This document shows positions 1-64,000 of a stretch of DNA of 64,000 bases, one piece after another. Where the stretch lies: assembly GCA_033032175.1 (NCBI GenBank), contig CM065316.1, forward strand, positions 2,636,115 to 2,700,114, written 5' to 3'. A program made the position numbers and the translations under genes. The stretch is from Saturnia japonica. Taxonomy: Eukaryota > Arthropoda > Insecta > Lepidoptera > Saturniidae. The notes below the pieces were generated by a model that did not search any database, was not told the origin of the DNA, and saw only the letters and a list, made by a program, of their open reading frames with translations. Numbering within the stretch: position 1 is the first letter of the stretch; each line of letters opens with the position of its first letter.

Positions 1-1190
1 CCACCTTGTCTTTGAAAAATACTACGTATTTTTATGTCCACTTCAAATTTCCTTGTAATGTGCGCATCACATAAAAGCTACTGGATAGATTTTGATCATT
101 TTTTATTTTTATTGTACTTGGTCCTTATCTTTTATCTAAAAAAAATATCAAGATACTAAATAATTCTGTAGTCAACGAGTGCGGAGCCGCGTGCATATTA
201 TTTGATTTTAACACAATTATTAAATTTAATTTTGTAACATTATTCTCACGTGTACAAAACCTACTGTTATAGTGATTTGTCAAATACAAACATTTACAAA
301 AAAACACCGGAAACCCATTTAGAGCGCGTATCCTGTGCTTCACAATTCGCATTCATTATCTGTATAATGAGAATCGGTAATCTACATGAATTTACTATAA
401 TAATAGTTCCCCTTCTGTAGAGTTGTCTATTGTACCATAGTTATCTCGCTCACGGGTTCATTCAATAAACAGAACATGCTACTTAGACAGTTAAGCTAAC
501 CAAATCAACAACGGCTACCGCGAGATTGGCGTCGACACGCTCGACACCGGTTGTCGTTGTCATTGCCGGTTGGTTGCTGGCTTGTAAGTCGTCAGCATCT
601 GGTTATACAGTGGCTGATTGTTCATAATTTATATTCTAGCATATTATACAGATCCTTTGCTACTGCTCCCAAGAAACAATTATTCCGCGAACCGAAACTG
701 TAACAAAAATAAAATATCTACGCATAAAATAATTTTCAAGATAAAGTTAGGAAGACTCTGTGTCTGTCGCATTGGTTTTCATATCGACATAGAGGATATG
801 TGTAGGAAGTCTCCTTTGGTTTGCAATTCTCTGCTTAACCAGAAAAACACAATTAACCTATTTTCATGATTACTAAAGCTATTGCGAATTACGATGACAA
901 GAAGTACAGATTAATTTAAAATGAATTAGTACCATCTATTGGAAAATAGTTGTACTATTTATAATTATAAATTCTACATTTAAGTTGACTTATAAATAAT
1001 AAAATAAGTTCTCAAGAGATGGCGCTAATTCATATTGTTAATTATAATATAAAAATACGAATAATTCTTGCATACAGACGCTACATTATCCCAGAAAATG
1101 TTTGGCTCTATTATTGTATTCTAATAAAATAAATAATACAAACGAAGATGAGAGCGGTCGCTTATATAATACAGCAACATAGGTTTATAT
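1..1190. other. AT-rich intergenic stretch, no gene seen
   Basis: No convincing open frame, splice pattern or RNA gene was found. Short frames in both directions have no recognisable protein character. A slightly GC-richer patch near 510-600 (repeated 'ccgg/ggttg' words) is the only compositional change. Confidence 0.5.
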
Positions 1191-1194
1191 ATTA

Positions 1195-1400
1195 TTTAAA
1201 TAGATATACTTTTATTAACATAAACAGATGGCATTCCTCATGTGATTTTTTTCTATAGTAAACACAAACATTTATTTTATTATTAAACTATTTGTCTATT
1301 TTTCGTCAATAGCGGGAAACAAGCTTAAAAAATGACGTTTGAGTAATTAATGATCACGAAGAAGTAAAGGCCAAAGGGCGTTGCTACAAAAACCTCTTTG
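1195..1400 (+). repeat. Dispersed repeat family H, copy 1
   Basis: Contains the ordered words 'aacagatggc', 'aactatttgt..atttttcgtca' and a 'gaagaa..' segment. The same words recur in the same order at 4117-4290 and 18890-19155, and in reverse at 39075-39255. No coding capacity. Class unknown; boundaries approximate. Confidence 0.45.
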
Positions 1401-1439
1401 GAATAATATTTAAAGATTGAAGATAGCATGCGAGTATAT

Positions 1440-2040
1440 TATTTTCGCCACAACGACCGATCCGCAACATTTTGCTCATCGCACCTTGTGTATGAGGTAC
1501 ACAACCCAGGAGAGCCAGCCAAATCGTCTCAAGCGAAAATTGACTCATAAAAAGGTACTGGTGAGTATTTGGTAGACCAGTGCTGATGTCATTTACTACA
1601 GCTTCCTATGATCTGGCCAGACGATAACGGCAGATCTTTATTGTCAACAATTGCAAACCATGATGGAAAAGCTAGCCGTTAAACAACCGATACTGGTTAA
1701 TCTCTCTAGCCCACTGCTGCTTCAGGACAACGCTAGACCCTGTACTTCATGACAGACGGTCGGTATATTAGAGGAACTGCGGATGGAATATCTCCGACAC
1801 CCACCATACTCCCCGGATCTTGCTTTATCAGATTGCTACTTTTTTCGGAATTTGGACAATTTCTTGCAAGGAAAAAAATTCAATTCCTAAGAGGCAGTCC
1901 AAAGAGCCATCAAAGATTTTATTGATTCTTGCTACTACAATTTTCAGCAATGGAATCAATGAACTACTTGTAAAATGGCGAATATGCATAGATAATAATG
2001 ATACATACTACTCTGTCAAAAAAGTACCAGGAAAAAAAAA
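1440..2040 (+). pseudogene. Mariner-like transposase, decayed C-terminal part
   Basis: A broken plus-strand frame reads like the C-terminal two thirds of a Tc1/mariner transposase. Visible landmarks are a 'LLLQDNARP' block (second catalytic Asp) and a 'PPYSPDLALSD' block (third Asp). By count 34 residues separate the two Asp residues, the mariner D,D34D signature. The frame carries a stop right after the DNARP block (the tga near 1751) and frameshifts upstream, so it cannot make enzyme. It runs towards a second mariner relic on the opposite strand. Family assignment is firm; subfamily is not assigned. Confidence 0.8.
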
Positions 2041-2058
2041 TTATACTCAAAATGATAG

Positions 2059-3122
2059 TTATTCAATCAAATTTATTTTATCGCCTTCAAAGTATACTCC
2101 TTTAAAAACGATACACTTACGCTAACTAATAAATCCAATCATCAAAATATTTGTATACGCTTTTTCCAGAACTGAGTTTAGTTCTCGTCGCGAATTCTGC
2201 TCTAAGTCTTCTACCGAATGAAAACGAGTCCCAAGAAGTGGTAATTAGAGTTTAGGAAAAAGAAAGAAGTCGGCTGTAGGCATTTCTGGTAAATAAGGTG
2301 GTTGCTCGATGGTATTTGTTGAGTTTTTGGTCAAAAATTCGTTTAAAATCGAAGGCGCATTATAATAGTGCAAAATCCAAGAATTTTTTTTTTTACAAAT
2401 CTGACCTTTTTCGTCGAAGTTGCATTCTTAAACGCCGTTTATCGCTTAAAAAATATAAGTTGTTTACCGTTTGACCTTCCAGCACGAATTCCGAATGCAC
2501 AACACCGCGATAGTCAAAGAAAACAGTCAACATGACTTTGACTCTTGGATCAACTTTGGCGTGGTTTTTTCGGTTTCGGTTTAGCTGGAAGTCGCCGCTC
2601 CGAAGCTTGTTGAGTATTTTGCAGGTCAACTCGTAAACCCACGTCTCGTCACCAGTAACAATGCGTATGAATGTTGGGTCGGAATTGACTCGTTCTAGCA
2701 TGTCCTCAGCGACTTATAAATGCGATTGAGTTATTGGGAAAAATTCAGGACTTTTGGGACTATATAGCCGAGAGGAAACATGTTTCATACCCAACTGATT
2801 ATTTAAAATGATACGGATCAATTCGTGAGACAGAAAATTCAGCGGCTATCTCTCTTAAACTTTAATTAGGATTTTCAGTCACTATTTCCTTCACTTTTGG
2901 GATGCTAACTTCAGTTGAAGACGTTGCTGTCATACCAGGGTGAGGTAAATCTTCCAGCATAACTGTATCGCTTTTGAACGCTTTGTACCACTCATAAGCA
3001 CTTGTTTTTGATAAAGTCTATTCACCGTAAGCTTTCTGTAACATTTTCAGTGTCTCCGATCACGAAAGTCCATTGGCGATGCAAAATTTAAGACAAATTC
3101 TTTGTTCGATGGTTTTGGCCAT
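2059..3122 (-). pseudogene. Mariner-like transposase, near full length but broken
   Basis: Reading the minus strand from an ATG at 3120-3122, the frame starts MAKTIEQRICLKFC, the helix-turn-helix end of a mariner transposase. It continues through 'SREL' and the 'TGDETWVYE' block (first catalytic Asp, with 'DETWVYE' well preserved near 2640). The 'WILHYYNAPS' segment near 2360 normally reads HHDNAPSH, so the second catalytic Asp is Tyr here. The usual 'SPDLAP.DFF' block reads 'LPEMPTADFF'. Several in-frame stops and at least one shift near 2390 occur. It ends 'YFEGDKINLIE' and stop at 2059-2061. Dead copy of a lineage different from the plus-strand relic next to it. Confidence 0.85.
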
Positions 3123-3319
3123 TATGAAATTCGCTTTACATACTAGATATTATGGTCTAACTAAAACAGCACTGTATTTAATCTAAACCACAGAAGCAAC
3201 TCAAAAATCGCGCCGAAAAAAAAGCAGTTGTGCCAATTTCATTTGGAACTATGAACTGACTTCTGACTGAATGTACTACCATTGATTAAATGTATAATTT
3301 CATAATATTTTTTTCGTTT

Positions 3320-3515
3320 TACTTTTTAAAGTGAAACTTTTATTAGATCGTCTCAAAATTTTTGGTCTGTGTGTGCAAGTCGCGTGACGATCGGCCGCGG
3401 AGTAGGGATGGCGGCGCCTATAGCTCGCAGCAACTGACGGTGTAGTGTATAGACTATTACTCATTTGTGAATTTTTAGTTTGTCTATAATGTGAAAAAAA
3501 GTTTCACTTTTACCG
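3320..3515. mobile_element. Short inverted-repeat element, family G (copy 1)
   Basis: Opposed arms 'aaagtgaaactttt' (about 3328-3346) and 'aaaagtttcacttt' (about 3497-3512) flank about 150 bp of GC-richer sequence. The arm resembles the ends of a larger element at 50237-51105. Probably a MITE-like or internally deleted DNA element; no protein coded. Confidence 0.4.
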
Positions 3516-3789
3516 TGGTTTCATAAAACCACACAATCAATTTTTTTCCTTATTTATCACTAATTTCATAGGTAAGGACCTATTATCTAAAAGAAACGAT
3601 ATTAATCCTACTATGAGAGATAAAGCTGAAGAGTTTTTTTTGTTTTAACACGGTGCCTATCATCAGGTAAAGTGCCGTGACTTTGCCATGATACGATAAA
3701 AAAAACGAAGCCCAAAACATAATTTCATTCATCCGTATTATCACGTCTGACTATGTTTTAATAATTAAGTAATATGAATAACCATTTTA

Positions 3790-4015
3790 GCCGTCAACTC
3801 ACGCGCTGCTTCGATCGCCCAGCGGCAAAACAACATGGTCACCGGAGGAGGTACTCAAAACTGTAAACGATACAAATATAAAGACTGAATGAGTACCAGC
3901 TTTAAACATTGCTGCGAAAGAAGTGAAGAAGAGCCTCGAATCTGGAACAAAACTGGTATGTAAGTTTAGGTTTAAGAACATTTCCTATAAAGTTGGCAAA
4001 GAAAGTTTGCTGTCT
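3790..4015 (+). pseudogene. Possible decayed transposon-type HTH coding fragment
   Basis: A plus-strand frame beginning near 3822 reads 'TTWSPEEVLKTVN', then a stop, then 'NIAAKEVKKSLESG'. This is reminiscent of the psq/pogo-type helix-turn-helix found at the N terminus of some transposases and their domesticated relatives. One internal stop is visible and no start or splice pattern is evident. Weak call based on a short stretch only. Confidence 0.22.
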
Positions 4016-4116
4016 GCTAAGCATTACTGACCCTGACCCGCTGACGTGCGGATATATTTTATCGCAAGTGTAAACAATTTAACAGGTGTCATGTTAGTTA
4101 ATCAAATTTATAATAG

Positions 4117-4290
4117 ATGGCGCATTGAAATATTTTATTAGCACCAACAGATGGCGTTTATAATGAAATTTCTTCAAACTATTTGTATTTTTCGTCAAAC
4201 CGTGAGCAAATAATGATAAAATGAAGAATTAACGGAGATATGGCTTTGCCAGGAGAAAACTCCCTTGAGAAATAACATATAATATGATGA
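4117..4290 (+). repeat. Dispersed repeat family H, copy 2
   Basis: Shares 'agatggcg', 'aactatttgt.tttttcgtcaa', 'atgaagaattaacggagatat' and 'cttgagaaataa' in order with the copy at 18890-19155. Noncoding; class unknown. Confidence 0.5.
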
Positions 4291-4329
4291 TTGAAATCCA
4301 TATATCAATATATCATCATTTAAATATCA

Positions 4330-4530
4330 TAGGTAAACACAATTTTTAAATTAAAAAAATAAACTAACCTCAATTATTTTTAGGAGTTGGTGTATCTTCG
4401 AATTCTAATATCCAATGCCAATGAAATTAAAATGACCACCCTTGAGATACCTTCCCCTTTCTAACAAAATAAGAATTAACGAAATCGGTTCATAAACAAA
4501 GAAGTTATGGCTGAAAATCTATAAAAAAAA
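4330..4530 (+). repeat. Dispersed repeat family A, copy 1
   Basis: Contains the diagnostic series 'gtgtatcttcgaa', 'ccaatgccaatgaaattaaaat', 'cggttcataaacaaagaagt' and 'atggctgaa', found also at 7085-7330, 8110-8345, 29885-30100 and 57549-57775 and reversed at 4800-5020 and 27060-27190. At least seven copies in 64 kb. No protein; probably a nonautonomous transposon. Confidence 0.6.
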
Positions 4531-4559
4531 CTTTACAATAGTAGGATAGGTTGTTTCAT

Positions 4560-4790
4560 TGTTACCATACTATGTAGTAATATTATGAATACAAAAATAA
4601 CTGTCTGTCTGTTAGTTTGTTACCTTTTCAAACCTAAACCTCTGAACCGATTGCAATAAAATTTAACACAAAGGTAGCCTGGGGCCTGGAGAAGGGCATA
4701 GTATGAAAAACACGTATATGAGGTCGGGAGACGCGCGAGGAAAATGTTAGTTTATTAAAAAACGAAAAATTAGAATTTGGAGTTGCCCAG
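4560..4790 (+). repeat. Dispersed repeat ('accgattgcaataaaattt' type)
   Basis: Begins near 'tattatgaatac', followed by 'gtctgtctgttagtttgttacc', 'ctctgaaccgattgcaataaa' and 'gagacgcgcgagg'. This layout matches the 51620-51840 element in style. Noncoding; a small transposon-derived repeat is likely. Confidence 0.35.
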
Positions 4791-4799
4791 AAAATTGCA

Positions 4800-5020
4800 T
4801 TTTTTAACTGACTTAAAAAAATGAGGAGGTTTTCAATTCGATTGTATATATTTATTTATTTTTATGGAAATCCACGCATAACTTCTTTGTTTGCGAATCG
4901 ATTTAGATGATTATTGTTCCGTTAAAAAGGGGATACCTCAAGTGAGGTCCCACTTTAATTTAGCATTGGACTTTCGACTTTGAAGATACATTACCAGAGT
5001 ACACCTCAAATTAATTCGAG
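4800..5020 (-). repeat. Dispersed repeat family A, copy 2 (reverse)
   Basis: Reverse complement of the family A series: 'cataacttctttgtttgcgaatcg', 'gcattggactttcgac' and 'tttgaagataca' appear in reverse order. Opposite in orientation to the copy 300 bp upstream. Confidence 0.6.
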
Positions 5021-5157
5021 ATGATTTCTTTTTTGTTAAAAATTGTCTTGACTATTATTTATTTTAAGAATTCAATAAAATATCTCACGCTTCGAACGTT
5101 CGATATGTGTTAGGTACATACATACCTATTCTTATTTTATTTTGTACATTATTAGCC

Positions 5158-5650
5158 TCGAGAGGTTTCCAGGAAAAAAAATTCGAGATAGGTGGCGCTG
5201 TGGTCGAGTTAATAACTATCGTAAAGGGTAGGACAACCTTTACCGGGCATAATAAGTACAGATTATTAAAAAATACGCAATTATACAAGTAAAATATTTT
5301 ACCTTTAATAAACAAATTCCCTCATTTAGGTCTCTATCGAGGTCAACGTGCCTGTTCTCGACTTATCTACATGGACCCTCTCTGATTTGGATGATGCTAT
5401 TGAATCTAAAAAGTTTACCTACAGCTATACCGAATCTCTACCATATTTAGAAAAAGCTCGTAAAGAATTAAAAGAGCAAAAACGGGTAAGAATTTCTTTC
5501 CAATTTTCAAGTTAACATAGTAAGTGAATAAGTTTTTATTGATTTTTACTTCACTTTCAGGTGAAAGTGTATCTCATAACACCTTACGGGCTCTTGAAAA
5601 GTCAATCGGGCCATACGGAACTTATCCCGAAAAAGATTTATCAATAATAT
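5158..5650 (+). pseudogene. Unrecognised coding exons, reading frames do not join
   Basis: Three protein-like blocks lie in a row. Block 1 follows a 'tttccag' acceptor and reads EKKFEIGGAVVELITIVKG onward until a gtaaaa donor at about 5290. Block 2 (about 5330-5486, after 'ctcatttag') has an open frame with VNVPVLDLSTWTLSDLDDAI and PYLEKARKELKEQKR, ending at a good gtaaga donor. Block 3 (about 5561-5647, after 'tttcactttcag') reads VKVYLITPYGLLKSQSG and ends IPKKIYQ-stop. Blocks 2 and 3 join in phase 0 across a normal 70-bp intron. Block 1 ends in phase 2, so it does not join block 2, and the gap of about 41 bp is too short for a usual intron. I do not recognise the protein. It may be the 3' end of a host gene or of a mobile element gene, now broken. 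Confidence 0.5.
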
Positions 5651-5669
5651 AATTTATGAAAATCAGCAA

Positions 5670-6185
5670 GAGATGTTATTTATGGGTGGCGTAAAATGTC
5701 TAATGTTAAAAAAAGTATTTTATGTAGAAATTACAAAATATAGTAAAACGTATCTCCAATGTTGTATTTATTATTATTATCTATATTAATAAATATGTAG
5801 CTCTGTCTGTACATGACGTATTTTTTTTTTATAAATTACCTGCTACACGTATGTATAGTCTATATCGTCTCATAGTGATAAAACAAAAAGAAATTGTTTT
5901 TGTCTTTATATCTGTTTGTATTTTCGGATTAAACTCAAAAAAGGCTTGACAGATTTTTATGGACTTTTTTACATGGGAAGATAATAATAATTTAAGCTAA
6001 GTAATTATTCATCAATCGAGATAGGCTCTAGGAATTGTCAATATTGTAAGTAAAAGTAAAATTACGAGACGAAACAAATAACTGCGTAGAAACGCGTGTG
6101 GTGTGGTGGTGGGCTTAATTTTTAAAACAATATAAAGCAGGTAGGTCAAAATCTACCGACAACTTTTAAATATAGATAAATATTA
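5670..6185. other. AT-rich stretch, no gene seen
   Basis: Long A/T runs and microsatellite-like 'ttattattat' words. No protein-like frame and no RNA gene. Confidence 0.4.
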
Positions 6186-6189
6186 TTTT

Positions 6190-6600
6190 TCAAGCCCGGC
6201 GAAGCTGTCAGAGCCTCTAATGGCTTCAGGACTCTTAGCACTAACACACATGGCTAACAGTATAGTCAGTTAAGGGAAAAAATTCAATCAACAATATTTT
6301 ATTTCGTTTAAGCGCTAAGAAGTCACTTAAGAATGCAAAAGCAACGCACTACTACCGTTTCGGAAAACATCCTAGCCATCGTTTTTTTTTAAACTAAAAT
6401 ATACATGTTCCTAACTCCTGGGAGGGAGGAAGGAACAAGTTTATATGTATTTAGTGATCTGTCAATTTTTGTCTAAACTAACTAGTACAAAATAAAAAAT
6501 GGTCCCCTACAGAACCTATGTAAGGTACCTGTGTGGTGTGTACGACTGTGGGGTACAGTGTAATGATGTATGTTGGTTGCTAGTGAATGCAAAAAGAAAC
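6190..6600. repeat. Decayed Jockey-family 3' UTR fragments, two orientations
   Basis: 6195-6275 resembles, on the plus strand, the terminal part of the Jockey 3' UTR seen at 12425-12487 ('ggtgaagctg', 'gctaacagt.tagtcagtt'). 6410-6600 resembles the same UTR in reverse, as at 31070-31260 ('ctgggaggaaggaa', 'ggtccc.cacagaaccta', 'tgtgtggtgtg'). Old, diverged pieces of the family whose younger copies lie elsewhere in the window. Confidence 0.5.
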
Positions 6601-7084
6601 TGTAAGAAATAGGGCTCATAATATATTTCTATGGTTTTTAGAGGTTTTTTTATTGTTTAAATTTCTTATTATCGTCTTTAGTGGATGTACTGAGAAGGAT
6701 TGACTTCCAGACATCAACATCATTCACATAATGATCCATACCCTTTCGAGAACAAAACTTGCTTTTAACAAACGTCATTGCTTGTAACATGATTCTTGAA
6801 CTTATTATCCAACAAATCGGTAATGTGCTTAGGAAACGATTTGAAGCGATGATAGTTTTTCACGTATGAAATAAAGTAGGAAATGTTCTAGAAAATAAAT
6901 GTAAAATAATTGCATTAATTTCACGTTCGTTTAATAAATAAAACCCAACAATTAACTGAAATGAGTAAATTTTAAGAATACCGGGGTAAGTAGTTGTGTT
7001 TGAATTATTTTCTGTATTAACAGGTATTATATATATTTCAAGTTAAGACAAAATATGAGTTTCATTATTATTTTCTTGAAATGC

Positions 7085-7330
7085 TAATATTTAAAGACAC
7101 AACAAAAAATTAAAACAACTTTAATGATTTTGAGAAATTCCTTGGTGTATCTTCGAAGTCGAAGGTTCAATGCCAATGAAATTAAAATAGGACCACCCTT
7201 GAGGTATCGCCACAACAAAAAATAGAATCATCCAAATCGGTCCAATCGGAAAACAAAGAAGTCATGGCGGAATATCCTCTACAAAAATATACATTCGAAT
7301 TGAGTAACCGTCTTTTGTTGGAGTCGATTA
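7085..7330 (+). repeat. Dispersed repeat family A, copy 3
   Basis: Shows 'ttggtgtatcttcgaagtc', 'caatgccaatgaaattaaaat', 'aaacaaagaagtcatggc' and a 'gtcttttgttggagtcgatt' tail in family order. Noncoding. Confidence 0.65.
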
Positions 7331-7785
7331 GAAATTAAAGCATTTCGACTAAAAATAGTTCGCTAAGGATTCAACAGATGGCAGTTTTGCACATTGTAGC
7401 ATTACCTAGTTTTTTGCTAGTAAATTAGTTCGCTTAAAATTCAACAGATGGCACGTTGCTTAATTCGTAGTAAGTACATAAAAATGTGAAAAATATATAC
7501 TATGTACATAAATTATTATTCAACTTATTATTAATTTATTAATAATTATTAATTATATTGTTATTCAACTTTGTATTTATAAAATGAAATATAGATATCA
7601 CAAAAAAATATTCTGTTAAATTTTCAAATCTAGAGTTTAAATAGGTTTCTTTCATTTAAAAAGGTGAACAAAATGCATACAATTGCTATCTAGTATTAGG
7701 AATTAAAATGATTTTTATGGTAATTTGTTCAATATGTATAGTTTTATATCTATAAGCATATTCGTAATTTGAAACACTATATCAA

Positions 7786-7868
7786 GTCAGGTTGGCCGAG
7801 TGGTCTAAGGCGCCAGATTTAAGCTCTGGTTCCCGAGAGGGAGCGTGGGTTCGAACCCCACACCTGAC
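7786..7868 (+). tRNA. tRNA-Leu (anticodon UAA)
   Basis: An 83-nt cloverleaf. The acceptor stem GTCAGGT pairs perfectly with ACCTGAC at 7862-7868. The A box is TGGCCGAGTGG. The anticodon stem CCAGA/TCTGG encloses loop TTTAAGC with anticodon TAA. A long variable arm (TCCCGAGAGGGA) marks a class II leucine tRNA. The B box GGGTTCGAACCCC is canonical. No intron is present. A T6 run at 7882-7887 supplies the RNA polymerase III terminator. The gene looks intact and functional rather than SINE-like. Confidence 0.95.
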
Positions 7869-7881
7869 AAAGTGGTGTTCC

Positions 7882-7887
7882 TTTTTT
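7882..7887 (+). terminator. RNA polymerase III T-run terminator of tRNA-Leu
   Basis: Six consecutive T residues, 13 bp after the end of the tRNA, the usual Pol III stop signal. Confidence 0.8.
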
Positions 7888-8109
7888 ATGTATTTTTCTA
7901 CAAAATTGGGTCAATTTTTTGACTACTATACTTTTATAGACACTCGTTTAAAAATGATTCTTAGGTAAAATATAAAAATAAATTATCGTTAAAAGTAAAT
8001 GCTTACATGATTTATTATTGGTTTTACTTATCAATTTAATTATAAACCTCACGCAAGAATGTTCAAAATATAATATGTAACTAGCAATAGAAATGGTAAT
8101 AACAATTTT

Positions 8110-8345
8110 TAACAAAAAAAGATAACTAACTTGAATGGTTTTGACAAGTTCCCTGGGGTATCTTCGAAGTCCAAGGTTCAATGCCAGTGAAATTAAAATG
8201 GGACTTGCCTTTGATATCCCTTTTCTAACGAAAAATAATCATTTAAATCGGTTCATTAGCAAAGAAGTTATGGCTGAACATCCATTAAAAAAATGCAATC
8301 GAATTGAAAAGAACATTCGTCCTTTATTGAAGTCAGTTAAAAATG
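8110..8345 (+). repeat. Dispersed repeat family A, copy 4
   Basis: Well-preserved copy: 'ggggtatcttcgaagtcc', 'caatgccagtgaaattaaaat', 'atcggttcattagcaaagaa', 'gttatggctgaacatcc'. The apparent 78-codon frame across it is a chance frame in the repeat. Confidence 0.65.
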
Positions 8346-8559
8346 ACTTAAAATATAATATCTCAAATTAATGTTATTTATTAATATACCTGTAAATGTT
8401 AAAATAATACCTATTTTACTTCTATAATACTACTTGCAACTTACCGTGTTAATTTTAGTCAACAAACACCGAGGCACCAACGCACGCATGTAGTCTATCA
8501 TAATTCTTCTTCCCGCAAGTACATATTATTTTAATTTTTCATTTTCTCCTAAATTATGT

Positions 8560-9055
8560 GTCCAAAAACATACTGTAAAGAGCAAAATTTAACATCATAA
8601 AATCATCTTTATGATGAAGTAACTTTTGTTTGTAAGGATTAATATGCTTTATCTAAAAATAATGCTTAAAGATCACTTTTAATATTCAACAAATCTTTGG
8701 CACAGTATAGTTATCTTATTTTTGCTTATGTATAAGAGAGAGGCATATGCTATCGCGAACTTTTTTTAGGTATACTAAGGATCAAAACTTTTGTAGAACA
8801 TTATATTTCCGTATTAGTAACGATAATGCACGCGGTTAAAGCAGTTCGGAAGGGCCTCGACTTCGGAGTTACGTAACAAAAATCAATATTTAATGGCTAT
8901 TTGAGAGTTGTATCCTAGTCTTAGATAGCCTATAGCCTCGAGAGTCTGGCTATCATATACAAAAGAGATTTTTTCGAATCTGACTGGTAGTTCCAGAGAT
9001 TAGCGTGTTTACACAAACAAACAACAAAACTTTTCTGCTTTATTATATTATAGTA
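8560..9055 (-). repeat. Dispersed repeat family C, reverse copy
   Basis: Reverse counterpart of 15165-15620. Shared words are 'gcttatgtataagagag', 'atcgcgaactttttttaggtatac' and, further on, 'gactggtagttccagagatt' followed by 'cgtgtttacacaaacaaac'. No coding capacity seen. Confidence 0.5.
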
Positions 9056-9059
9056 ATAG

Positions 9060-9730
9060 CATAGATTCTTTGAAATATCCAGGTAGGTACATTATCTCCA
9101 TAATTAGAATTATCGAAATTACCTGATATTTGAAATAATTTCATATTATCTGTATCGACCGAAACCGATTAAATACCCTAAAGATATCCATATACAAATC
9201 CAAAATCTCATATCCGGAACATCCCTATTAATGTACCTATATTCTTATTAATGTAACAGAAAATGATTGATATCTATTTAACAATAAATAAACATAATTA
9301 GTAAGTATCATTAGCACAGCTTATTAAATATCAATAATTAAATTACTAATCCATCATCAAACAGAATTAACAGCTGCGCAATTACTGTTATGTAAATATA
9401 CTGTATCTGTGGTATCTGACTATCGTTTGGAAAATTCCAGACTGAAATGCATGGAACACGTGTTATGTTTTTTCATTTGCGTCACATATACACTTTACCG
9501 CTATGTAATAGAGTTTATATTCCTCTAACCGGTGCCTATATTTATTATTGTTTAGAAAGATAAACACTCACATGCGTGCTATAATCAGCTGTGACATGTG
9601 TATTTGTTAACAGTATACGTGTGCGTTAGTATTGAATGAAGGACGTTTTGAATTAATATTCTTGCTATGGCGTATTTTTAATCATACTTTTTTTATAATA
9701 TGGACCTAATACATTATTTTTTAAAATTAT
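9060..9730. other. AT-rich stretch, no gene seen
   Basis: No coding or RNA signature. Some 'ttattaat' low-complexity words. Confidence 0.4.
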
Positions 9731-9734
9731 TTAG

Positions 9735-10020
9735 AGATCAGGTCGTTTGACTAGAATAATAATTGTGGTCCCAGGTTCGAGTCTCGATAGACCCTATATC
9801 TACATTCGCAGTTTATATGCTAAGATAAGGATAACCGTTTATTACTATTAAGACAAGGTCGCAATGACACTGAAAAGAACAGGCAGGAGTCAATCTGCCA
9901 TCCCAGCCCCTTTAAGCTAAATACCTGCCGGCTTCACTCGCACGTAACCAAGTTCGGTGAAGCTGCAACAGTCGCAGCGACTTCAGGGCCTCTAAGGGTA
10001 ACAAACAGTATTAGTAAGTT
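9735..10020 (+). repeat. Possible SINE plus Jockey-like 3' tail
   Basis: 'ggttcgagtctcg' near 9775 resembles a tRNA B box, suggesting a tRNA-derived SINE head. From about 9900, 'ttcggtgaagctgcaaca' and 'gcagcgacttcagggcctctaag' match the 3' tail of the Jockey family in the window. This suggests a SINE or a truncated LINE tail. Boundaries uncertain. Confidence 0.35.
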
Positions 10021-10023
10021 ATA

Positions 10024-10412
10024 AAATAAATAATAGTTTAAAAAAAACTAAAAAAAACACGCTTTCATAAAAAATCCAACTAAAAAACAGAAAATAAAAT
10101 TTAATAAATTTGATTAAGTAAAGTGTAAAAAAAATGAATGTACATTATTGTAAAAAAAGCGTGGGGTGTATTCAAAGCGCTTTTTAAGATATTATATTAT
10201 CGAAGTGAAGATTCTTCTACTCATTATCTGTCAATAAAATTTTTATAATTATTCACACTATGCACCCCACGCTTTTTTTACAATAATGTAGGTACATTCA
10301 TTTTTTTTACACTGTACTTAATCAAATTTATTAAATTTTATTTTCTGTTTTTAAGTTGGATTTTTTATGAAAGCGTGTTTTTTTTAGTTTTTTTAAACTA
10401 TTATTTATTTTT
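10024..10412. mobile_element. 389-bp foldback element with about 145-150 bp inverted arms
   Basis: Left arm (about 10024-10168) and right arm (10263-10412) are near-perfect reverse complements: the inner ends are 'gcgtggggtg' and 'caccccacgc', the outer ends 'aataaataatagttt' and 'aaactattatttatt'. The right arm has one 4-bp insertion-like difference ('ggta' in 'gtaggtacatt') and a few substitutions. The unique centre is about 94 bp. No protein. Either a foldback/MITE element or a hairpin RNA locus. Confidence 0.8.
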
Positions 10413-10734
10413 CATTTTTTAGTTAAATTTTTTAAACTATAAATTATTTAGTTCGATTTGCTAACTATCAACCGCCCTTAATATGTACAAATGTGTTCCG
10501 ATTGTATCTTGGTTAAGAACACATATTCAAAGATTTCTATGATGCCAATATAAACAGCGAGACACATAGAGGTGCAACCTTATTTACAAATACAGTCAGT
10601 CACATTAATGCTTGAGTATGGAATTTTCAATCCGTAATCACTCTACAAAATATTATAATCATAGGAGCGAATCTGTTGGCGGCACTGAGAATGAGGATGT
10701 GTGTGAATTTTCACTCTGTGACTGATTGTAGATT

Positions 10735-10933
10735 TTATGGTTTATCTCCTAATCGAATCATTTCATTCAATGCTTCACTGTTACATGGAGTTCTTCCTGT
10801 TAATTTTGAGCAATCAAGTTCTTCAATTCGTATACCGTCCAAGGATCTTCCACGACTAAGTGCCACATAAGCTTGTCCAGCAGCAAACAATCGCGGACCC
10901 AAATAAATGACTGCATGATCAACTGTACAACCT
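10735..10933 (-). pseudogene. Helitron-type Pif1 helicase, C-terminal end
   Basis: On the minus strand an open frame reads GCTVDHAVIYLGPRLFAAG, QAYVALSRGRSLDGIRIEEL and TGRTPCNSEALNEM before a stop at 10735-10737. The 'VDHAVIYLG..LFAAGQAYVALSR' block is the last helicase motif of Pif1-type helicases, in the form carried by Helitron transposons. A Jockey LINE interrupts it at 10934. The upstream codons (TLSGMQGCTV) resume in the same frame at 12515 after the LINE and its duplicated target site. Everything upstream of that is lost or unrecognisable. Confidence 0.8.
10921..10933 (+). repeat. Target-site duplication, 5' copy, of Jockey insertion
   Basis: 'aactgtacaacct' precedes the truncated LINE. 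'actgtacaacct' recurs right after its poly(A) at 12515-12526. Exact match over at least 12 bp. Confidence 0.85.
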
Positions 10934-11964
10934 AGGCTAATTAAAATAATTCGCGACTATTTAACAGATCGCACCTTCCGCTATAGAGTGGAAGGTGAAT
11001 TGTCCACGCCCCGTCCAATACGCTCAGGCGTTCCCCAAGGTTCGATCCTGGCTCCTAGCCTATTTAACCTGTACGTCAGTGACCTACCTCGACTCCCGGA
11101 GGTCGAGGTAGGGCTATACGCTGACGATACAGTCTTATATGCCTCAGATAGGAATAGATCCCACCTCAGACACAAAGTCCAACGCTCCGTGACCACTCTC
11201 GGGAAGTGGTTTAACGAGTGGCGTATAGCCGTTAATCCCTCGAAGAGCGCCGCGATGCTCTTCGATGCGGATTCGTCACAGATACCGTGGAAGCTTAAAC
11301 CTGTTAAGCTCTACGATAATCCGATTCCGTATGTAAGAGAGACCAAATATCTAGGGGTAACCCTAGATAGTAGGCTCTCTTTTAGACCCCACATCCGTAA
11401 GGTTAGGAACAGGGCCGCGTGGGTCCTGGGCCGGTTGCATCCTCTGTTGTGTTCGGTGAGTAAAATGTCCACGCGACATAAGCTCACGCTCTACAAGACG
11501 TGTATTCGACCAATTTTGACATACAGTTGCGCCGTGTTCGCACATATGTCCGAGTCGAGTTTCAAACGGTTACAATCGATACAGAATAGGTTCCTCTATC
11601 GTCTCACCGGGGCCCCGTGGTATGTTTGAAGCGTAGATCTCCATAGAGATATGGAGCTTCCTTCGATACATGCCTACGTTAAACAGCTCTCCCGTTCGTG
11701 TTTCGACACCGCGTCGAACCACGCGAATCCGTTAATAAAAACAGCCGCCACTTATGTTCCGGCACCCACGGACATCCGGTGCAAACGCCGGCCGCGCAAT
11801 ATTTTTATTGATCCCGACGATCACATCGAAAATTCGAATAAATATTACACATCCGTCTCTCCAAACAGAGCGTGCCAGCGCCCACGCCCGTTAACCACCG
11901 TTCTCTCCGCAGAGGGCGGGCGGTCAATTTCGCTCCAGCACACCCGTCACGTCCACCCTCTCTA
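10934..11964 (+). pseudogene. Jockey ORF2 remnant: RT domain and C terminus
   Basis: In frame from the truncation point. Contains SGVPQGSILAPSLFNLYVSD and the catalytic LYADDTVLYASD block of a Jockey-clade reverse transcriptase, followed by the C-terminal region SIQNRFLYRLTGAPWYV. A single C-to-T change makes CGA (Arg in the other copy) a TGA at 11627-11629. A second lesion near 11889-11893 (missing base beside 'cccgttaacc') shifts the last 40 codons. It cannot support its own retrotransposition. Confidence 0.9.
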
Positions 11965-12483
11965 GCGGTAACCCAAGCCTAGGTCCGTTCCTCGGTGTGA
12001 AACCCTTGGGTCAGGCAACCGCCCGCGCGATACAAGTGACACTGTACGTGCATCACTTAGCTACCTACATACAACACTACACACGTATGAACATACACAC
12101 GTGCACACCACACAGGTACATAGGTTCTGTGAGGGACCTTTTTTTTTCTTTTTTTACGCTAGTTAGTTAGCGCTAGTTAGTGTAGAAACATTCCGATTAT
12201 TGAATACACATACGCACGGTTCCTTCCTTCCTCCCAGGAGGAAGGGAACGTGCCTATGTGTATATTTAGTTAGCTCGAATCGTAGGTGTAGGGATTCGAA
12301 TAGATCGCGACCTATTTGCGAACGCGACGACCGCCCGAGCCGAGGTCCGGCCACTTTGGCACCCTCGTGCGAGTCGTCCACAAAACTTTCGCGGCTGAGT
12401 GCCCTCTGCGCTCGCCCCCAAGTCCGGTGAAGCTGTAAAAGCCGCAGCGGCTTTAGGGCCCCTAAGGCTAACAGTGTAGTCAG

Positions 12484-12487
<4 letters not shown>

Positions 12488-12514
<27 letters not shown>
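12488..12514 (+). repeat. Poly(A) tail of Jockey copy 1
   Basis: Uninterrupted run of about 27 A at the LINE 3' end, directly followed by the target-site duplication. Confidence 0.9.
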
Positions 12515-12515
<1 letters not shown>

Positions 12516-12606
12516 CTGTACAACCTTGCATGCCCGAAAGAGTAAGTGTGGAACTGCACCCATGCGTAGTTCGCGCACTAGCTCTATCTCTCTTACTCGC
12601 ATGCAA
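12515..12606 (-). pseudogene. Continuation of the Helitron helicase fragment
   Basis: The minus-strand codons before the insertion read 'TLSGMQGCTV' and connect in frame, after removing the LINE and one target-site copy, to 'DHAVIYLG' at 10735-10933. Residues further upstream (SSTLTLSG) do not match the expected 'TIHK' motif well, so this end is diverged. Confidence 0.5.
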
Positions 12607-12619
12607 AGAATGCGGAAAG

Positions 12620-12815
12620 AAATTAATTAATCCTGGCGAATCTAATTAGGATAATCGGATGCTTTGATCGGATTATTGCATTGTCATCGACTTTTGACAA
12701 GTGTGCAAAGTTTGAATTAAATCTGATCATTCAAAGTAGGACAAAATCGAGCTCAAAGGGGTCGGTTACATACATACATACATACATACAGGTGAAGCTA
12801 ATAAAAGCGTGTTAA
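12620..12815 (+). repeat. SINE/LINE tail ending in (TACA)n
   Basis: 'cgacttttgacaagtgtgca', 'aatctgatcat', 'gagctcaaaggggtcggt', followed by a pure (tacata)-type microsatellite at about 12767-12790. The layout is a retroelement tail with a simple-repeat terminus. Confidence 0.5.
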
Positions 12816-12819
12816 TAAT

Positions 12820-13560
12820 AAAAAAAAACTCACACGTAACGCTAAATACTAGATTTACCTTGCCTGCCTACGCCCCCCAACAAATCCAGGATAATTGTGA
12901 TAGGAAAAAATAGGATTTAAGGGACTAACAAAAAAACCAGTGAAAAATATGTGTCGGTGCACGTGTATTGTTTAAAATAGAGGAAACTCCTACAAGAGGA
13001 ATGCGGACCGGTGCTCAGGGCCGTGGCCCGCGGCTGGGGAATACCCACAATAACTCTGTCGGCTTATTGAAATGGCCGAGTAGCAAGTTATTGTTTGATT
13101 TAATTAGATAACAGAAGTGGTTAGTGGTTAAGAAAGACAACTCCAAATTAATTAATTAGTAAATAAATTAATAATGAGAGTCGGTGTTATTGTCGACTTT
13201 TATCAGGAGATTTATTTTTGACAAAATGTCAAAAATGTTTTTTCGGCAAAATGTAAAAAAAACTGCTCATTCCATTAAAGGCTTTAAGAATCGCTTAGGA
13301 GACTATTTTTCATTGATTAAAACCCTCCGCATTCTCTGTTGACACTAAGTCATCTGATGACCAGCTCGGACAACGCCGTGCAAGAATCCACCCACGGGTC
13401 AAAGATCAGAGAGAGAACGACATGCTTGAAGAAGACTCTCTGTTCAAGACAAAAAAAATAAGAAAAACTTGTATCCCTTTCAAATCAAAAAATTTGGTAC
13501 TTACCTACTTACTTACACGCAAGGATTTTTATTAAACGTCCAATTTAATTCTAAACTTTT
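12820..13560. other. No gene seen
   Basis: AT-rich with a short GC-rich patch near 13000-13060. No protein-like frame and no RNA gene. Confidence 0.4.
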
Positions 13561-13756
13561 TGTAATTGTTACACAATCTCGACTTTACGTTGGTTTTAAT
13601 AAATACCCCGTCCCGTAGCCCACATAAAAAAAGTATTTATTTTCCCATTATTATGTATTTATCTATGGTCTTCTCCTTCTCCTTCCTCTACCTCGCCCCT
13701 GTCCTCTTCCTTGTTGTGTGTTCGATGTTTGAGTTGTGTAAGATGTGTCTGGTGTG

Positions 13757-14753
13757 TTAGATGACTGTTGTGTGATTGACGATTGTTGTGTATTTAGTAT
13801 ACATATTTGGATTTGTCGGTGCGTTGTGTACGAATACTGTATCTCCTAGCACTTTACTGAGTATAGGTGTCGTGTGTATGTACTTTTTAATGCTTTTAGC
13901 TACTATTCCTGTTGCACCTACTACTATTGGTATGCCAATCGCTTGTGTATGCCGCAACCGACTGATTTTAGTTTTAAGTTGATGGTATTTACTTAATTTT
14001 TCAATTTCCTCAGACCCTATATTATAATCTGAAGATACAGTTATGTCTATTAGAAACGTTTCAAAGGATTTTGGTTGACTCTTTTTCTTTTACTTGTGGT
14101 TGCACGAGCGTTTCTTTCCACCACAGATTAGCAACTTCTATTTTATGTTTTTTTGGCTAGACACCAGTAGACGTACTGGACAAGGTTATTATGTCGCTTA
14201 ATATAATAGGTCCCCGCCTGTTTGTCACATCCTGATATAATGTGCTTGTGGTCTCGTCTTTACAGGCACATAGGCGACTTTTTCCGTCAACTGGTTCTTT
14301 CAGTATGTCGCGTTGATGTTGTCGTGTCATAATGGCTTGGTCCTGTATTGCGAATATTGATGATGCTATGCTCGGAGCTATCCGTTGCTTTTTAATCCAC
14401 TTGAACGAGAGCTGCTTATCTATATTGGCTTGATCTAATACTTTTTTAGGAAACTGTCCATGTAACTGTTTATTGCTCCATGCTTCATTATGTCTTTTAA
14501 CTATTACTTTTCTAATTTCTGCATCGTTGTGTCTGTTATCAGGTGGTAAATGTAATTCCCTTTCTATTTCTTGTTTTTCCTTAACGATTGAGATTTTATT
14601 CCTATGTATGTCGTGTTCTAGTAATGCTTCAATGAGATGGTCACTTTTTGGTTTCAGATATTGCTCGTATTTAACTATTTGTGCTTTATACATGTATTCT
14701 ACATTTAATAAATGTCTTCCTCCTTGATTTACCGGTGAGTATAGCCTTTCCAC
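13757..14753 (-). pseudogene. LINE fragment with REL-type endonuclease (R2/R4-like)
   Basis: Minus strand. 14157-14753 reads ERLYSPVNQGGRHLLNVEYM, later 'AWSNKQLHGQFPK', 'SFKWIKKQRIAPSIASSI' and 'AIQDQAIMTRQHQRDI'. This is the post-RT region typical of LINEs that carry a C-terminal restriction-enzyme-like endonuclease. 13757-14060, in another frame, gives 'IDITVSSDYNI', 'EEIEKLSKYHQLK' and 'GIPIVVGATGIVAKS', the end of that endonuclease domain (the ID of a PD-(D/E)xK-type site is retained; the upstream RPD is not visible). The two parts need at least one frameshift, and the RT domain itself is missing. R4/Dong, NeSL or a related clade cannot be told apart by eye. Confidence 0.7.
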
Positions 14754-14769
14754 TTCTGCTGATGTGCCT

Positions 14770-15160
14770 TTTTTATTGCTAATAATATTCTTGTTTTGAT
14801 GTATATTTTCTTTAGATTATTGTTTTTGTAATTTATAACACCGAATGAATGGAGTAAGTAATTGCGTAAGTGTTTATCCCTTTTACAAGATTTCGCAAGT
14901 TGCGATAGGTATTCATTTTTTTTTGTCTCTTTTAATGTATTCTTTAGTTATTTGTTCTCTAATGACGTTATGTTCTATTTTCCCTGATTTATGGACCCCT
15001 AAATTCCCCACTTAATAGTAAATGCCCTTCTTCCGTTACATTGCTTCTATGTCCTGACAACATTTATCTAACCCGAAGTGCATCCCTATGTCGCTTGTAA
15101 ATATTATAATAAAAGCAACTCTATACTATATTATTATAATTTTATTAAATTTTTTTTTTA
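14770..15160. other. No gene seen
   Basis: AT-rich flank of the LINE fragment. It may include further unrecognisable LINE sequence. Confidence 0.3.
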
Positions 15161-15164
15161 AATA

Positions 15165-15620
15165 TAATAAAGGAGTTTGTTTGTTTAAACATACTACTCT
15201 CAGAATCTACAAGTCGGATTCGAAAAATATTTTTTTTATATGATAACCAGATTAACGGTAAATATTATAGGCTATCAAATACTAGGTTACACAGGTTTTG
15301 TTAAGTGTAACCGCTTCAGAACTGCTTCACCCGCATGCGCTGACGTAAAAGTTAATCATACGTAAATATAATGTTCTAGATAAATATTTTTCCTTAGTAT
15401 ATCTAAAAAAAAGTCCGCGATACTATATACCTATCTCTTATACATAAGCCATAATCGGGTATTTCGTGATAAAAATTTGTGGAAATTTGGAAAGTATTTT
15501 ATGAGCATTATTTTAGACAGCCTAATAACCGTTATGAACAAAAGTTACTTCATTATAAAGGCAATTTTATGAAGTTAAACATTGTAGCATGTTATGTATT
15601 TGGAAACATAGTTTAGGATC
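15165..15620 (+). repeat. Dispersed repeat family C, forward copy
   Basis: 'gtttgtttgtttaaacatac', 'tctcagaatctacaagtcggatt', 'tatctaaaaaaaagtccgcgat' and 'ctcttatacataagc' match, in order, the reverse copy at 8560-9055. Partial relatives are at 19793-19895 (reverse) and 39300-39400 (forward). Confidence 0.5.
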
Positions 15621-15775
15621 GCCAGGGTTATCACCATCATTATCTTAATTATTAGTGGACGTCATTATCATCAATAACAAATCATCATTATTATCACTGT
15701 CATCAGTAACGATTAACGATAACACAGTTGAAGGTCAAGTCAAAGAAACGCCACCAATGTAATGTCTTATAAATC

Positions 15776-16290
15776 TCATCTATACATACAATTACTCACA
15801 TTGAAGTGTCTGTTTGTAATGTCAAAATAACAGCTTTTTACTAAATGCATAAGAAAGTTTATACGGAACTTATAACAATACACCAATTTTTAAAATTTCT
15901 GTTTGTTGGTTTGTTCCTGGTAATCTCCGAAACGTTTGGACCGATTTTGACGGGACTTGACTGACAGATAGCTGATGTTATAAAGAGTAACTTAGGCTAA
16001 TTTTATTTGATTTGATTATAAAAACAATTAGGGTTTCATTAAATTAAAATAAAAACTGATCACGCTTAATAACTGTGGGCGCTTAAATGGACCGCAGGAG
16101 ATATTTTAAATTAATGTATCACCAGTATCACACAGGTGTAGATCTTAAAAAAACCTATAAAAAAGTCAGCCTGATCTATCTTCTAAGGTTCATCTGCAAT
16201 AAAAATTTAAACCGAGAGCGGGGTAGCACAATTCGCGCATGTGGCCGATCGACGGCGTTCTATTAGTCAACGACGCGGGCATAGCTAGCA
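15776..16290 (-). repeat. Repeat family B, reverse copy
   Basis: Reverse counterpart of the following element: 'attgaagtgtctgtttgtaatg', 'acagctttttactaaatgcat', 'cgaaacgtttggaccgattttgacgg' and, at its far end, 'gcgggcatagctagc'. Its 5' end abuts the 5' end of the forward copy with about 15 bp between. Confidence 0.6.
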
Positions 16291-16305
16291 CATTTATTAT
16301 AAACT

Positions 16306-16840
16306 AGCTGTGCCCGTGGCTTCGCTCACGTGGACTACAGAATGCCTGCGTGAATTTTGCTTCCTCGTTCCCGGCTATTTTAAAGACAAATATGCTTATT
16401 GTGGGTGTGGCTTAGCAGATAGATATGTACTCTCCCGGATTTTTTTGTATGCCTTTTTAATGCCTATAATTATGTAGTACATTAATTTGCTATATCTCTT
16501 ACGGTTTACTCAGCATAAGCCATTTAAGCACCAGAATTGATTCACCATGCCCATTTTTTTTATTTGTGCGGAACCCTAATTCATATTCTAAAATTAAAGT
16601 AGCCAAGTTACTCCCTATAAATTCAGCTATCTACCAGTGAAAGTCCCATCAAAATCGGTTCAACCGTTTCGGAGGTTACCCGCAACAAACAGACAGACAG
16701 ACAAAAATTTGAAAAAAGGGGAAGTTTTAAATATATCGTATATATGTATGTATTTTCATATGCATTTAGTAAAAAACTGTTATTTTGACATTACACACAG
16801 ACACTTCAATTTTATTAATTGTATAGATGATACTTGATCG
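16306..16840 (+). repeat. Repeat family B, forward copy
   Basis: Starts 'ctagctgtgcccgtggcttcg', then 'tggactacagaatgcc', 'aaaatcggttcaaccgtttcgg', 'aacagacagacagac', and ends 'cacttcaattttattaattg'. This start motif is one I associate with lepidopteran retroelement-derived repeats. Other copies: 17249-17607 (+), 62880-63170 (+), 54755-54890 (+), 54900-55075 (-). Confidence 0.65.
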
Positions 16841-17248
16841 ATTTAATAGTAGATATTTATTTTTATTTCGGTTTTTCATTATAATTTCACCATTTGTGTG
16901 AAGATTCCGGACGTTCTTGAATTAATTCCGCATTCCGGAAGTATGGTAAACATACTCGTATCGCTTTACGAACACAGCAAAAAATACGAGGATTTGCTTT
17001 TTCAGGTTGTTTAATCAATTGGTGACTCATAACACAAAATGTTATAAAACGACAAGCTACAATGACGTATTGTACCGGAGTGTTATTTAGCTTACAATAG
17101 AATAGTCAAATAATGTTTGGAGCGCATTCTTAATTTCTTACACATGACCGCCATTTTGTTTCCAAGCAAACTTAATCATTATTTATCTCATGAAATGTAA
17201 ACATGTAATATATGGATTATCATTAATATTAATACATAATGTAATATA

Positions 17249-17607
17249 TTAGTTGTGCCTGCGGCTCCGCCCGCGTTGACTACAGAATGCCGTCGGTATT
17301 GTGGTGACCCCGCTTTTGTCCACGGAATTCGCCTCCGCGCCGGTTAATGCTTATTATTGTATTTGCACGGAACCCTAATTCTTTGTCTAACATAAAAGTA
17401 ACATATGTTAGTCCTTATTACATCAGCTATCTGTCCGTGAAAGTCCCGTCAAAATTGGCCTAACCGGTTCCGAGATTAGCCGGAACAAACAAACAGACAG
17501 ACAGACACAGACAATTTTTTTTTTTGTTATAAATACCCTTTATACTTTCATATGCATTTAGTAAAAAAACAAACAGACACTTCAACTTTATTTATTTTCA
17601 TAGATTG
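17249..17607 (+). repeat. Repeat family B, third copy
   Basis: 'tagttgtgcctgcggctccgc', 'tgactacagaatgccgtcgg', 'catcagctatctgtccgtgaaa', 'caaacagacagacagacacag' and 'cacttcaactttattta' follow the family order; internally shorter. Confidence 0.65.
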
Positions 17608-17609
17608 AT

Positions 17610-18535
17610 ATATCATATTTATTTTCTATAAGGCTAAAATGCTATACATTCTGTCAAAAAAGCGATTAAATAATATTTTGATGATTTGATTATTTGTTGG
17701 CGTAAATATATCGTTTCTGAAGGCGATAAAATACATTTGGATAAATAAGTAACATTTTGTCTATTATTAATCTTTTCCCGGTACTTTTTAGACGTTATCA
17801 TTGCTTTATAGCTAGTGCGTATTCAACGGTTATTAAAAAACCCGAAAATACACGTTGACCTGTTTGTGGCTACTAATTATCCACAGTATATATTATATAA
17901 ATACCTAAAATACCTATATCATTCTATTGCTTAACAAAACACACCAGTGACCTTTTCGGTCTTCCCTATTTCGCATATTTACGACGTCAACACGACATAA
18001 CTGTGACTCACAGTTGTCTGCGTCACTAAAGCATACAATACCGACAGTCATACGTAAAGTTAACGAAGGATATTATTAACCCAAGGTAAATCAATGATAA
18101 AGGTAAGGTATCCCAAAATATTTAAAAAACTCTTGATAAAAAAATTTCACTCGTTCAATTTTAATTAAGTACGTCACGTTAACCGGAATAACCTGAATGA
18201 TTGAATGTTAGAAATTCCAATCACGGTGCACTTATTATTAAACGTTTAATTAACGATCAGACTAATTAAAAATAGATTATGAAAAACTATTGGAAAACAC
18301 GAAAAAACGTTTCACATAGAAATGATTAAAAAGGAAACAAAAAACCCGAATGCAATAAAAAATACTTGACAGTTATTATTTGATTCTCAAACGTCATACC
18401 TACGAATTATATATAGCCTATCTCACTCCCACAATTAAGACGAATCTAACAACAGCTCATACCGGGTAAAAATATAACTTTTCCCAATAGTTGTCAGTCT
18501 TTAGATATTTACAACCCTAGATATTTAAATACTAA
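17610..18535. other. No gene seen
   Basis: AT-rich. No protein-like frame, splice-bounded exon or RNA gene was recognised. Confidence 0.4.
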
Positions 18536-18540
18536 TATTA

Positions 18541-18605
18541 TACTAGCAGTGTGCCTGCGACTCCGCACGCGTTTGTTACTACGCAGTAGATATGTACATC
18601 CCGTT
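18541..18605 (+). repeat. Short head of a family B-like repeat
   Basis: 'actagcagtgtgcctgcgactccgc' followed by unrelated sequence; a truncated copy. A similar scrap is at 25535-25562. Confidence 0.35.
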
Positions 18606-18889
18606 ATTTTATTTTTACTGATATTGTTGACAATTCATGTGCCGTATCAATTGAGGAATGGCACGTATTTTCCGATTACAATTTTTATCAAAATTGATTG
18701 AAAATTATTATTCTATTCTACGATTTCTAATGTATTATTAATATAACGGTTCTTACAGCTTCTTAATTATTGTGGATGTATGCTTCACGTCTACGAAATT
18801 TGATCAGAATCGGATAAGAATTAAATTTTGTGAACTCTTTTTTTTTACGATTTCTAGAAGTATTATTGACAAGCTCATCGATAATGTGA

Positions 18890-19155
18890 TTTTGTGTTAA
18901 TTAATAGATGGCGCCTCGAACAAATTTTCATTAGCATCGACAGATTGTATTCCTAACGAAAAAGTTTTTTTTTTACGGAAACAAGTTTATACTATTTGTA
19001 ATTTGTTTGCATATATTTCGACAATAGCTAAGAAACATGATATTCTTTAAAATGATGTCTGAATCATTTATAGCTTTTTTAAAATGATGGTTGAATTTTG
19101 ATGAAGAATTAGCGGAGATATAGCTTATCAATGAATAACACTTTTGAGAAATAAT
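18890..19155 (+). repeat. Dispersed repeat family H, copy 3
   Basis: 'agatggcgcctcgaa', 'actatttgtaatttgtttg', 'tttcgacaatagct', 'gaagaattagcggagatat' and 'ttttgagaaataat' match the 4117-4290 copy in order. Confidence 0.5.
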
Positions 19156-19792
19156 ACATACTAGCGATCGCCCTAAGGTCGAAATTCGACCAGCGACTTT
19201 TGGATCATAGACTATTTTCAGTTTGACATTTGCAGTATTCATAAACCTAAACAATGAGTATTATCTACATCACTTGCTGTCACTTTTCGTTGAGTGACAA
19301 TGTCAATATTTTGGGGGGTCTAAGTTCAATGGCAATGGTCGGGTTAGGATTCGCAGTATTCATTTGATTTATTAGTAACATATATTATAGATACATTATA
19401 GCTTTCTAAACTCCTTCTCCATATAAACTTTAACCATGCCAAATCTGTCTTCCATGCACGTAATACGCTTAAAAAGGTACCGAAAGCTTTTGCTTCTCGT
19501 ATTAATATAGATTATCTGATAATACAATGTATGTTTGATCAATATTAAATTAATTATCACGGAAAGCACATGTTTTCAATTATCCTTGCCTTATATTTAT
19601 AAGTCACTAACTGTGCTCCACGGTTTCACCCGTGGTAAAATAACTAACTCTCTATTGAGTTGCCGCCAGTGTAGTAGTATTATGTATTGTATGGTCTCAC
19701 TTCCCGTACTTGCAAACAGCTTGCTAAATTGCTTGACGTTCATGCTTGCAGCTCTGCTCCTTAGGTTCGCAGTGTGAAGTTACATAATGTAG

Positions 19793-19895
19793 GTATAACC
19801 TTCCTCAATAAATAGGCTATAAAATGTTAAAAGAATTTTTCAAAACTGACTGGTAGTTCCAGAAATTAGCGCGTTCAAAAACCAACAAACAAATT
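19793..19895 (-). repeat. Partial family C repeat (reverse)
   Basis: 'aaactgactggtagttccagaaatt' then 'gcgcgttcaaaaaccaacaaac', matching the end of the 8560-9055 copy. Confidence 0.45.
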
Positions 19896-20110
19896 CTTAA
19901 AATATCGATACATAAACGGCCATTGAAGTAGTTTACACATAAACAGTTCTGTCAAGGTGTGAGTTTTGTTTTGACGCTTCCACTCACACATACATAACGG
20001 TAATACGCGAGCACGCACGCACACATATACGCAATTCATTCTTTTTTTAAACACATTGACGCAAGAGAGGTGCGGCGCGGCAGGCGGGAGGCAAAACAAA
20101 ATGGACAGTT

Positions 20111-20143
20111 TATATAGGACGCGCAGACCCACGCCAAACCAGT
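20111..20143 (+). promoter_or_regulatory. Core promoter of gene 1: TATA box and Inr
   Basis: TATATA at 20111-20116 and a CAGT initiator at 20140-20143. The putative start A (20141) lies 30 bp from the first T of the TATA box, the standard spacing. A 75-nt leader then precedes the ATG at 20216. No DPE-like motif was seen at +28. Inferred from spacing and from the fit of the first exon downstream. Confidence 0.55.
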
Positions 20144-20215
20144 ATCGTTCTAGAAGTAAATAACGAAACTTCTCCAGGAGATTAATCGATTTTCTCAACC
20201 GGCTTCAAGCCTGCA

Positions 20216-23200
20216 ATGGGTACGTAAACCTTTACATATTCAACTTTAATCTATGAATATTTTATCGTATATTATAACGAATAGATTTTGTTTGTAAACA
20301 AATGCTAGCGTGTAAACAGATTGTTTCGCTTGATAACTATATCGATCCAACAAAGTCAAGGTATCAAGGTCCATTGATAAATTACTTTGGGTCGTTAGTT
20401 AAATTAGTTTCCGTATTAATTATGTTGTTATTGATTAGGCAAGTTCTGTGTTATAATGTAGTTATGTATTTGTTTAAATTCATCTATTGCTTTTCCATTT
20501 CATTTTCTTCAAGCTAATAATAACGTCATGAGAATCTTTTGTGCAGTTTTTTGCGCAAAACGAGTACAAGCCGGGAGTTTTTACTACATTAAAAACGTTG
20601 ATTATTCAAATTAGAATTCATATAACTCTTTGTGTTTTCTTCGAGTTTGTTGTTAGTTAAATAAATATAAAAGATTATTTCCTAAAACGTATCATAATTA
20701 ATAAACATCATTCACATCGCTTTATTTATAGTCGTTCATCTGCGTCATACGGTTCATACCTTTACTGGGAATTCGCGGTCTCGCTTCCGGGAATATTCCC
20801 CTGTTTCATTGAGTTCACTCCGTTAGCGAACTATGTGACCTTGATTGGAACAGACGCGACGTAAAATTTTCATTTCATTTAGTCGATTTTCAGTCATCCG
20901 TCTCTATCGTTCTACGCACATGTAATTTAATTCCCCAGATATATCTTCTGAAATTAATTATTTAAATTTTAGTTGATTACTGATTACTTCTTCTTTGGCC
21001 TCGCTTTTGCCTTTTACGTGGGGTCAGTTAATCCAATCATACGATACCATTTATTTCGGTCCTGTGCGTCATCTTTCTCATGTCCTTTTGGACCTTCGTC
21101 ATCCTTGTTTGAGGTCTTCCTTTTTCCATTCTTCTTTGTAGCCATGTAAAGGAACTTTTTCACGACATGGTCATGTGTTCTTCGGAGTATATGACCGTAC
21201 CATGCCAGTATGGACTATTTTCTACTTTATTCGCTTTTTCTGCAACCTTGAAGCTCCCTCTAATATGTTCGTTGCACACCTTACCTCTTCGTGTGACTAT
21301 TATATTGACTTTCAATTAGATTGCGCAATAAGAAATTTTCATACGTAACTCGGGGTATTTTTGGATCGTCATGTTCGGGGGCTAATAGGCAATAGCATGT
21401 GGAAAATGCAAGTTAAGGTAATATGAAGTCATACAAGGTTAAAAAGGAATTTTACCTCTTACATTTTAGACATACTCTAACTCTCTCCTCAGTACAAAGG
21501 TATGATTAAAAACTATGTACATATTTAAGTTTCTTTGCCTGAATATTTTTATGAGGTATCTTCTTCATAAAATTCTCTAACAAATTACATTTTTGGGTAA
21601 AGTTTCTGAGCTTAGATGTTTGTTTGTAGGTAGTCATCTCTGGACCTACTAATCCGATTCTATCAATCTTTCAGTGATAGCTACGTTCAGGCAGATGGTT
21701 ATATGCTATTTATTATTATTATTAACTTTTATATTGTAATTAACGCGTACAAAGTCGCGTGCGGTTTTTAACAACAAATATCTATGGTTACTGTTCCATT
21801 TATTGATAACTCTAAAAAAGTAATAGATATCTCTTATTAAAGGACTTTCACCATATGAAAGGACTTGAAAAATCGAAATGGATATTTTTGATTTTTAATT
21901 AAATTACCAGCTCTATTGACCTTAAGAATTTTGTAATAAAATGTTTTGATCATCAAGCGAATGAGATAGGTAATAAAGGTGTCGTTCAATTAATTTTAAT
22001 AATGATATTTGTACGTATTCCATCATACGCAGTAACAGTATCCTCGCGTGACCTACTACTCCATTAACTTAATTATCAGTTGTTTACTTGACTGCGCAGT
22101 TTTTCTGGTTCGATCGATGACACAAATTGCTTCACTGGTTTGATAGTGAACTGTTTTGCCATTTCTTTGGATAATTTCAATAGTCCATTTTCTTCTTCTA
22201 AGCTTCTTTAACCTTATTTATTTATTTTAACTATTTGTTAATTTTATATGTCCCTAAATTTGCAGCAAAATTTTGCTTTTGGTATGCGCAATTTTTCTGT
22301 TACAGGCTTAGCAACCCTACTTGAGAGACATTCGCTAGCTTTAGTAAAACTTTAAATAGTAAGATTCATATTATTAATACCGGTGCTGTGATGCAAATTT
22401 TATACTTTTAAGAATTACTTTATGACTCGCTGTAAAATCTGTGACGTAATGTCGACTGTCGCATTATCCGTACCGCACCATGACTCACTCACAGCAACAG
22501 CTGTATGTCTCATTGCATAAATATTGCTAATTCCTTAATGATAGTCTGTTATAATTATTTGAATGTGTTATCATGATGATTTCGATGTGTGTGGTTTGTT
22601 GGCTAGCCAGGATTTTTGTATTCTGCTATTTATTTGTTTATTATCAGTGGTGTGGTAATAAAAATATATTCATTTGTTTGTCCTATTATCACTAAGAGTA
22701 CAGGAGGAGCATTTTATTATATAAAAAGAAGAAAGTATAGAATGTATCGTATGTATGAGCTAACTAATTACGGTTTCTCAAGGAAAACGACAAAGATTTT
22801 CAGGTTTTTTTTTTTAATCGTGACACAGCAAATTGCTTCTAGTTACAACAGAGTTCAAACTTAGCATTAGATCGTTTGGCTGTATGCTTTTTTAAATATT
22901 ATAAGTAATAGAATAAATTCTTCGTCTCCAGATACGTTAAATATAAAACCGTTAAGTCAGGATGTTGAGTGGTCTCCGGAGGCGCCTGTGGGCGTTGGGG
23001 CCACTGGGGTCGCAGCAGCACGCGGTCAGGACCCCGCCGCACCTATCGTCTCTACATCAAGTGAAGAGCGCGCCATACGCCGCGTCACGGGCCGCTGGGG
23101 CGTCGAGTGGATGAGCTGACTCGGCACCGCGAACCAAAGCCAAGTCGGCCAATGGCCGGCCGACCACCCCCTGCCGCCACCCCGGTGGGGGGCACCCCGC

Positions 23201-26200
23201 CCGGCTTTGCACCTCTCCCTCCAACAGTACGAGGAGCTGGTCGCGAAAGCCGAGGCGCTGTTGAGCCGTCTCGTCGTCTCAGAAAATTATGACTCGATCA
23301 ATAACTTCTTGTCCCTTTATGATGGATATATGGCGTCTCCCGATCAAGAGCTGAAGGAATATTTCCCTAAATACAACCCTCCCATCCGTGCTCATAAGCA
23401 CACTTGCGTCGGCCTTGGTATGGAGGTGATCAAACGTCTCAAAGTCTTGGAGAAGGACTTCCCGGGTATAACGAAGTCGATGATGTTAGTATCGTGTGAC
23501 GAAAATATTCAGGATTTGGTTGATTATACGACCTCGTTCCCCGGACCCCAAGGTTTCCTGATTGAGACTGAAAAGGATCACGTGATGGTGGCGATTCATG
23601 TTAGAGTTGCCGGAAGACCTGGAATCTTTCTATCGGACTTGGGTTACCACATTTCTCGTGTGGTTACTGTAATGGCTGATCGATGTTACCCACATACTGG
23701 TAAGTTAAATAAACTTAGGTACTTTTGCAAATTCAATAAACGAACTCAAAAAGACGCAAAAATTAAGTTTTGCACGGCGTCAAATAGTTCCCCGTCTCAG
23801 CATGAGACAGTGTGCCTACAAGCGTGAATACTGCAGTGCTGTTGCTTTTTCTTTGATTCCCAGATGTCATACTTAAATATAATATAGCGTATGTCATTCC
23901 TACAATTAAGAGAAATCTAACGACACCTCGTATGCTAAAATCCATCAAGCCGTTTAGGCTACAGAGTAACCCAAAGAAATAGACTTACATACGCTCGAAA
24001 ACATAACCTTTAACGCAGTCGAGTAAAAACTAATACATATCTATACTGAATAATGCATGTTTACAATCATCGTATAAATGGATAGATATTTAAAATGATC
24101 AAATTTTTCTGTTACCCATAGTTTAAAAAGCACGACATCAACCGCTATTGTTGGCGGGCAAAATTTAAAAGTCAAACCGGCCATTTTATGCTCCGTGTGC
24201 TTTGGTTTTGGGCACTCTTGTTCTAGAACATTCTATCAGACTTTTCAATAACATATTTAATTCGCAGGCTGGTTTATGCAATCTGACGAGCCGCATTGCC
24301 GCAAGGAATACAAATACCAGTTCAACCTGAACAACACCAACTATGTGGAATGGCACGAGAGGGAAACCAGAGGAGCTGCTATCAAGGAACGCCTATCCTT
24401 AATCTATGTCGCTAGGGCTTACTTATCTGCTGTCAGCGTCACGGAGAAGAGAAACTTGGTGTGGGATCTGAGGTAATTAATTCATTATGTAGCAGGACAA
24501 ATTGAAGGCACTGTTTCTGATGGTAACAATTCAAAAATAACGGTAACCATCGAAAGATTCGCAAACCACCACCGGTCAACGCTGGATATGCACTGGCTGA
24601 TCCGAAACGTGACAAACCAAAAGAGTGTTATTGACAAGTTTATCGGCATGTACATGGTGGTCGCGACCCAGTCGGGTACAGACCTCTACCACCCGTCTGG
24701 ATTAATGGCTGCTCCCGGAACGCGAGATGCCTAAGCGTGGCCACTAAAGCGGATGTTATACTTGTTGTATGGTGGCCGTGATTCAGTCGGACAAAATTTT
24801 CATGGCCATCTCCAGACCTCTCTTTTATGTATTTTTACTTGAAAGAAGATTGACTCTCAAGTGTGACAGTCGGAACACACCAATGGCTGCCTGGGTACAA
24901 TTAGATTTTCATTTTATAGGACCTTTTTGTTAAATGTTCGCTAGATGTTCGCTAGTTCGGATGTATAAAATGCCATAGTGGTACGATGTTTTCCCTGGAA
25001 AGTTCTGGATCCATTAAAAGATTAAGATTAAGTTCTTTATTTGAACTTACGTTTGGAACATTAATAAATGTGGTAGGTACCGTGTACGGACATAGCGTCG
25101 ACAGACGTGACATCGAAAGAAAACATCGTGATGAAACCATAGCACGGTGGTAGGCAAGGCTTTTTGTGCCATTGTCAAGTAGAAAATCTTAAGCACATTA
25201 TAGGAGTATTTCGGCAGCTGCACTTGGGAGCCAGAGCGTGTCACCATCTGGGCCACATTATCCCTTAATATAAGCTTAAATTGTAGCCAAACGCTGAACT
25301 TATAAAACGTCTTCAAACACAATCACAACACTAGTAAAAATATTCTACTTTCTTGCCGTTGTGCGCGCGAACAATATCTCATTACCTACTTCAAAGTACA
25401 TCAGAAGGTAACGGATAGGTAATTGTTTTGTAGATAGATACATACTGTAGGTTATTGTTATTTTTATCTACATTAATGTGTGTAATTCTTTATATTATAT
25501 TATCATATATGTACTCAAATCACTAAATACTAGATGTGCTAGCGGTTTTGCCCGCATAAGATTATATGATTATTGCTTCATCTTTAACGATTTAGATATT
25601 GTATTGCAATTTGCATGAAGATTTCCCATCCGTGACAAGGAGGGTTTCAATTCGGTTATTAACGCTCTCCTATGCAAAATTTCCTTAAGCCTTAAGAATT
25701 TTATTGTTGCATCGTTAATTTAGATGTAAAAGGTATTAATCAATTGCTGCTTTTCACTGGCAAGTCGACATGATTATTATAAACGAATTTGTAAAAGAAT
25801 TCTTTATTAACCGACGTCAAAAAATTTATAGGTGTCCAGAAAAGAAAGAAATTATTAATTTCTTTATGAGCCGATTTGAACTTTTTTTAAATTGTAGGTA
25901 ATAAATCTTTATCAAATCGATTAAATTTTAAATATATTTTTTCCATTTTTCCAGGAGTCTGTTAGCAAGAGATCCAAAAGGCCGTCTAACCGCTGGTATA
26001 TACTTCCCTTTGAAACTGAAAGACCAGCAGTTCACGATGTTCTTCGACGCCAACAACGGGAAACAGAGGAAGAAACTGAAGTTCGAAACGTTCTTAAAAT
26101 TACAAACGGTAAGTTCTTATTTTATTTTTTTTACAAAACTCATGCTATTCCCTATAGTTGCCACTGATGAATAAATAAGGCTGTGACAATACTGATGGTA

Positions 26201-27520
26201 ATGTTGTCTCAAAATCTTTTTTAAATTTCCATAGTATTGTAGAAGTATTGTAATTGGCCATTAAATGTGTAACTTAGAACTCTTGTGTTCTTATGTCACG
26301 AAATATTTTATGAGATTGACCTATATCATGATTTCAGATAGGCAAAAATATAATATATAAATCTAACGGAAAGGTTCGGTATGTTTCTTGTCCAAATCCT
26401 TGGGCTCGAGCCAATTTCTTTGATGTTATTTTTGATAATACTAAATTGGTATCTATGGAGATAAACAACTTTTGAAAAAGCTTAAATCTAATTATATTGA
26501 TAGTATTATAGAATTACTTTTTATAAATAATTATGACTACATTTAGCCTGTGGAGAGAAATCTACAATTCTGAAGAAACCATAAATATTGTATCTACTAT
26601 TAAAAAAAAGTGTGTGTGTATGTCAACTCCGACGCACGACTAGAGTTTGAACATGCAAAGAGGTGATTGATTGACTGACAGGCTGAGTGAGTGATTGAAT
26701 GGTTAATGATTTATTTAAAATCAAGATGATGTATGTATACACATCGTAACGCTTTTTGTTAACGCTAAACGTAACGCTTTTATAAATTTCACACCTTGTA
26801 AAATTCCTATACCCCCCGGTATTAAATCGATTCATAGAGAGTAAACACCAAAAATCCGATACCTACTGAACCAGAGAGTAACTGACGAATAGATTGATTA
26901 GGAGTCATTGGCGTGATCCAGATCGGACATATTGGGGTATTTTATTTTATTTCGTGAACCTACGTTATTTCTTATCAAATTTTGACAGGTTTTCCATATA
27001 TTTTTCTGACAAAATGTCAAAAAATATTCATCAAAGAAAGTTATCTGACGATTGAAAAATCGGTCTATAGATGATTCTTTTTTTTATGAAAAGGGGGATA
27101 TCTTAAAGTTGGTCCCATTTTCAATACCTTCGACTTCGAAGATACACTAGGGAATTCCTCAAAATAATTGAAGTTTGTTTTGTTTTTGTTATAAATTGTA
27201 AAAAGTTATATTTAATTAACATTTTTGTTCTATCTAGTTCACGCACAGAACTCTCACTGTCGAATTATAAATTGCGTACCTATTGTAATTTATATTAATA
27301 AAGTTTTTATTTTTATTTAATAAGTATCATTTTTATTTTATTCCAGATCCCCGACGAAGTAGTAGATGAAGTTGAACAGTGCAACGATCAACTCCGCTTG
27401 AGGGATGGAGAATTGCTCTCCGTCCTCAAACGCCTGGCGACCATCATGGCCGACGAGGAATATATGGCCGAACTTCTCGAAATCAACACTAAGATCGTTC
27501 AACTATCTGCTGGCGCTTAA
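20216..27520 (+). CDS. Uncharacterised insect protein, paralogue 1; in-frame TGA
   Basis: Inferred exons: 20216-20219 (ATG G, before a gtacgt donor), 22932-23699, 24268-24472, 25955-26108 and 27347-27520 (TAA). All junctions are GT-AG and phases agree (1, 1, 0, 0 with the last two exons; G|AT makes Asp2). The frame gives 63 codons, an in-frame TGA at 23117-23119, then 370 codons. Conserved blocks after the TGA: LHLSLQQYEEL, HTCVGLGMEVIKRL (Cys about 160), DHVMVAIHVRVAGRPGIFL (His about 218), SDLGYH (Asp about 237), VTVMADRCYPHTGWF, DEPHCRKEYKYQFNL, YVEWHERETR, RDPKGRLTAGIYFPL. The last exon is a helical tail. The Cys-His-Asp order and a hydrophobic strand after the His recall arylamine N-acetyltransferases, but spacing is looser (58 and 19 residues), so function is inference only. 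No signal peptide or membrane segment is evident. Exons 2-5 are firm; exon 1 is moderate. Confidence 0.8.
20222..22930 (+). other. Intron 1 of gene 1 (2.7 kb)
   Basis: Bounded by gtacgt and 'ttcgtctccag'. Holds AT-rich sequence and, at about 20985-21300, a GC-richer dispersed-repeat-like block ('tttggcctcgcttttgcc', 'ttttacgtggggtcag', 'actttttcacgacatgg'), probably a decayed LINE-associated repeat. No nested gene seen. Confidence 0.45.
23117..23119 (+). promoter_or_regulatory. In-frame TGA, candidate readthrough stop, gene 1
   Basis: Context EWMS-TGA-CTC. A perfect 7-bp GC-rich hairpin (23144-23150 with 23158-23164, 7-nt loop) starts 25 nt downstream. UGA followed by C is the most leaky stop context known in insects. 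The same TGA-CTC is at 61243 in the paralogue. Confidence 0.65.
23701..24266 (+). other. Intron 2 of gene 1
   Basis: 566-bp AT-rich intron between gtaagt and 'ttcgcag'; nothing else recognised. Confidence 0.6.
24474..25954 (+). other. Intron 3 of gene 1
   Basis: Contains a GC-richer tract at 24540-24800 with an imperfect direct repeat ('atggtggtcgcgacccagtcgg' near 24655, 'atggtggccgtgattcagtcgg' near 24770). Also a short family B-like scrap near 25540. No coding frame I trust. Confidence 0.45.
26109..27346 (+). other. Intron 4 of gene 1, with a family A repeat
   Basis: Contains a reverse family A copy at about 27060-27190 ('cccattttcaataccttcg', 'tcgaagatacactaggg'). The remainder is AT-rich with no gene. 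Confidence 0.5.
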
Positions 27521-27690
27521 ACATCTTTTCGATCCAACAAACACAATACTGTCTTAAGCTTTAGAATTGCAAATGCTATTCAACATAAATTAGCAATGAA
27601 TTAGCGCTTAAACATCTTTTTGATCCAACACACAATTCTGTCTGAAGCTTTAGAATTGCGAATGCTATCCAATATAAATTAGTAATTATT
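27513..27690 (+). repeat. 91-bp tandem duplication at gene 1 stop codon
   Basis: 'gcgcttaaacatctttt' begins at 27513 (containing the TAA stop) and again at 27604. The two 91-bp units stay alignable to about 27690 ('gatccaaca', 'ctgtct.aagctttagaattgc', 'aatgctat.caa.ataaatta'). The second unit lies in the 3' UTR. Confidence 0.85.
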
Positions 27691-27699
27691 GCTAATACA

Positions 27700-28130
27700 G
27701 TATTAAAAACTTATCGGATTATTGCTTATAAAGTTGGATTACTGTCGTCGTATTATGTATTTTTATAACAAAAGTTCACGTTATTTGTTAGTCGCAACAT
27801 TTAGAAATTCATTTAATTCAATTTACATATATTTACATAAATATTCATTTAGTCGTGACCGTGTTATTAGCACATTCGTTTACCATTCATTTAGTTGCTT
27901 ATAGAGTAATTGGGTCTTATATGTGTATTATAAATATCAACCTATTCTGAGATTTCTGACGAGATGTGACTTCTTACATGGGAATTAAAATCATTAAAAA
28001 ATATAAAGAAATCGTTTCATTAATTTCAATTAAAAAGAAAACTCGGCATTTGTTTAGTATAATAACAACAGTCTTGGCCTCTGCAAATTCCGCTACTAGG
28101 TGTAATGACCATACAGAATAGTACATTATG
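27700..28130. other. Gene 1 3' flank, nothing recognised
   Basis: AT-rich. No clear AATAAA close to the stop codon, so the polyadenylation site was not placed. Confidence 0.35.
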
Positions 28131-28136
28131 GTACAA

Positions 28137-28242
28137 GTGTGTAATGTTGGTGATTACCGCTGAGGCGCCATTGAGACCCGAGCCGTTAGGTGAGGCCGTG
28201 AGGGTCTTAAGAGAGCCGAGGACGGTAATCACCAATACACAC
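28137..28242. repeat. Imperfect palindrome, 20-23 bp arms
   Basis: Arms at 28137-28159 ('ttggtgattaccg' core) and 28223-28242 ('cggtaatcaccaa' core) enclose a GC-rich centre, itself with 'gagaccc'/'gggtctta' pairing. A 106-bp cruciform or a small MITE. Confidence 0.6.
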
Positions 28243-28449
28243 GTGTATCATACGACGTTTTTCAACACACTTGTGAAGAAAATAATAATAAAAAAACATT
28301 TTTCCTTGGAGTTTTCAGGTAGTAAACTTTGCATAACGTTAAGGGCTTCACATCTTATATCGGGCGGTGTACAACATAAATCATTTTCTTCATAACTAGT
28401 ACTTGTAGACATTTTAATTAATAAATAACTAAAATTTCAACAGTGACGA

Positions 28450-29265
28450 GTTGTGAATTTTTTTTCCCTATGGCGGGAAAAATTAATCAGTTTGCGCGCG
28501 CATCTAACAATGGCGATCGGCCATAGACTAAAGGAATGAGATTTCTTTTTTTTTGGCTTTCCGCAGATAGCGTTTTAGCCACGTATAAAATGGGGAATTT
28601 AAAGTTTTCTTTATTACAGAGAAAACAAAAGTTATATTTGAGTGAAAGTTTTATTTATTAAACACGTACAAGTTGAAATTATCTATTTAAATACGAAGTT
28701 GTATGAAATGAGCAAGCAATAGGTACATTAATTTATTTGTTCTATTGATCTTTATCTTTTTTGTATGGAAACTTTTTTAAGAACAAAGCAACTCGACCAA
28801 TAAAATAAAAAAAAAAACTCTATAACTCACTTGTGAATAATAGTAATGAAAAAGTCACAGTTTGATTACAGGTGTCATTATGTGCCTAATTGCGGTGATA
28901 TTAAAGCCACTTTATGAGCAAGTGTGTTGAAAAATATAATTATGTATTTATAATTTAAAGCTTCATAAGTATGTTATTTAAAAAAAAAATTGAAATGGTG
29001 CAGTTTTAAAGGAAGAAAGAGGGTAAGACGAAATTATGATTTCATTTATTTATTTTACATAATATTATGGAAGTATAATCTATCGGAACTGCTATTATCT
29101 CACTCGCGCTCTGTTTGGTCGTCCGGGCTTAGAACGACAGCAACAGACTTCTATTCAAACGTCGTGCCGACTGAGTTTCCTCTTTAAATATTCACAGATT
29201 TAACTAACATCTATGCTAACAAACGTGATTCATGGAAATGGTTTTTGACACAATCTTAGTAAATA
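28450..29265. other. No gene seen
   Basis: AT-rich. No coding signal was recognised. Confidence 0.35.
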
Positions 29266-29269
29266 AGTA

Positions 29270-29455
29270 AAATAGATTTTATTAGGTATGTAAATAAATA
29301 TACAGTTTACATAATCAAAAATACTATATAGGACTTCCTGAAATAGGCGTCATTTCTGCGTCATGCGCTTTTTATAATGTCATGCATTCTTATCATACTT
29401 TTGCATAAAGCTCAAGTAATAGCGTTGGTGGCTTACATAACTTCAAATTGTAACG
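29270..29455 (+). repeat. Dispersed repeat family D, copy 1
   Basis: 'taaataaatatacagtttacataatcaaaaa', 'ctgaaataggcgtcatttctgcgtcat' and 'cattcttatcatac' recur in order at 36210-36405. Noncoding. Confidence 0.6.
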
Positions 29456-29473
29456 TCAGTTATCTTTTTACTA

Positions 29474-29645
29474 GCTGCGTTTATTACCCGGATAAAAAGT
29501 ATCTGATGTCTTAATCCGGGCTATAAGCTATCTGTTGCCAAATTTTATCCAAATCCGTTTAGCCGTTTTTACGTGATTGAGTAGGTAACAAACACTCTTT
29601 CGTGTTTCAAGGAAAAAATATTAAAAGTTTTCCAACACAAATAAC
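29474..29645 (+). repeat. SINE-like repeat ('tagctgcgttt..acccgg')
   Basis: 'ctagctgcgtttattacccgg', 'ataaaaagtatctgatgtc', 'gggctataagctatctgttgcc' and 'aaatccgtttagccgttt' form the usual body of a family of short retroelement-derived repeats. It ends near an A-rich stretch. Confidence 0.45.
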
Positions 29646-29884
29646 CTTTTCATTGAGAGGTTTCCAATGAGTCCAGGCTTTAGGTGTTCTGTAGATATCA
29701 GATGATGTTGCAGAATCAGATCGAAGGTCACCATGTTCTTCTAATATCACTGAAGTAACACGATATCAAATTTCGAATCGATTAGACCTGTAGAAGTTCT
29801 TCATCAACTAGGAAAGAGCTGACGATCCGCAAACGGCTGCACAGATTTTAGACTCTATCGAGAAACCTTTCAAACAATTTTTAT

Positions 29885-30100
29885 TAAAAAAGGCCACCTA
29901 CTTTAATGATTTTCAGGAGTTCCCTGGCGTATCTTCGAAGTTGAAGGTCCAATGCCAATCAAATTCTTGAGGTACCTACCCCCTTTCCAATGAAAAAAGA
30001 ATCATTTAAATCGGTTCATAGACAAAGAAGTTATGAGTGAATATCCATAAAACAATATTAAATCGAATTGAGAACCTTTTATGAAATCGGTTAAAAAAAC
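29885..30100 (+). repeat. Dispersed repeat family A, copy 5
   Basis: 'ggcgtatcttcgaagttgaag', 'ccaatgccaatcaaatt', 'aatcggttcatagacaaagaag', 'ttatgagtgaatatccat' in family order. Confidence 0.65.
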
Positions 30101-30189
30101 TAAATCAAAATTAGTTCATCCGTTTGGAAGCTACAATGCCACAGATAGGATACACAGATACACATGTTAAATATACTTATAACACCCCT

Positions 30190-30799
30190 CTACTACGAAA
30201 TAAGTAGGTACAAATTGTAGGTAGGTACTACAAGTAAAAAAAAAACCGTCACGAGACGCCTAGCAGATGTAAAACTTCGAAGGGGGGTCCCAAAGGGTGT
30301 TAAAATGAGGCGCGTGCGTGTGCCTTTATACAAATGTGCTACGTCAACAAAATACAGAGCGGGACCGCGCACCGAGGGCGCGAACGCGACGGAAACGATT
30401 CCCTCGAACTCTGTATAACCGACGGCGGATAACACGCTACGGTAACCAGCTGTCTGGAAACCAGTGCGTGCGAGCCCCTCTCACTACGTGCGACCAACCC
30501 TGCTCACACCCGAAACTACTAGGCGTGAAGAGGGCGAAACATCAAGGTTCACACACGTAGTGAGGTGCCTGCTGGTAAGCGCGGCGATGACGTAGCACGG
30601 AGCGGAATGGACTGGGTCGCTGGTGGGTTGAACACTTAGAAGATGCAAAAATGACACACAGGCACCACAATAAAATTTGCTGTATTCTTCAAGACACAAT
30701 ACAATTTATAGGTACTATCTTCTGGGTACTGTTTCTTCCAGTTTCTTGAGTCTTGAGTCTTGATTCTTCAGCTTGTGGCACCCGTGTGTGCTCGTTGGC
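30190..30799. other. GC-rich block left of the Jockey insertion
   Basis: Markedly GC-richer than its surroundings, with CpG-rich words ('accgcgcaccgagggcgcgaacgcgac'-like composition). No convincing protein frame. The block resumes on the other side of the LINE (34923-35070), so the LINE split a roughly 750-bp GC-rich unit, perhaps an older mobile element. Confidence 0.4.
30789..30799. repeat. Target-site duplication of Jockey copy 2, poly(A) side
   Basis: 'tgctcgttggc' directly abuts the T-run. The identical 11-mer is at 34923-34933. Confidence 0.9.
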
Positions 30800-31326
30800 T
30801 TTTTTTTTTTTTTTTTTTTTTAGAACTGACTACACTGTTAGCCTTAGGGGCCCTAAAGCCGCTGCGGCTTTTACAGCTTCACCGGACTTGGGGGCGAGCG
30901 CAGAGGGCACTCAGCCGCGATAGTTTTGTGGACGACTCGCACGAGGGTGCCAAAGTGGCCGGACCTCGGCTCGGGCGGTCGTCGCGTTCGCAAATAGGTC
31001 GCGATCTATTCGAATCCCTACACCTACGATTCGAGCTAACTAAATATACACATAGGCACGTTCCCTTCCTCCTGGGAGGAAGGAAGGAACCGTGCGTATG
31101 TGTATTCAGTAATCGGAATGTTTCTACACTAACTAGCGCTAACTAACTAGCGTAAAAAAAGAAAAAAAAAGGTCCCTCACAGAACCTATTTACCTGTGTG
31201 GTGTGCACGTGTGTATGTTCATACGTGTGTAGTGTTGTATGTAGGTAGCTAAGTGATGCACGTACAGTGTCACTTGTATCGCGCGGGCGGTTGCCTGACC
31301 CAAGGGTTTCACACCGAGGAACGGAC

Positions 31327-34089
31327 CTAGGCTTGGGTTACCGCTAGAGAGGGTGGACGTGACGGGTGTGCTGGAGCGAAATTGACCGCCCGCCCTCTGC
31401 GGAGAGAACGGTGGTTACGCGGGCGTGGGCGCTGGCACGCTCTGTTTGGAGAGACGGATGTGTAATATTTATTCGAATTTTCGATGTGATCGTCGGGATC
31501 AATAAAAATATTGCGCGGCCGGCGTTTGCACCGGATGTCCGTGGGTGCCGGAACATAAGTGGCGGCTGTTTTTATTAACGGATTCGCGTGGTTCGACGCG
31601 GTGTCGAAATACGAACGGGAGAGCTGTTTAACGTAGGCATGTATCGAAGGAAGCTCCATATCTCTATGGAGATCTACGCTTCGAACATACCACGGGGCCC
31701 CGGTGAGACGATAGAGGAACCTATTCTGTATCGATTGTAACCGTTTGAAACTCGACTCGGACATATGTGCGAACACGGCGCAACTGTATGTCAAAATTGG
31801 TCGAATACACGTCTTGTAGAGCGTGAGCTTATGTCGCGTGGACATTTTACTCACCGAACACAACAGAGGATGCAACCGGCCCAGGACCCACGCGGCCCTG
31901 TTCCTAACCTTACGGATGTGGGGTCTAAAAGAGAGCCTACTATCTAGGGTTACCCCTAGATATTTGGTCTCTCTTACATACGGAATCGGATTATCGTAGA
32001 GCTTAACAGGTTTAAGCTTCCACGGTATCTGTGACGAATCCGCATCGAAGAGCATCGCGGCGCTCTTCGAGGGATTAACGGCTATACGCCACTCGTTAAA
32101 CCACTTCCCGAGAGTGGTCACGGAGCGTTGGACTTTGTGTCTGAGGTGGGATCTATTCCTATCTGAGGCATATAAGACTGTATCGTCAGCGTATAGCCCT
32201 ACCTCGACCTCCGGGAGTCGAGGTAGGTCACTGACGTACAGGTTAAATAGGCTAGGAGCCAGGATCGAACCTTGGGGAACGCCTGAGCGTATTGGACGGG
32301 GCGTGGACAATTCACCTTCCACTCTATAGCGGAAGGTGCGATCTGTTAAATAGTCGCGAATTATTTTAATTAGCCTATCGGGGACTTCAAAGCGGTACAA
32401 CTTGTAAATCAATCCCTCGTGCCAGACCTTATCAAAGGCCTTGGCCACGTCGAAAAAGACCGCAAGTGTACGGCGGGGTTTATAAAGTTCAGCAAAATTA
32501 AATGCAACGTGCTCCGTGAGGCGGTGCACTTGATGAGTGCAAGAATATCTAGCACGGAAACCGAATTGCTCAGGCGGATAGAGGTCTTTCTCCTCTATTA
32601 TTGGCTTGAGACGGTTCAGAAGGATCCGCTCGTAAATTTTCCCTAACGTATTTAGGAGACTGATCGGGCGATAGCTGTCGGGAAGCGACGCGCTCTTGCC
32701 GGGCTTACGGATACCTATGACTATTGCCTTTTTCCAGGCGGCTGGAAAATGGCAGTGGACTATGGCTACATTGAAGATGCAGACCAATAGAGCTATGAGG
32801 CGATCAGGAAGAAGCCTAAGTACTTCATTCCTGATCCCGTCGGGACCTGGTGCTTTTCTGAGCTTAAGGCTTTTTATAATGAAAAGAACCTCCTCAGACG
32901 TGACTGGGGACAGGGAGGCTGTCGCGGGGAGCTTATCCAGCTCCCGCACGCATCCATCGATACCCTCGACCCGGTCGGTATTTGCATCGACACTGTTCGG
33001 AGAGCACTGGCTCTCCAAACAAGTGGCGAGGCACTCCGCCTTGTCGCTGCTATCGAAGGCGAGTGGTATACCGGGACCCCTCTCGAGGGGGGGCATAAGA
33101 TAAGAAGCCTCTATTTTGAGGCTGCGAGCTAGTTTCCAGTAAGCCAGATGCGACGGCCTTAGCCCTTCGACGAGGGCGTCCCATCTGTGACTCCTGAGTT
33201 CTAATATGCGGGCTCTAACCGCTCTCTGAAGCGCGCGTAAGCGTGCGCGGTTTTCCTCGGTCGGATAGTGGTCGTGGTCGATCGCGAGATCTACATCCGC
33301 AACGGACCCCAATACGTCCGGGATCCTATCTAAACTGGACGAGGACGGCCTGTCCGCAAGATAATGTTTTAACTTAGCATAGTCAACCACTTGGACCGAA
33401 GGAGGGCTAGAGTCGTCTGGTTGACCTAGCTGCATGATGACCGGACGGTGGTCGGAGTCGAGCTCGTGTACGACCCGAATGAGTCGTAACCGAAGCGCGA
33501 TACCTTTAATGAGAGCTACATCAAGCACTGTCGGCATACAGTTGTCTTGAAAGTGGGTGGGAGTGGGTGGCGCTATGACATCAAAGTTTAGCACGTTCGT
33601 TAGCTCTTCGAGTTTAACACCATTTCTGGAGTCTCTCCAATTGCCAAACGAAGTGTGTCCACAATTGAGGTCACCCGCTATAATGACCGATTCACCGAGC
33701 GAAAGTAGCTTTTCTAGGTCAGACCTGAGAGGCACTTTCCTCGGCGAGAGATAAACTGAAACTAACGTTATGGACGGGTGGTCGGTCATTCCTAGTCTAC
33801 ACACGGATACTTCCATATTGGTAAGTATCGGAGGATCTACCGGCGTACAATATAACGATCGTTTGTAATAAATGAGAGTGCCGCCCCCGCGGCCGGCCCG
33901 GTCATTTCTTACAATATTGTAGTTCGCGATTTTAGGATCACGTTTACTACGCTTTAAGAACGTCTCCTGCACTAAAAGAACATCTACTTGGTGATCTTTA
34001 AGAAAGGTCGCGACGAGATCACGCTGCGGAAGTAGGCTTCGCGCGTTAAAAAATGAAAGATTTAACGCTTTCGGTTTAAACTTAGCCAT
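31327..34089 (-). CDS. Jockey ORF2: AP endonuclease and reverse transcriptase
   Basis: 920-residue frame starting MAKFKPKALNLSFFNARSLL, 9 nt after the ORF1 stop codon. Residues about 1-220 are an exonuclease-endonuclease-phosphatase fold endonuclease that nicks the target: VQETF (metal-binding Glu), AGDLNCGH, DHRPV (catalytic Asp-His near 215). Residues about 400-700 are the reverse transcriptase: SLKLRKAPGPDGIRNEVL, YRPISLL, VFFDVAKAFDKVW (first catalytic Asp), SGVPQGSILAPSLFNLY, LYADDTVLYA (catalytic Asp pair). The C terminus has the usual SIQNRFLYRLTGAPWYVR region. No internal stop. The short intergenic gap fits reinitiation-type translation after ORF1. Assignment to the Jockey clade is from the overall block pattern. 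Confidence 0.93.
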   Translation of the reverse strand: MAKFKPKALNLSFFNARSLLPQRDLVATFLKDHQVDVLLVQETFLKRSKRDPKIANYNIVRNDRAGRGGGTLIYYKRSLYCTPVDPPILTNMEVSVCRLGMTDHPSITLVSVYLSPRKVPLRSDLEKLLSLGESVIIAGDLNCGHTSFGNWRDSRNGVKLEELTNVLNFDVIAPPTPTHFQDNCMPTVLDVALIKGIALRLRLIRVVHELDSDHRPVIMQLGQPDDSSPPSVQVVDYAKLKHYLADRPSSSSLDRIPDVLGSVADVDLAIDHDHYPTEENRARLRALQRAVRARILELRSHRWDALVEGLRPSHLAYWKLARSLKIEASYLMPPLERGPGIPLAFDSSDKAECLATCLESQCSPNSVDANTDRVEGIDGCVRELDKLPATASLSPVTSEEVLFIIKSLKLRKAPGPDGIRNEVLRLLPDRLIALLVCIFNVAIVHCHFPAAWKKAIVIGIRKPGKSASLPDSYRPISLLNTLGKIYERILLNRLKPIIEEKDLYPPEQFGFRARYSCTHQVHRLTEHVAFNFAELYKPRRTLAVFFDVAKAFDKVWHEGLIYKLYRFEVPDRLIKIIRDYLTDRTFRYRVEGELSTPRPIRSGVPQGSILAPSLFNLYVSDLPRLPEVEVGLYADDTVLYASDRNRSHLRHKVQRSVTTLGKWFNEWRIAVNPSKSAAMLFDADSSQIPWKLKPVKLYDNPIPYVRETKYLGVTLDSRLSFRPHIRKVRNRAAWVLGRLHPLLCSVSKMSTRHKLTLYKTCIRPILTYSCAVFAHMSESSFKRLQSIQNRFLYRLTGAPWYVRSVDLHRDMELPSIHAYVKQLSRSYFDTASNHANPLIKTAATYVPAPTDIRCKRRPRNIFIDPDDHIENSNKYYTSVSPNRACQRPRPRNHRSLRRGRAVNFAPAHPSRPPSLAVTQA

Positions 34090-34098
34090 TGAAAGGCC

Positions 34099-34922
34099 CT
34101 AATTTTTATTACTCGCCTCGCGATCGAGACGTTGTAGTGTCTCTACGAGGCGGGGGAACGCGCAAGCGGTCTTGATGAGACCGAAGCGCTCCAAATGGTC
34201 GTTGTATTCGATGAGCTCGCGGATATCGCGCTCGCGGGTGAGCAGTATCATTAGGTCGTTACTATTGACGACAGTGTTAGCGGGCGCGCGGGGCGCGGGA
34301 ATATCCATAGCCATAAGGGGCTGTGGATTGGGGCGGCGGGGGCCCCATGCGTTCTGCGATGAACGCACGGGTTGGGGTTGCACCACGCGGGGTGCGGAGG
34401 GGCCGGCGGCGGCCGGGAGCTGGCGCGGGACCGGCAGCGCGGGAAATTCCCCTGACGCCAGCAGGGGTTGCGCTTTGATGGCTGAGGCGGGGGGCGCCGC
34501 CCGGGGGTCCGCCTGCCTCTGTGTACGTGGCCGCGTGGTACGCGGGGCCTTGGGGCAACCGCGATAATTCGCGGGATGCCCCTCCTCCCCGCATAACACG
34601 CAGCTCGGGGGGACGACGGAGTCACGCTCGCGCGTGCACTCCCGTGTGGGGTGGTCCTCTCGGCACTTTACGCACCGCGGACGAGAATGACGGTTACGGG
34701 CAGCGTGCCCGTACAGCTGGCAGTTGTGGCACTGCGCAGGCTGGTGGTTTTTGTATGGGGGCTCCACGTTAATCCCGGAGAGCCCGCACACCGTCTCTAG
34801 CTGGAAGACTACCATTTGTAGTGGCCGCTTATCTTTACTGTACATCCGGTGTACTTCCCGGATGGGATAACTTTGCTCCTTGAGCGAGGAGCACACCTCC
34901 GACGGGTCGAGCTCCACCGGAA
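34099..34922 (-). pseudogene. Jockey ORF1 (Gag-like), N terminus missing
   Basis: The frame enters from the 5' truncation point without a real start (the first possible codon is GTG at 34917). It begins with the PRE/C2HC-associated region (PIREVHRMYSKDKRPLQMVV), followed by CCHC knuckles. The first reads CHNCQLYGHAARNR, where the fourth zinc ligand is Arg. The next are CVKCREDHPTREC and CVLCGEEGHPANYRGC. A Pro/Ala-rich segment and a short charged C terminus follow, ending TAG at 34099-34101. In intact elements this nucleic-acid-binding protein packages LINE RNA. Roughly the first half is absent. Confidence 0.85.
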
Positions 34923-35100
34923 TGCTCGTTGGCCCCAGTAGTGCGCCTTTTATATTGTTTGCCGGAGAGCGAGACGGACGATGGCGTCTCTATCTGTACT
35001 GCTCATTACCAAACTTGGGTGTGGTCCGGTAACCGCGGTAACGCGTCGTGGTTGCACTATCGCTGTCTCTGTCTATTATTATTATTACTTGTATACAGAA
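34923..35100. other. GC-rich block right of the Jockey insertion
   Basis: Begins with the second 'tgctcgttggc' and continues the GC-rich character of 30190-30799 ('ggagagcgagacggacgatgg', 'ggtccggtaaccgcggtaacgcg'), then decays to AT-rich DNA. Confidence 0.4.
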
Positions 35101-35620
35101 TACAATAAATCGTTAATATCTCTAATTACAATAATTCAATTACTATAAAAACTATTTCACATAAATGTAGACACAAATACCTATCCAAAAACACTAACTT
35201 TAACATTATAGGTTAATAAACATGGGAGATACAAAGCATTAAACATTGCAACTTTAAAACGTCTTGTGACTCGTTATATACACACTATTTGTTGTTACAA
35301 ACATTATAAAACATATACAGAAGGCCATTTTACTTATATAACACAAAACATTACGTACAACTTTTATAAAATATGAATTATTGCCAATATATGATTTTAG
35401 TACTTTAAGTGATTATTTTTATTAAACTACAAACATTTTCATAACTTATATACTGTTCTTACTTACCTACACGTTATAATATCATATTCAAAACATTAGA
35501 AACATTAAATTATTGATTGTTCGTGCAAATTATTCATCCCTACAACTTATATTTACAATTGTTATTCTCGTATCATTACGCTTAGGCCTACGCGTCGCTA
35601 ACAGGTATCCCGGCAATTTC
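35100..35620. other. No gene seen
   Basis: AT-rich. Nothing recognised. Confidence 0.4.
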
Positions 35621-35635
35621 CGTATGTGGTCCCGT

Positions 35636-35706
35636 GGGGGTTAGTGGTGGGGGGTCAGGGGGTCCTGACAATTTCCCTGTGGGGATCAGTGGGGTGTCAG
35701 TAGGGG
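35636..35706 (+). other. Cluster of six G-runs (G-quadruplex candidate)
   Basis: Runs of 5, 6, 5, 4, 4 and 4 G occur within 71 bp (35636-35640, 35649-35654, 35658-35662, 35681-35684, 35691-35694, 35703-35706). They sit in a weak tandem repeat ('gacaatttccctgtgggg' resembles 'ggcaatttccgtatgtgg'). Confidence 0.7.
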
Positions 35707-35904
35707 TTGCAGTGGTTATTTTCATATCTGTATATTCATAATTCATAGTATATATATTCCATCATATAGAGTTGCGATGCTTCGCCACGGCCTGTATAGC
35801 TACGCCAACATTCAGGTTTACCCCTCGTCTATAGATGTTTCACATCAAAAACAAATTACATTTGTGTATAAAAAAGATGTATTTAGGAAGTAAGTACCTA
35901 AAAT

Positions 35905-36200
35905 TGTTTTTTTTCTCCTCCGGGGTGAAAAGTTCACTTTTAGTCCCTGTCACGCGGGAGAAAAGTACCCGATTCTCTCCTGGTGAGATGACAAATGTGC
36001 GCATGCGCGTACTTTACTTTATCTCCCGGTAACCTAGCAACTGCGTGTTTATATTATCATCCCGGAGGAGAAAAGAATTGTAAACGCACCTAGGGAGAAA
36101 AGTAGGACATTCACGCCCACGCGTATGGAGTCACCCGATCGGCTCGGGTACAACCATACGCGCGGGCGTGAATGTCCTACTTTTCTCCCTCGGTGCGTAA
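35905..36200. mobile_element. Nested hairpin element
   Basis: Inner hairpin: 43-nt arms at 36086-36128 and 36154-36196 with two mismatches, 25-nt loop. Outer arms: 'ttctcctccgggg' (about 35915-35927) and 'cccggaggagaa' (about 36061-36072). The word 'ggagaaaagt' recurs several times. No coding capacity. A foldback/MITE-type element is the simplest reading. Confidence 0.7.
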
Positions 36201-36209
36201 TATACTATT

Positions 36210-36405
36210 ATTGTGTAAGTAAATATACTATTTACATAATCAAAAAAGGCTTTATAGAATGACGTTCTGAAACAGGCGTCCGCGTCATCTCTGCGTCATA
36301 CGCTTGCTACGTAGTACGTACAATATTACACATTCTTATCATACGATTGCGCAAATCGCAAACCACAGCATCGCGTTGATGACTTTCATAAATTAATTAA
36401 CTAAC
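36210..36405 (+). repeat. Dispersed repeat family D, copy 2
   Basis: 'taagtaaatatactatttacataatcaaaaa', 'ctgaaacaggcgtccgcgtcat', 'ctgcgtcatacgctt' and 'cattcttatcatac' match 29270-29455 in order. Confidence 0.6.
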
Positions 36406-36419
36406 ACGTTCCTGTGACT

Positions 36420-37185
36420 ATTACGAGTATTATGACGTTAACTATGACTATCATATTATATTAAGTGAGCAATTCTTTTATATATATTCTTATAGAAAGA
36501 AAAAAATAAAAGTTTATTTAGGTATTCATAATACAACACATCAAAAACAAAAAAATTAAAAACATAAAATCAACACAACTAAAAAAATAATAATAGGTAA
36601 CGTGCCGTACGAGAATAAGCAGGTCCCAGTCTCAGTGTAGTAATTAATAACAATTTACTTCTTTGGTTCGTCTTCCAACACAATTTATTGGATCTCTATC
36701 TACATTTCTAGCGAATACATTTTCTTGTTATCTTCTGACATCTCTTTAAAATCGAGAAACAAAACTATTAACATAGAGGAATATATCGTAGATCCTGCCA
36801 GTACTTATAGTAAACTATAACTATAAAAAGATAGGTTTTAATTCCGAACCACAACATTCAGCATAATTGTTACACTGAATCAGTGCAGCGCTGGTATTCT
36901 GACTGAGCCACAATAACAGACATCACGGGCATAATAAAATAAAAACAAAAACAAATAGTAAATTTAAAAATAAAATAATACATACGAACAATTAACAAAT
37001 AATAAATTAGACAAAGAGCAATTAAAACTGTGTGTGAGAGAGAGAGAGAGAGTGAAGAGTATATATATAATTGGTTCTCGGAAACTGCTCCAACGATTTC
37101 CTTGAAACTTTGCATTTAGATAATGTTTTACATTCCAAGTTTACCTAGATAGGTGTTTTTCTTTTTTTGTTTATAAGACACCGAG
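36420..37185. other. No gene; (GA)n microsatellite
   Basis: AT-rich. A GA-dinucleotide tract of about nine units is at roughly 37033-37051. No protein-like frame. Confidence 0.5.
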
Positions 37186-37189
37186 CACA

Positions 37190-37945
37190 GCTCGGTCGCC
37201 CAGATATAAAATCAACGGGGACGATATAAGATTTATTAGATTTACAGATGATAAAGCAGCAGTAGCCAAGCCAAATAAAGAATTACAGCGTTTATTAATA
37301 GGAATGGATACAATATTTAGTAACACTGGTCTTAAAATCAACACAAACAAAACAAAAACATTAATAGCTTCAAAAAGACAAGTCCCGATTACTGTTAATA
37401 ATACGCCCATCGAAGAAGTCAAAACATTCAAATATTTAGGAAGCATAATTATAAATGACTTTAGGTGTGTATCTGATACCTATCATAGCCCAAATAGCAA
37501 TGGCAAAGAAGGTTTTTAATGAGAGGAAATATTTATTTAGAACAAAAATATCAAAACGTGTCAAAAATAAATTAATAAAATATATGTTTGGAGTGTAGCT
37601 TTATATGGCTGTGAAACTGTATGTGGAACTATGGCTGTATATGGAGAGAATCAGTTGGATGGAAAGAAAAAATAATGAAAAGAGGTATTAAACATGGTAA
37701 AACAGAGGACTATATAGGATATATAGGATAGGATATGACTGGAGATAATTCGAAATAGGACGAAGACATATTGAAAACGTTAATAGAAGGAAAGGAAAGA
37801 GGAAGACTAAGAAAGACGTACATTCCAGCAAGTGAAGGAAAAAAGAGGCGTCGTGTCGTGTCACGATGTCAAGAGGAAGGCACAGTGTAGAGAGAGCTGG
37901 AGATTGCTCCACCGACAAGAGTACCACTGCTCTTAAGTTTTATGA
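37190..37945 (+). pseudogene. Decayed LINE reverse transcriptase, C-terminal part
   Basis: Plus-strand pieces read 'RFTDDKAAVAKPNKELQRLL' (a degenerate F-A-D-D box), 'TGLKINTNKTKTL', 'EEVKTFKYLGSIII', then in shifted frames 'IAMAKKVFNE', 'GVLYGCET'-like and 'RMERISW'-like words. This order is characteristic of the C-terminal half of one insect endonuclease-reverse transcriptase LINE group. Many stops and shifts; no intact domain remains. Clade not assigned. Confidence 0.7.
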
Positions 37946-38009
37946 TGATGACTTTAATTATGATTTTCTTATACTATACAAATTAAAAAAAAAATTACCT
38001 TCAAACCTT

Positions 38010-38751
38010 CATATCTGTTTTTTTTTAATTCAGAAAATGATCAAATACACACTAATTGAAAGTTTATGAAAATGTACATACAAGTACTCACAATCATTAT
38101 TCACAATATCATTTTCAATTAAGGCATCAACTTGCACATTTGAAATATCCATCGGAATACCATCTGAAAAAAGTACATACGTATAATACGTACACGTATA
38201 CAAAACACCGCGGTTGTTGTGATGCCTTTCCCAACTAATAACTAAATAAAGTGGGATCTTCTAACAAGATTTTCGCTCTCTTGTCAGAACTATCTAGGGA
38301 GTTTTTTTGCCATGTCACAAATTCGTACTTTTTAATTTTCGTACCTACTTTTGTATTGTTGGAATTTGCAACTTACATATTTTTAGTTTAGCGCCCTCTA
38401 GGGAGTTTTTGTGATAAAATGCGAACTTGTACTTTTGTAACGTAATTTGCAAAATCCATAATTTTATTTTGTTAGAGTTCTCATTTTAGTCCCCTCTATT
38501 GTTACTTCTGTACGAACTGGAAATGGTGTAATTTCTCATCATTGATCATTCAAAATTATTCCCATACTGTTTGTACAGAGGCCGCAAACCGAAATAATTT
38601 TATTTCTACGATTAAAGTAATCTAACACAATATCAATCAGTAACAGAATGTCATAAGTGTTGTCTAAAAAGTTTTTGTTTCGTGCCTTTTTGATGAGGTT
38701 ATAAAATTCATTATTGCGTGGCAATAAACCTCTTTTGTACCATTTTACCAT
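38010..38751 (-). repeat. Repeat family E, long copy with conserved short frame
   Basis: 38539-38751 (minus) encodes RNNEFYNLIKKARNKNFLDN followed by TYDILLLIDIVLDY. 38045-38150 (minus) encodes ALIENDIVNNDCEYLY. The same two peptides, joined directly, occur at 53486-53692. The protein is not recognised; probably part of a mobile element gene. Confidence 0.5.
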
Positions 38752-39074
38752 TGGCCTAAATCTTTCCCGGGGATTCCTATCTCATTTTCTACCACGTTAA
38801 TAAATCTTATGAATTCATGTGTCTGTCTCTTTTTATTGTCGCTTTTTCGTTTCATCTGCTTTCAAATCACGACGATGCTAAAGAAGTTTTTACTTCAAAA
38901 AGTTATGTCTTACGGCTGCACATCCATAAATTATTAATCATACATTCGAATTGAGACCCACCTCAATTTTTTTTTAGTCGGATAACAAAACAACGAGTCG
39001 TATTAAAAAATATACTTATCCAAAGAATAATATTCGATGATACTGTAAGAGATTTAGTATCATAATAATTATAT

Positions 39075-39255
39075 ACCTTTCTGGAAGGAGTTTTTTCCTG
39101 GCAACGTCCATAACTAAATTAATTCTTCTTAAACTAATTAATTCTTTAAAATTAATATTCTCGTTGGAAAGAAAGAGGATTAAAATACTTTTTAGTTAGA
39201 AGTGCCATCTGTTGTGGTTGCTAATGAGTTGCCATTTATTAACATCTGTTTCTAA
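39075..39255 (-). repeat. Dispersed repeat family H, reverse copy
   Basis: 'aagtgccatctgttgtggttgctaat' and 'ttggaaagaaagaggatt', preceded by 'aattaattcttcttaaact', match the family in reverse orientation. Confidence 0.35.
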
Positions 39256-39299
39256 AATTACATCTGGTAGATTGTTTATTTAAACTAATACATATTATA

Positions 39300-39400
39300 A
39301 ACGTGAAAAGTTTATTTGTTTGGTTGAACACGCTAATCTCAGGAACTACTGGTTTGTAGTCTCGGGTATGTCGGAGTCCCTATGAAAGCTCATATCTCGG
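39300..39400 (+). repeat. Partial family C repeat
   Basis: 'aacgtgaaaagtttatttg', 'gaacacgctaatctcaggaact' and 'actggt' resemble the end of family C in forward orientation. Confidence 0.4.
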
Positions 39401-39559
39401 CCGGCTTACGCTCTACCAACTGCGTTCCTTGTGTTTGTAGTGTGTGTTCGTTTTACCCTCTTAGTATTACGACTTGGCTTCTAACCCGGACAAGATCACG
39501 TTTTTTCTGATTACGACTTACTTATATTCAAAGTGAAAAGAATAAATTCTTAGCTTAGG

Positions 39560-40233
39560 CAATTAAACAACACCTTAGTTAAAATCTCTGAATGGTTTGC
39601 TTTCAATAATTTACTACTAAATGCAAACAAAACCAAATGTATGAGATTTGTCTCATTGTCTGTTGATAGTAGTATCAAGATAGAAGGGAATTTAGTAGGC
39701 TTAGTTGATAGTACTGTCTTCTTGGGCATTCATTACCCATGATTCAAAATTACAATGGGGTCCGCATATTAAAACTAAGCTCTGCTGCATCTGCAGTACG
39801 CAAGATTCGCCAGTTAACAGATATTGCCACTGCTAGGTTAGTCTACTTCGCTTACTTTCATAGCTTAATGTCTTACGGTATTTTGCTGTGGAGTTCAGCA
39901 GCTGAGGTAGATACCATATTTATATTACAAAAGCGAGCAGTTCGAGCAATTTACAATATGAGTCCCCGCGAATCACTGGAATCCAGCAATTTAGTATTTT
40001 AACTTTGCCCTCCCAATACGTCTTTGATAACTTAATATATGTTTGTAAAAACTTGTTAATACTAGAAATAGAGATAAATTAGTCGTACCGTGTTTTAGAG
40101 TTAGTAAAACTAATAAAAGTTTTTTAGGTAATAGTGTTAGTTTCTATAACAAGATCCCGAAGCACATTACTGATTTGCCGGACAACAAGTTCAAGGACCA
40201 TGTCAAGCGGGTTTTACTGTCAAAAGGTTCTTC
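39560..40233 (+). pseudogene. Decayed LINE reverse transcriptase C terminus (CR1/Rex-like)
   Basis: Reads 'WFAFNNLLLNANKTKCMRF', 'VDSTVFLGIHY', then 'SAASAVRKIRQLTDIATARL', 'VYFAYFHSLMSYGILLWSSA' and 'ILQKRAVRAIYNMSPRESLE'. In another frame come 'LPSQYVFDNLIYVCKN', and near 40150 'FYNKIPKHITDLPDNKFKDH' and 'VKRVL'. This is the thumb/C-terminal region of an insect LINE reverse transcriptase. At least two frameshifts; RT core motifs lost upstream. Confidence 0.75.
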
Positions 40234-40780
40234 TTCTTCTTCCTAACTTGGCAACCGGTCCTCTTTAATGAAGACCATTACTGCCATTAACGAGTGAATT
40301 ATATTATCAAGTGTTATGACGATTCAGTATCCTAACAAGATGGTGGCTCCCTTATTAAAACTTTCTACGAAGATTTTGTGGGACTTCAGAATAAATGCTT
40401 TCAGCTTATATTTATAATTCTATTTTATTTATTTGGTACGTATTGCTTCACAGCACATTTAACACAAAATATACATTTGTTATGTTTTGCAATCATGTGG
40501 TGCCAATTACGAAACAATTATTATTAAATTTTGTTTGTTATGCAGCGGTTAAATATTTATATACATAAAAAATATCATTATGAGGTATTATGTGTTTCTA
40601 TATCTCAATGTGAGTGGGAGTGTGAATATGCGTGTAGTGTGCGTGTGCGTGAGAGTGTTAGGTGTGGTGGGATCATATGCTCCTGAGTGAAAGCATATGT
40701 GAATTGTATATTTATGTATGTTTTAAGCAATAGAGAGTAAACTGAGTCCTTTCTGTGTTCCTGTTTCACAGCCATGATGA

Positions 40781-43703
40781 CTATTTCAACGTGTTTTTTG
40801 ATTTTAATTCTTTTAAGAAAACATTCCTATTTGACTGGAATAAATCAATATGACTAAACTTCGTGTCATACATGTTAAAACATCTTTGTAAAACAGAGTT
40901 CTTAGCATAATTGTGTTTAACTGGCGGTGGTGCAAATAAGCGCGGATTTCGAATAATTTTTGTATGTGTTTTGAAATTAATCCTATTCACTAGTTCGGGG
41001 CAATCAATATTGTTGTTCAAAATATCGTATAATAATCTCATGTCGAAGACAGATCGTCATTTTGATAAAGAAGTTAAATTGTAAAAGTCTAAATCAATTA
41101 AGTATGACTTATGCTCGTTATTAAATTTATAATTTAGATATCTCAGGAATTTACTTTGAATGTTGTCTAGACTAGTCTTATGTGTGATATAATCTGGTGA
41201 CCATATTGGCGAAGCATAATCGAGATAGCTCCTAATGTATGTAAAATATAATCGTTTTAGTGAGTTTAAGTTTACAAAAGGCCTTGCAACTCTGCAAATG
41301 AATCCAAACATTTTTAAAGCTTTCTGACGTATGTAATCATAGTGATACGTGTAAAGCAGTTTGGAATCCATCATCACCCCCAAATCAGGAACGACAGAAA
41401 CCCTCTGCACTGGCAACATGTCAAGTTTATAGATATAATTTATAGGTTGATGTTTTCTAGTGTATGATATTACATTACATTTCTTTACATTTAAATTTAG
41501 TTTATTTAACTTGCAATAATCACAAAGTCGTAAAAGTTCATTCTGTAACATGTGGCAGTCATCAATAGTACGAATAGCGCTGAAAATTTTGGTATCATCG
41601 GCATACATAAGGTACCTGGCGGAGGTGAAGCAAGAGGATATATCGGAGATATAAATGTTAAAAAGCAATGGTCCTAGGTGTGAACCCTGCGGTATACCTG
41701 AAGGAATAGTTTGAAAGCCAGAGAGAAATGCCCCAATTCGAACCGCCTGATTTCTATTGTGAATGTAGGATTTAAACCACCTCAAGAGATCACCGTGTAC
41801 ACCTATCCTGTCAAGCTTCAGTAAGAGGATATCATGATTAATACGATCAAAACACTTAGAGTAATCGGTATACATGACATCCACTTGATAACCTTGATCC
41901 ATAGCTGTAGCTATGTAATCTGTAAATACTGCTAGATTGGATAGTGTCGATCTTCGTTTCATAAACCCATGCTGTTCCAATGATATAGACAAAGAAATGG
42001 AGCTGTATATTTGATCGTGCACCAATTTTTCAAACAACTTACTAAAAACAGACAATAGGGATACTGGCCGGTAATTCTCAACATTACTCTTGGATCCAGC
42101 TTTATGTATAGGAACAACGTATGCTTCTTTCCATTTACTAGGAAATACGCCTGTTTTTAGTGACTTATTAAATATAACCGTTAGAGGAACTACTAAGGAT
42201 TTGATGCACTTTTTTACGAAGTATGGAGGTATTTTATCTGAGCCAGCTCCTTTATTACAGTCAATTTTACGAATATATTTTTCCACCTCTGCTTCGGATA
42301 TTCTCAATTTGCCTATGTTATTCAATTTGTTAACATTACTGACATTGTCAATTTTTGCATGCAGTGTATCGTGGGAAAAAACTGATTGAAAATAATCAGA
42401 AAACAAGTTACATATTGCTTTACCGTCAGTGGCTGTTTTTGAGCCATACTCAATATGTGCAGGAACAGATGGGGCATGTTTCAAATTTTTTGCATACTGC
42501 CAGAATCTTTTAGGGTTATTTTGGATGGCTGCTTCACTTTTCATGACGTACCCATTCCAGCAGGCGATCTGCATTTTTTTAAATCTTCTTCTCAACAGAG
42601 AAAATGTATCATAATCCGTAGGTATACCAAACTTCTTCCATTTCTTATGAAATTTCTCCTTTTCTTTGACAATACTCATTAGTGGCTTAGAATACCATAG
42701 TGGAAATTTTTTAGGGAAACTTTTATATTTAGGTACATGTGTATTAATCACCGTACCAAATCTATTGTAAAGAATTATGACTGAACTTTCAACTGTTTCT
42801 TTGCTGAAATCGAGTTTCCAGTGAAACGAGTTTTAGGTAATTATTAATTTCATCATAATTAGCATTTTTATATTTGTAAATAGTTATTGGTATCATTTTT
42901 AGCAGTTTAATATTTATGTTAGTAAATTTCAATGTCAAAGCAGGGTGATGGTGTATATCTTCTTTGGATATAGAGAAGTGAGAACGTCGCACCTCTACGT
43001 CCGTATTGCAAAATACCAAATCTAGTAAACGGTTATTGTCGTTCATTATTCTGTTAAATTGACTCAATTCCCATTTTGATAATAGTTCCGTAAATAGTAA
43101 TTGATTTTCGCTAAAATTACCTAATTCCAAGGAATAGCCATCAATATCGTCAGCGTGCCATCTGATATGAGGCAAGTTGAAGTCGCCTAGCAATAATAAG
43201 TAATCATTATTAATTAACAAACGACAATTATTCAGATAAGAATTGAGATATCCTAACAACTCGTCGTGTGAAGATCCTGATACAGGTAAATAGACACAAA
43301 TTATATGGAGATTTCTATTAGTACTTATATTGTGTGATTCGATTCTTAAATGAAGTAGTTCACAGTTTTTGGCATTTCGGATATCATCCGAATATATACG
43401 AATTGCACCTAGCTCGCGACGCGTCAACATCATAACTCCTCCGCCAACCTGTTTCCTAGCGCCCCCTTTGCGTCTCCCTACTGAGTTGCTAGAACTGCTA
43501 GAACTGCGATCACACCGATAAATATCATAACGTGCATCAGACAGCTCAGAATCGTATACACTAGATACCAGCCAACTTTCACAAATAGCTACAACATCAT
43601 GATTTTGATTTAACATGCCTAGCCAAAACTGTTGTGTCTTGCCACGTATACTACGTGCATTTTGAAAATAAACTGAAAGGTTATTAACCATGGTAGAATA
43701 CAT
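40781..43703 (-). pseudogene. CR1-like ORF2: endonuclease and RT, one frameshift, one stop
   Basis: From 43703 the frame gives LSVYFQNARSIRGKTQQFWL, 'VAICESWL' (catalytic Glu), 'LLLLGDFNLPHIRW' and 'HHHPALTL', an AP-type endonuclease. A frameshift near 42825-42835 moves the frame. The RT part then reads 'KKCIKSLVVPLTVIFNKSL', 'YRPVSLLSVFSKLFEKLVH', 'YTDYSKCFDRINHDILL' (first Asp), 'SGIPQGSHLGPLLFNIYISD', 'YLMYADDTKIFS' (Asp pair), then 'YASPIWSPDY'. A TGA at 41057-41059 interrupts 'SLSK-stop-RSVFDMRLLYDIL'; the frame continues intact to 40781. Only these two lesions are needed to break the protein. Confidence 0.88.
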
Positions 43704-44226
43704 ATAATATTAGTATTAAAATTTTCCATAATATAATAAAACATAAAATAAAAGTTAGTATAATTAAAATGATTCGTGAAATAGGAACAAGTGTATGTGT
43801 ATGTGAAGTATTGTATTGTGTGATGTGTCGTGAACAAAATATGATAGTGTGTGTGCCCGTATGTGTTCGTAAAAAAAAAACATATTTATAAAATAGTGAT
43901 GAATACAAATAAAAATAAAATTTACATAAAACAGCTTCATGTTGATGAATTTTCCATTAATTGAGATATTTGCTGCGTCTATGGTGTGCCCTGGCCATGA
44001 TGAGTGTTTGGAGTATATTTGCGACCACCATCCTTTATCATACCCAGGTGTTCTTCGCTGCGGATGCGAATGGCAGGGGAAGAATCGTTTTTCCTTATGT
44101 AGATTTTGGAATTTCGTGTCCACACGTACCGAAACCCCAGATCCTTGCATACATTGCGTGTGTTTTTTAAAAGTATTTTATTATGATACGTGAGGTGTTC
44201 ATTTATAAAGATCTGACGCACATCAC

Positions 44227-45063
44227 CTAAACTTTACTAATGAGTTCCTCCTTCTTCATGAGAGAATTCAATTTAACAATGATGGGCTTACAGAATGTTA
44301 CCGCTGAGTTCCTTTGTTGAATACGTGTAGTAAGTTGGATATCGCCTTCGCTCAACTCAACACCTAGAAACTTCGCGATACTCATCACAATGTGTGGGAG
44401 TTTTTCCAACTTTCTTTCTGGTATACCAAATATTTCAATATTATTCTGTCTAGCTCTCTGTTCTAGTTCGTTTATCTCATATTTGATTGAAGCCAAAGAA
44501 TTAAATTTTTCGTTCTGTTTCTTATTCTCTTCTTCTAAAACCTTTATTCTATTTTCCAATTCCATCATAGATATTTTGATGCTGTCTTGCTGATCTGACA
44601 TGAATTGAACACTCTGCTGTAGTGGTGTAATTGAGGCAGTAAGAATATCACAGTTGTCCGTCAAACTGGTAATAAGTTTCATTGCTCTTTCAACCTTTGA
44701 TTCTAACGCCGTTAATGAACCGTCAATTCTCGACATAACTTCCGCTTTAAATTCACTAAAATCAGTTTTTTGTTGTGCCATGATTTTGTCTAATCCTGAC
44801 TGGATTGTGGCTTAAATTTCTATAAATGAGTTTGTTCCTGCTGGTACCGAAGTAATCGCGATTTCATTTACGTTTATTTCTTTATCAGTATTTGTTTTAT
44901 TACTACAGCACGGTCCCTTCCATGAAATTTTCTTAGCAACGTTCATTTTCCTAAAATTGACCTCTCTCATTCCTCCGCAGTTAAAATGATAAATCTTCTT
45001 ACATGTTGAGCATATTAATTCTTCATTATCATATATCAACGATGAACATTTTTGGCAATACAT
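44227..45063 (-). pseudogene. CR1-like ORF1: PHD finger plus coiled coil, one stop
   Basis: 44812-45063 encodes MYCQKCSSLIYDNEELICST and 'CKKIYHFNCGG', a Cys4-His-Cys type PHD-like zinc finger. A TAA at 44812-44814 interrupts the frame. The same frame then continues from ATG 44779-44781 into a long heptad-rich coiled coil (KVERAMKLITSLTDNC, MELENRIKVLEEENKKQNEK) and 'ELEQRARQNNIEIFGIPE', the start of the LINE ORF1 RNA-binding domain. Ends at 44227. Such ORF1 proteins trimerise and coat LINE RNA. The stop suggests decay, though readthrough or reinitiation cannot be excluded. Confidence 0.8.
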
Positions 45064-45064
45064 T

Positions 45065-45760
45065 TTTGTCTTAGTTTAAGATTTTGTAATTACAATAAAG
45101 AAGTTTTGTACTACCTTACTTGGTAACAGTGAAACATGATTATAGATGTCCTTAGTATCAGTGATGAAAAATGATGACGACGTACGATAGTTAGAAGTTT
45201 CACTTGGTAGTTATTAAATTAAATTAATTTTTGAGGTAGGTAGACAGAAAAAAAAAATATTTCTGAGATAAAATACTTTAAATAACTGAGTTATGAGCTT
45301 ATTCCATAGAAGATTATTATTTTATTACACCACACAGTCACTGGTTGCTAATATTTAATATAGATACGCTTCAAAGATCATTGATAAACTTTTACTTGAT
45401 AATTATGATTAAATAAGCGAGCGACACTACACCGCGCTAACTACAACAACAAATTACAAACACTATAAATAATTCACTTCACTTATGCACAAAACCAAAC
45501 TATATCAACGCAAAAACGCACCAATATTACATAAAATACGGCCAAAAACCTAAGTTAATGAATTAAAAATAAAAACCACAACATTTTCACAGTTAACAAA
45601 AAAAGAAGATAAACCCGATCGAGTTTGTTCCGGTTCTTCTCGATTTTGCAATGTTTTCCGAACCGGCAGTAGTGTTTTGACGTTCATAAGTGCCTTCTTA
45701 GGGCCTAAATTGAATAAAGTTTATTTTGAGTTTAATTCCTAATTTTAGCAATTCATTAAA
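45065..45760. other. Possible LINE 5' region and unrelated repeat end
   Basis: No gene. 45640-45720 ('ttttgacgttcataagtgcc', 'ttagggcctaaattgaataaa') looks like the 3' terminus of some other retroelement on the plus strand. Confidence 0.3.
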
Positions 45761-45764
45761 TTAA

Positions 45765-45910
45765 TCTAGCTTTACCCGCGACTTCGTGTGCATATTTTTG
45801 GTACTATGTCCTTCTCTAAACCCCAGGCTACTTCCGAGTCAAATTTCATTGCGATCGGCTCAGATAGACGTTTAGTCCTGAAAATGTAACAAACATAAAA
45901 ACTGGAGTAA
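45765..45910 (+). repeat. Family B-like short repeat
   Basis: 'tctagctttacccgcgacttcg', 'cccaggctacttccgagtcaaatttcattgcgatcgg' and 'cagatagacgtttag': truncated retroelement-type repeat. Confidence 0.4.
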
Positions 45911-46019
45911 ATATTTAAGATGTCATTTCATAAACAAAAGAAAACAACATGGTTAGGCATCCCATTGTATTTTTACAACATGTATAGTGAGAGTTTTAAT
46001 TAAAAGTGAAATCTACAAA

Positions 46020-46390
46020 AAAAAATATTTACTTATGTCCGGACTAGGGCACCTGTTAAAATTATATTATCAAGACACGTTGCTATCAAACGTGACGGAC
46101 AAAACACGTTAAACACGTGGCGTGCTGTGTGTACTTCGAAATCGATGGAAATAACGTCAACAATGAAAACCCGAATAACATAACAACCAAGTTAAACGGT
46201 CATTCATCGTCACACACATCTCGCGATAGCATCGCGTGATTTCGTGCCCGTATGTAGCATACGCTCGTGATTAGGGTTGTCAATCATACTATATGATAAG
46301 TTATCCTACTTTATTTTCCACAAAAATAAAGAATGTACACCTAAATACTTTATTTTCAATACTTACTGTGATGCGTACAACGAAACACTA
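46020..46390. other. No gene seen
   Basis: Mixed composition. No coding or RNA signature. Confidence 0.35.
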
Positions 46391-46393
46391 ATA

Positions 46394-47011
46394 GGGTCAT
46401 CCATTAATTACGTGAGGCATTTGGAAGGCCTGAGCTAATTTCACGTGAGTTAAAGGGGGGTCTCGGCAAATATCACGTAATTTTTTACGCCGCAAAATTA
46501 TAAAATTGACATAAAACTGAGTTAAATAAAAAACAACAGGTTTCTCCACTAAAATATGTCTAAATTCTACAAAATACCTAATTTGATCGAGTTAAGATGC
46601 GTAGTCCACAAAGTAGTACAGTAGCCCTTCGATTGTTTTGACACCACCGCACCACGCCGGCCAGCCGGAGCAGATGATTTCACTGAAAATCACATGGGCA
46701 TGTTGGTTCTAGTAGTCACTCTTGAGACCACACACCTGTCTCCGTGGACTAAATTTGACAGAATATTCTTTTAAAATTTTCAGTAGTTCCTATTTAAGTA
46801 TTATATTGTTCGATTTTCTCAGTGTTATTCTAGACTACGTTCTGTCTTAAATAAGAAAATTATGTTTTTAATAAATCCAATGCAATCAAGCACAGATTAA
46901 CATATTTACACCAAAAATACGCTTTTTTTAAAATCTCACGAAATCTCACCAAAGGAGGAGGTGGTGTCAAAAAACTGCCAAAATCACCTCACGTAATTGA
47001 TGGACGCCCCC
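46394..47011. mobile_element. Nonautonomous DNA transposon, about 620 bp, with TIRs
   Basis: Left end 'gggtcatccattaattacgtgaggc' (46394-46420) and right end 'cctcacgtaattgatggacgcccc' (46986-47010) are inverted repeats with a few mismatches over about 30 bp. The interior is AT-rich, has a GC-rich middle and no transposase. Superfamily not assignable without the target duplication. Confidence 0.7.
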
Positions 47012-47014
47012 GTA

Positions 47015-48075
47015 TAAGTAATTACTGAACTATTTATCTACCTATCTAAGTGCATGGTAAAAGCACCCCAAAATATGATTTTAAGAGTATTATGTAAACC
47101 ATACATTAAAAAAAATACTTTTTTTCTCTACCAAACACTTTATTTTTTCCTATTCAAAGAGTTTGAACTGTTATTTAAAAAAAAAAAGTGGTCAACCCTA
47201 CTCGTGACCCTTTATTAATGAGTTGTAAAAAGTACGAACCAGACGCGTGGTCAACTGTCAGACAAGGGTGATGGTTGTACGCGTCGCGGAGGGGCAGGGG
47301 GCAAGAGGAGGGCGACGCAAACTTCTGTCATGCGCAGTTGCCATGGATGCCACGTTTGACGTTAGCAATCGGTAGTGATGCTAAATATAAACTTTTTTAA
47401 ATAATGTGTATTATAAATATGTCAATTATAACGTAACTATTAGGCGTATTTCATGCTATTGTACAAAAATGTCAGAATATTTGATTTTAAATGGTTAATT
47501 TTTTATTATAACTTAATAATATCAACTGACAGTCAGTGTTTTCTAAATAAACAAATTATAAAGTATTTAAACTATAGTTTGTTTTAGCCAAATTAACGCC
47601 CAGTTTCTGAAAGGTTAATCAATGCAAAAGTTAACTAACAAACTTTCAAAACTCTTGTTTAGTGCTGATAGAGTTACTGAAAGCATGGTCAACTACTTTA
47701 TTTGATCATCAAATCAGTTAACAGAGATGTCAAAATTTAATTCAAAATAGTTTGTTAAACGCCATTTTCGGTTTCTCGTACGCTAGTTACGCCGTGATCA
47801 TAGAGTAATCTATTGTCAAAAACTTTGTCAAGTAATCATTGCTTGTTGGCGAATTACTGTTGATTTATATTTATTTACATCACCAGCATAATGTATTTAA
47901 TAAGTTTCTACAACTAAAATTTTGTTGTAAATACTCACGACTCTCTTGGAAACTAACTTAAACATTTCTGGTAATGAAGATTCGAATTACTAGTAAGTTT
48001 ATCGAACTATTCGAAAATATACGCATAATTAGAAATTTTCGGATTATTAGAAAAATATACAAATAATTCGAAGTT
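47015..48075. other. No gene seen
   Basis: AT-rich with a GC-rich patch near 47270-47350. No protein-like frame. Confidence 0.35.
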
Positions 48076-48079
48076 TTGT

Positions 48080-48320
48080 ATTATTATTAGTGACTGCTAT
48101 ACTAGAGGTCCTAGATTCAATTCCCTCGTCTAGCAAAGTGTTATTGGGGTTTTCTATGAAATTCTTAGTAGCAGCTCGAAGTTTGGCTTTGTACCCGATT
48201 AATGGCAATATGTTGGCCCCCTCCTATTACATGGGACCTAAAAACAGACCCGGCGAACTGTGGGTGTACATTAGCACACTTTTGTCTAACCATTCGGGGT
48301 TACAGGCGTGATGGTATGTT
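48080..48320 (+). mobile_element. tRNA-derived SINE
   Basis: 'ggtcctagattcaattccc' near 48105 is a degenerate Pol III B box. The body 'cgattaatggcaatatgttggc', 'ccctcctattacatgggacc', 'gtgggtgtacatta' and 'ggggttacaggcgtgatgg' is a typical tRNA-SINE body. An apparent 73-codon frame over it is coincidental. Confidence 0.55.
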
Positions 48321-48329
48321 ATGTTTTTT

Positions 48330-50235
48330 AAATTAGGTATTCAAATAATTAGACGTTTTTTAATTATTCAAAAAAATCACGAATAATTATTCTCCTCACG
48401 CGTCTATTTCTGACCATTTAGCTAAATCTATTAAAAAGAAATCTTCATTTATGTGTATACATTAAAAAAATAAAAATTCTGGTATACATACATTAAAAAA
48501 AATTAAAGGACACACTGATCACGAATATACTCTTAAAACTTTTTGTCTATCTGTCTGTTTGTATTTCCCCATCTATCTGAAAAACGGCATGAAATTATGT
48601 ATATGGGAAACTTATATCATTTATCAATTGATAATCTACAAGAATTGCCAATAAATATTTTTAGAACTACTTTTACTTTTTTGATTATATTTGTACACGG
48701 GAATTACATGTCATTTCTTAATTGATAGGCAGATATGCTATAATGCAACGATGTTAAGTTGACAGTTGTGTCAGTTGAACGATAGTTTGATCAACCTTTC
48801 AGAAACCGTAACTGTTTAAAGAATTCTCCAACTTTACATTTGAATGATTGTTTCAAATAAAAAATCCTTATCTATTTTACACTATACAATATTCTGATTA
48901 TATATAAAATTTAGGTACCATTTAAGTCTAAGTTGTCTTCCCAGTCAACATTGAAGAAATGAAAGAAATCGCACGGTTAAGGTGTCATGCATGCTATTTA
49001 TTAAATAACGATCTTTTATATTAGCAGTTACTGACATGCACTAGTTGTTACCGCAGTTATAATAACACTGGTCCATCATTGTTCAACGATCAGTTTCTCT
49101 GTTGTAGTCGCGGTGGAGGAACGTTCGCATAGAGCGCAGCCAGAGGCAGCGTGATAACTTTTCTTTTTTATTTGGCTTCTAGCCGTTGTATGGGTGAGTT
49201 TATTGTTTTTTCTCACAAAAACCAAGTAATTTAAGTTTTTTTTTAAATTAATAAATCTGTTTTCCTGAGTAGTTACGATAACATGCATAGTTTAACGGAC
49301 TAGGAGAAAATAACATCACACATGTTATGTACATAAACAAAGCATGTCTAAACATTTTTATGAACTTTTTTAAATGCAACTCGAAACAGTTTTGTAATAT
49401 TTTATATTAGTATCGAGTTTGAATCACGTTTTTAAAAATCGATAAAACTCGTATATCTGGAATACAACGCCGATTTTTGCGCACCATAATTATCTATCGT
49501 ATTTGTTGTGCTCATTTCTGAATGAACATGGAAGCGATTTACTATGTACAAATAAGTTAGAAGATTTTGTAGTCGAATAACAGTGAAGTTTGTTTTACAC
49601 GTGTAATGTACCTATTTAGAAACCACAGTGAAACAACGTGTCACACCATATTGAACGTGTAAAACATGTATGTATACAACCAGGATTATATTTGTGAAAC
49701 AAAGAAGTTGTTCTATTTTCCTTGATTAAACTAGCCAGCCATATTGTCTGCTGAATTTGTGAAGGCTGCTTTGGACAACAATTGTTTGCATTTTTTGCTT
49801 TCATTATTGTTTTATTTGTGACGTGAATTATGACGCTAGCGATATCTCATTATACATTTTATTAGTACTTAAGTACCTAATTATTATTTAACGATTTTAG
49901 AAGCAACGACATTTAAAAAAGATATATTTTTAATATTTAAACCTGTTATTTGTCTTTAAATAACAGATATGAATAAATATATGTATAAGTATTGAAATCA
50001 TTCAGTCTTTGCCACGTCGCGTCGTGTAGGCAAACTTAATTTTTTTTTTATCGAGTTCAAAGATCCAACCAACCTTGCCATGCCCCTTTGTTTTCTAAAA
50101 ACGAATAAGACATTGGGTTTGCTAATAAATTACACTTATACACTAATGTATCAAAGGCTCTGTTCATATTCAATTATTAATAAATGTGTGATAATGTTTT
50201 GAATAATGTAGGGATGATGACTGTCATTGCCAGTT
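48330..50235. other. No gene seen
   Basis: AT-rich, with scattered short frames lacking any protein character. No RNA gene. Confidence 0.35.
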
Positions 50236-50236
50236 C

Positions 50237-51105
50237 TTTTTGAAGTGAAACTTCTTTATCGACGTATAGGAGAAATTTTGTAGCAATCGTCACGTTTTTC
50301 GGTTACGCGCCATGTTGCTTTTTTTATCAAAGTTTGTATAGTGACGTAAAGAATATAATGTAATATATTATAATAATAACAACAATATATTAGTTTTGAA
50401 GTTTGGTTTGAAATAAGAATAACAATATATTAATTTGAAAGTGATAAAATAAAAAGACTTATTCAAATTTAAGTGAATTTACAAGAAAAGTGAGTGTGAT
50501 TATATATTTCGTTTTATAAATTCAACACGTATGAGCATGATTTTAATATTTATTTGAGGTTAACCTCACTTTTTGATTGTAAGTATCAGTGAATGTATAT
50601 AAATCTGTTAAAATTAGCAAGTATTAATAAATATGACTGTAAATCTAGTGAACATTATTAATTCTAAAAACAATAAAAAATATAAATTAAATAATAATTT
50701 TAAAATAAAACAAAACACGATTAGAAAATAAAAATATGTATACATACATCTTTTTCAATTATTAGTTTTTAATGATTTATTTATTCATTTTTAATTTTAT
50801 AAAATCGTTGCATTTCTACAAGATTAACTGTCATCATATAATTGTATTACTTTGAAAAGATAATTCCAATTATTTATTCATAACTTGTAAATATAATACA
50901 ATAAATAAATAGCAATGATATTATAATAAGAACAATGATAAAATAAATTAATCATTAATTGTATGCATGTCTATAATAATAAAATAGCTTTAATTTAATA
51001 CGGAAAAAAATGTTTTTCTTAAGGCTTAAGCCTTATCTACCCCATTTTCGTGACGTTGCAAATAGTAGAAAAATGATATGTCGTAAAGAAGTTTCACTTC
51101 TTACC
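50237..51105. mobile_element. Family G inverted-repeat element, long copy
   Basis: Left arm 'gaagtgaaacttctttatcga' (about 50240-50260) and right arm 'cgtaaagaagtttcacttct' (about 51083-51102) are inverted repeats about 860 bp apart. The interior is extremely AT-rich with no frame. The arm core is shared with 3320-3515 and a scrap near 45190. Confidence 0.5.
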
Positions 51106-51109
51106 TGTG

Positions 51110-51615
51110 TACTCTGGTACACACACACATTTTTTTTATTGCCGCTTTTTGCCTATGTAGGCAATTTTGCCAATGTCAAGTGTGACAGTAGCTACTTCGT
51201 TCACCTTTGTCGATTTGGGTTTATATTATTCAATGAGCCTGAAGCCTCGCTGAAGGGGGACTTCGTGATGGATTTATTTAACATCAACCCTATTTCTTTT
51301 TGTAGACGTTTTGATAAATATTAAATAAGTTATAAAACATTATATTATCATAATGACAGTAGGCACGGTTATCTTCTTTCATTTGTATTTTTATAATCTT
51401 ATTATATCTTTAATAAATTAGTAATATAAAACTTTACGTATTATATGTTTAGACGGAGTGTTGTGTATAATATAAAGAAAACAAAGACAATGAAAAATAA
51501 TAAAACAGCGTCTATGACCTTTGAAAATAATTCGCAAACTCTTGACTCAAGCTACATTTCAAAGTAAAATTTAATAGTATTAGAAACCAGTTCTACAATC
51601 CCGAACCAATACAAA
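51110..51615. other. No gene seen
   Basis: AT-rich. An apparent 104-codon frame starts inside the family G right end and has no recognisable features. Confidence 0.3.
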
Positions 51616-51619
51616 TATA

Positions 51620-51840
51620 TAATATGCCTTCATATAAAATGAATGTTTCTTTCTTTGTTAGTTTGTCTCCAATGCATTCCTAAACCATTCATCCGATTGC
51701 GATGAACTTTTGGTGCGTTGTTATGCGCACATCCGCGAAGTTTATGTTTTAGTACAACCCGTTAATAATAGATCGCGCGCAAGTCGCTTCATTTCGAAAA
51801 CAATAGGAAAGAAGTAGCTGGCAGAAGCTAGTATTTAATC
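51620..51840 (+). repeat. Dispersed repeat
   Basis: 'gtttctttctttgttagtttg', 'ccattcatccgattgcgatgaac', 'gcgcgcaagtcgcttc', 'tggcagaagctagtat': same type as 4560-4790. Confidence 0.35.
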
Positions 51841-52544
51841 AGTGTTAGTCATTACAAAGTATTACAACCATTGCTATTTGTGACATCATATTTTGTGGTC
51901 CGTGGATCTTACTTGAGACTAGACGTGGATCACAACGTCATTTTCAAAACCGTAACGAATCCAGTGACTTGGTTGGTGTCACCTGTTTCAACTAGTGATT
52001 TTCGTAACTAGCTATTTTTATTCAGCTACTGTGATTGTTTGCATAAATACCTCCACCAACTACATACATTTAAGCACGAAACGAAAATAAATTAAATCAC
52101 TACGTAGGTACCTATCTAAGTGTGTGTAGCTATATAGTTAAATCAATAAATTAACTTCCCTTCATACTTTATTCAGGCTTAGGACTGACTGCATTAAATA
52201 TGTTTATGATAGATTGATTAGTTTTTAATAAGAAACTATGATTTTAATAAAATGATTAATACAGGCGTATTTAAAAGTTAATTTGATTGTATATACAATG
52301 ATGATTGATATTTACAGTTTATTTACACGTTTGATATATTTCAGTTTATTTGCACTTTTTCAACGTTCTCACTGTCATTTGTTTTTGCACTTTTATTTAC
52401 ACTTAACAATTACTTTGTTTGTTTGGCTATTTACATTTTTACACACATTTCACATTACTCACACCAACAATCACATTATTAGTAATAACGCATTTACAAA
52501 AATAACTACTTGTAATTTGACTCGAAACTAGGATACGGTTACAT

Positions 52545-52790
52545 CTAGTGACGTAAAATAACGCCCACGTCTACTTGAGACGCAAAAAAAATATTGGTAC
52601 AATATTTTTTTAAAGTACAAAATATTATAATTGTATTTACTATAGTTTATATAATTATAATAATGAATAATGTAAAAAAATATTATTGACATCCCTTTCA
52701 ATGAGATTTGGTGACATTTTACCGTACTCCCCCCCCTCACTTTACCCCCCTCACTTTAGTCATGTAGGTAATGAACGCCCCCTGAGATGC
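52545..52790. mobile_element. Short MITE-like element
   Basis: Ends with 'gacgtaaaataacgcccac' (left) and 'catgtaggtaatgaacgccccc' (right); centre AT-rich, then a C-run and 'ctcactttaccccc' direct repeat at 52728-52757. Resembles DNA-transposon end motifs, but the ends are not clearly inverted, so it may be truncated. Confidence 0.3.
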
Positions 52791-52799
52791 GCCGTGCGT

Positions 52800-53310
52800 A
52801 GCTTATTTCGTATCAAGAGCTTAATACTATTATAAATTGATACATTTAATGGATATGGCAGTCTACTTCAATAGCAATTATAAATATATTACTGAGGACT
52901 AACACAAATGGGGCGCACGTATGAATATGATAAACACATCACTATTATTATCATCCTAATGGCTGTCTATGGCTATCGGACTGATCGATAATATTCATTC
53001 TAAATTCAAAAGGGATGTCTAAAATGTCTTTCAGTTTTCCTCATATTATAAATTAAAACATGGAGTTTTTGACTGGATTATTAATAAATTCATAAACTTA
53101 TGTTATTTGACTCTTAAACTTTACCTCTATAATTAATCAAATTTATCGAAGAAAATCTGAATACTTTTTTAACGAAGCAATATGAATTTATCTCTCAATG
53201 TATTCTGAGATTTTAAAATAATATTGCATGCATAAATTGCCCTTTACATTATTTGATTTCAATGAATATCTTAGGAGATATTAGTTTTAAAATAACTTCG
53301 CAGCAAAATA
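52800..53310. other. No gene seen
   Basis: AT-rich; nothing recognised. Confidence 0.35.
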
Positions 53311-53439
53311 ATGATCAAGTACCGCGCGCGCATTTTTATTATGAGAAATGATGTGAGAGGCGGTCATGTGGGAAGAGGAGAGCGAATAGTGCTCAAATGG
53401 TTCGTAGATAAAAATAAAATTGTGTGCAATTCACACGTG

Positions 53440-53700
53440 GTAGAAGTGAAACCTTCACATCTATGTTTTTTAATTCAGAAAATGATCAAATACACACTAA
53501 TTTAAAGTTTATGACATACAAGTACTCACAATCATTATTTATAATATCATTTTCAATTAATGCACATTTGAAATATCCAAGGTAACCTAACACAATATCA
53601 ATCAGTAACAGAATGTTATAAGTGTTGTCTAAAAAGTTTTTGTTTCGTGCCTTTTTCGTGAGGTAATGAAATTCATTATTGCGTGTCAACAAGAAACTTT
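53440..53700 (-). repeat. Repeat family E, short copy
   Basis: Minus-strand frame 53486-53692 reads RNNEFHYLTKKARNKNFLDN, TYNILLLIDIVLGY, then 'ALIENDIINNDCEYLY'. The parallel copy at 38010-38751 has about 450 bp between the last two peptides; here they are directly joined. Confidence 0.5.
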
Positions 53701-53759
53701 AGAATTATATTATAGGTGCCTATACTTACTGGTACAGTACTTTCAGATATTTTACTCGA

Positions 53760-54170
53760 CATAGCGTAAGTCGGATTTGGCACCGTGGACTTCACTCCGA
53801 ACTTCCGATGTACGGACTGGCTCTCTACATAAGCGCAGAATGCGTTTCCTTGTCGATGGAACTAATTCGCAGCTCATTAAATGTCAATGCTGGAGTCCCG
53901 CAAGGCTCTGCACTTTCTCTCACTCTGTTTCTCCTACATATTAAAGATATGAACAACCTTTGGGCTATAATATTTGGGTGAGTGCAACCCCGCTAAAATT
54001 CGGGGAGAAACAGAAAAGAGACGGTAGGAACTTGAAATTGGACTTAACCAATCTTTGCACCGCATTTCTACATGGGAGGCAAGTAACTAGGTTGAATTAA
54101 AACCCAAGAAAACATGTGTGGCGAGATTTGTACCTACCTACAAAAAAATACGATAAAAAATTAGCATGTT
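53760..54170 (+). pseudogene. LINE reverse transcriptase scrap
   Basis: Plus strand: 'SSLNVNAGVPQGSALS' then 'LFLLHIKDMNNL', the palm segment before the catalytic Asp box. Then 'LGLNQSLHRISTWEAS'-like words in a shifted frame and 'PKKTCVARF'. The YADD box itself is not preserved. Old and badly broken. Confidence 0.6.
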
Positions 54171-54754
54171 CAACCAAACATACAAAAAAAATAATAGATT
54201 AATGGGATGCTTAAAAACTATAAAATTACAAACCGTATTCTGTGACTTGAAATATGTATTAAAAGACGCTCATGCACATTCAGTGAGACCTAGAAGGCGT
54301 TTATGTGTGGGCGGTTTGAAAGGTTACGAGTACTTTCACGAATTTCATTAAACTGATTCAGCTAAACTAACAATCGCCTAGCCAACCACTTCGCTCACAA
54401 CATTTAATTTAAAAAAATTTCTTCAAGTTAATGTAGGATGATTGTAGACACGAGTTAATGTCGACCGTTGGGCACCCAGCACCCAGCACTTGGCAACCGC
54501 TCGCCAATAATTTAGCCTTAGTAAATAAAATATCCAAGTTTTCTTAGGTCCCAGAGATACAAATGTATGTTTTTTTTTTTTGCAGCACGGCAATTGAATG
54601 TCACTATTGTCATTACAGCCTGCATATATTTAACTAGATATGCACAGGCTGATCCCGAAACGCGACACGCAAAAGCGAGTCACTATGACGGACCTTTCAC
54701 CACATAAAAATATTTTATTGGAACCATAAATCATGTTAATTTAACTATAAACTT

Positions 54755-55075
54755 AAAAATTGTTTTTCTTCTTATAAATACTGTATATACTTTCATATAT
54801 GTATATGCATTTAGTAATAAAAACTGTTAATTTGACATTTCAAACAGACCCTTTCAATTTTATTAATTGTATAGATTCTGATGTACCTAGTACATAAATG
54901 TAGATTTTAAAAAGACCTACAACAAAGTCAGCGAGTTGTCAATGTTCTAAAGATCACCCACAATAAGCATTTTGTCTTTAAAATAACCGGAGCCGGGGGT
55001 AGCACGTTTCGCGCGTTTATCCGATTGATGGCATTTTGTAGCCCACGCGAGCACAGCCACGGGCACGGCTAGTAT
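54755..55075. repeat. Two family B fragments, tail to tail
   Basis: 54755-54890 matches the 3' part of family B forward ('tatatgcatttagtaataaaaactgtt', 'caattttattaattgtatag'). 54900-55075 matches its 5' part in reverse and ends 'cacgggcacggctagt'. Confidence 0.5.
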
Positions 55076-55079
55076 AAAA

Positions 55080-57540
55080 TATAATATTTTTTTATCGATA
55101 CATAGGTTCTCTGTCCCGGGCTTGCTTAAAATTTAAGCTATTAACTACCAATCATACTTAACACTAAAGTGATTACTCTTATTATGAATCTGACCTGAAT
55201 TATCTTAACACATCACACTTAATTAATTATTGCGTTGTCGAACATCACAAGTAGCCCACGTGAGAAGTTCAAGAACATCTTCGCATAAATTCTTTTCGCA
55301 TGAAAATTCAGAGTAATTGAAGATGATATTTATTCCTTTTGTTAGAAAAAGAAATTTAAATCCAATTTCGATTATAAATAAGTAATATAACAATGTTAAA
55401 ATTAGTTATATTAAAATAAAATAACTTTCATTGAAATAAAATTACTAATTTCACAACTAAGAAACATATAAATATGTACCTCAATTTCTAATCTACCAAA
55501 TTATATAATAGCTAAGACCTTAATATGTCCTTACTATATAAATTAGTATCTATTATTTTATTACTCATAGGGATTAGTAGCAATTTAATTACAATTTAAA
55601 ACATAATTATTATTTTATGTCGCACTAATAATATGATTTATTTTTGTACTTGTTTGTTAAATATACATACATATTAATTTTCCTTAATATTGAAAGATTT
55701 CTTGAAAACAAAAGCGATTGTTTTTTACTTTGATAGTAATCATGATTTCAACATAGCGGATGATAAAAATGGAGAATTATCTTCACTAGCAGAGATAAAA
55801 AACTGTTGTGTAAATAACACACAGAACCAAAGAAATCAGTGATAATATTTAGATGCAAAATACCATAACGTCAGCTAATGTTAGCTACTTCTTCGAATCG
55901 AATCGATAATTTGAAGTCACTAGATTAGTCCGAGACTTCGTTCTTGTTGTTTTCGAAATTAAACCACTCGTACACCATTTGTTGTAAACTGGTTGTACTA
56001 AAGAATCTTTCGCGGTTGTGGGCACAACTACTCACCATTAATGTTTCATCGCAATCGAATTTATAGTTTAGGAACGCGTGGGAGCTCAAATAAACATACA
56101 CACACAAAGAAACATTCATTTTACGTACATATAGTTACATAAGATAAAAGTAACCAATGTTACAAGAGGATTTTCAAGACTCTAGTAACTTGGTTATAAG
56201 CTAGCAATCATAGACAAAACAAATTCCAATATTTAATTGCAGTACGAATTTATTTTACATAACTTTAATCATTGAGAAGCTAAATGGCATTTGGATAAAA
56301 AAGGAAAAAATAACTATATTACTAATTTTTTAATAAATGTCCTCCACCAGTTTTCCCCTGGTAGCATACATACTAATAGTAATAAAGAAAATAATACCGA
56401 GAAAGTTAAAATGAAAAATAAGTCAATTCTATAATCTAGGGTAGCAATAACTGAGTTAAATATTCAAGGAGACACAAAAAAAATATAAAATAAAGCTAAA
56501 GCTTGTCTGTCTACAATTTCTTTGGGCCAATCTCATCTAATTACACATAAAAGCATATTCACGTTTCACAGACATGCCAATCCTGTGAATGATTTCCCAA
56601 GGGAAATATGTATATCAAATACAAAGACGTCAACTAAGTTGCTGCGATCCAACGTTGTCCGAGGTTATCAAAAAAGTCAACATATGAACTCCCAGACGCT
56701 GCCACAAACTTAGATTAATCTTCGGACTAAAAAGAGATAGATAAAAATCTTAATTTAATTATTATATTTATTCTACTTTTTACCTATTTATAGGAACAAT
56801 AGTACAATATATCACATTCTATTATTTTTTAAACCATGTTCTGTCTTTTAATAGGCTTCCCATAAAATACAACCAAGCCCGGAGAAACTGCCAAAGTCTA
56901 TAATAGCTCCAGGGTTAAGAGCCCTAACAGTACCTATAGTTAATTTTTAAAAACTAAGACAGATCATGGATACAATTTCCTCTTTTAGATAGATCCCATA
57001 TATGGTGTAACTTGAATGGATAAGATCACGAAAGTATGAAGATGAATGGTATATCAGAGAAAGTGTGAAAATATCCAAAAAGGGATACGGTAAATAATAA
57101 TAACTTACAGTAATTAATAGTGAACTAAATATCTTTAAATAAAAAAACCGTCTGTCATTCCCATAAAAGACATGAATGCTCGATGTATGATTTTCGCGTC
57201 GGAAAGTTCCAGATGTAGCTATTAATTTAGCAATGTGTCGAGTAAAAACAATAAATGTTTTAAAGGTATATATAAACCATAGTGTAACACAATTCGCTTA
57301 TCTAAATTAGTCGAAATCATAGATGTGGGTCTAAATAGTAAAGGTTGTCCAATTACGTCAGCCGGTAAAACCATTCGTGGCATGGCCGTCATTAGACTTC
57401 ATAGAATGATGCTATCTTATTTTGCGATAAAGACTTCTGAAATTGTTCTTAATTCTCGTTAGTATCTATCTGCGATTATATATACGACCTATGTATATTA
57501 TAGCGTGGTATGTAAAAGAAATGTTAAATTAAACAAGACA
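55080..57540. other. AT-rich stretch, no gene seen
   Basis: No coding frame or RNA gene. A decayed Jockey-type 3' tail ('aagcccggagaaactgcc', 'ccctaacagtacctatagtta') lies at about 56875-56950. Confidence 0.4.
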
Positions 57541-57548
57541 ATTTTTAA

Positions 57549-57775
57549 TAAAAAAGAAAAACTTCAATGAGTTTGAAGAGTTTCCTGGTGTATCTGCGAA
57601 ATCAAAGGTCCAATGCCAATTAAATCAAAATGGGAACACCCTTAAGATATTCCCTTTCCAAGGAAAAAATAATCATCTATCTAAATTGGTTCATAAACAA
57701 AGAAATTATGGCTGAACATCCATAAAAAATACATTTGAATTAAGAACCTCCTGCGTTTTTGTAGTCGGTTAAAAA
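57549..57775 (+). repeat. Dispersed repeat family A, copy 6
   Basis: 'ctggtgtatctgcgaaatc', 'ccaatgccaattaaatcaaaat', 'ggttcataaacaaagaaatt', 'atggctgaacatccataaa', 'tagtcggttaaaaag' in family order; one of the best-preserved copies. Confidence 0.65.
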
Positions 57776-57779
57776 GATA

Positions 57780-60700
57780 TAAGTATTTAGGTAAAGGTTA
57801 TTTCGAAATTATAACTCTAGAATGTAAGGTAATCGTAACCTCAAAGATCGAAAGTAAGAATCGTTTTCGCAAATCGTATAAAAGCAAGGCTGAACGTTCT
57901 AACATTTCGATAAATCACAACCCAGTTTAGACTAAAATCACGTGCGACCTGCGCTAAGGTCACCACCATAACGTTCTAGTTTCTACATTTACAATTACTT
58001 GTCGTATCTAGTACACGGCGGCCTCGTATCACTTCCTGACATTTCCATGGTTGTAAATTATGTGTAGTTTTTTTGGGTTTTTTAGAAAAGGAACCTAAAG
58101 CCTACGCCGCGCTGTGCTGCGCAGTCCGTCCTACCTTTAAAGGGTCGTATCTTTTGATCCGTAATAGGTAGCTGGTTTAAATTTTTAATAATAAAAAGAC
58201 GAAAAATTTAATTTTTGCTGTATTTATTCTAAAAACGGTACCTACAAACAAGCATAAAACTTGGTGTGATGACATTGCAAATTTTAAAGTAAAACAACAA
58301 TAAAAACTGACCAGGTGACCTGGTGTGACATGAATGAATGAAATGAAAGCACAATTCTTCTAAAAAGTATTATAAAAGGCATTGAAAAAATCAACATAAT
58401 AAGAATTTATTTCAAGTGTTATTTTTAACAGAAACAATTCGGAGATCTTGATAAAGAGTTGCCTTGGAAAAACTGATAGTGTTACCTAGGTATTATATTT
58501 TTCATCTTTTCATATATTGTACATTTAAATAAAATATAAAAATTGGTATTTATTTATAAAAGAAAAACCAGTCCAGCTCCAATGAATCCTTAATCTATCA
58601 ATCAATTTAAATACAATAACACCAGAAAATATAGCTCAAATAATTTAGTGTTTGTAAATCAAAATATGTAACTTTGAACTTTGTCGACTGGCTTCCTTGA
58701 ATCTCTGTGATTTATGACTAAATTATGCTGGTTATGTTACTGTAAATTAATCTATAACCTGTCCTAAATAATATAATAGAAAATATATAAAAATAAAAAT
58801 ATCGACTACAGATCAATCTCTCTTCATTTTTATCGTCAGAAAACGATCAATGTCTATGTAGGTATCTACAAAAGGATTTACGTAAAAGAAAAACGTCGGC
58901 ACTTGAATAAGTCTGTGCTAATAACAAATTATTAATCACAAAATAAACCCAAACACAGGTTGGTTTCAACAAAGCATTATGTATTGGATTACGAACTGTG
59001 TTAGCAACTGAACCTAACGCAAATCATTGACATGGAATGCAAAGCGCGTCTTTGTTTTCAGTTTAATAGCCCCTTTGTACTTTGATAGTGAATCATCTCA
59101 TACTCGGAAGTGAGTAACGACCGAATAACTGACGCTCCTGGCTATCAGTACCATTGCCAAAGGATTTCCCCCAGTACATATTAAGCATACCTACCTACGT
59201 ATAGCGGAGGAAATTTAAAGAAAATTCTTTTATTCATAATACATTTTTATACTGTTTTCTAAAATTATATTGATGATCAGGAACATAATAATACCACGGT
59301 TGAACAAAGGTCTCTTCAAAGTAAAGCACGCTTCAAGCCACGACGTTCCGATAATATTCAAACACAGATAAACCTATCTATATTTCAGTAACCGTAGTAT
59401 GGAATAAAGATCTATCAATAGATAATTCGACGTCAGTCAATGATGAAATCTCTTTAAATATAGCATCAGCATTTAGCGTTTGAACTACAATGGTTATCAG
59501 ATATTAAGTAACAATTTACTCGAAAATGGTCCTAAGCCTAAAAATGGGACTGACACTAAATTATAGCTGATGGAATACCACCGAGAATTCGATATTTTAC
59601 CATCATAATGTTCTCCTGCACCAAATGATCAGGCAACTGAAGCCGATTGAGTCGTCGTCGCTTCAATATCTGTAGAATATGAACATAATTTTTATGACGT
59701 CATTGGTTAGTAATCCTACGCAAACCGGTAACTACATTTCGGCGAATCTACTAACGTGGCTGTTATAGCGAGCAGATTTGACGAGATGACCACTTCGAAT
59801 TCTTATGTCGATCGTAAAGTGACTGACGGCATCATTTTCTTCATTTTATTACGTTAAGAATATTTATATTTACTATTAACATATAATACTTAATTCGGTT
59901 TAGAAAAGATAAATGATATTTTAAGGGTTTTCTGGAATATTCCTATTGCTCATTCTAGGGTTGAAAATCACCTACGAGTTACCACCTCGCTTTCGACCGT
60001 TTTCAAGTAAAACATCTTATCTATCAAAAAAAATGTAAAGAGAAAAAGCTATATAGTTATAAAATACCTGATGAATGTAGAAAAGTGGTCTCTAAATTAA
60101 CGCCCACATAAAATGCAGACGTCGCGGTTTTTATTGGTTTGTGCAAGCGAAATAGCGGATTCTTGGCGCCGTTTAAAACAAGAATGGCATTCTCTTTTAT
60201 ATAAGTCAATTATTATATACGTTATTATATTACATACTTTATAACATAGTCTTCAATAACATATTTATTTGCAACAGAGTTCATCTACTATTCTGCCAAC
60301 GTCACGTGAATACTTTTTTGTTGTTGAAATCTTCATACATAGCTCTACAATAAGGGAGCCCCTTGTTAAAACTAATCAGAGAGTTTTTGTGGCAACTCAC
60401 AATGCATTTTCCTAATTATTATTTATACCTAATCTACTTCACTTGTGTACAATAACTAAACTACATCACGTAAAATGCTGCCAAAATTACAATATAATAT
60501 AGGGCCAAATAACATATGTGTATCAATTAATATAATGTATTAACTACCAAATCAAGAACCCGCCAAAAACTCCAATGAACTAATCAAGGCACGTTGCTAC
60601 GAGCTACTTCCCGTGCGTCACCAAGATTTTGATAAAATCTCACAATGCTAAAAGAAAAACAGAAAGTAAAGATTATGTAATGAACTTACAAGGCATTGAC

Positions 60701-61087
60701 CTCATAATTACCTCTATCGTTTCTGTTGTGAAGCCATGAAGGTACAATGAATGCATGTGACATGTAACCGCGGTTATGGCAGACTGCCACAGAGTACATT
60801 TGTATAGGAGCAGACTGCTTTATACTTTTGTTTATTTTGAAACGAAAATTAAGCTGTATATTATATCTACGTAAAAAAGTAATTAAGCGGTCATTTAGGT
60901 TTTAACTTTAAAGTTCGTAATCGGTTTTGAGAATAATAAGCGAATGATAGAGATGACGTCGTAAGATTTTAATAACATTTCAGAGATTCGCTATGAAAAA
61001 AAAAGGTTATAAGCCACTTTTAGGTTACGTCACCGATTTTCCAGCTTTTTTTACATATTTTCACATTTCATTTTTTGTTGTGTACAG
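57780..61087. other. Upstream region of gene 2; first exon unresolved
   Basis: By analogy with gene 1, this should hold the promoter and first exon of gene 2. A TATAAAAG at 57877-57884 is present, but no ATG-plus-one-base exon with a good donor was found after it. No other gene seen. Confidence 0.35.
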
Positions 61088-63965
61088 AGCGTGAAAAACC
61101 AACATCATTGTTGTTAGAGAAGCAGCGTGAGGCGCTCGTAAAGGGCGCCGAGCCAAACCCAGAGCGACGAGATGAGTGCGCACCGGCGGAGGCCGAGGCG
61201 GCGACGCCCCGCGTGGGCAGGTGGGGAGCAGAATGGCCGAGTTGACTCACCCAGGATACGCGAGTGACCCACCTATCGGCACTACCGCCCGCGCGGTGGG
61301 GCCCGCCCAGAGCCGCGCTGCATCTCACCCTGCAGCGACACGAGGAGTTGGCGACGCGCGCCGAGGTAGTCCTACGCCGTCTGCTCGTCACCGACAACTA
61401 CGACTCAGTCAGCAACTTCATCTCGCTGTACGAAGCGTTCGACCGGCGCACGACCGCCTTAGCTGAGCTGTACCAACTCTACGAGCCGCCGATACGGTCC
61501 AAGAAGCACACGTGCGTCGGTCTAGGGCTCGAGCTGATCAAACGATGGCGAGGTCTCCAAAAAACCTTCCACGGTTTCGAAACGGCGACTGCGCTGTTAT
61601 CGTGTGAGGAGGCGGTCGTCGACGTGCGCGAGTACGTCACCAGCGGGGACAGTCCAGCAGCGATGGCCACGGCTGAGAAGGAACACGTGATGGCGGGCGT
61701 GCAGATCTGCGTCGACGGCCGCCCGGGGATTATGCTAGCGGATCCGGGGTACCACGTGCCAAGGATTGTGACTGTGATGGCTGATCGGGCGTATCCTCAT
61801 ACTGGTGAGTATTTTAGAAAAACATTGTCACAAACTAGCGAAAAAAGCTTCACAAAACCGGACCATCAGTACTCCTTTGATTATATACCATGAGTTATGG
61901 AACACAATCAAACGATTCGTTCTTTTATACATACACTCGCTGAAACGCTCAGAAACTAAAATGTACAAGTATATAAATAAAACAAAACGTTTGATTGATT
62001 TAAAAAAAATGAACCTCCCTAAATTAAAACTAACGTTAGATCTGAAAACCGTCGTAACCCTAAAGAGAGCAACAGGAAATAGAAGATAGCCGTTGTGAGC
62101 TTTAGATTTTCCGCAGATATCTCACGGAATATCCCAACAGAAGCAGCAGATGCACCTAATATAAATTCCCCATTATAGTCTTAGGTCACCTATCAGAATT
62201 TAATAGAAAACAATTAGTGTGAAGAGCTGGAGAAATAAAGCCCGAAATAGACCGGTCTGGAGACATGCTGGACCAGGACAAGGCCCACCCGCGACTGTAG
62301 AGCCTCAGACGATGATGATGACCAATCAGAATATCCCAGCAGCTACACCTGATAGAAAGTCCCCATTCTAGGCTCCGGCACCGATCGGAATGTCCCAACA
62401 CTTGTACCTGATATCATGTCCCCATTCTAGGCTTAATGTGTCATTCCACCTTCCAACGTATTTCAAACAATATTATTCCACAGGCTGGTTCACGCAATCA
62501 GACGAGCCACACTGCCGGAAGGAGTACAACTATACATACAACCTTCAAAACAGCAGCTACGTGGAGTGGCATGAGAGGGAGACGAGAGCCGGCGTCGTGA
62601 AAACGCAAACGTCCCTCATTTTCGTAGCTCGACCTTACCTCGATGGAGTCAACGTGACCGAGAGGAGGAATCTTGTCTACAACTTCAAGTATGTTTTACT
62701 TGTACCGAGTTTTTGAGTTGAACTACACAATATCGTCGATCAGGAACACGCGCACATCGTGCTCACCCCCCCGTTATTATAAAAACGGAAATGCTTATTG
62801 TGGATTATGCTCGCTGTTTTTTTTTAAGAACTACATTAATTTGATATATATCTTATGGTTTACTCCGCGCGAAAGCCATTTAAACGCCTGAATCGATTCA
62901 ACAGTTTATTTTAATTGCGCGGAACCCTAATAATTTTTCTAAAATAAAATTAGCTCAGTTACCACTTATAACATCAGCTATCTGTCGGTGAAAATCCCGT
63001 CAAAATAGGTCTAACCGTTTCGGTGATTAGCCGGAACAAACGGACGAAAATTTTACAATTTTTTTTTGTTATATGGTACCGTTATATACTTTCATTTATG
63101 CATTTAGTTAAAAGCTGTTATTTTAGACATTACATTTTTACTCAGACTTTAATTCCATTATAATTATGTATTGACAAAACACAAAACGATTAGTTTTCCG
63201 TTATTGAAAGCTATTATACCTTATGCATAAGTTAATACAAATGCTTCCATTACAATTCTACATTAATGATTGGTTTCCGACGCGATTGGAGTACAACGGA
63301 GACCAATAATTACTCTAGGGTACCTAACGATATTTTTTTTAAAACAGATTGTGTAACTCACCTGAAAAATGTGGTTTTAGGCCATTTAAGAAACGCAATA
63401 ACGATTTGAATTAAAAAACTCATTGTTTTTTTATTATTATTCACCAGAAGTCTCCTCTCCCGTGACCAGAAAGGTCACCTGATAGCCGGCCTGTACTTTC
63501 CAGTTGGTGACCGAGGAAAGGACGCTCAGTTCACACTCTTCTTCGACAACGGCACAGAGAAACGAAAGATCAAATACAAGTTCAGTACATTCTTCGAACC
63601 AGCCGATGTGAGTCTACCTACATACATTATATTGGACAACTTTTTCCCTTTTAAATTAATGTTTAGTTACATGAGATGATAGGACGTTTCCTAGACTTCA
63701 TCCAGTGCCTTTTCTTATTAAACAATTTATTATATTGTTCGATCATTTAAATTCATAGTGATTGTGGGGAGAAGCTAATGTCAATTTATTTTTACAGATA
63801 CCAAAAACAATCACAGAGGAGATCAAGCTATGCAACGCGCAAATGAACTACAAAAAGGGCGAGTTACTTACCATTATATGCAAACTGGCGAAAGTGATGG
63901 CCAGCCAGTCCTTCATCGAGCAGATGCTAGAGATCAACGATGAGATATGCCGCATGAGCCTCTGA
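61088..63965 (+). CDS. Uncharacterised insect protein, paralogue 2; in-frame TGA
   Basis: Exons: 61088-61804, 62484-62688, 63448-63607 and 63798-63965 (TGA stop). Phases match gene 1 (1 at the start, then 1, 2, 0); the 205-bp exon is identical in length. The first listed exon needs one base from an upstream exon not found. It encodes a charged 51-codon leader ending GRWGAEWPS, the in-frame TGA at 61243-61245, then 363 codons. Conserved blocks: ARWGPPRAALHLTLQ, HTCVGLGLELIKRW (Cys), EHVMAGVQICVDGRPGIM (His), ADPGYH (Asp), VTVMADRAYPHTGWF, DEPHCRKEYNYTYNL, YVEWHERETR, RDQKGHLIAGLYFPV, FFDNGTEKRKIKYKF, and a helical tail LTIICKLAKVMASQSFIEQM. Codon third positions are much more G/C-rich than in gene 1. 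The candidate triad and WHERE block are invariant, implying shared activity. Function unknown; N-acetyltransferase-like fold is speculative. Confidence 0.8.
61243..61245 (+). promoter_or_regulatory. In-frame TGA, candidate readthrough stop, gene 2
   Basis: Context EWPS-TGA-CTC. A hairpin with stem 61282-61288/61293-61299 (7 pairs including one G-T, loop CCGC) lies 36 nt downstream. Position and the six bases TGACTC agree with gene 1. Confidence 0.65.
61805..62483 (+). other. Intron of gene 2 containing degenerate minisatellite
   Basis: Intron from gtgagt to 'attccacag'. Holds the three degenerate repeat units described separately (62125-62434), interrupted by about 130 bp that resembles the 3' end of a LINE frame ('gacaaggcccacccgcgact', 'gatgatgatg'). 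Confidence 0.5.
62125..62434 (+). repeat. Degenerate tandem repeat, interrupted
   Basis: Units start 'gaatatcccaacag' (about 62128), 'gaatatcccagcag' (about 62329) and 'gaatgtcccaacac' (about 62388), each continuing 'acctgat....gtccccattctaggct'. Unit length about 58-65 bp. An insertion of about 130 bp follows the first unit. Confidence 0.6.
62689..63447 (+). other. Intron of gene 2 with a family B repeat
   Basis: 62880-63170 is a forward family B copy ('catcagctatctgtcggtgaaaatcccgtcaaaat', 'tttatgcatttagtta'). The remaining sequence is AT-rich. Confidence 0.55.
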
Positions 63966-64000
63966 CAGCGTGTGTCAAATGGCCGCCAAGACAAAATGGG

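What the first reader, a model, noticed from the sequence alone, without database searches (positions are those of the whole stretch)
22932..23230. Gene 1: coding sequence conserved on both sides of an in-frame TGA
The exon is open for 61 codons, hits TGA (23117-23119), then stays open in the same frame for 193 codons. It splices on to a conserved protein. Compared with the paralogue at 61090-61340, codons before the TGA (GRWGxEWxS) and after it (PPxRWGxPRxALHLxLQ) differ mostly at synonymous sites: CGC/AGG, GGC/GGA, GAG/GAA, AGC/AGT before; CTG/CTA, CGC/AGA, TTG/CTG, CAC/CAT after. The TGACTC itself is identical. No AUG lies between the TGA and the conserved domain. A perfect 7-bp hairpin starts 25 nt after the TGA. 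This is the signature of functional stop-codon readthrough, well known in insects, in a gene I cannot name. It would make a 63-residue short form and a 434-residue long form.
Basis: partly seen in the sequence, partly recalled or inferred. Interest (0 to 1): 0.95.

Follow-up and report, generated by a model that had tools for sequence, protein, structure and literature searches.

The report
Insect enzyme hidden behind stop codon
In this moth gene, and apparently in its relatives across the insects, a whole enzyme-like protein can probably be made only if the ribosome reads through a stop codon that comes after a short, unusually well conserved peptide.

The parts
20216..20219 (+). Gene A exon 1, coding part (ATG + first base of codon 2), donor gtacgt
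   Evidence: One of two ATGG|GT[AG][AC]G sites found on the + strand; phase fits exon 2; homologous models start MDTLNIKPL. Inferred, no transcript for this species seen.
22932..23699 (+). Gene A exon 2: end of first ORF, TGA, linker, first half of the NAT-like domain
   Evidence: Open frame on both sides of the TGA
23090..23116 (+). Stop-anchored motif GRWGVEWMS of gene A
   Evidence: the motif ends 85 of 86 short-ORF hits
23117..23119 (+). In-frame TGA (followed by CTC) proposed to be read through, gene A
23144..23164 (+). 7-bp hairpin behind the TGA of gene A; not found in B
23405..23407 (+). Codon of the invariant Cys (HTCVGLG), putative nucleophile, gene A
   Evidence: 57 of 57 in alignment A4
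23579..23581 (+). Codon of the invariant His (EKDHV), gene A
23636..23638 (+). Codon of the invariant Asp (DLGYH), gene A
24268..24472 (+). Gene A exon 3
   Evidence: tblastn
25955..26108 (+). Gene A exon 4
27347..27520 (+). Gene A exon 5 with terminal TAA
49190..49193 (+). Gene B exon 1, coding part (ATG + first base), donor gtgagt
   Evidence: homologous models start MEREKP. Inferred.
61088..61804 (+). Gene B exon 2
61216..61242 (+). Stop-anchored motif GRWGAEWPS of gene B
61233..61235 (+). Out-of-frame ATG overlapping the motif of gene B (ATGGCCGAGTTGACT); does not lead into the domain
   Evidence: the corresponding MAELT stands at or near the start of two louse models, P0219 and P0215
61243..61245 (+). 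In-frame TGA (followed by CTC), gene B
62484..62688 (+). Gene B exon 3
63448..63607 (+). Gene B exon 4
63798..63965 (+). Gene B exon 5 with terminal TGA

Best explanation
The gene is a conserved insect stop-codon readthrough gene. One mRNA carries a short first ORF (44-110 residues as predicted in the 85 hits; 63 in gene A, 53 in B). It ends in a nearly invariant peptide, GRWGxEWPS, followed in the window by UGA-CUC. Most ribosomes stop there and release the short peptide. A fraction decode the UGA with a near-cognate tRNA and continue in frame through a variable linker into a domain with the arylamine N-acetyltransferase (NAT) / transglutaminase-like fold and an invariant Cys-His-Asp set. In both window genes no usable in-frame AUG lies between the stop and the domain, so readthrough would be the only ordinary way to make it. 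Shown here: the sequence anatomy, the fixed position of the stop in relatives, the continued frame, and the predicted fold. Inferred: that ribosomes really read through, at what rate, which amino acid is inserted, and that the domain is an active acyltransferase-like enzyme.
For: Window: both tandem paralogues keep TGA CTC with an open frame on each side. TGA-C is the context favoured by readthrough genes (PMC7826183, passages). Relatives: 85 of 86 hits of the first-ORF profile end exactly at GRWGxEWxS; the other, P0201, lacks that end and looks like a chance match. Frame: ten Logan-sourced, moth-like proteins (P0021, 41, 42, 43, 46, 47, 50, 51, 52, 62) run EWxS-W-L into the domain. P0043 is identical at 60 of 61 aligned residues upstream to P0122, which stops there, so the codon is most simply TGA read under table 4. 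Of 19 NCBI 'partial' models that I picked out, 11 begin with L; eight of these, all hymenopteran, share a well conserved linker (LETAE-WCQP-GQARGPWIR with few changes). Both ORFs in one RNA or locus: P0164 and P0251 share a contig length of 4131, P0139 and P0066 one of 1795; Sergentomyia has the two halves as genes 143320 and 143310 on contigs of equal length, 296605 (P0154, P0220). No AUG: the first in-frame ATG is codon 71 (A) or 140 (B), the latter past the Cys at codon 90. Against selenocysteine: no SECIS match in 22000-29000, and Lepidoptera sequenced by 2008 lacked selenoproteins (PMC2500217, passages). Fold.
Against: No ribosome profiling, peptide or RNA-seq evidence was available. Relatives were seen only as proteins, so 'W = TGA' and 'L follows the stop' are inferences outside the window. 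Only 41 of the 86 short hits have E<=1e-3; the three Drosophila ones are at 0.025-0.56. That search was restricted to short proteins, so it could not see a relative with a sense codon at the site. Of the 265 listed proteins scanned, 23 longer ones contain GRWG: 10 read W-L, 11 leave the motif at or before the S (gene models whose DNA I could not see), Culicoides P0246 reads EWPS-PGQG, and P0074 is an unrelated match. Eight of the 19 'partial' models do not begin with L. The first 20 codons after the TGA are poorly conserved between A and B. The hairpin is not shared. Poor but in-frame bypass acceptors exist (23145, 61265).
Confidence: 0.85

Rival explanations
1. Dicistronic mRNA: the short peptide is one cistron and the domain is translated separately by re-initiation, an IRES or a non-AUG start behind the TGA.
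For: The linker right behind the TGA is poorly conserved between A and B. Some Diptera models give the long ORF an early start (P0097, P0229), although gene callers for contigs may also accept GTG and TTG (recalled). Dicistronic genes are common in flies (PMC4528330, passages).
Against: In A and B no in-frame AUG gives an intact domain. The frame is that of the first ORF in both paralogues and in ten moth-like W-L proteins. The hymenopteran linker is conserved from its first residue. The out-of-frame AUG overlapping the stop in B does not enter the domain.
Confidence: 0.08
2. Alternative splicing: an intron or alternative first exon removes the TGA in the productive mRNA.
For: Several gene models skip the TGA (P0001-P0005, P0053, P0057, P0058, P0069). 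In-frame acceptors for exon 1 exist at 23145 and 61265, and a pyrimidine-rich AG lies at 23228 / 61336. Ant, bee, wasp and planthopper models (P0087, P0091, P0214, P0213) carry different N-termini.
Against: The skipped stretch differs between species. The acceptor implied by P0001/P0004 (AG before TGG) reads CAATGG in window A. The in-frame acceptors have 8 and 10 pyrimidines of 20 with 0 and 3 T, against 11-17 and 7-13 T at the eight used ones. 23228/61336 lie behind the conserved PLP..RWG stretch and, by position arithmetic, are out of frame with exon 1. At least six short forms begin with the residues expected of exon 1 joined to exon 2 (P0121, P0126, P0135, P0138, P0139, P0147) and still stop at the TGA.
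Confidence: 0.05
3. A-to-I editing turns UGA into UGG (Trp) in the mRNA.
For: Ten proteins carry W at the codon.
Against: Those ten look genomic: nine run into apparent intron sequence after CYPHTG and P0021 reads through it. ADARs disfavour a G 5' of the edited A (recalled). Short forms that look spliced still stop there.
Confidence: 0.01
4. Selenocysteine insertion at the UGA.
For: UGA only.
Against: No SECIS among Rfam matches in 22000-29000 or 60000-64000 at E up to 10 (B's 3' UTR lies outside the window). Selenoproteins were not found in the Lepidoptera, Hymenoptera and Coleoptera sequenced by 2008 (PMC2500217, passages), yet the gene family persists there.
Confidence: 0.01

Closest known systems
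Functional stop-codon readthrough genes of Drosophila, Anopheles and Bombus (kelch, headcase, oaf, Synapsin, drifter and hundreds of PhyloCSF candidates)
   Same: UGA with 3' C, open frame and coding conservation on both sides, stop position conserved, insect host
   Different: PMC4528330 section 23 says that, with very few exceptions, annotated readthroughs extend an annotated polypeptide at its C-terminus, and notes that the search behind them was biased to such cases. PMC4999894 (passages) found no Pfam homology in the extensions and much disorder in fly ones. Here the first ORF is 63 codons and a whole folded domain follows (it too has no Pfam match, but models as a fold).
Arylamine N-acetyltransferase (NAT, Pfam PF00797 by recall) and relatives such as geldanamycin amide synthase
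   Same: Predicted fold: 24 of the top 24 and 23 of the top 23 VIA rows are NAT or this relative. Invariant Cys at a helix start, then His and Asp on or next to strands
   Different: No Pfam hit above cut-off, no profile similarity to E. coli NhoA (probability 1.8%), 6-14% identity in the superpositions, N-terminal tail added
Drosophila CG1969 / Anopheles AGAP010769
   Same: Insect N-acetyltransferase with readthrough (PMC5100048, passage)
   Different: There readthrough adds a peroxisomal signal to an annotated protein. I compared no sequence.
Nascent-peptide-assisted recoding or arrest at stops (AMD1 tail, antizyme)
   Same: A conserved peptide is read just before an unusual decoding or termination event
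   Different: No nascent-chain effect was tested here; these papers were seen only in a search listing

Membership tests
Functional stop-codon readthrough gene | In-frame first stop followed by an open, conserved coding frame up to a second stop | tested here: met
   for both paralogues (the first 20 codons are weakly conserved between them); ten W-L proteins
Functional stop-codon readthrough gene | The stop codon itself and its leaky context (TGA C) are conserved | tested here: met
   TGACTC in A and B; stop position conserved in 85 of 86 short-ORF hits. The nucleotide context is seen in the window only.
Functional stop-codon readthrough gene | No splicing, downstream AUG or SECIS explains the second ORF | tested here: inconclusive
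   AUG excluded for an intact domain; no SECIS found for A; splicing only weakly possible, but not tested with RNA
Functional stop-codon readthrough gene | Ribosome footprints, reporter or peptide evidence beyond the stop | not testable with these tools
   No expression data held
Selenoprotein | SECIS element in the 3' UTR | tested here: not met
   Rfam scan of 22000-29000, E up to 10, no SECIS; B's 3' UTR not in the window
Arylamine N-acetyltransferase | NAT fold | tested here: met
Arylamine N-acetyltransferase | Cys-His-Asp catalytic triad | tested here: inconclusive
   C84, H138, D157 of P0208 invariant in 57 of 57 with fitting secondary structure; residue-level superposition was not available
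Arylamine N-acetyltransferase | Detectable family profile (Pfam/NCBIfam) | tested here: not met
   No NAT model among hits (2 stretches; 9 proteins) or 89 (4 proteins); hhalign against NhoA negative
Arylamine N-acetyltransferase | Acetyl-CoA-dependent arylamine acetylation | not testable with these tools
   No assay

The most novel reading that the evidence does not exclude
The GRWGxEWPS peptide at the end of the first ORF acts in cis, in the ribosome exit tunnel, to weaken termination at the UGA. An entire NAT-fold enzyme family, present across the insects, would then be expressed only through this nascent-peptide-programmed readthrough.
Probability: 0.22. Interest if true: 0.88.

Novelty: new variant of a known kind. 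Interest (0 to 1): 0.77.

Why it matters
Annotation pipelines evidently stumble over this gene: they skip the TGA with differing mini-introns, start at a downstream Met, mark the model 'partial', or split it into two genes. Many members of a family of predicted enzymes therefore seem to stand in databases in truncated form. If right, it would be an unusually old readthrough event, shared by many insect orders, and one in which readthrough makes the main folded domain instead of adding a tail. The invariant peptide ending exactly at the stop gives a direct, reporter-ready test of whether the nascent chain programs readthrough.

Tried and rejected
Hairpin as a conserved stimulator: rejected, because B lacks it and z-scores are weak. 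Selenocysteine: no SECIS match. Downstream AUG: excluded for an intact domain in A and B. Third copy in the window: tblastn finds only A and B. DNA of relatives: scans of viral contigs and genome contigs gave no relative; metagenome contigs has cap 0 and was not tried. Sequence-level link to NAT: none. Foldseek's own ranking put lipocalins first, with no hit at E<=0.001; these cover only the barrel at low TM, so I went by the VIA realignment. A bacterial promoter scan of 100 bases and a search for shared upstream exons by translated comparison (best matches repeat-like) led nowhere.

Literature: searches showed, judging from their listings, no report of this gene; five motif strings occur in none of the held papers. 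Supplementary candidate lists of the readthrough papers could not be read, so the gene may be listed there unnamed. PMC3227100, which one search lists as the 2011 Drosophila/metazoa readthrough paper, is not held. PMC13170385 and PMC3840789 were seen in passages only and say nothing about this gene there.

Same-contig pairing of short and long ORFs rests on equal longest-contig lengths in the hit tables (4131, 1795, 296605), not on seeing the contigs.
Full report
What is there. Gene A has an exon at 22932-23699 whose frame is open for 61 codons, hits TGA (23117-23119) and stays open for 193 codons to the donor. Three more exons complete a protein ending in TAA at 27520. A diverged tandem copy, B, repeats the pattern at 61088-63965 with TGA at 61243. 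Both second exons begin in the same phase. Two ATGG|GT[AG][AC]G sites were found on the + strand, at 20216 and 49190, one upstream of each gene and with similar flanks (about 0.5 expected, my arithmetic). This gives first ORFs of 63 (A) and 53 (B) residues. tblastn finds no third copy.

Codon evidence inside the window. Just before the TGA, 3 of 10 aligned codons are identical, 4 synonymous and 3 changed. Codons 21-45 behind it give 8, 8 and 9 of 25. The first 20 codons after the TGA (2, 4 and 9 of 15 aligned) and most of the first ORF (10, 11 and 30 of 51 in all) are not well conserved between the paralogues. This supports coding on both sides, but taken alone it is modest.

Relatives of the first ORF. 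A profile of N-terminal peptides (A1) searched against 5.8 billion proteins gave 86 hits at E<=10, 41 of them at E<=1e-3. 85 of 86 end exactly in GRWGxEWxS; the other, P0201, does not. Named sources include Drosophila mojavensis, willistoni and virilis (E 0.025-0.56), Haematobia, Sarcophaga, Sergentomyia, Xenopsylla, Plutella, Danaus, Pararge and Parnassius. With P0201 dropped and counting from the stop, S, W, E, G, W, R and G at -1, -3, -4, -6, -7, -8 and -9 are invariant in 85 of 85, whereas beyond about -20 nearly all columns carry 3-4 bits of entropy. The query profile contained this motif, so its presence is conditioned on the search; that it sits at the very C-terminus is not, apart from the length limit of the search.

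Relatives of the second ORF. Searches with the long form gave 137 and 469 hits (120 listed each). The named ones are insects: Lepidoptera, Trichoptera, Hymenoptera, Coleoptera, Diptera, Hemiptera, lice, roaches, termites, stick insects and Orthoptera (orders by recall from the organism names). Annotators handle the start inconsistently: differing mini-introns across the TGA (P0001-P0005, P0053, P0057), a downstream Met (models of 300-331 residues), or 'partial' models. Of 19 'partial' models that I picked out, 11 begin with L (eight hymenopteran, three lepidopteran) and eight start otherwise. In Sergentomyia and Plutella short and long halves are separate genes on contigs of equal length. Among all 265 listed proteins, 23 longer ones contain GRWG: ten show EWxS-W-L and continue into the domain, eleven leave the motif at or before the S, P0246 reads EWPS-PGQG, and P0074 is an unrelated match. 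The ten are Logan-sourced, unnamed and moth-like. P0043 among them matches P0122, which stops there, at 60 of 61 residues. TGA read under table 4 explains both readings.

Alternatives. The first in-frame ATG behind the TGA is codon 71 in A and codon 140 in B, and in B this lies past the putative catalytic Cys at codon 90. Bypass splice sites in frame with exon 1 are poor (8 and 10 pyrimidines of 20, against 11-17 in the eight used acceptors). A better AG at 23228/61336 lies behind conserved coding sequence and is out of frame with exon 1. No SECIS was found for gene A, and Lepidoptera sequenced by 2008 lacked selenoproteins (PMC2500217, passages). Separate initiation at a non-AUG codon remains the main rival.

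Mechanism and place in the literature. The arrangement fits programmed readthrough. TGA-C is the favoured context (PMC7826183, passages), and hundreds of insect genes are thought to be read through (PMC5100048: abstract, three sections and passages). Two features set it apart. FlyBase curators note that annotated readthroughs extend an annotated protein with very few exceptions, adding that detection was biased that way (PMC4528330, section 23), and earlier-studied extensions showed no Pfam homology, the fly ones being largely disordered (PMC4999894, passages). Here most of the protein lies behind the stop. And the best conserved piece of the first ORF abuts the stop, which suggests, without proving it, a role of the nascent chain or C-terminus. 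Searches showed no report of this gene in their listings; supplementary lists were not readable.

Verdict. Readthrough: likely (0.85). Kind known, architecture unusual: new variant of a known kind.

Noticed in passing
31327-34989 (- strand); 41057-43709 (- strand); 10919-11965 (+ strand): Non-LTR retrotransposon-like ORFs, including a 923-residue reading frame that looks like endonuclease/reverse transcriptase, the two larger sets between the two genes (family recalled, not searched).
   Followed up: no
61233-61247: The codons of EWPS-stop in gene B contain an out-of-frame ATG (ATGGCCGAGTTGACT) overlapping the TGA, with A at -3 and G at +4. Two louse models (P0219, P0215) carry the corresponding MAELT at or near their start.
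   Followed up: partly
P0247, P0252, P0253, P0260, P0264 and P0246: In mosquito-like proteins and Culicoides an extra stretch (such as G.S.RRLT[DE]P) precedes the linker; whether it directly follows the stop could not be seen.
   Followed up: no
Chilo evm_007325/007326, Tuta O0L34_g60/g61, Hyposmocoma LOC113229130/LOC113229129: By their serial gene numbers the A-like and B-like copies are neighbours in several Lepidoptera, so the duplication that kept the stop codon in both copies seems old.
   Followed up: partly
P0191, P0216, P0226, P0228, P0230: Members of this family appear among proteins of JGI metagenome contigs, presumably insect host DNA.
   Followed up: no
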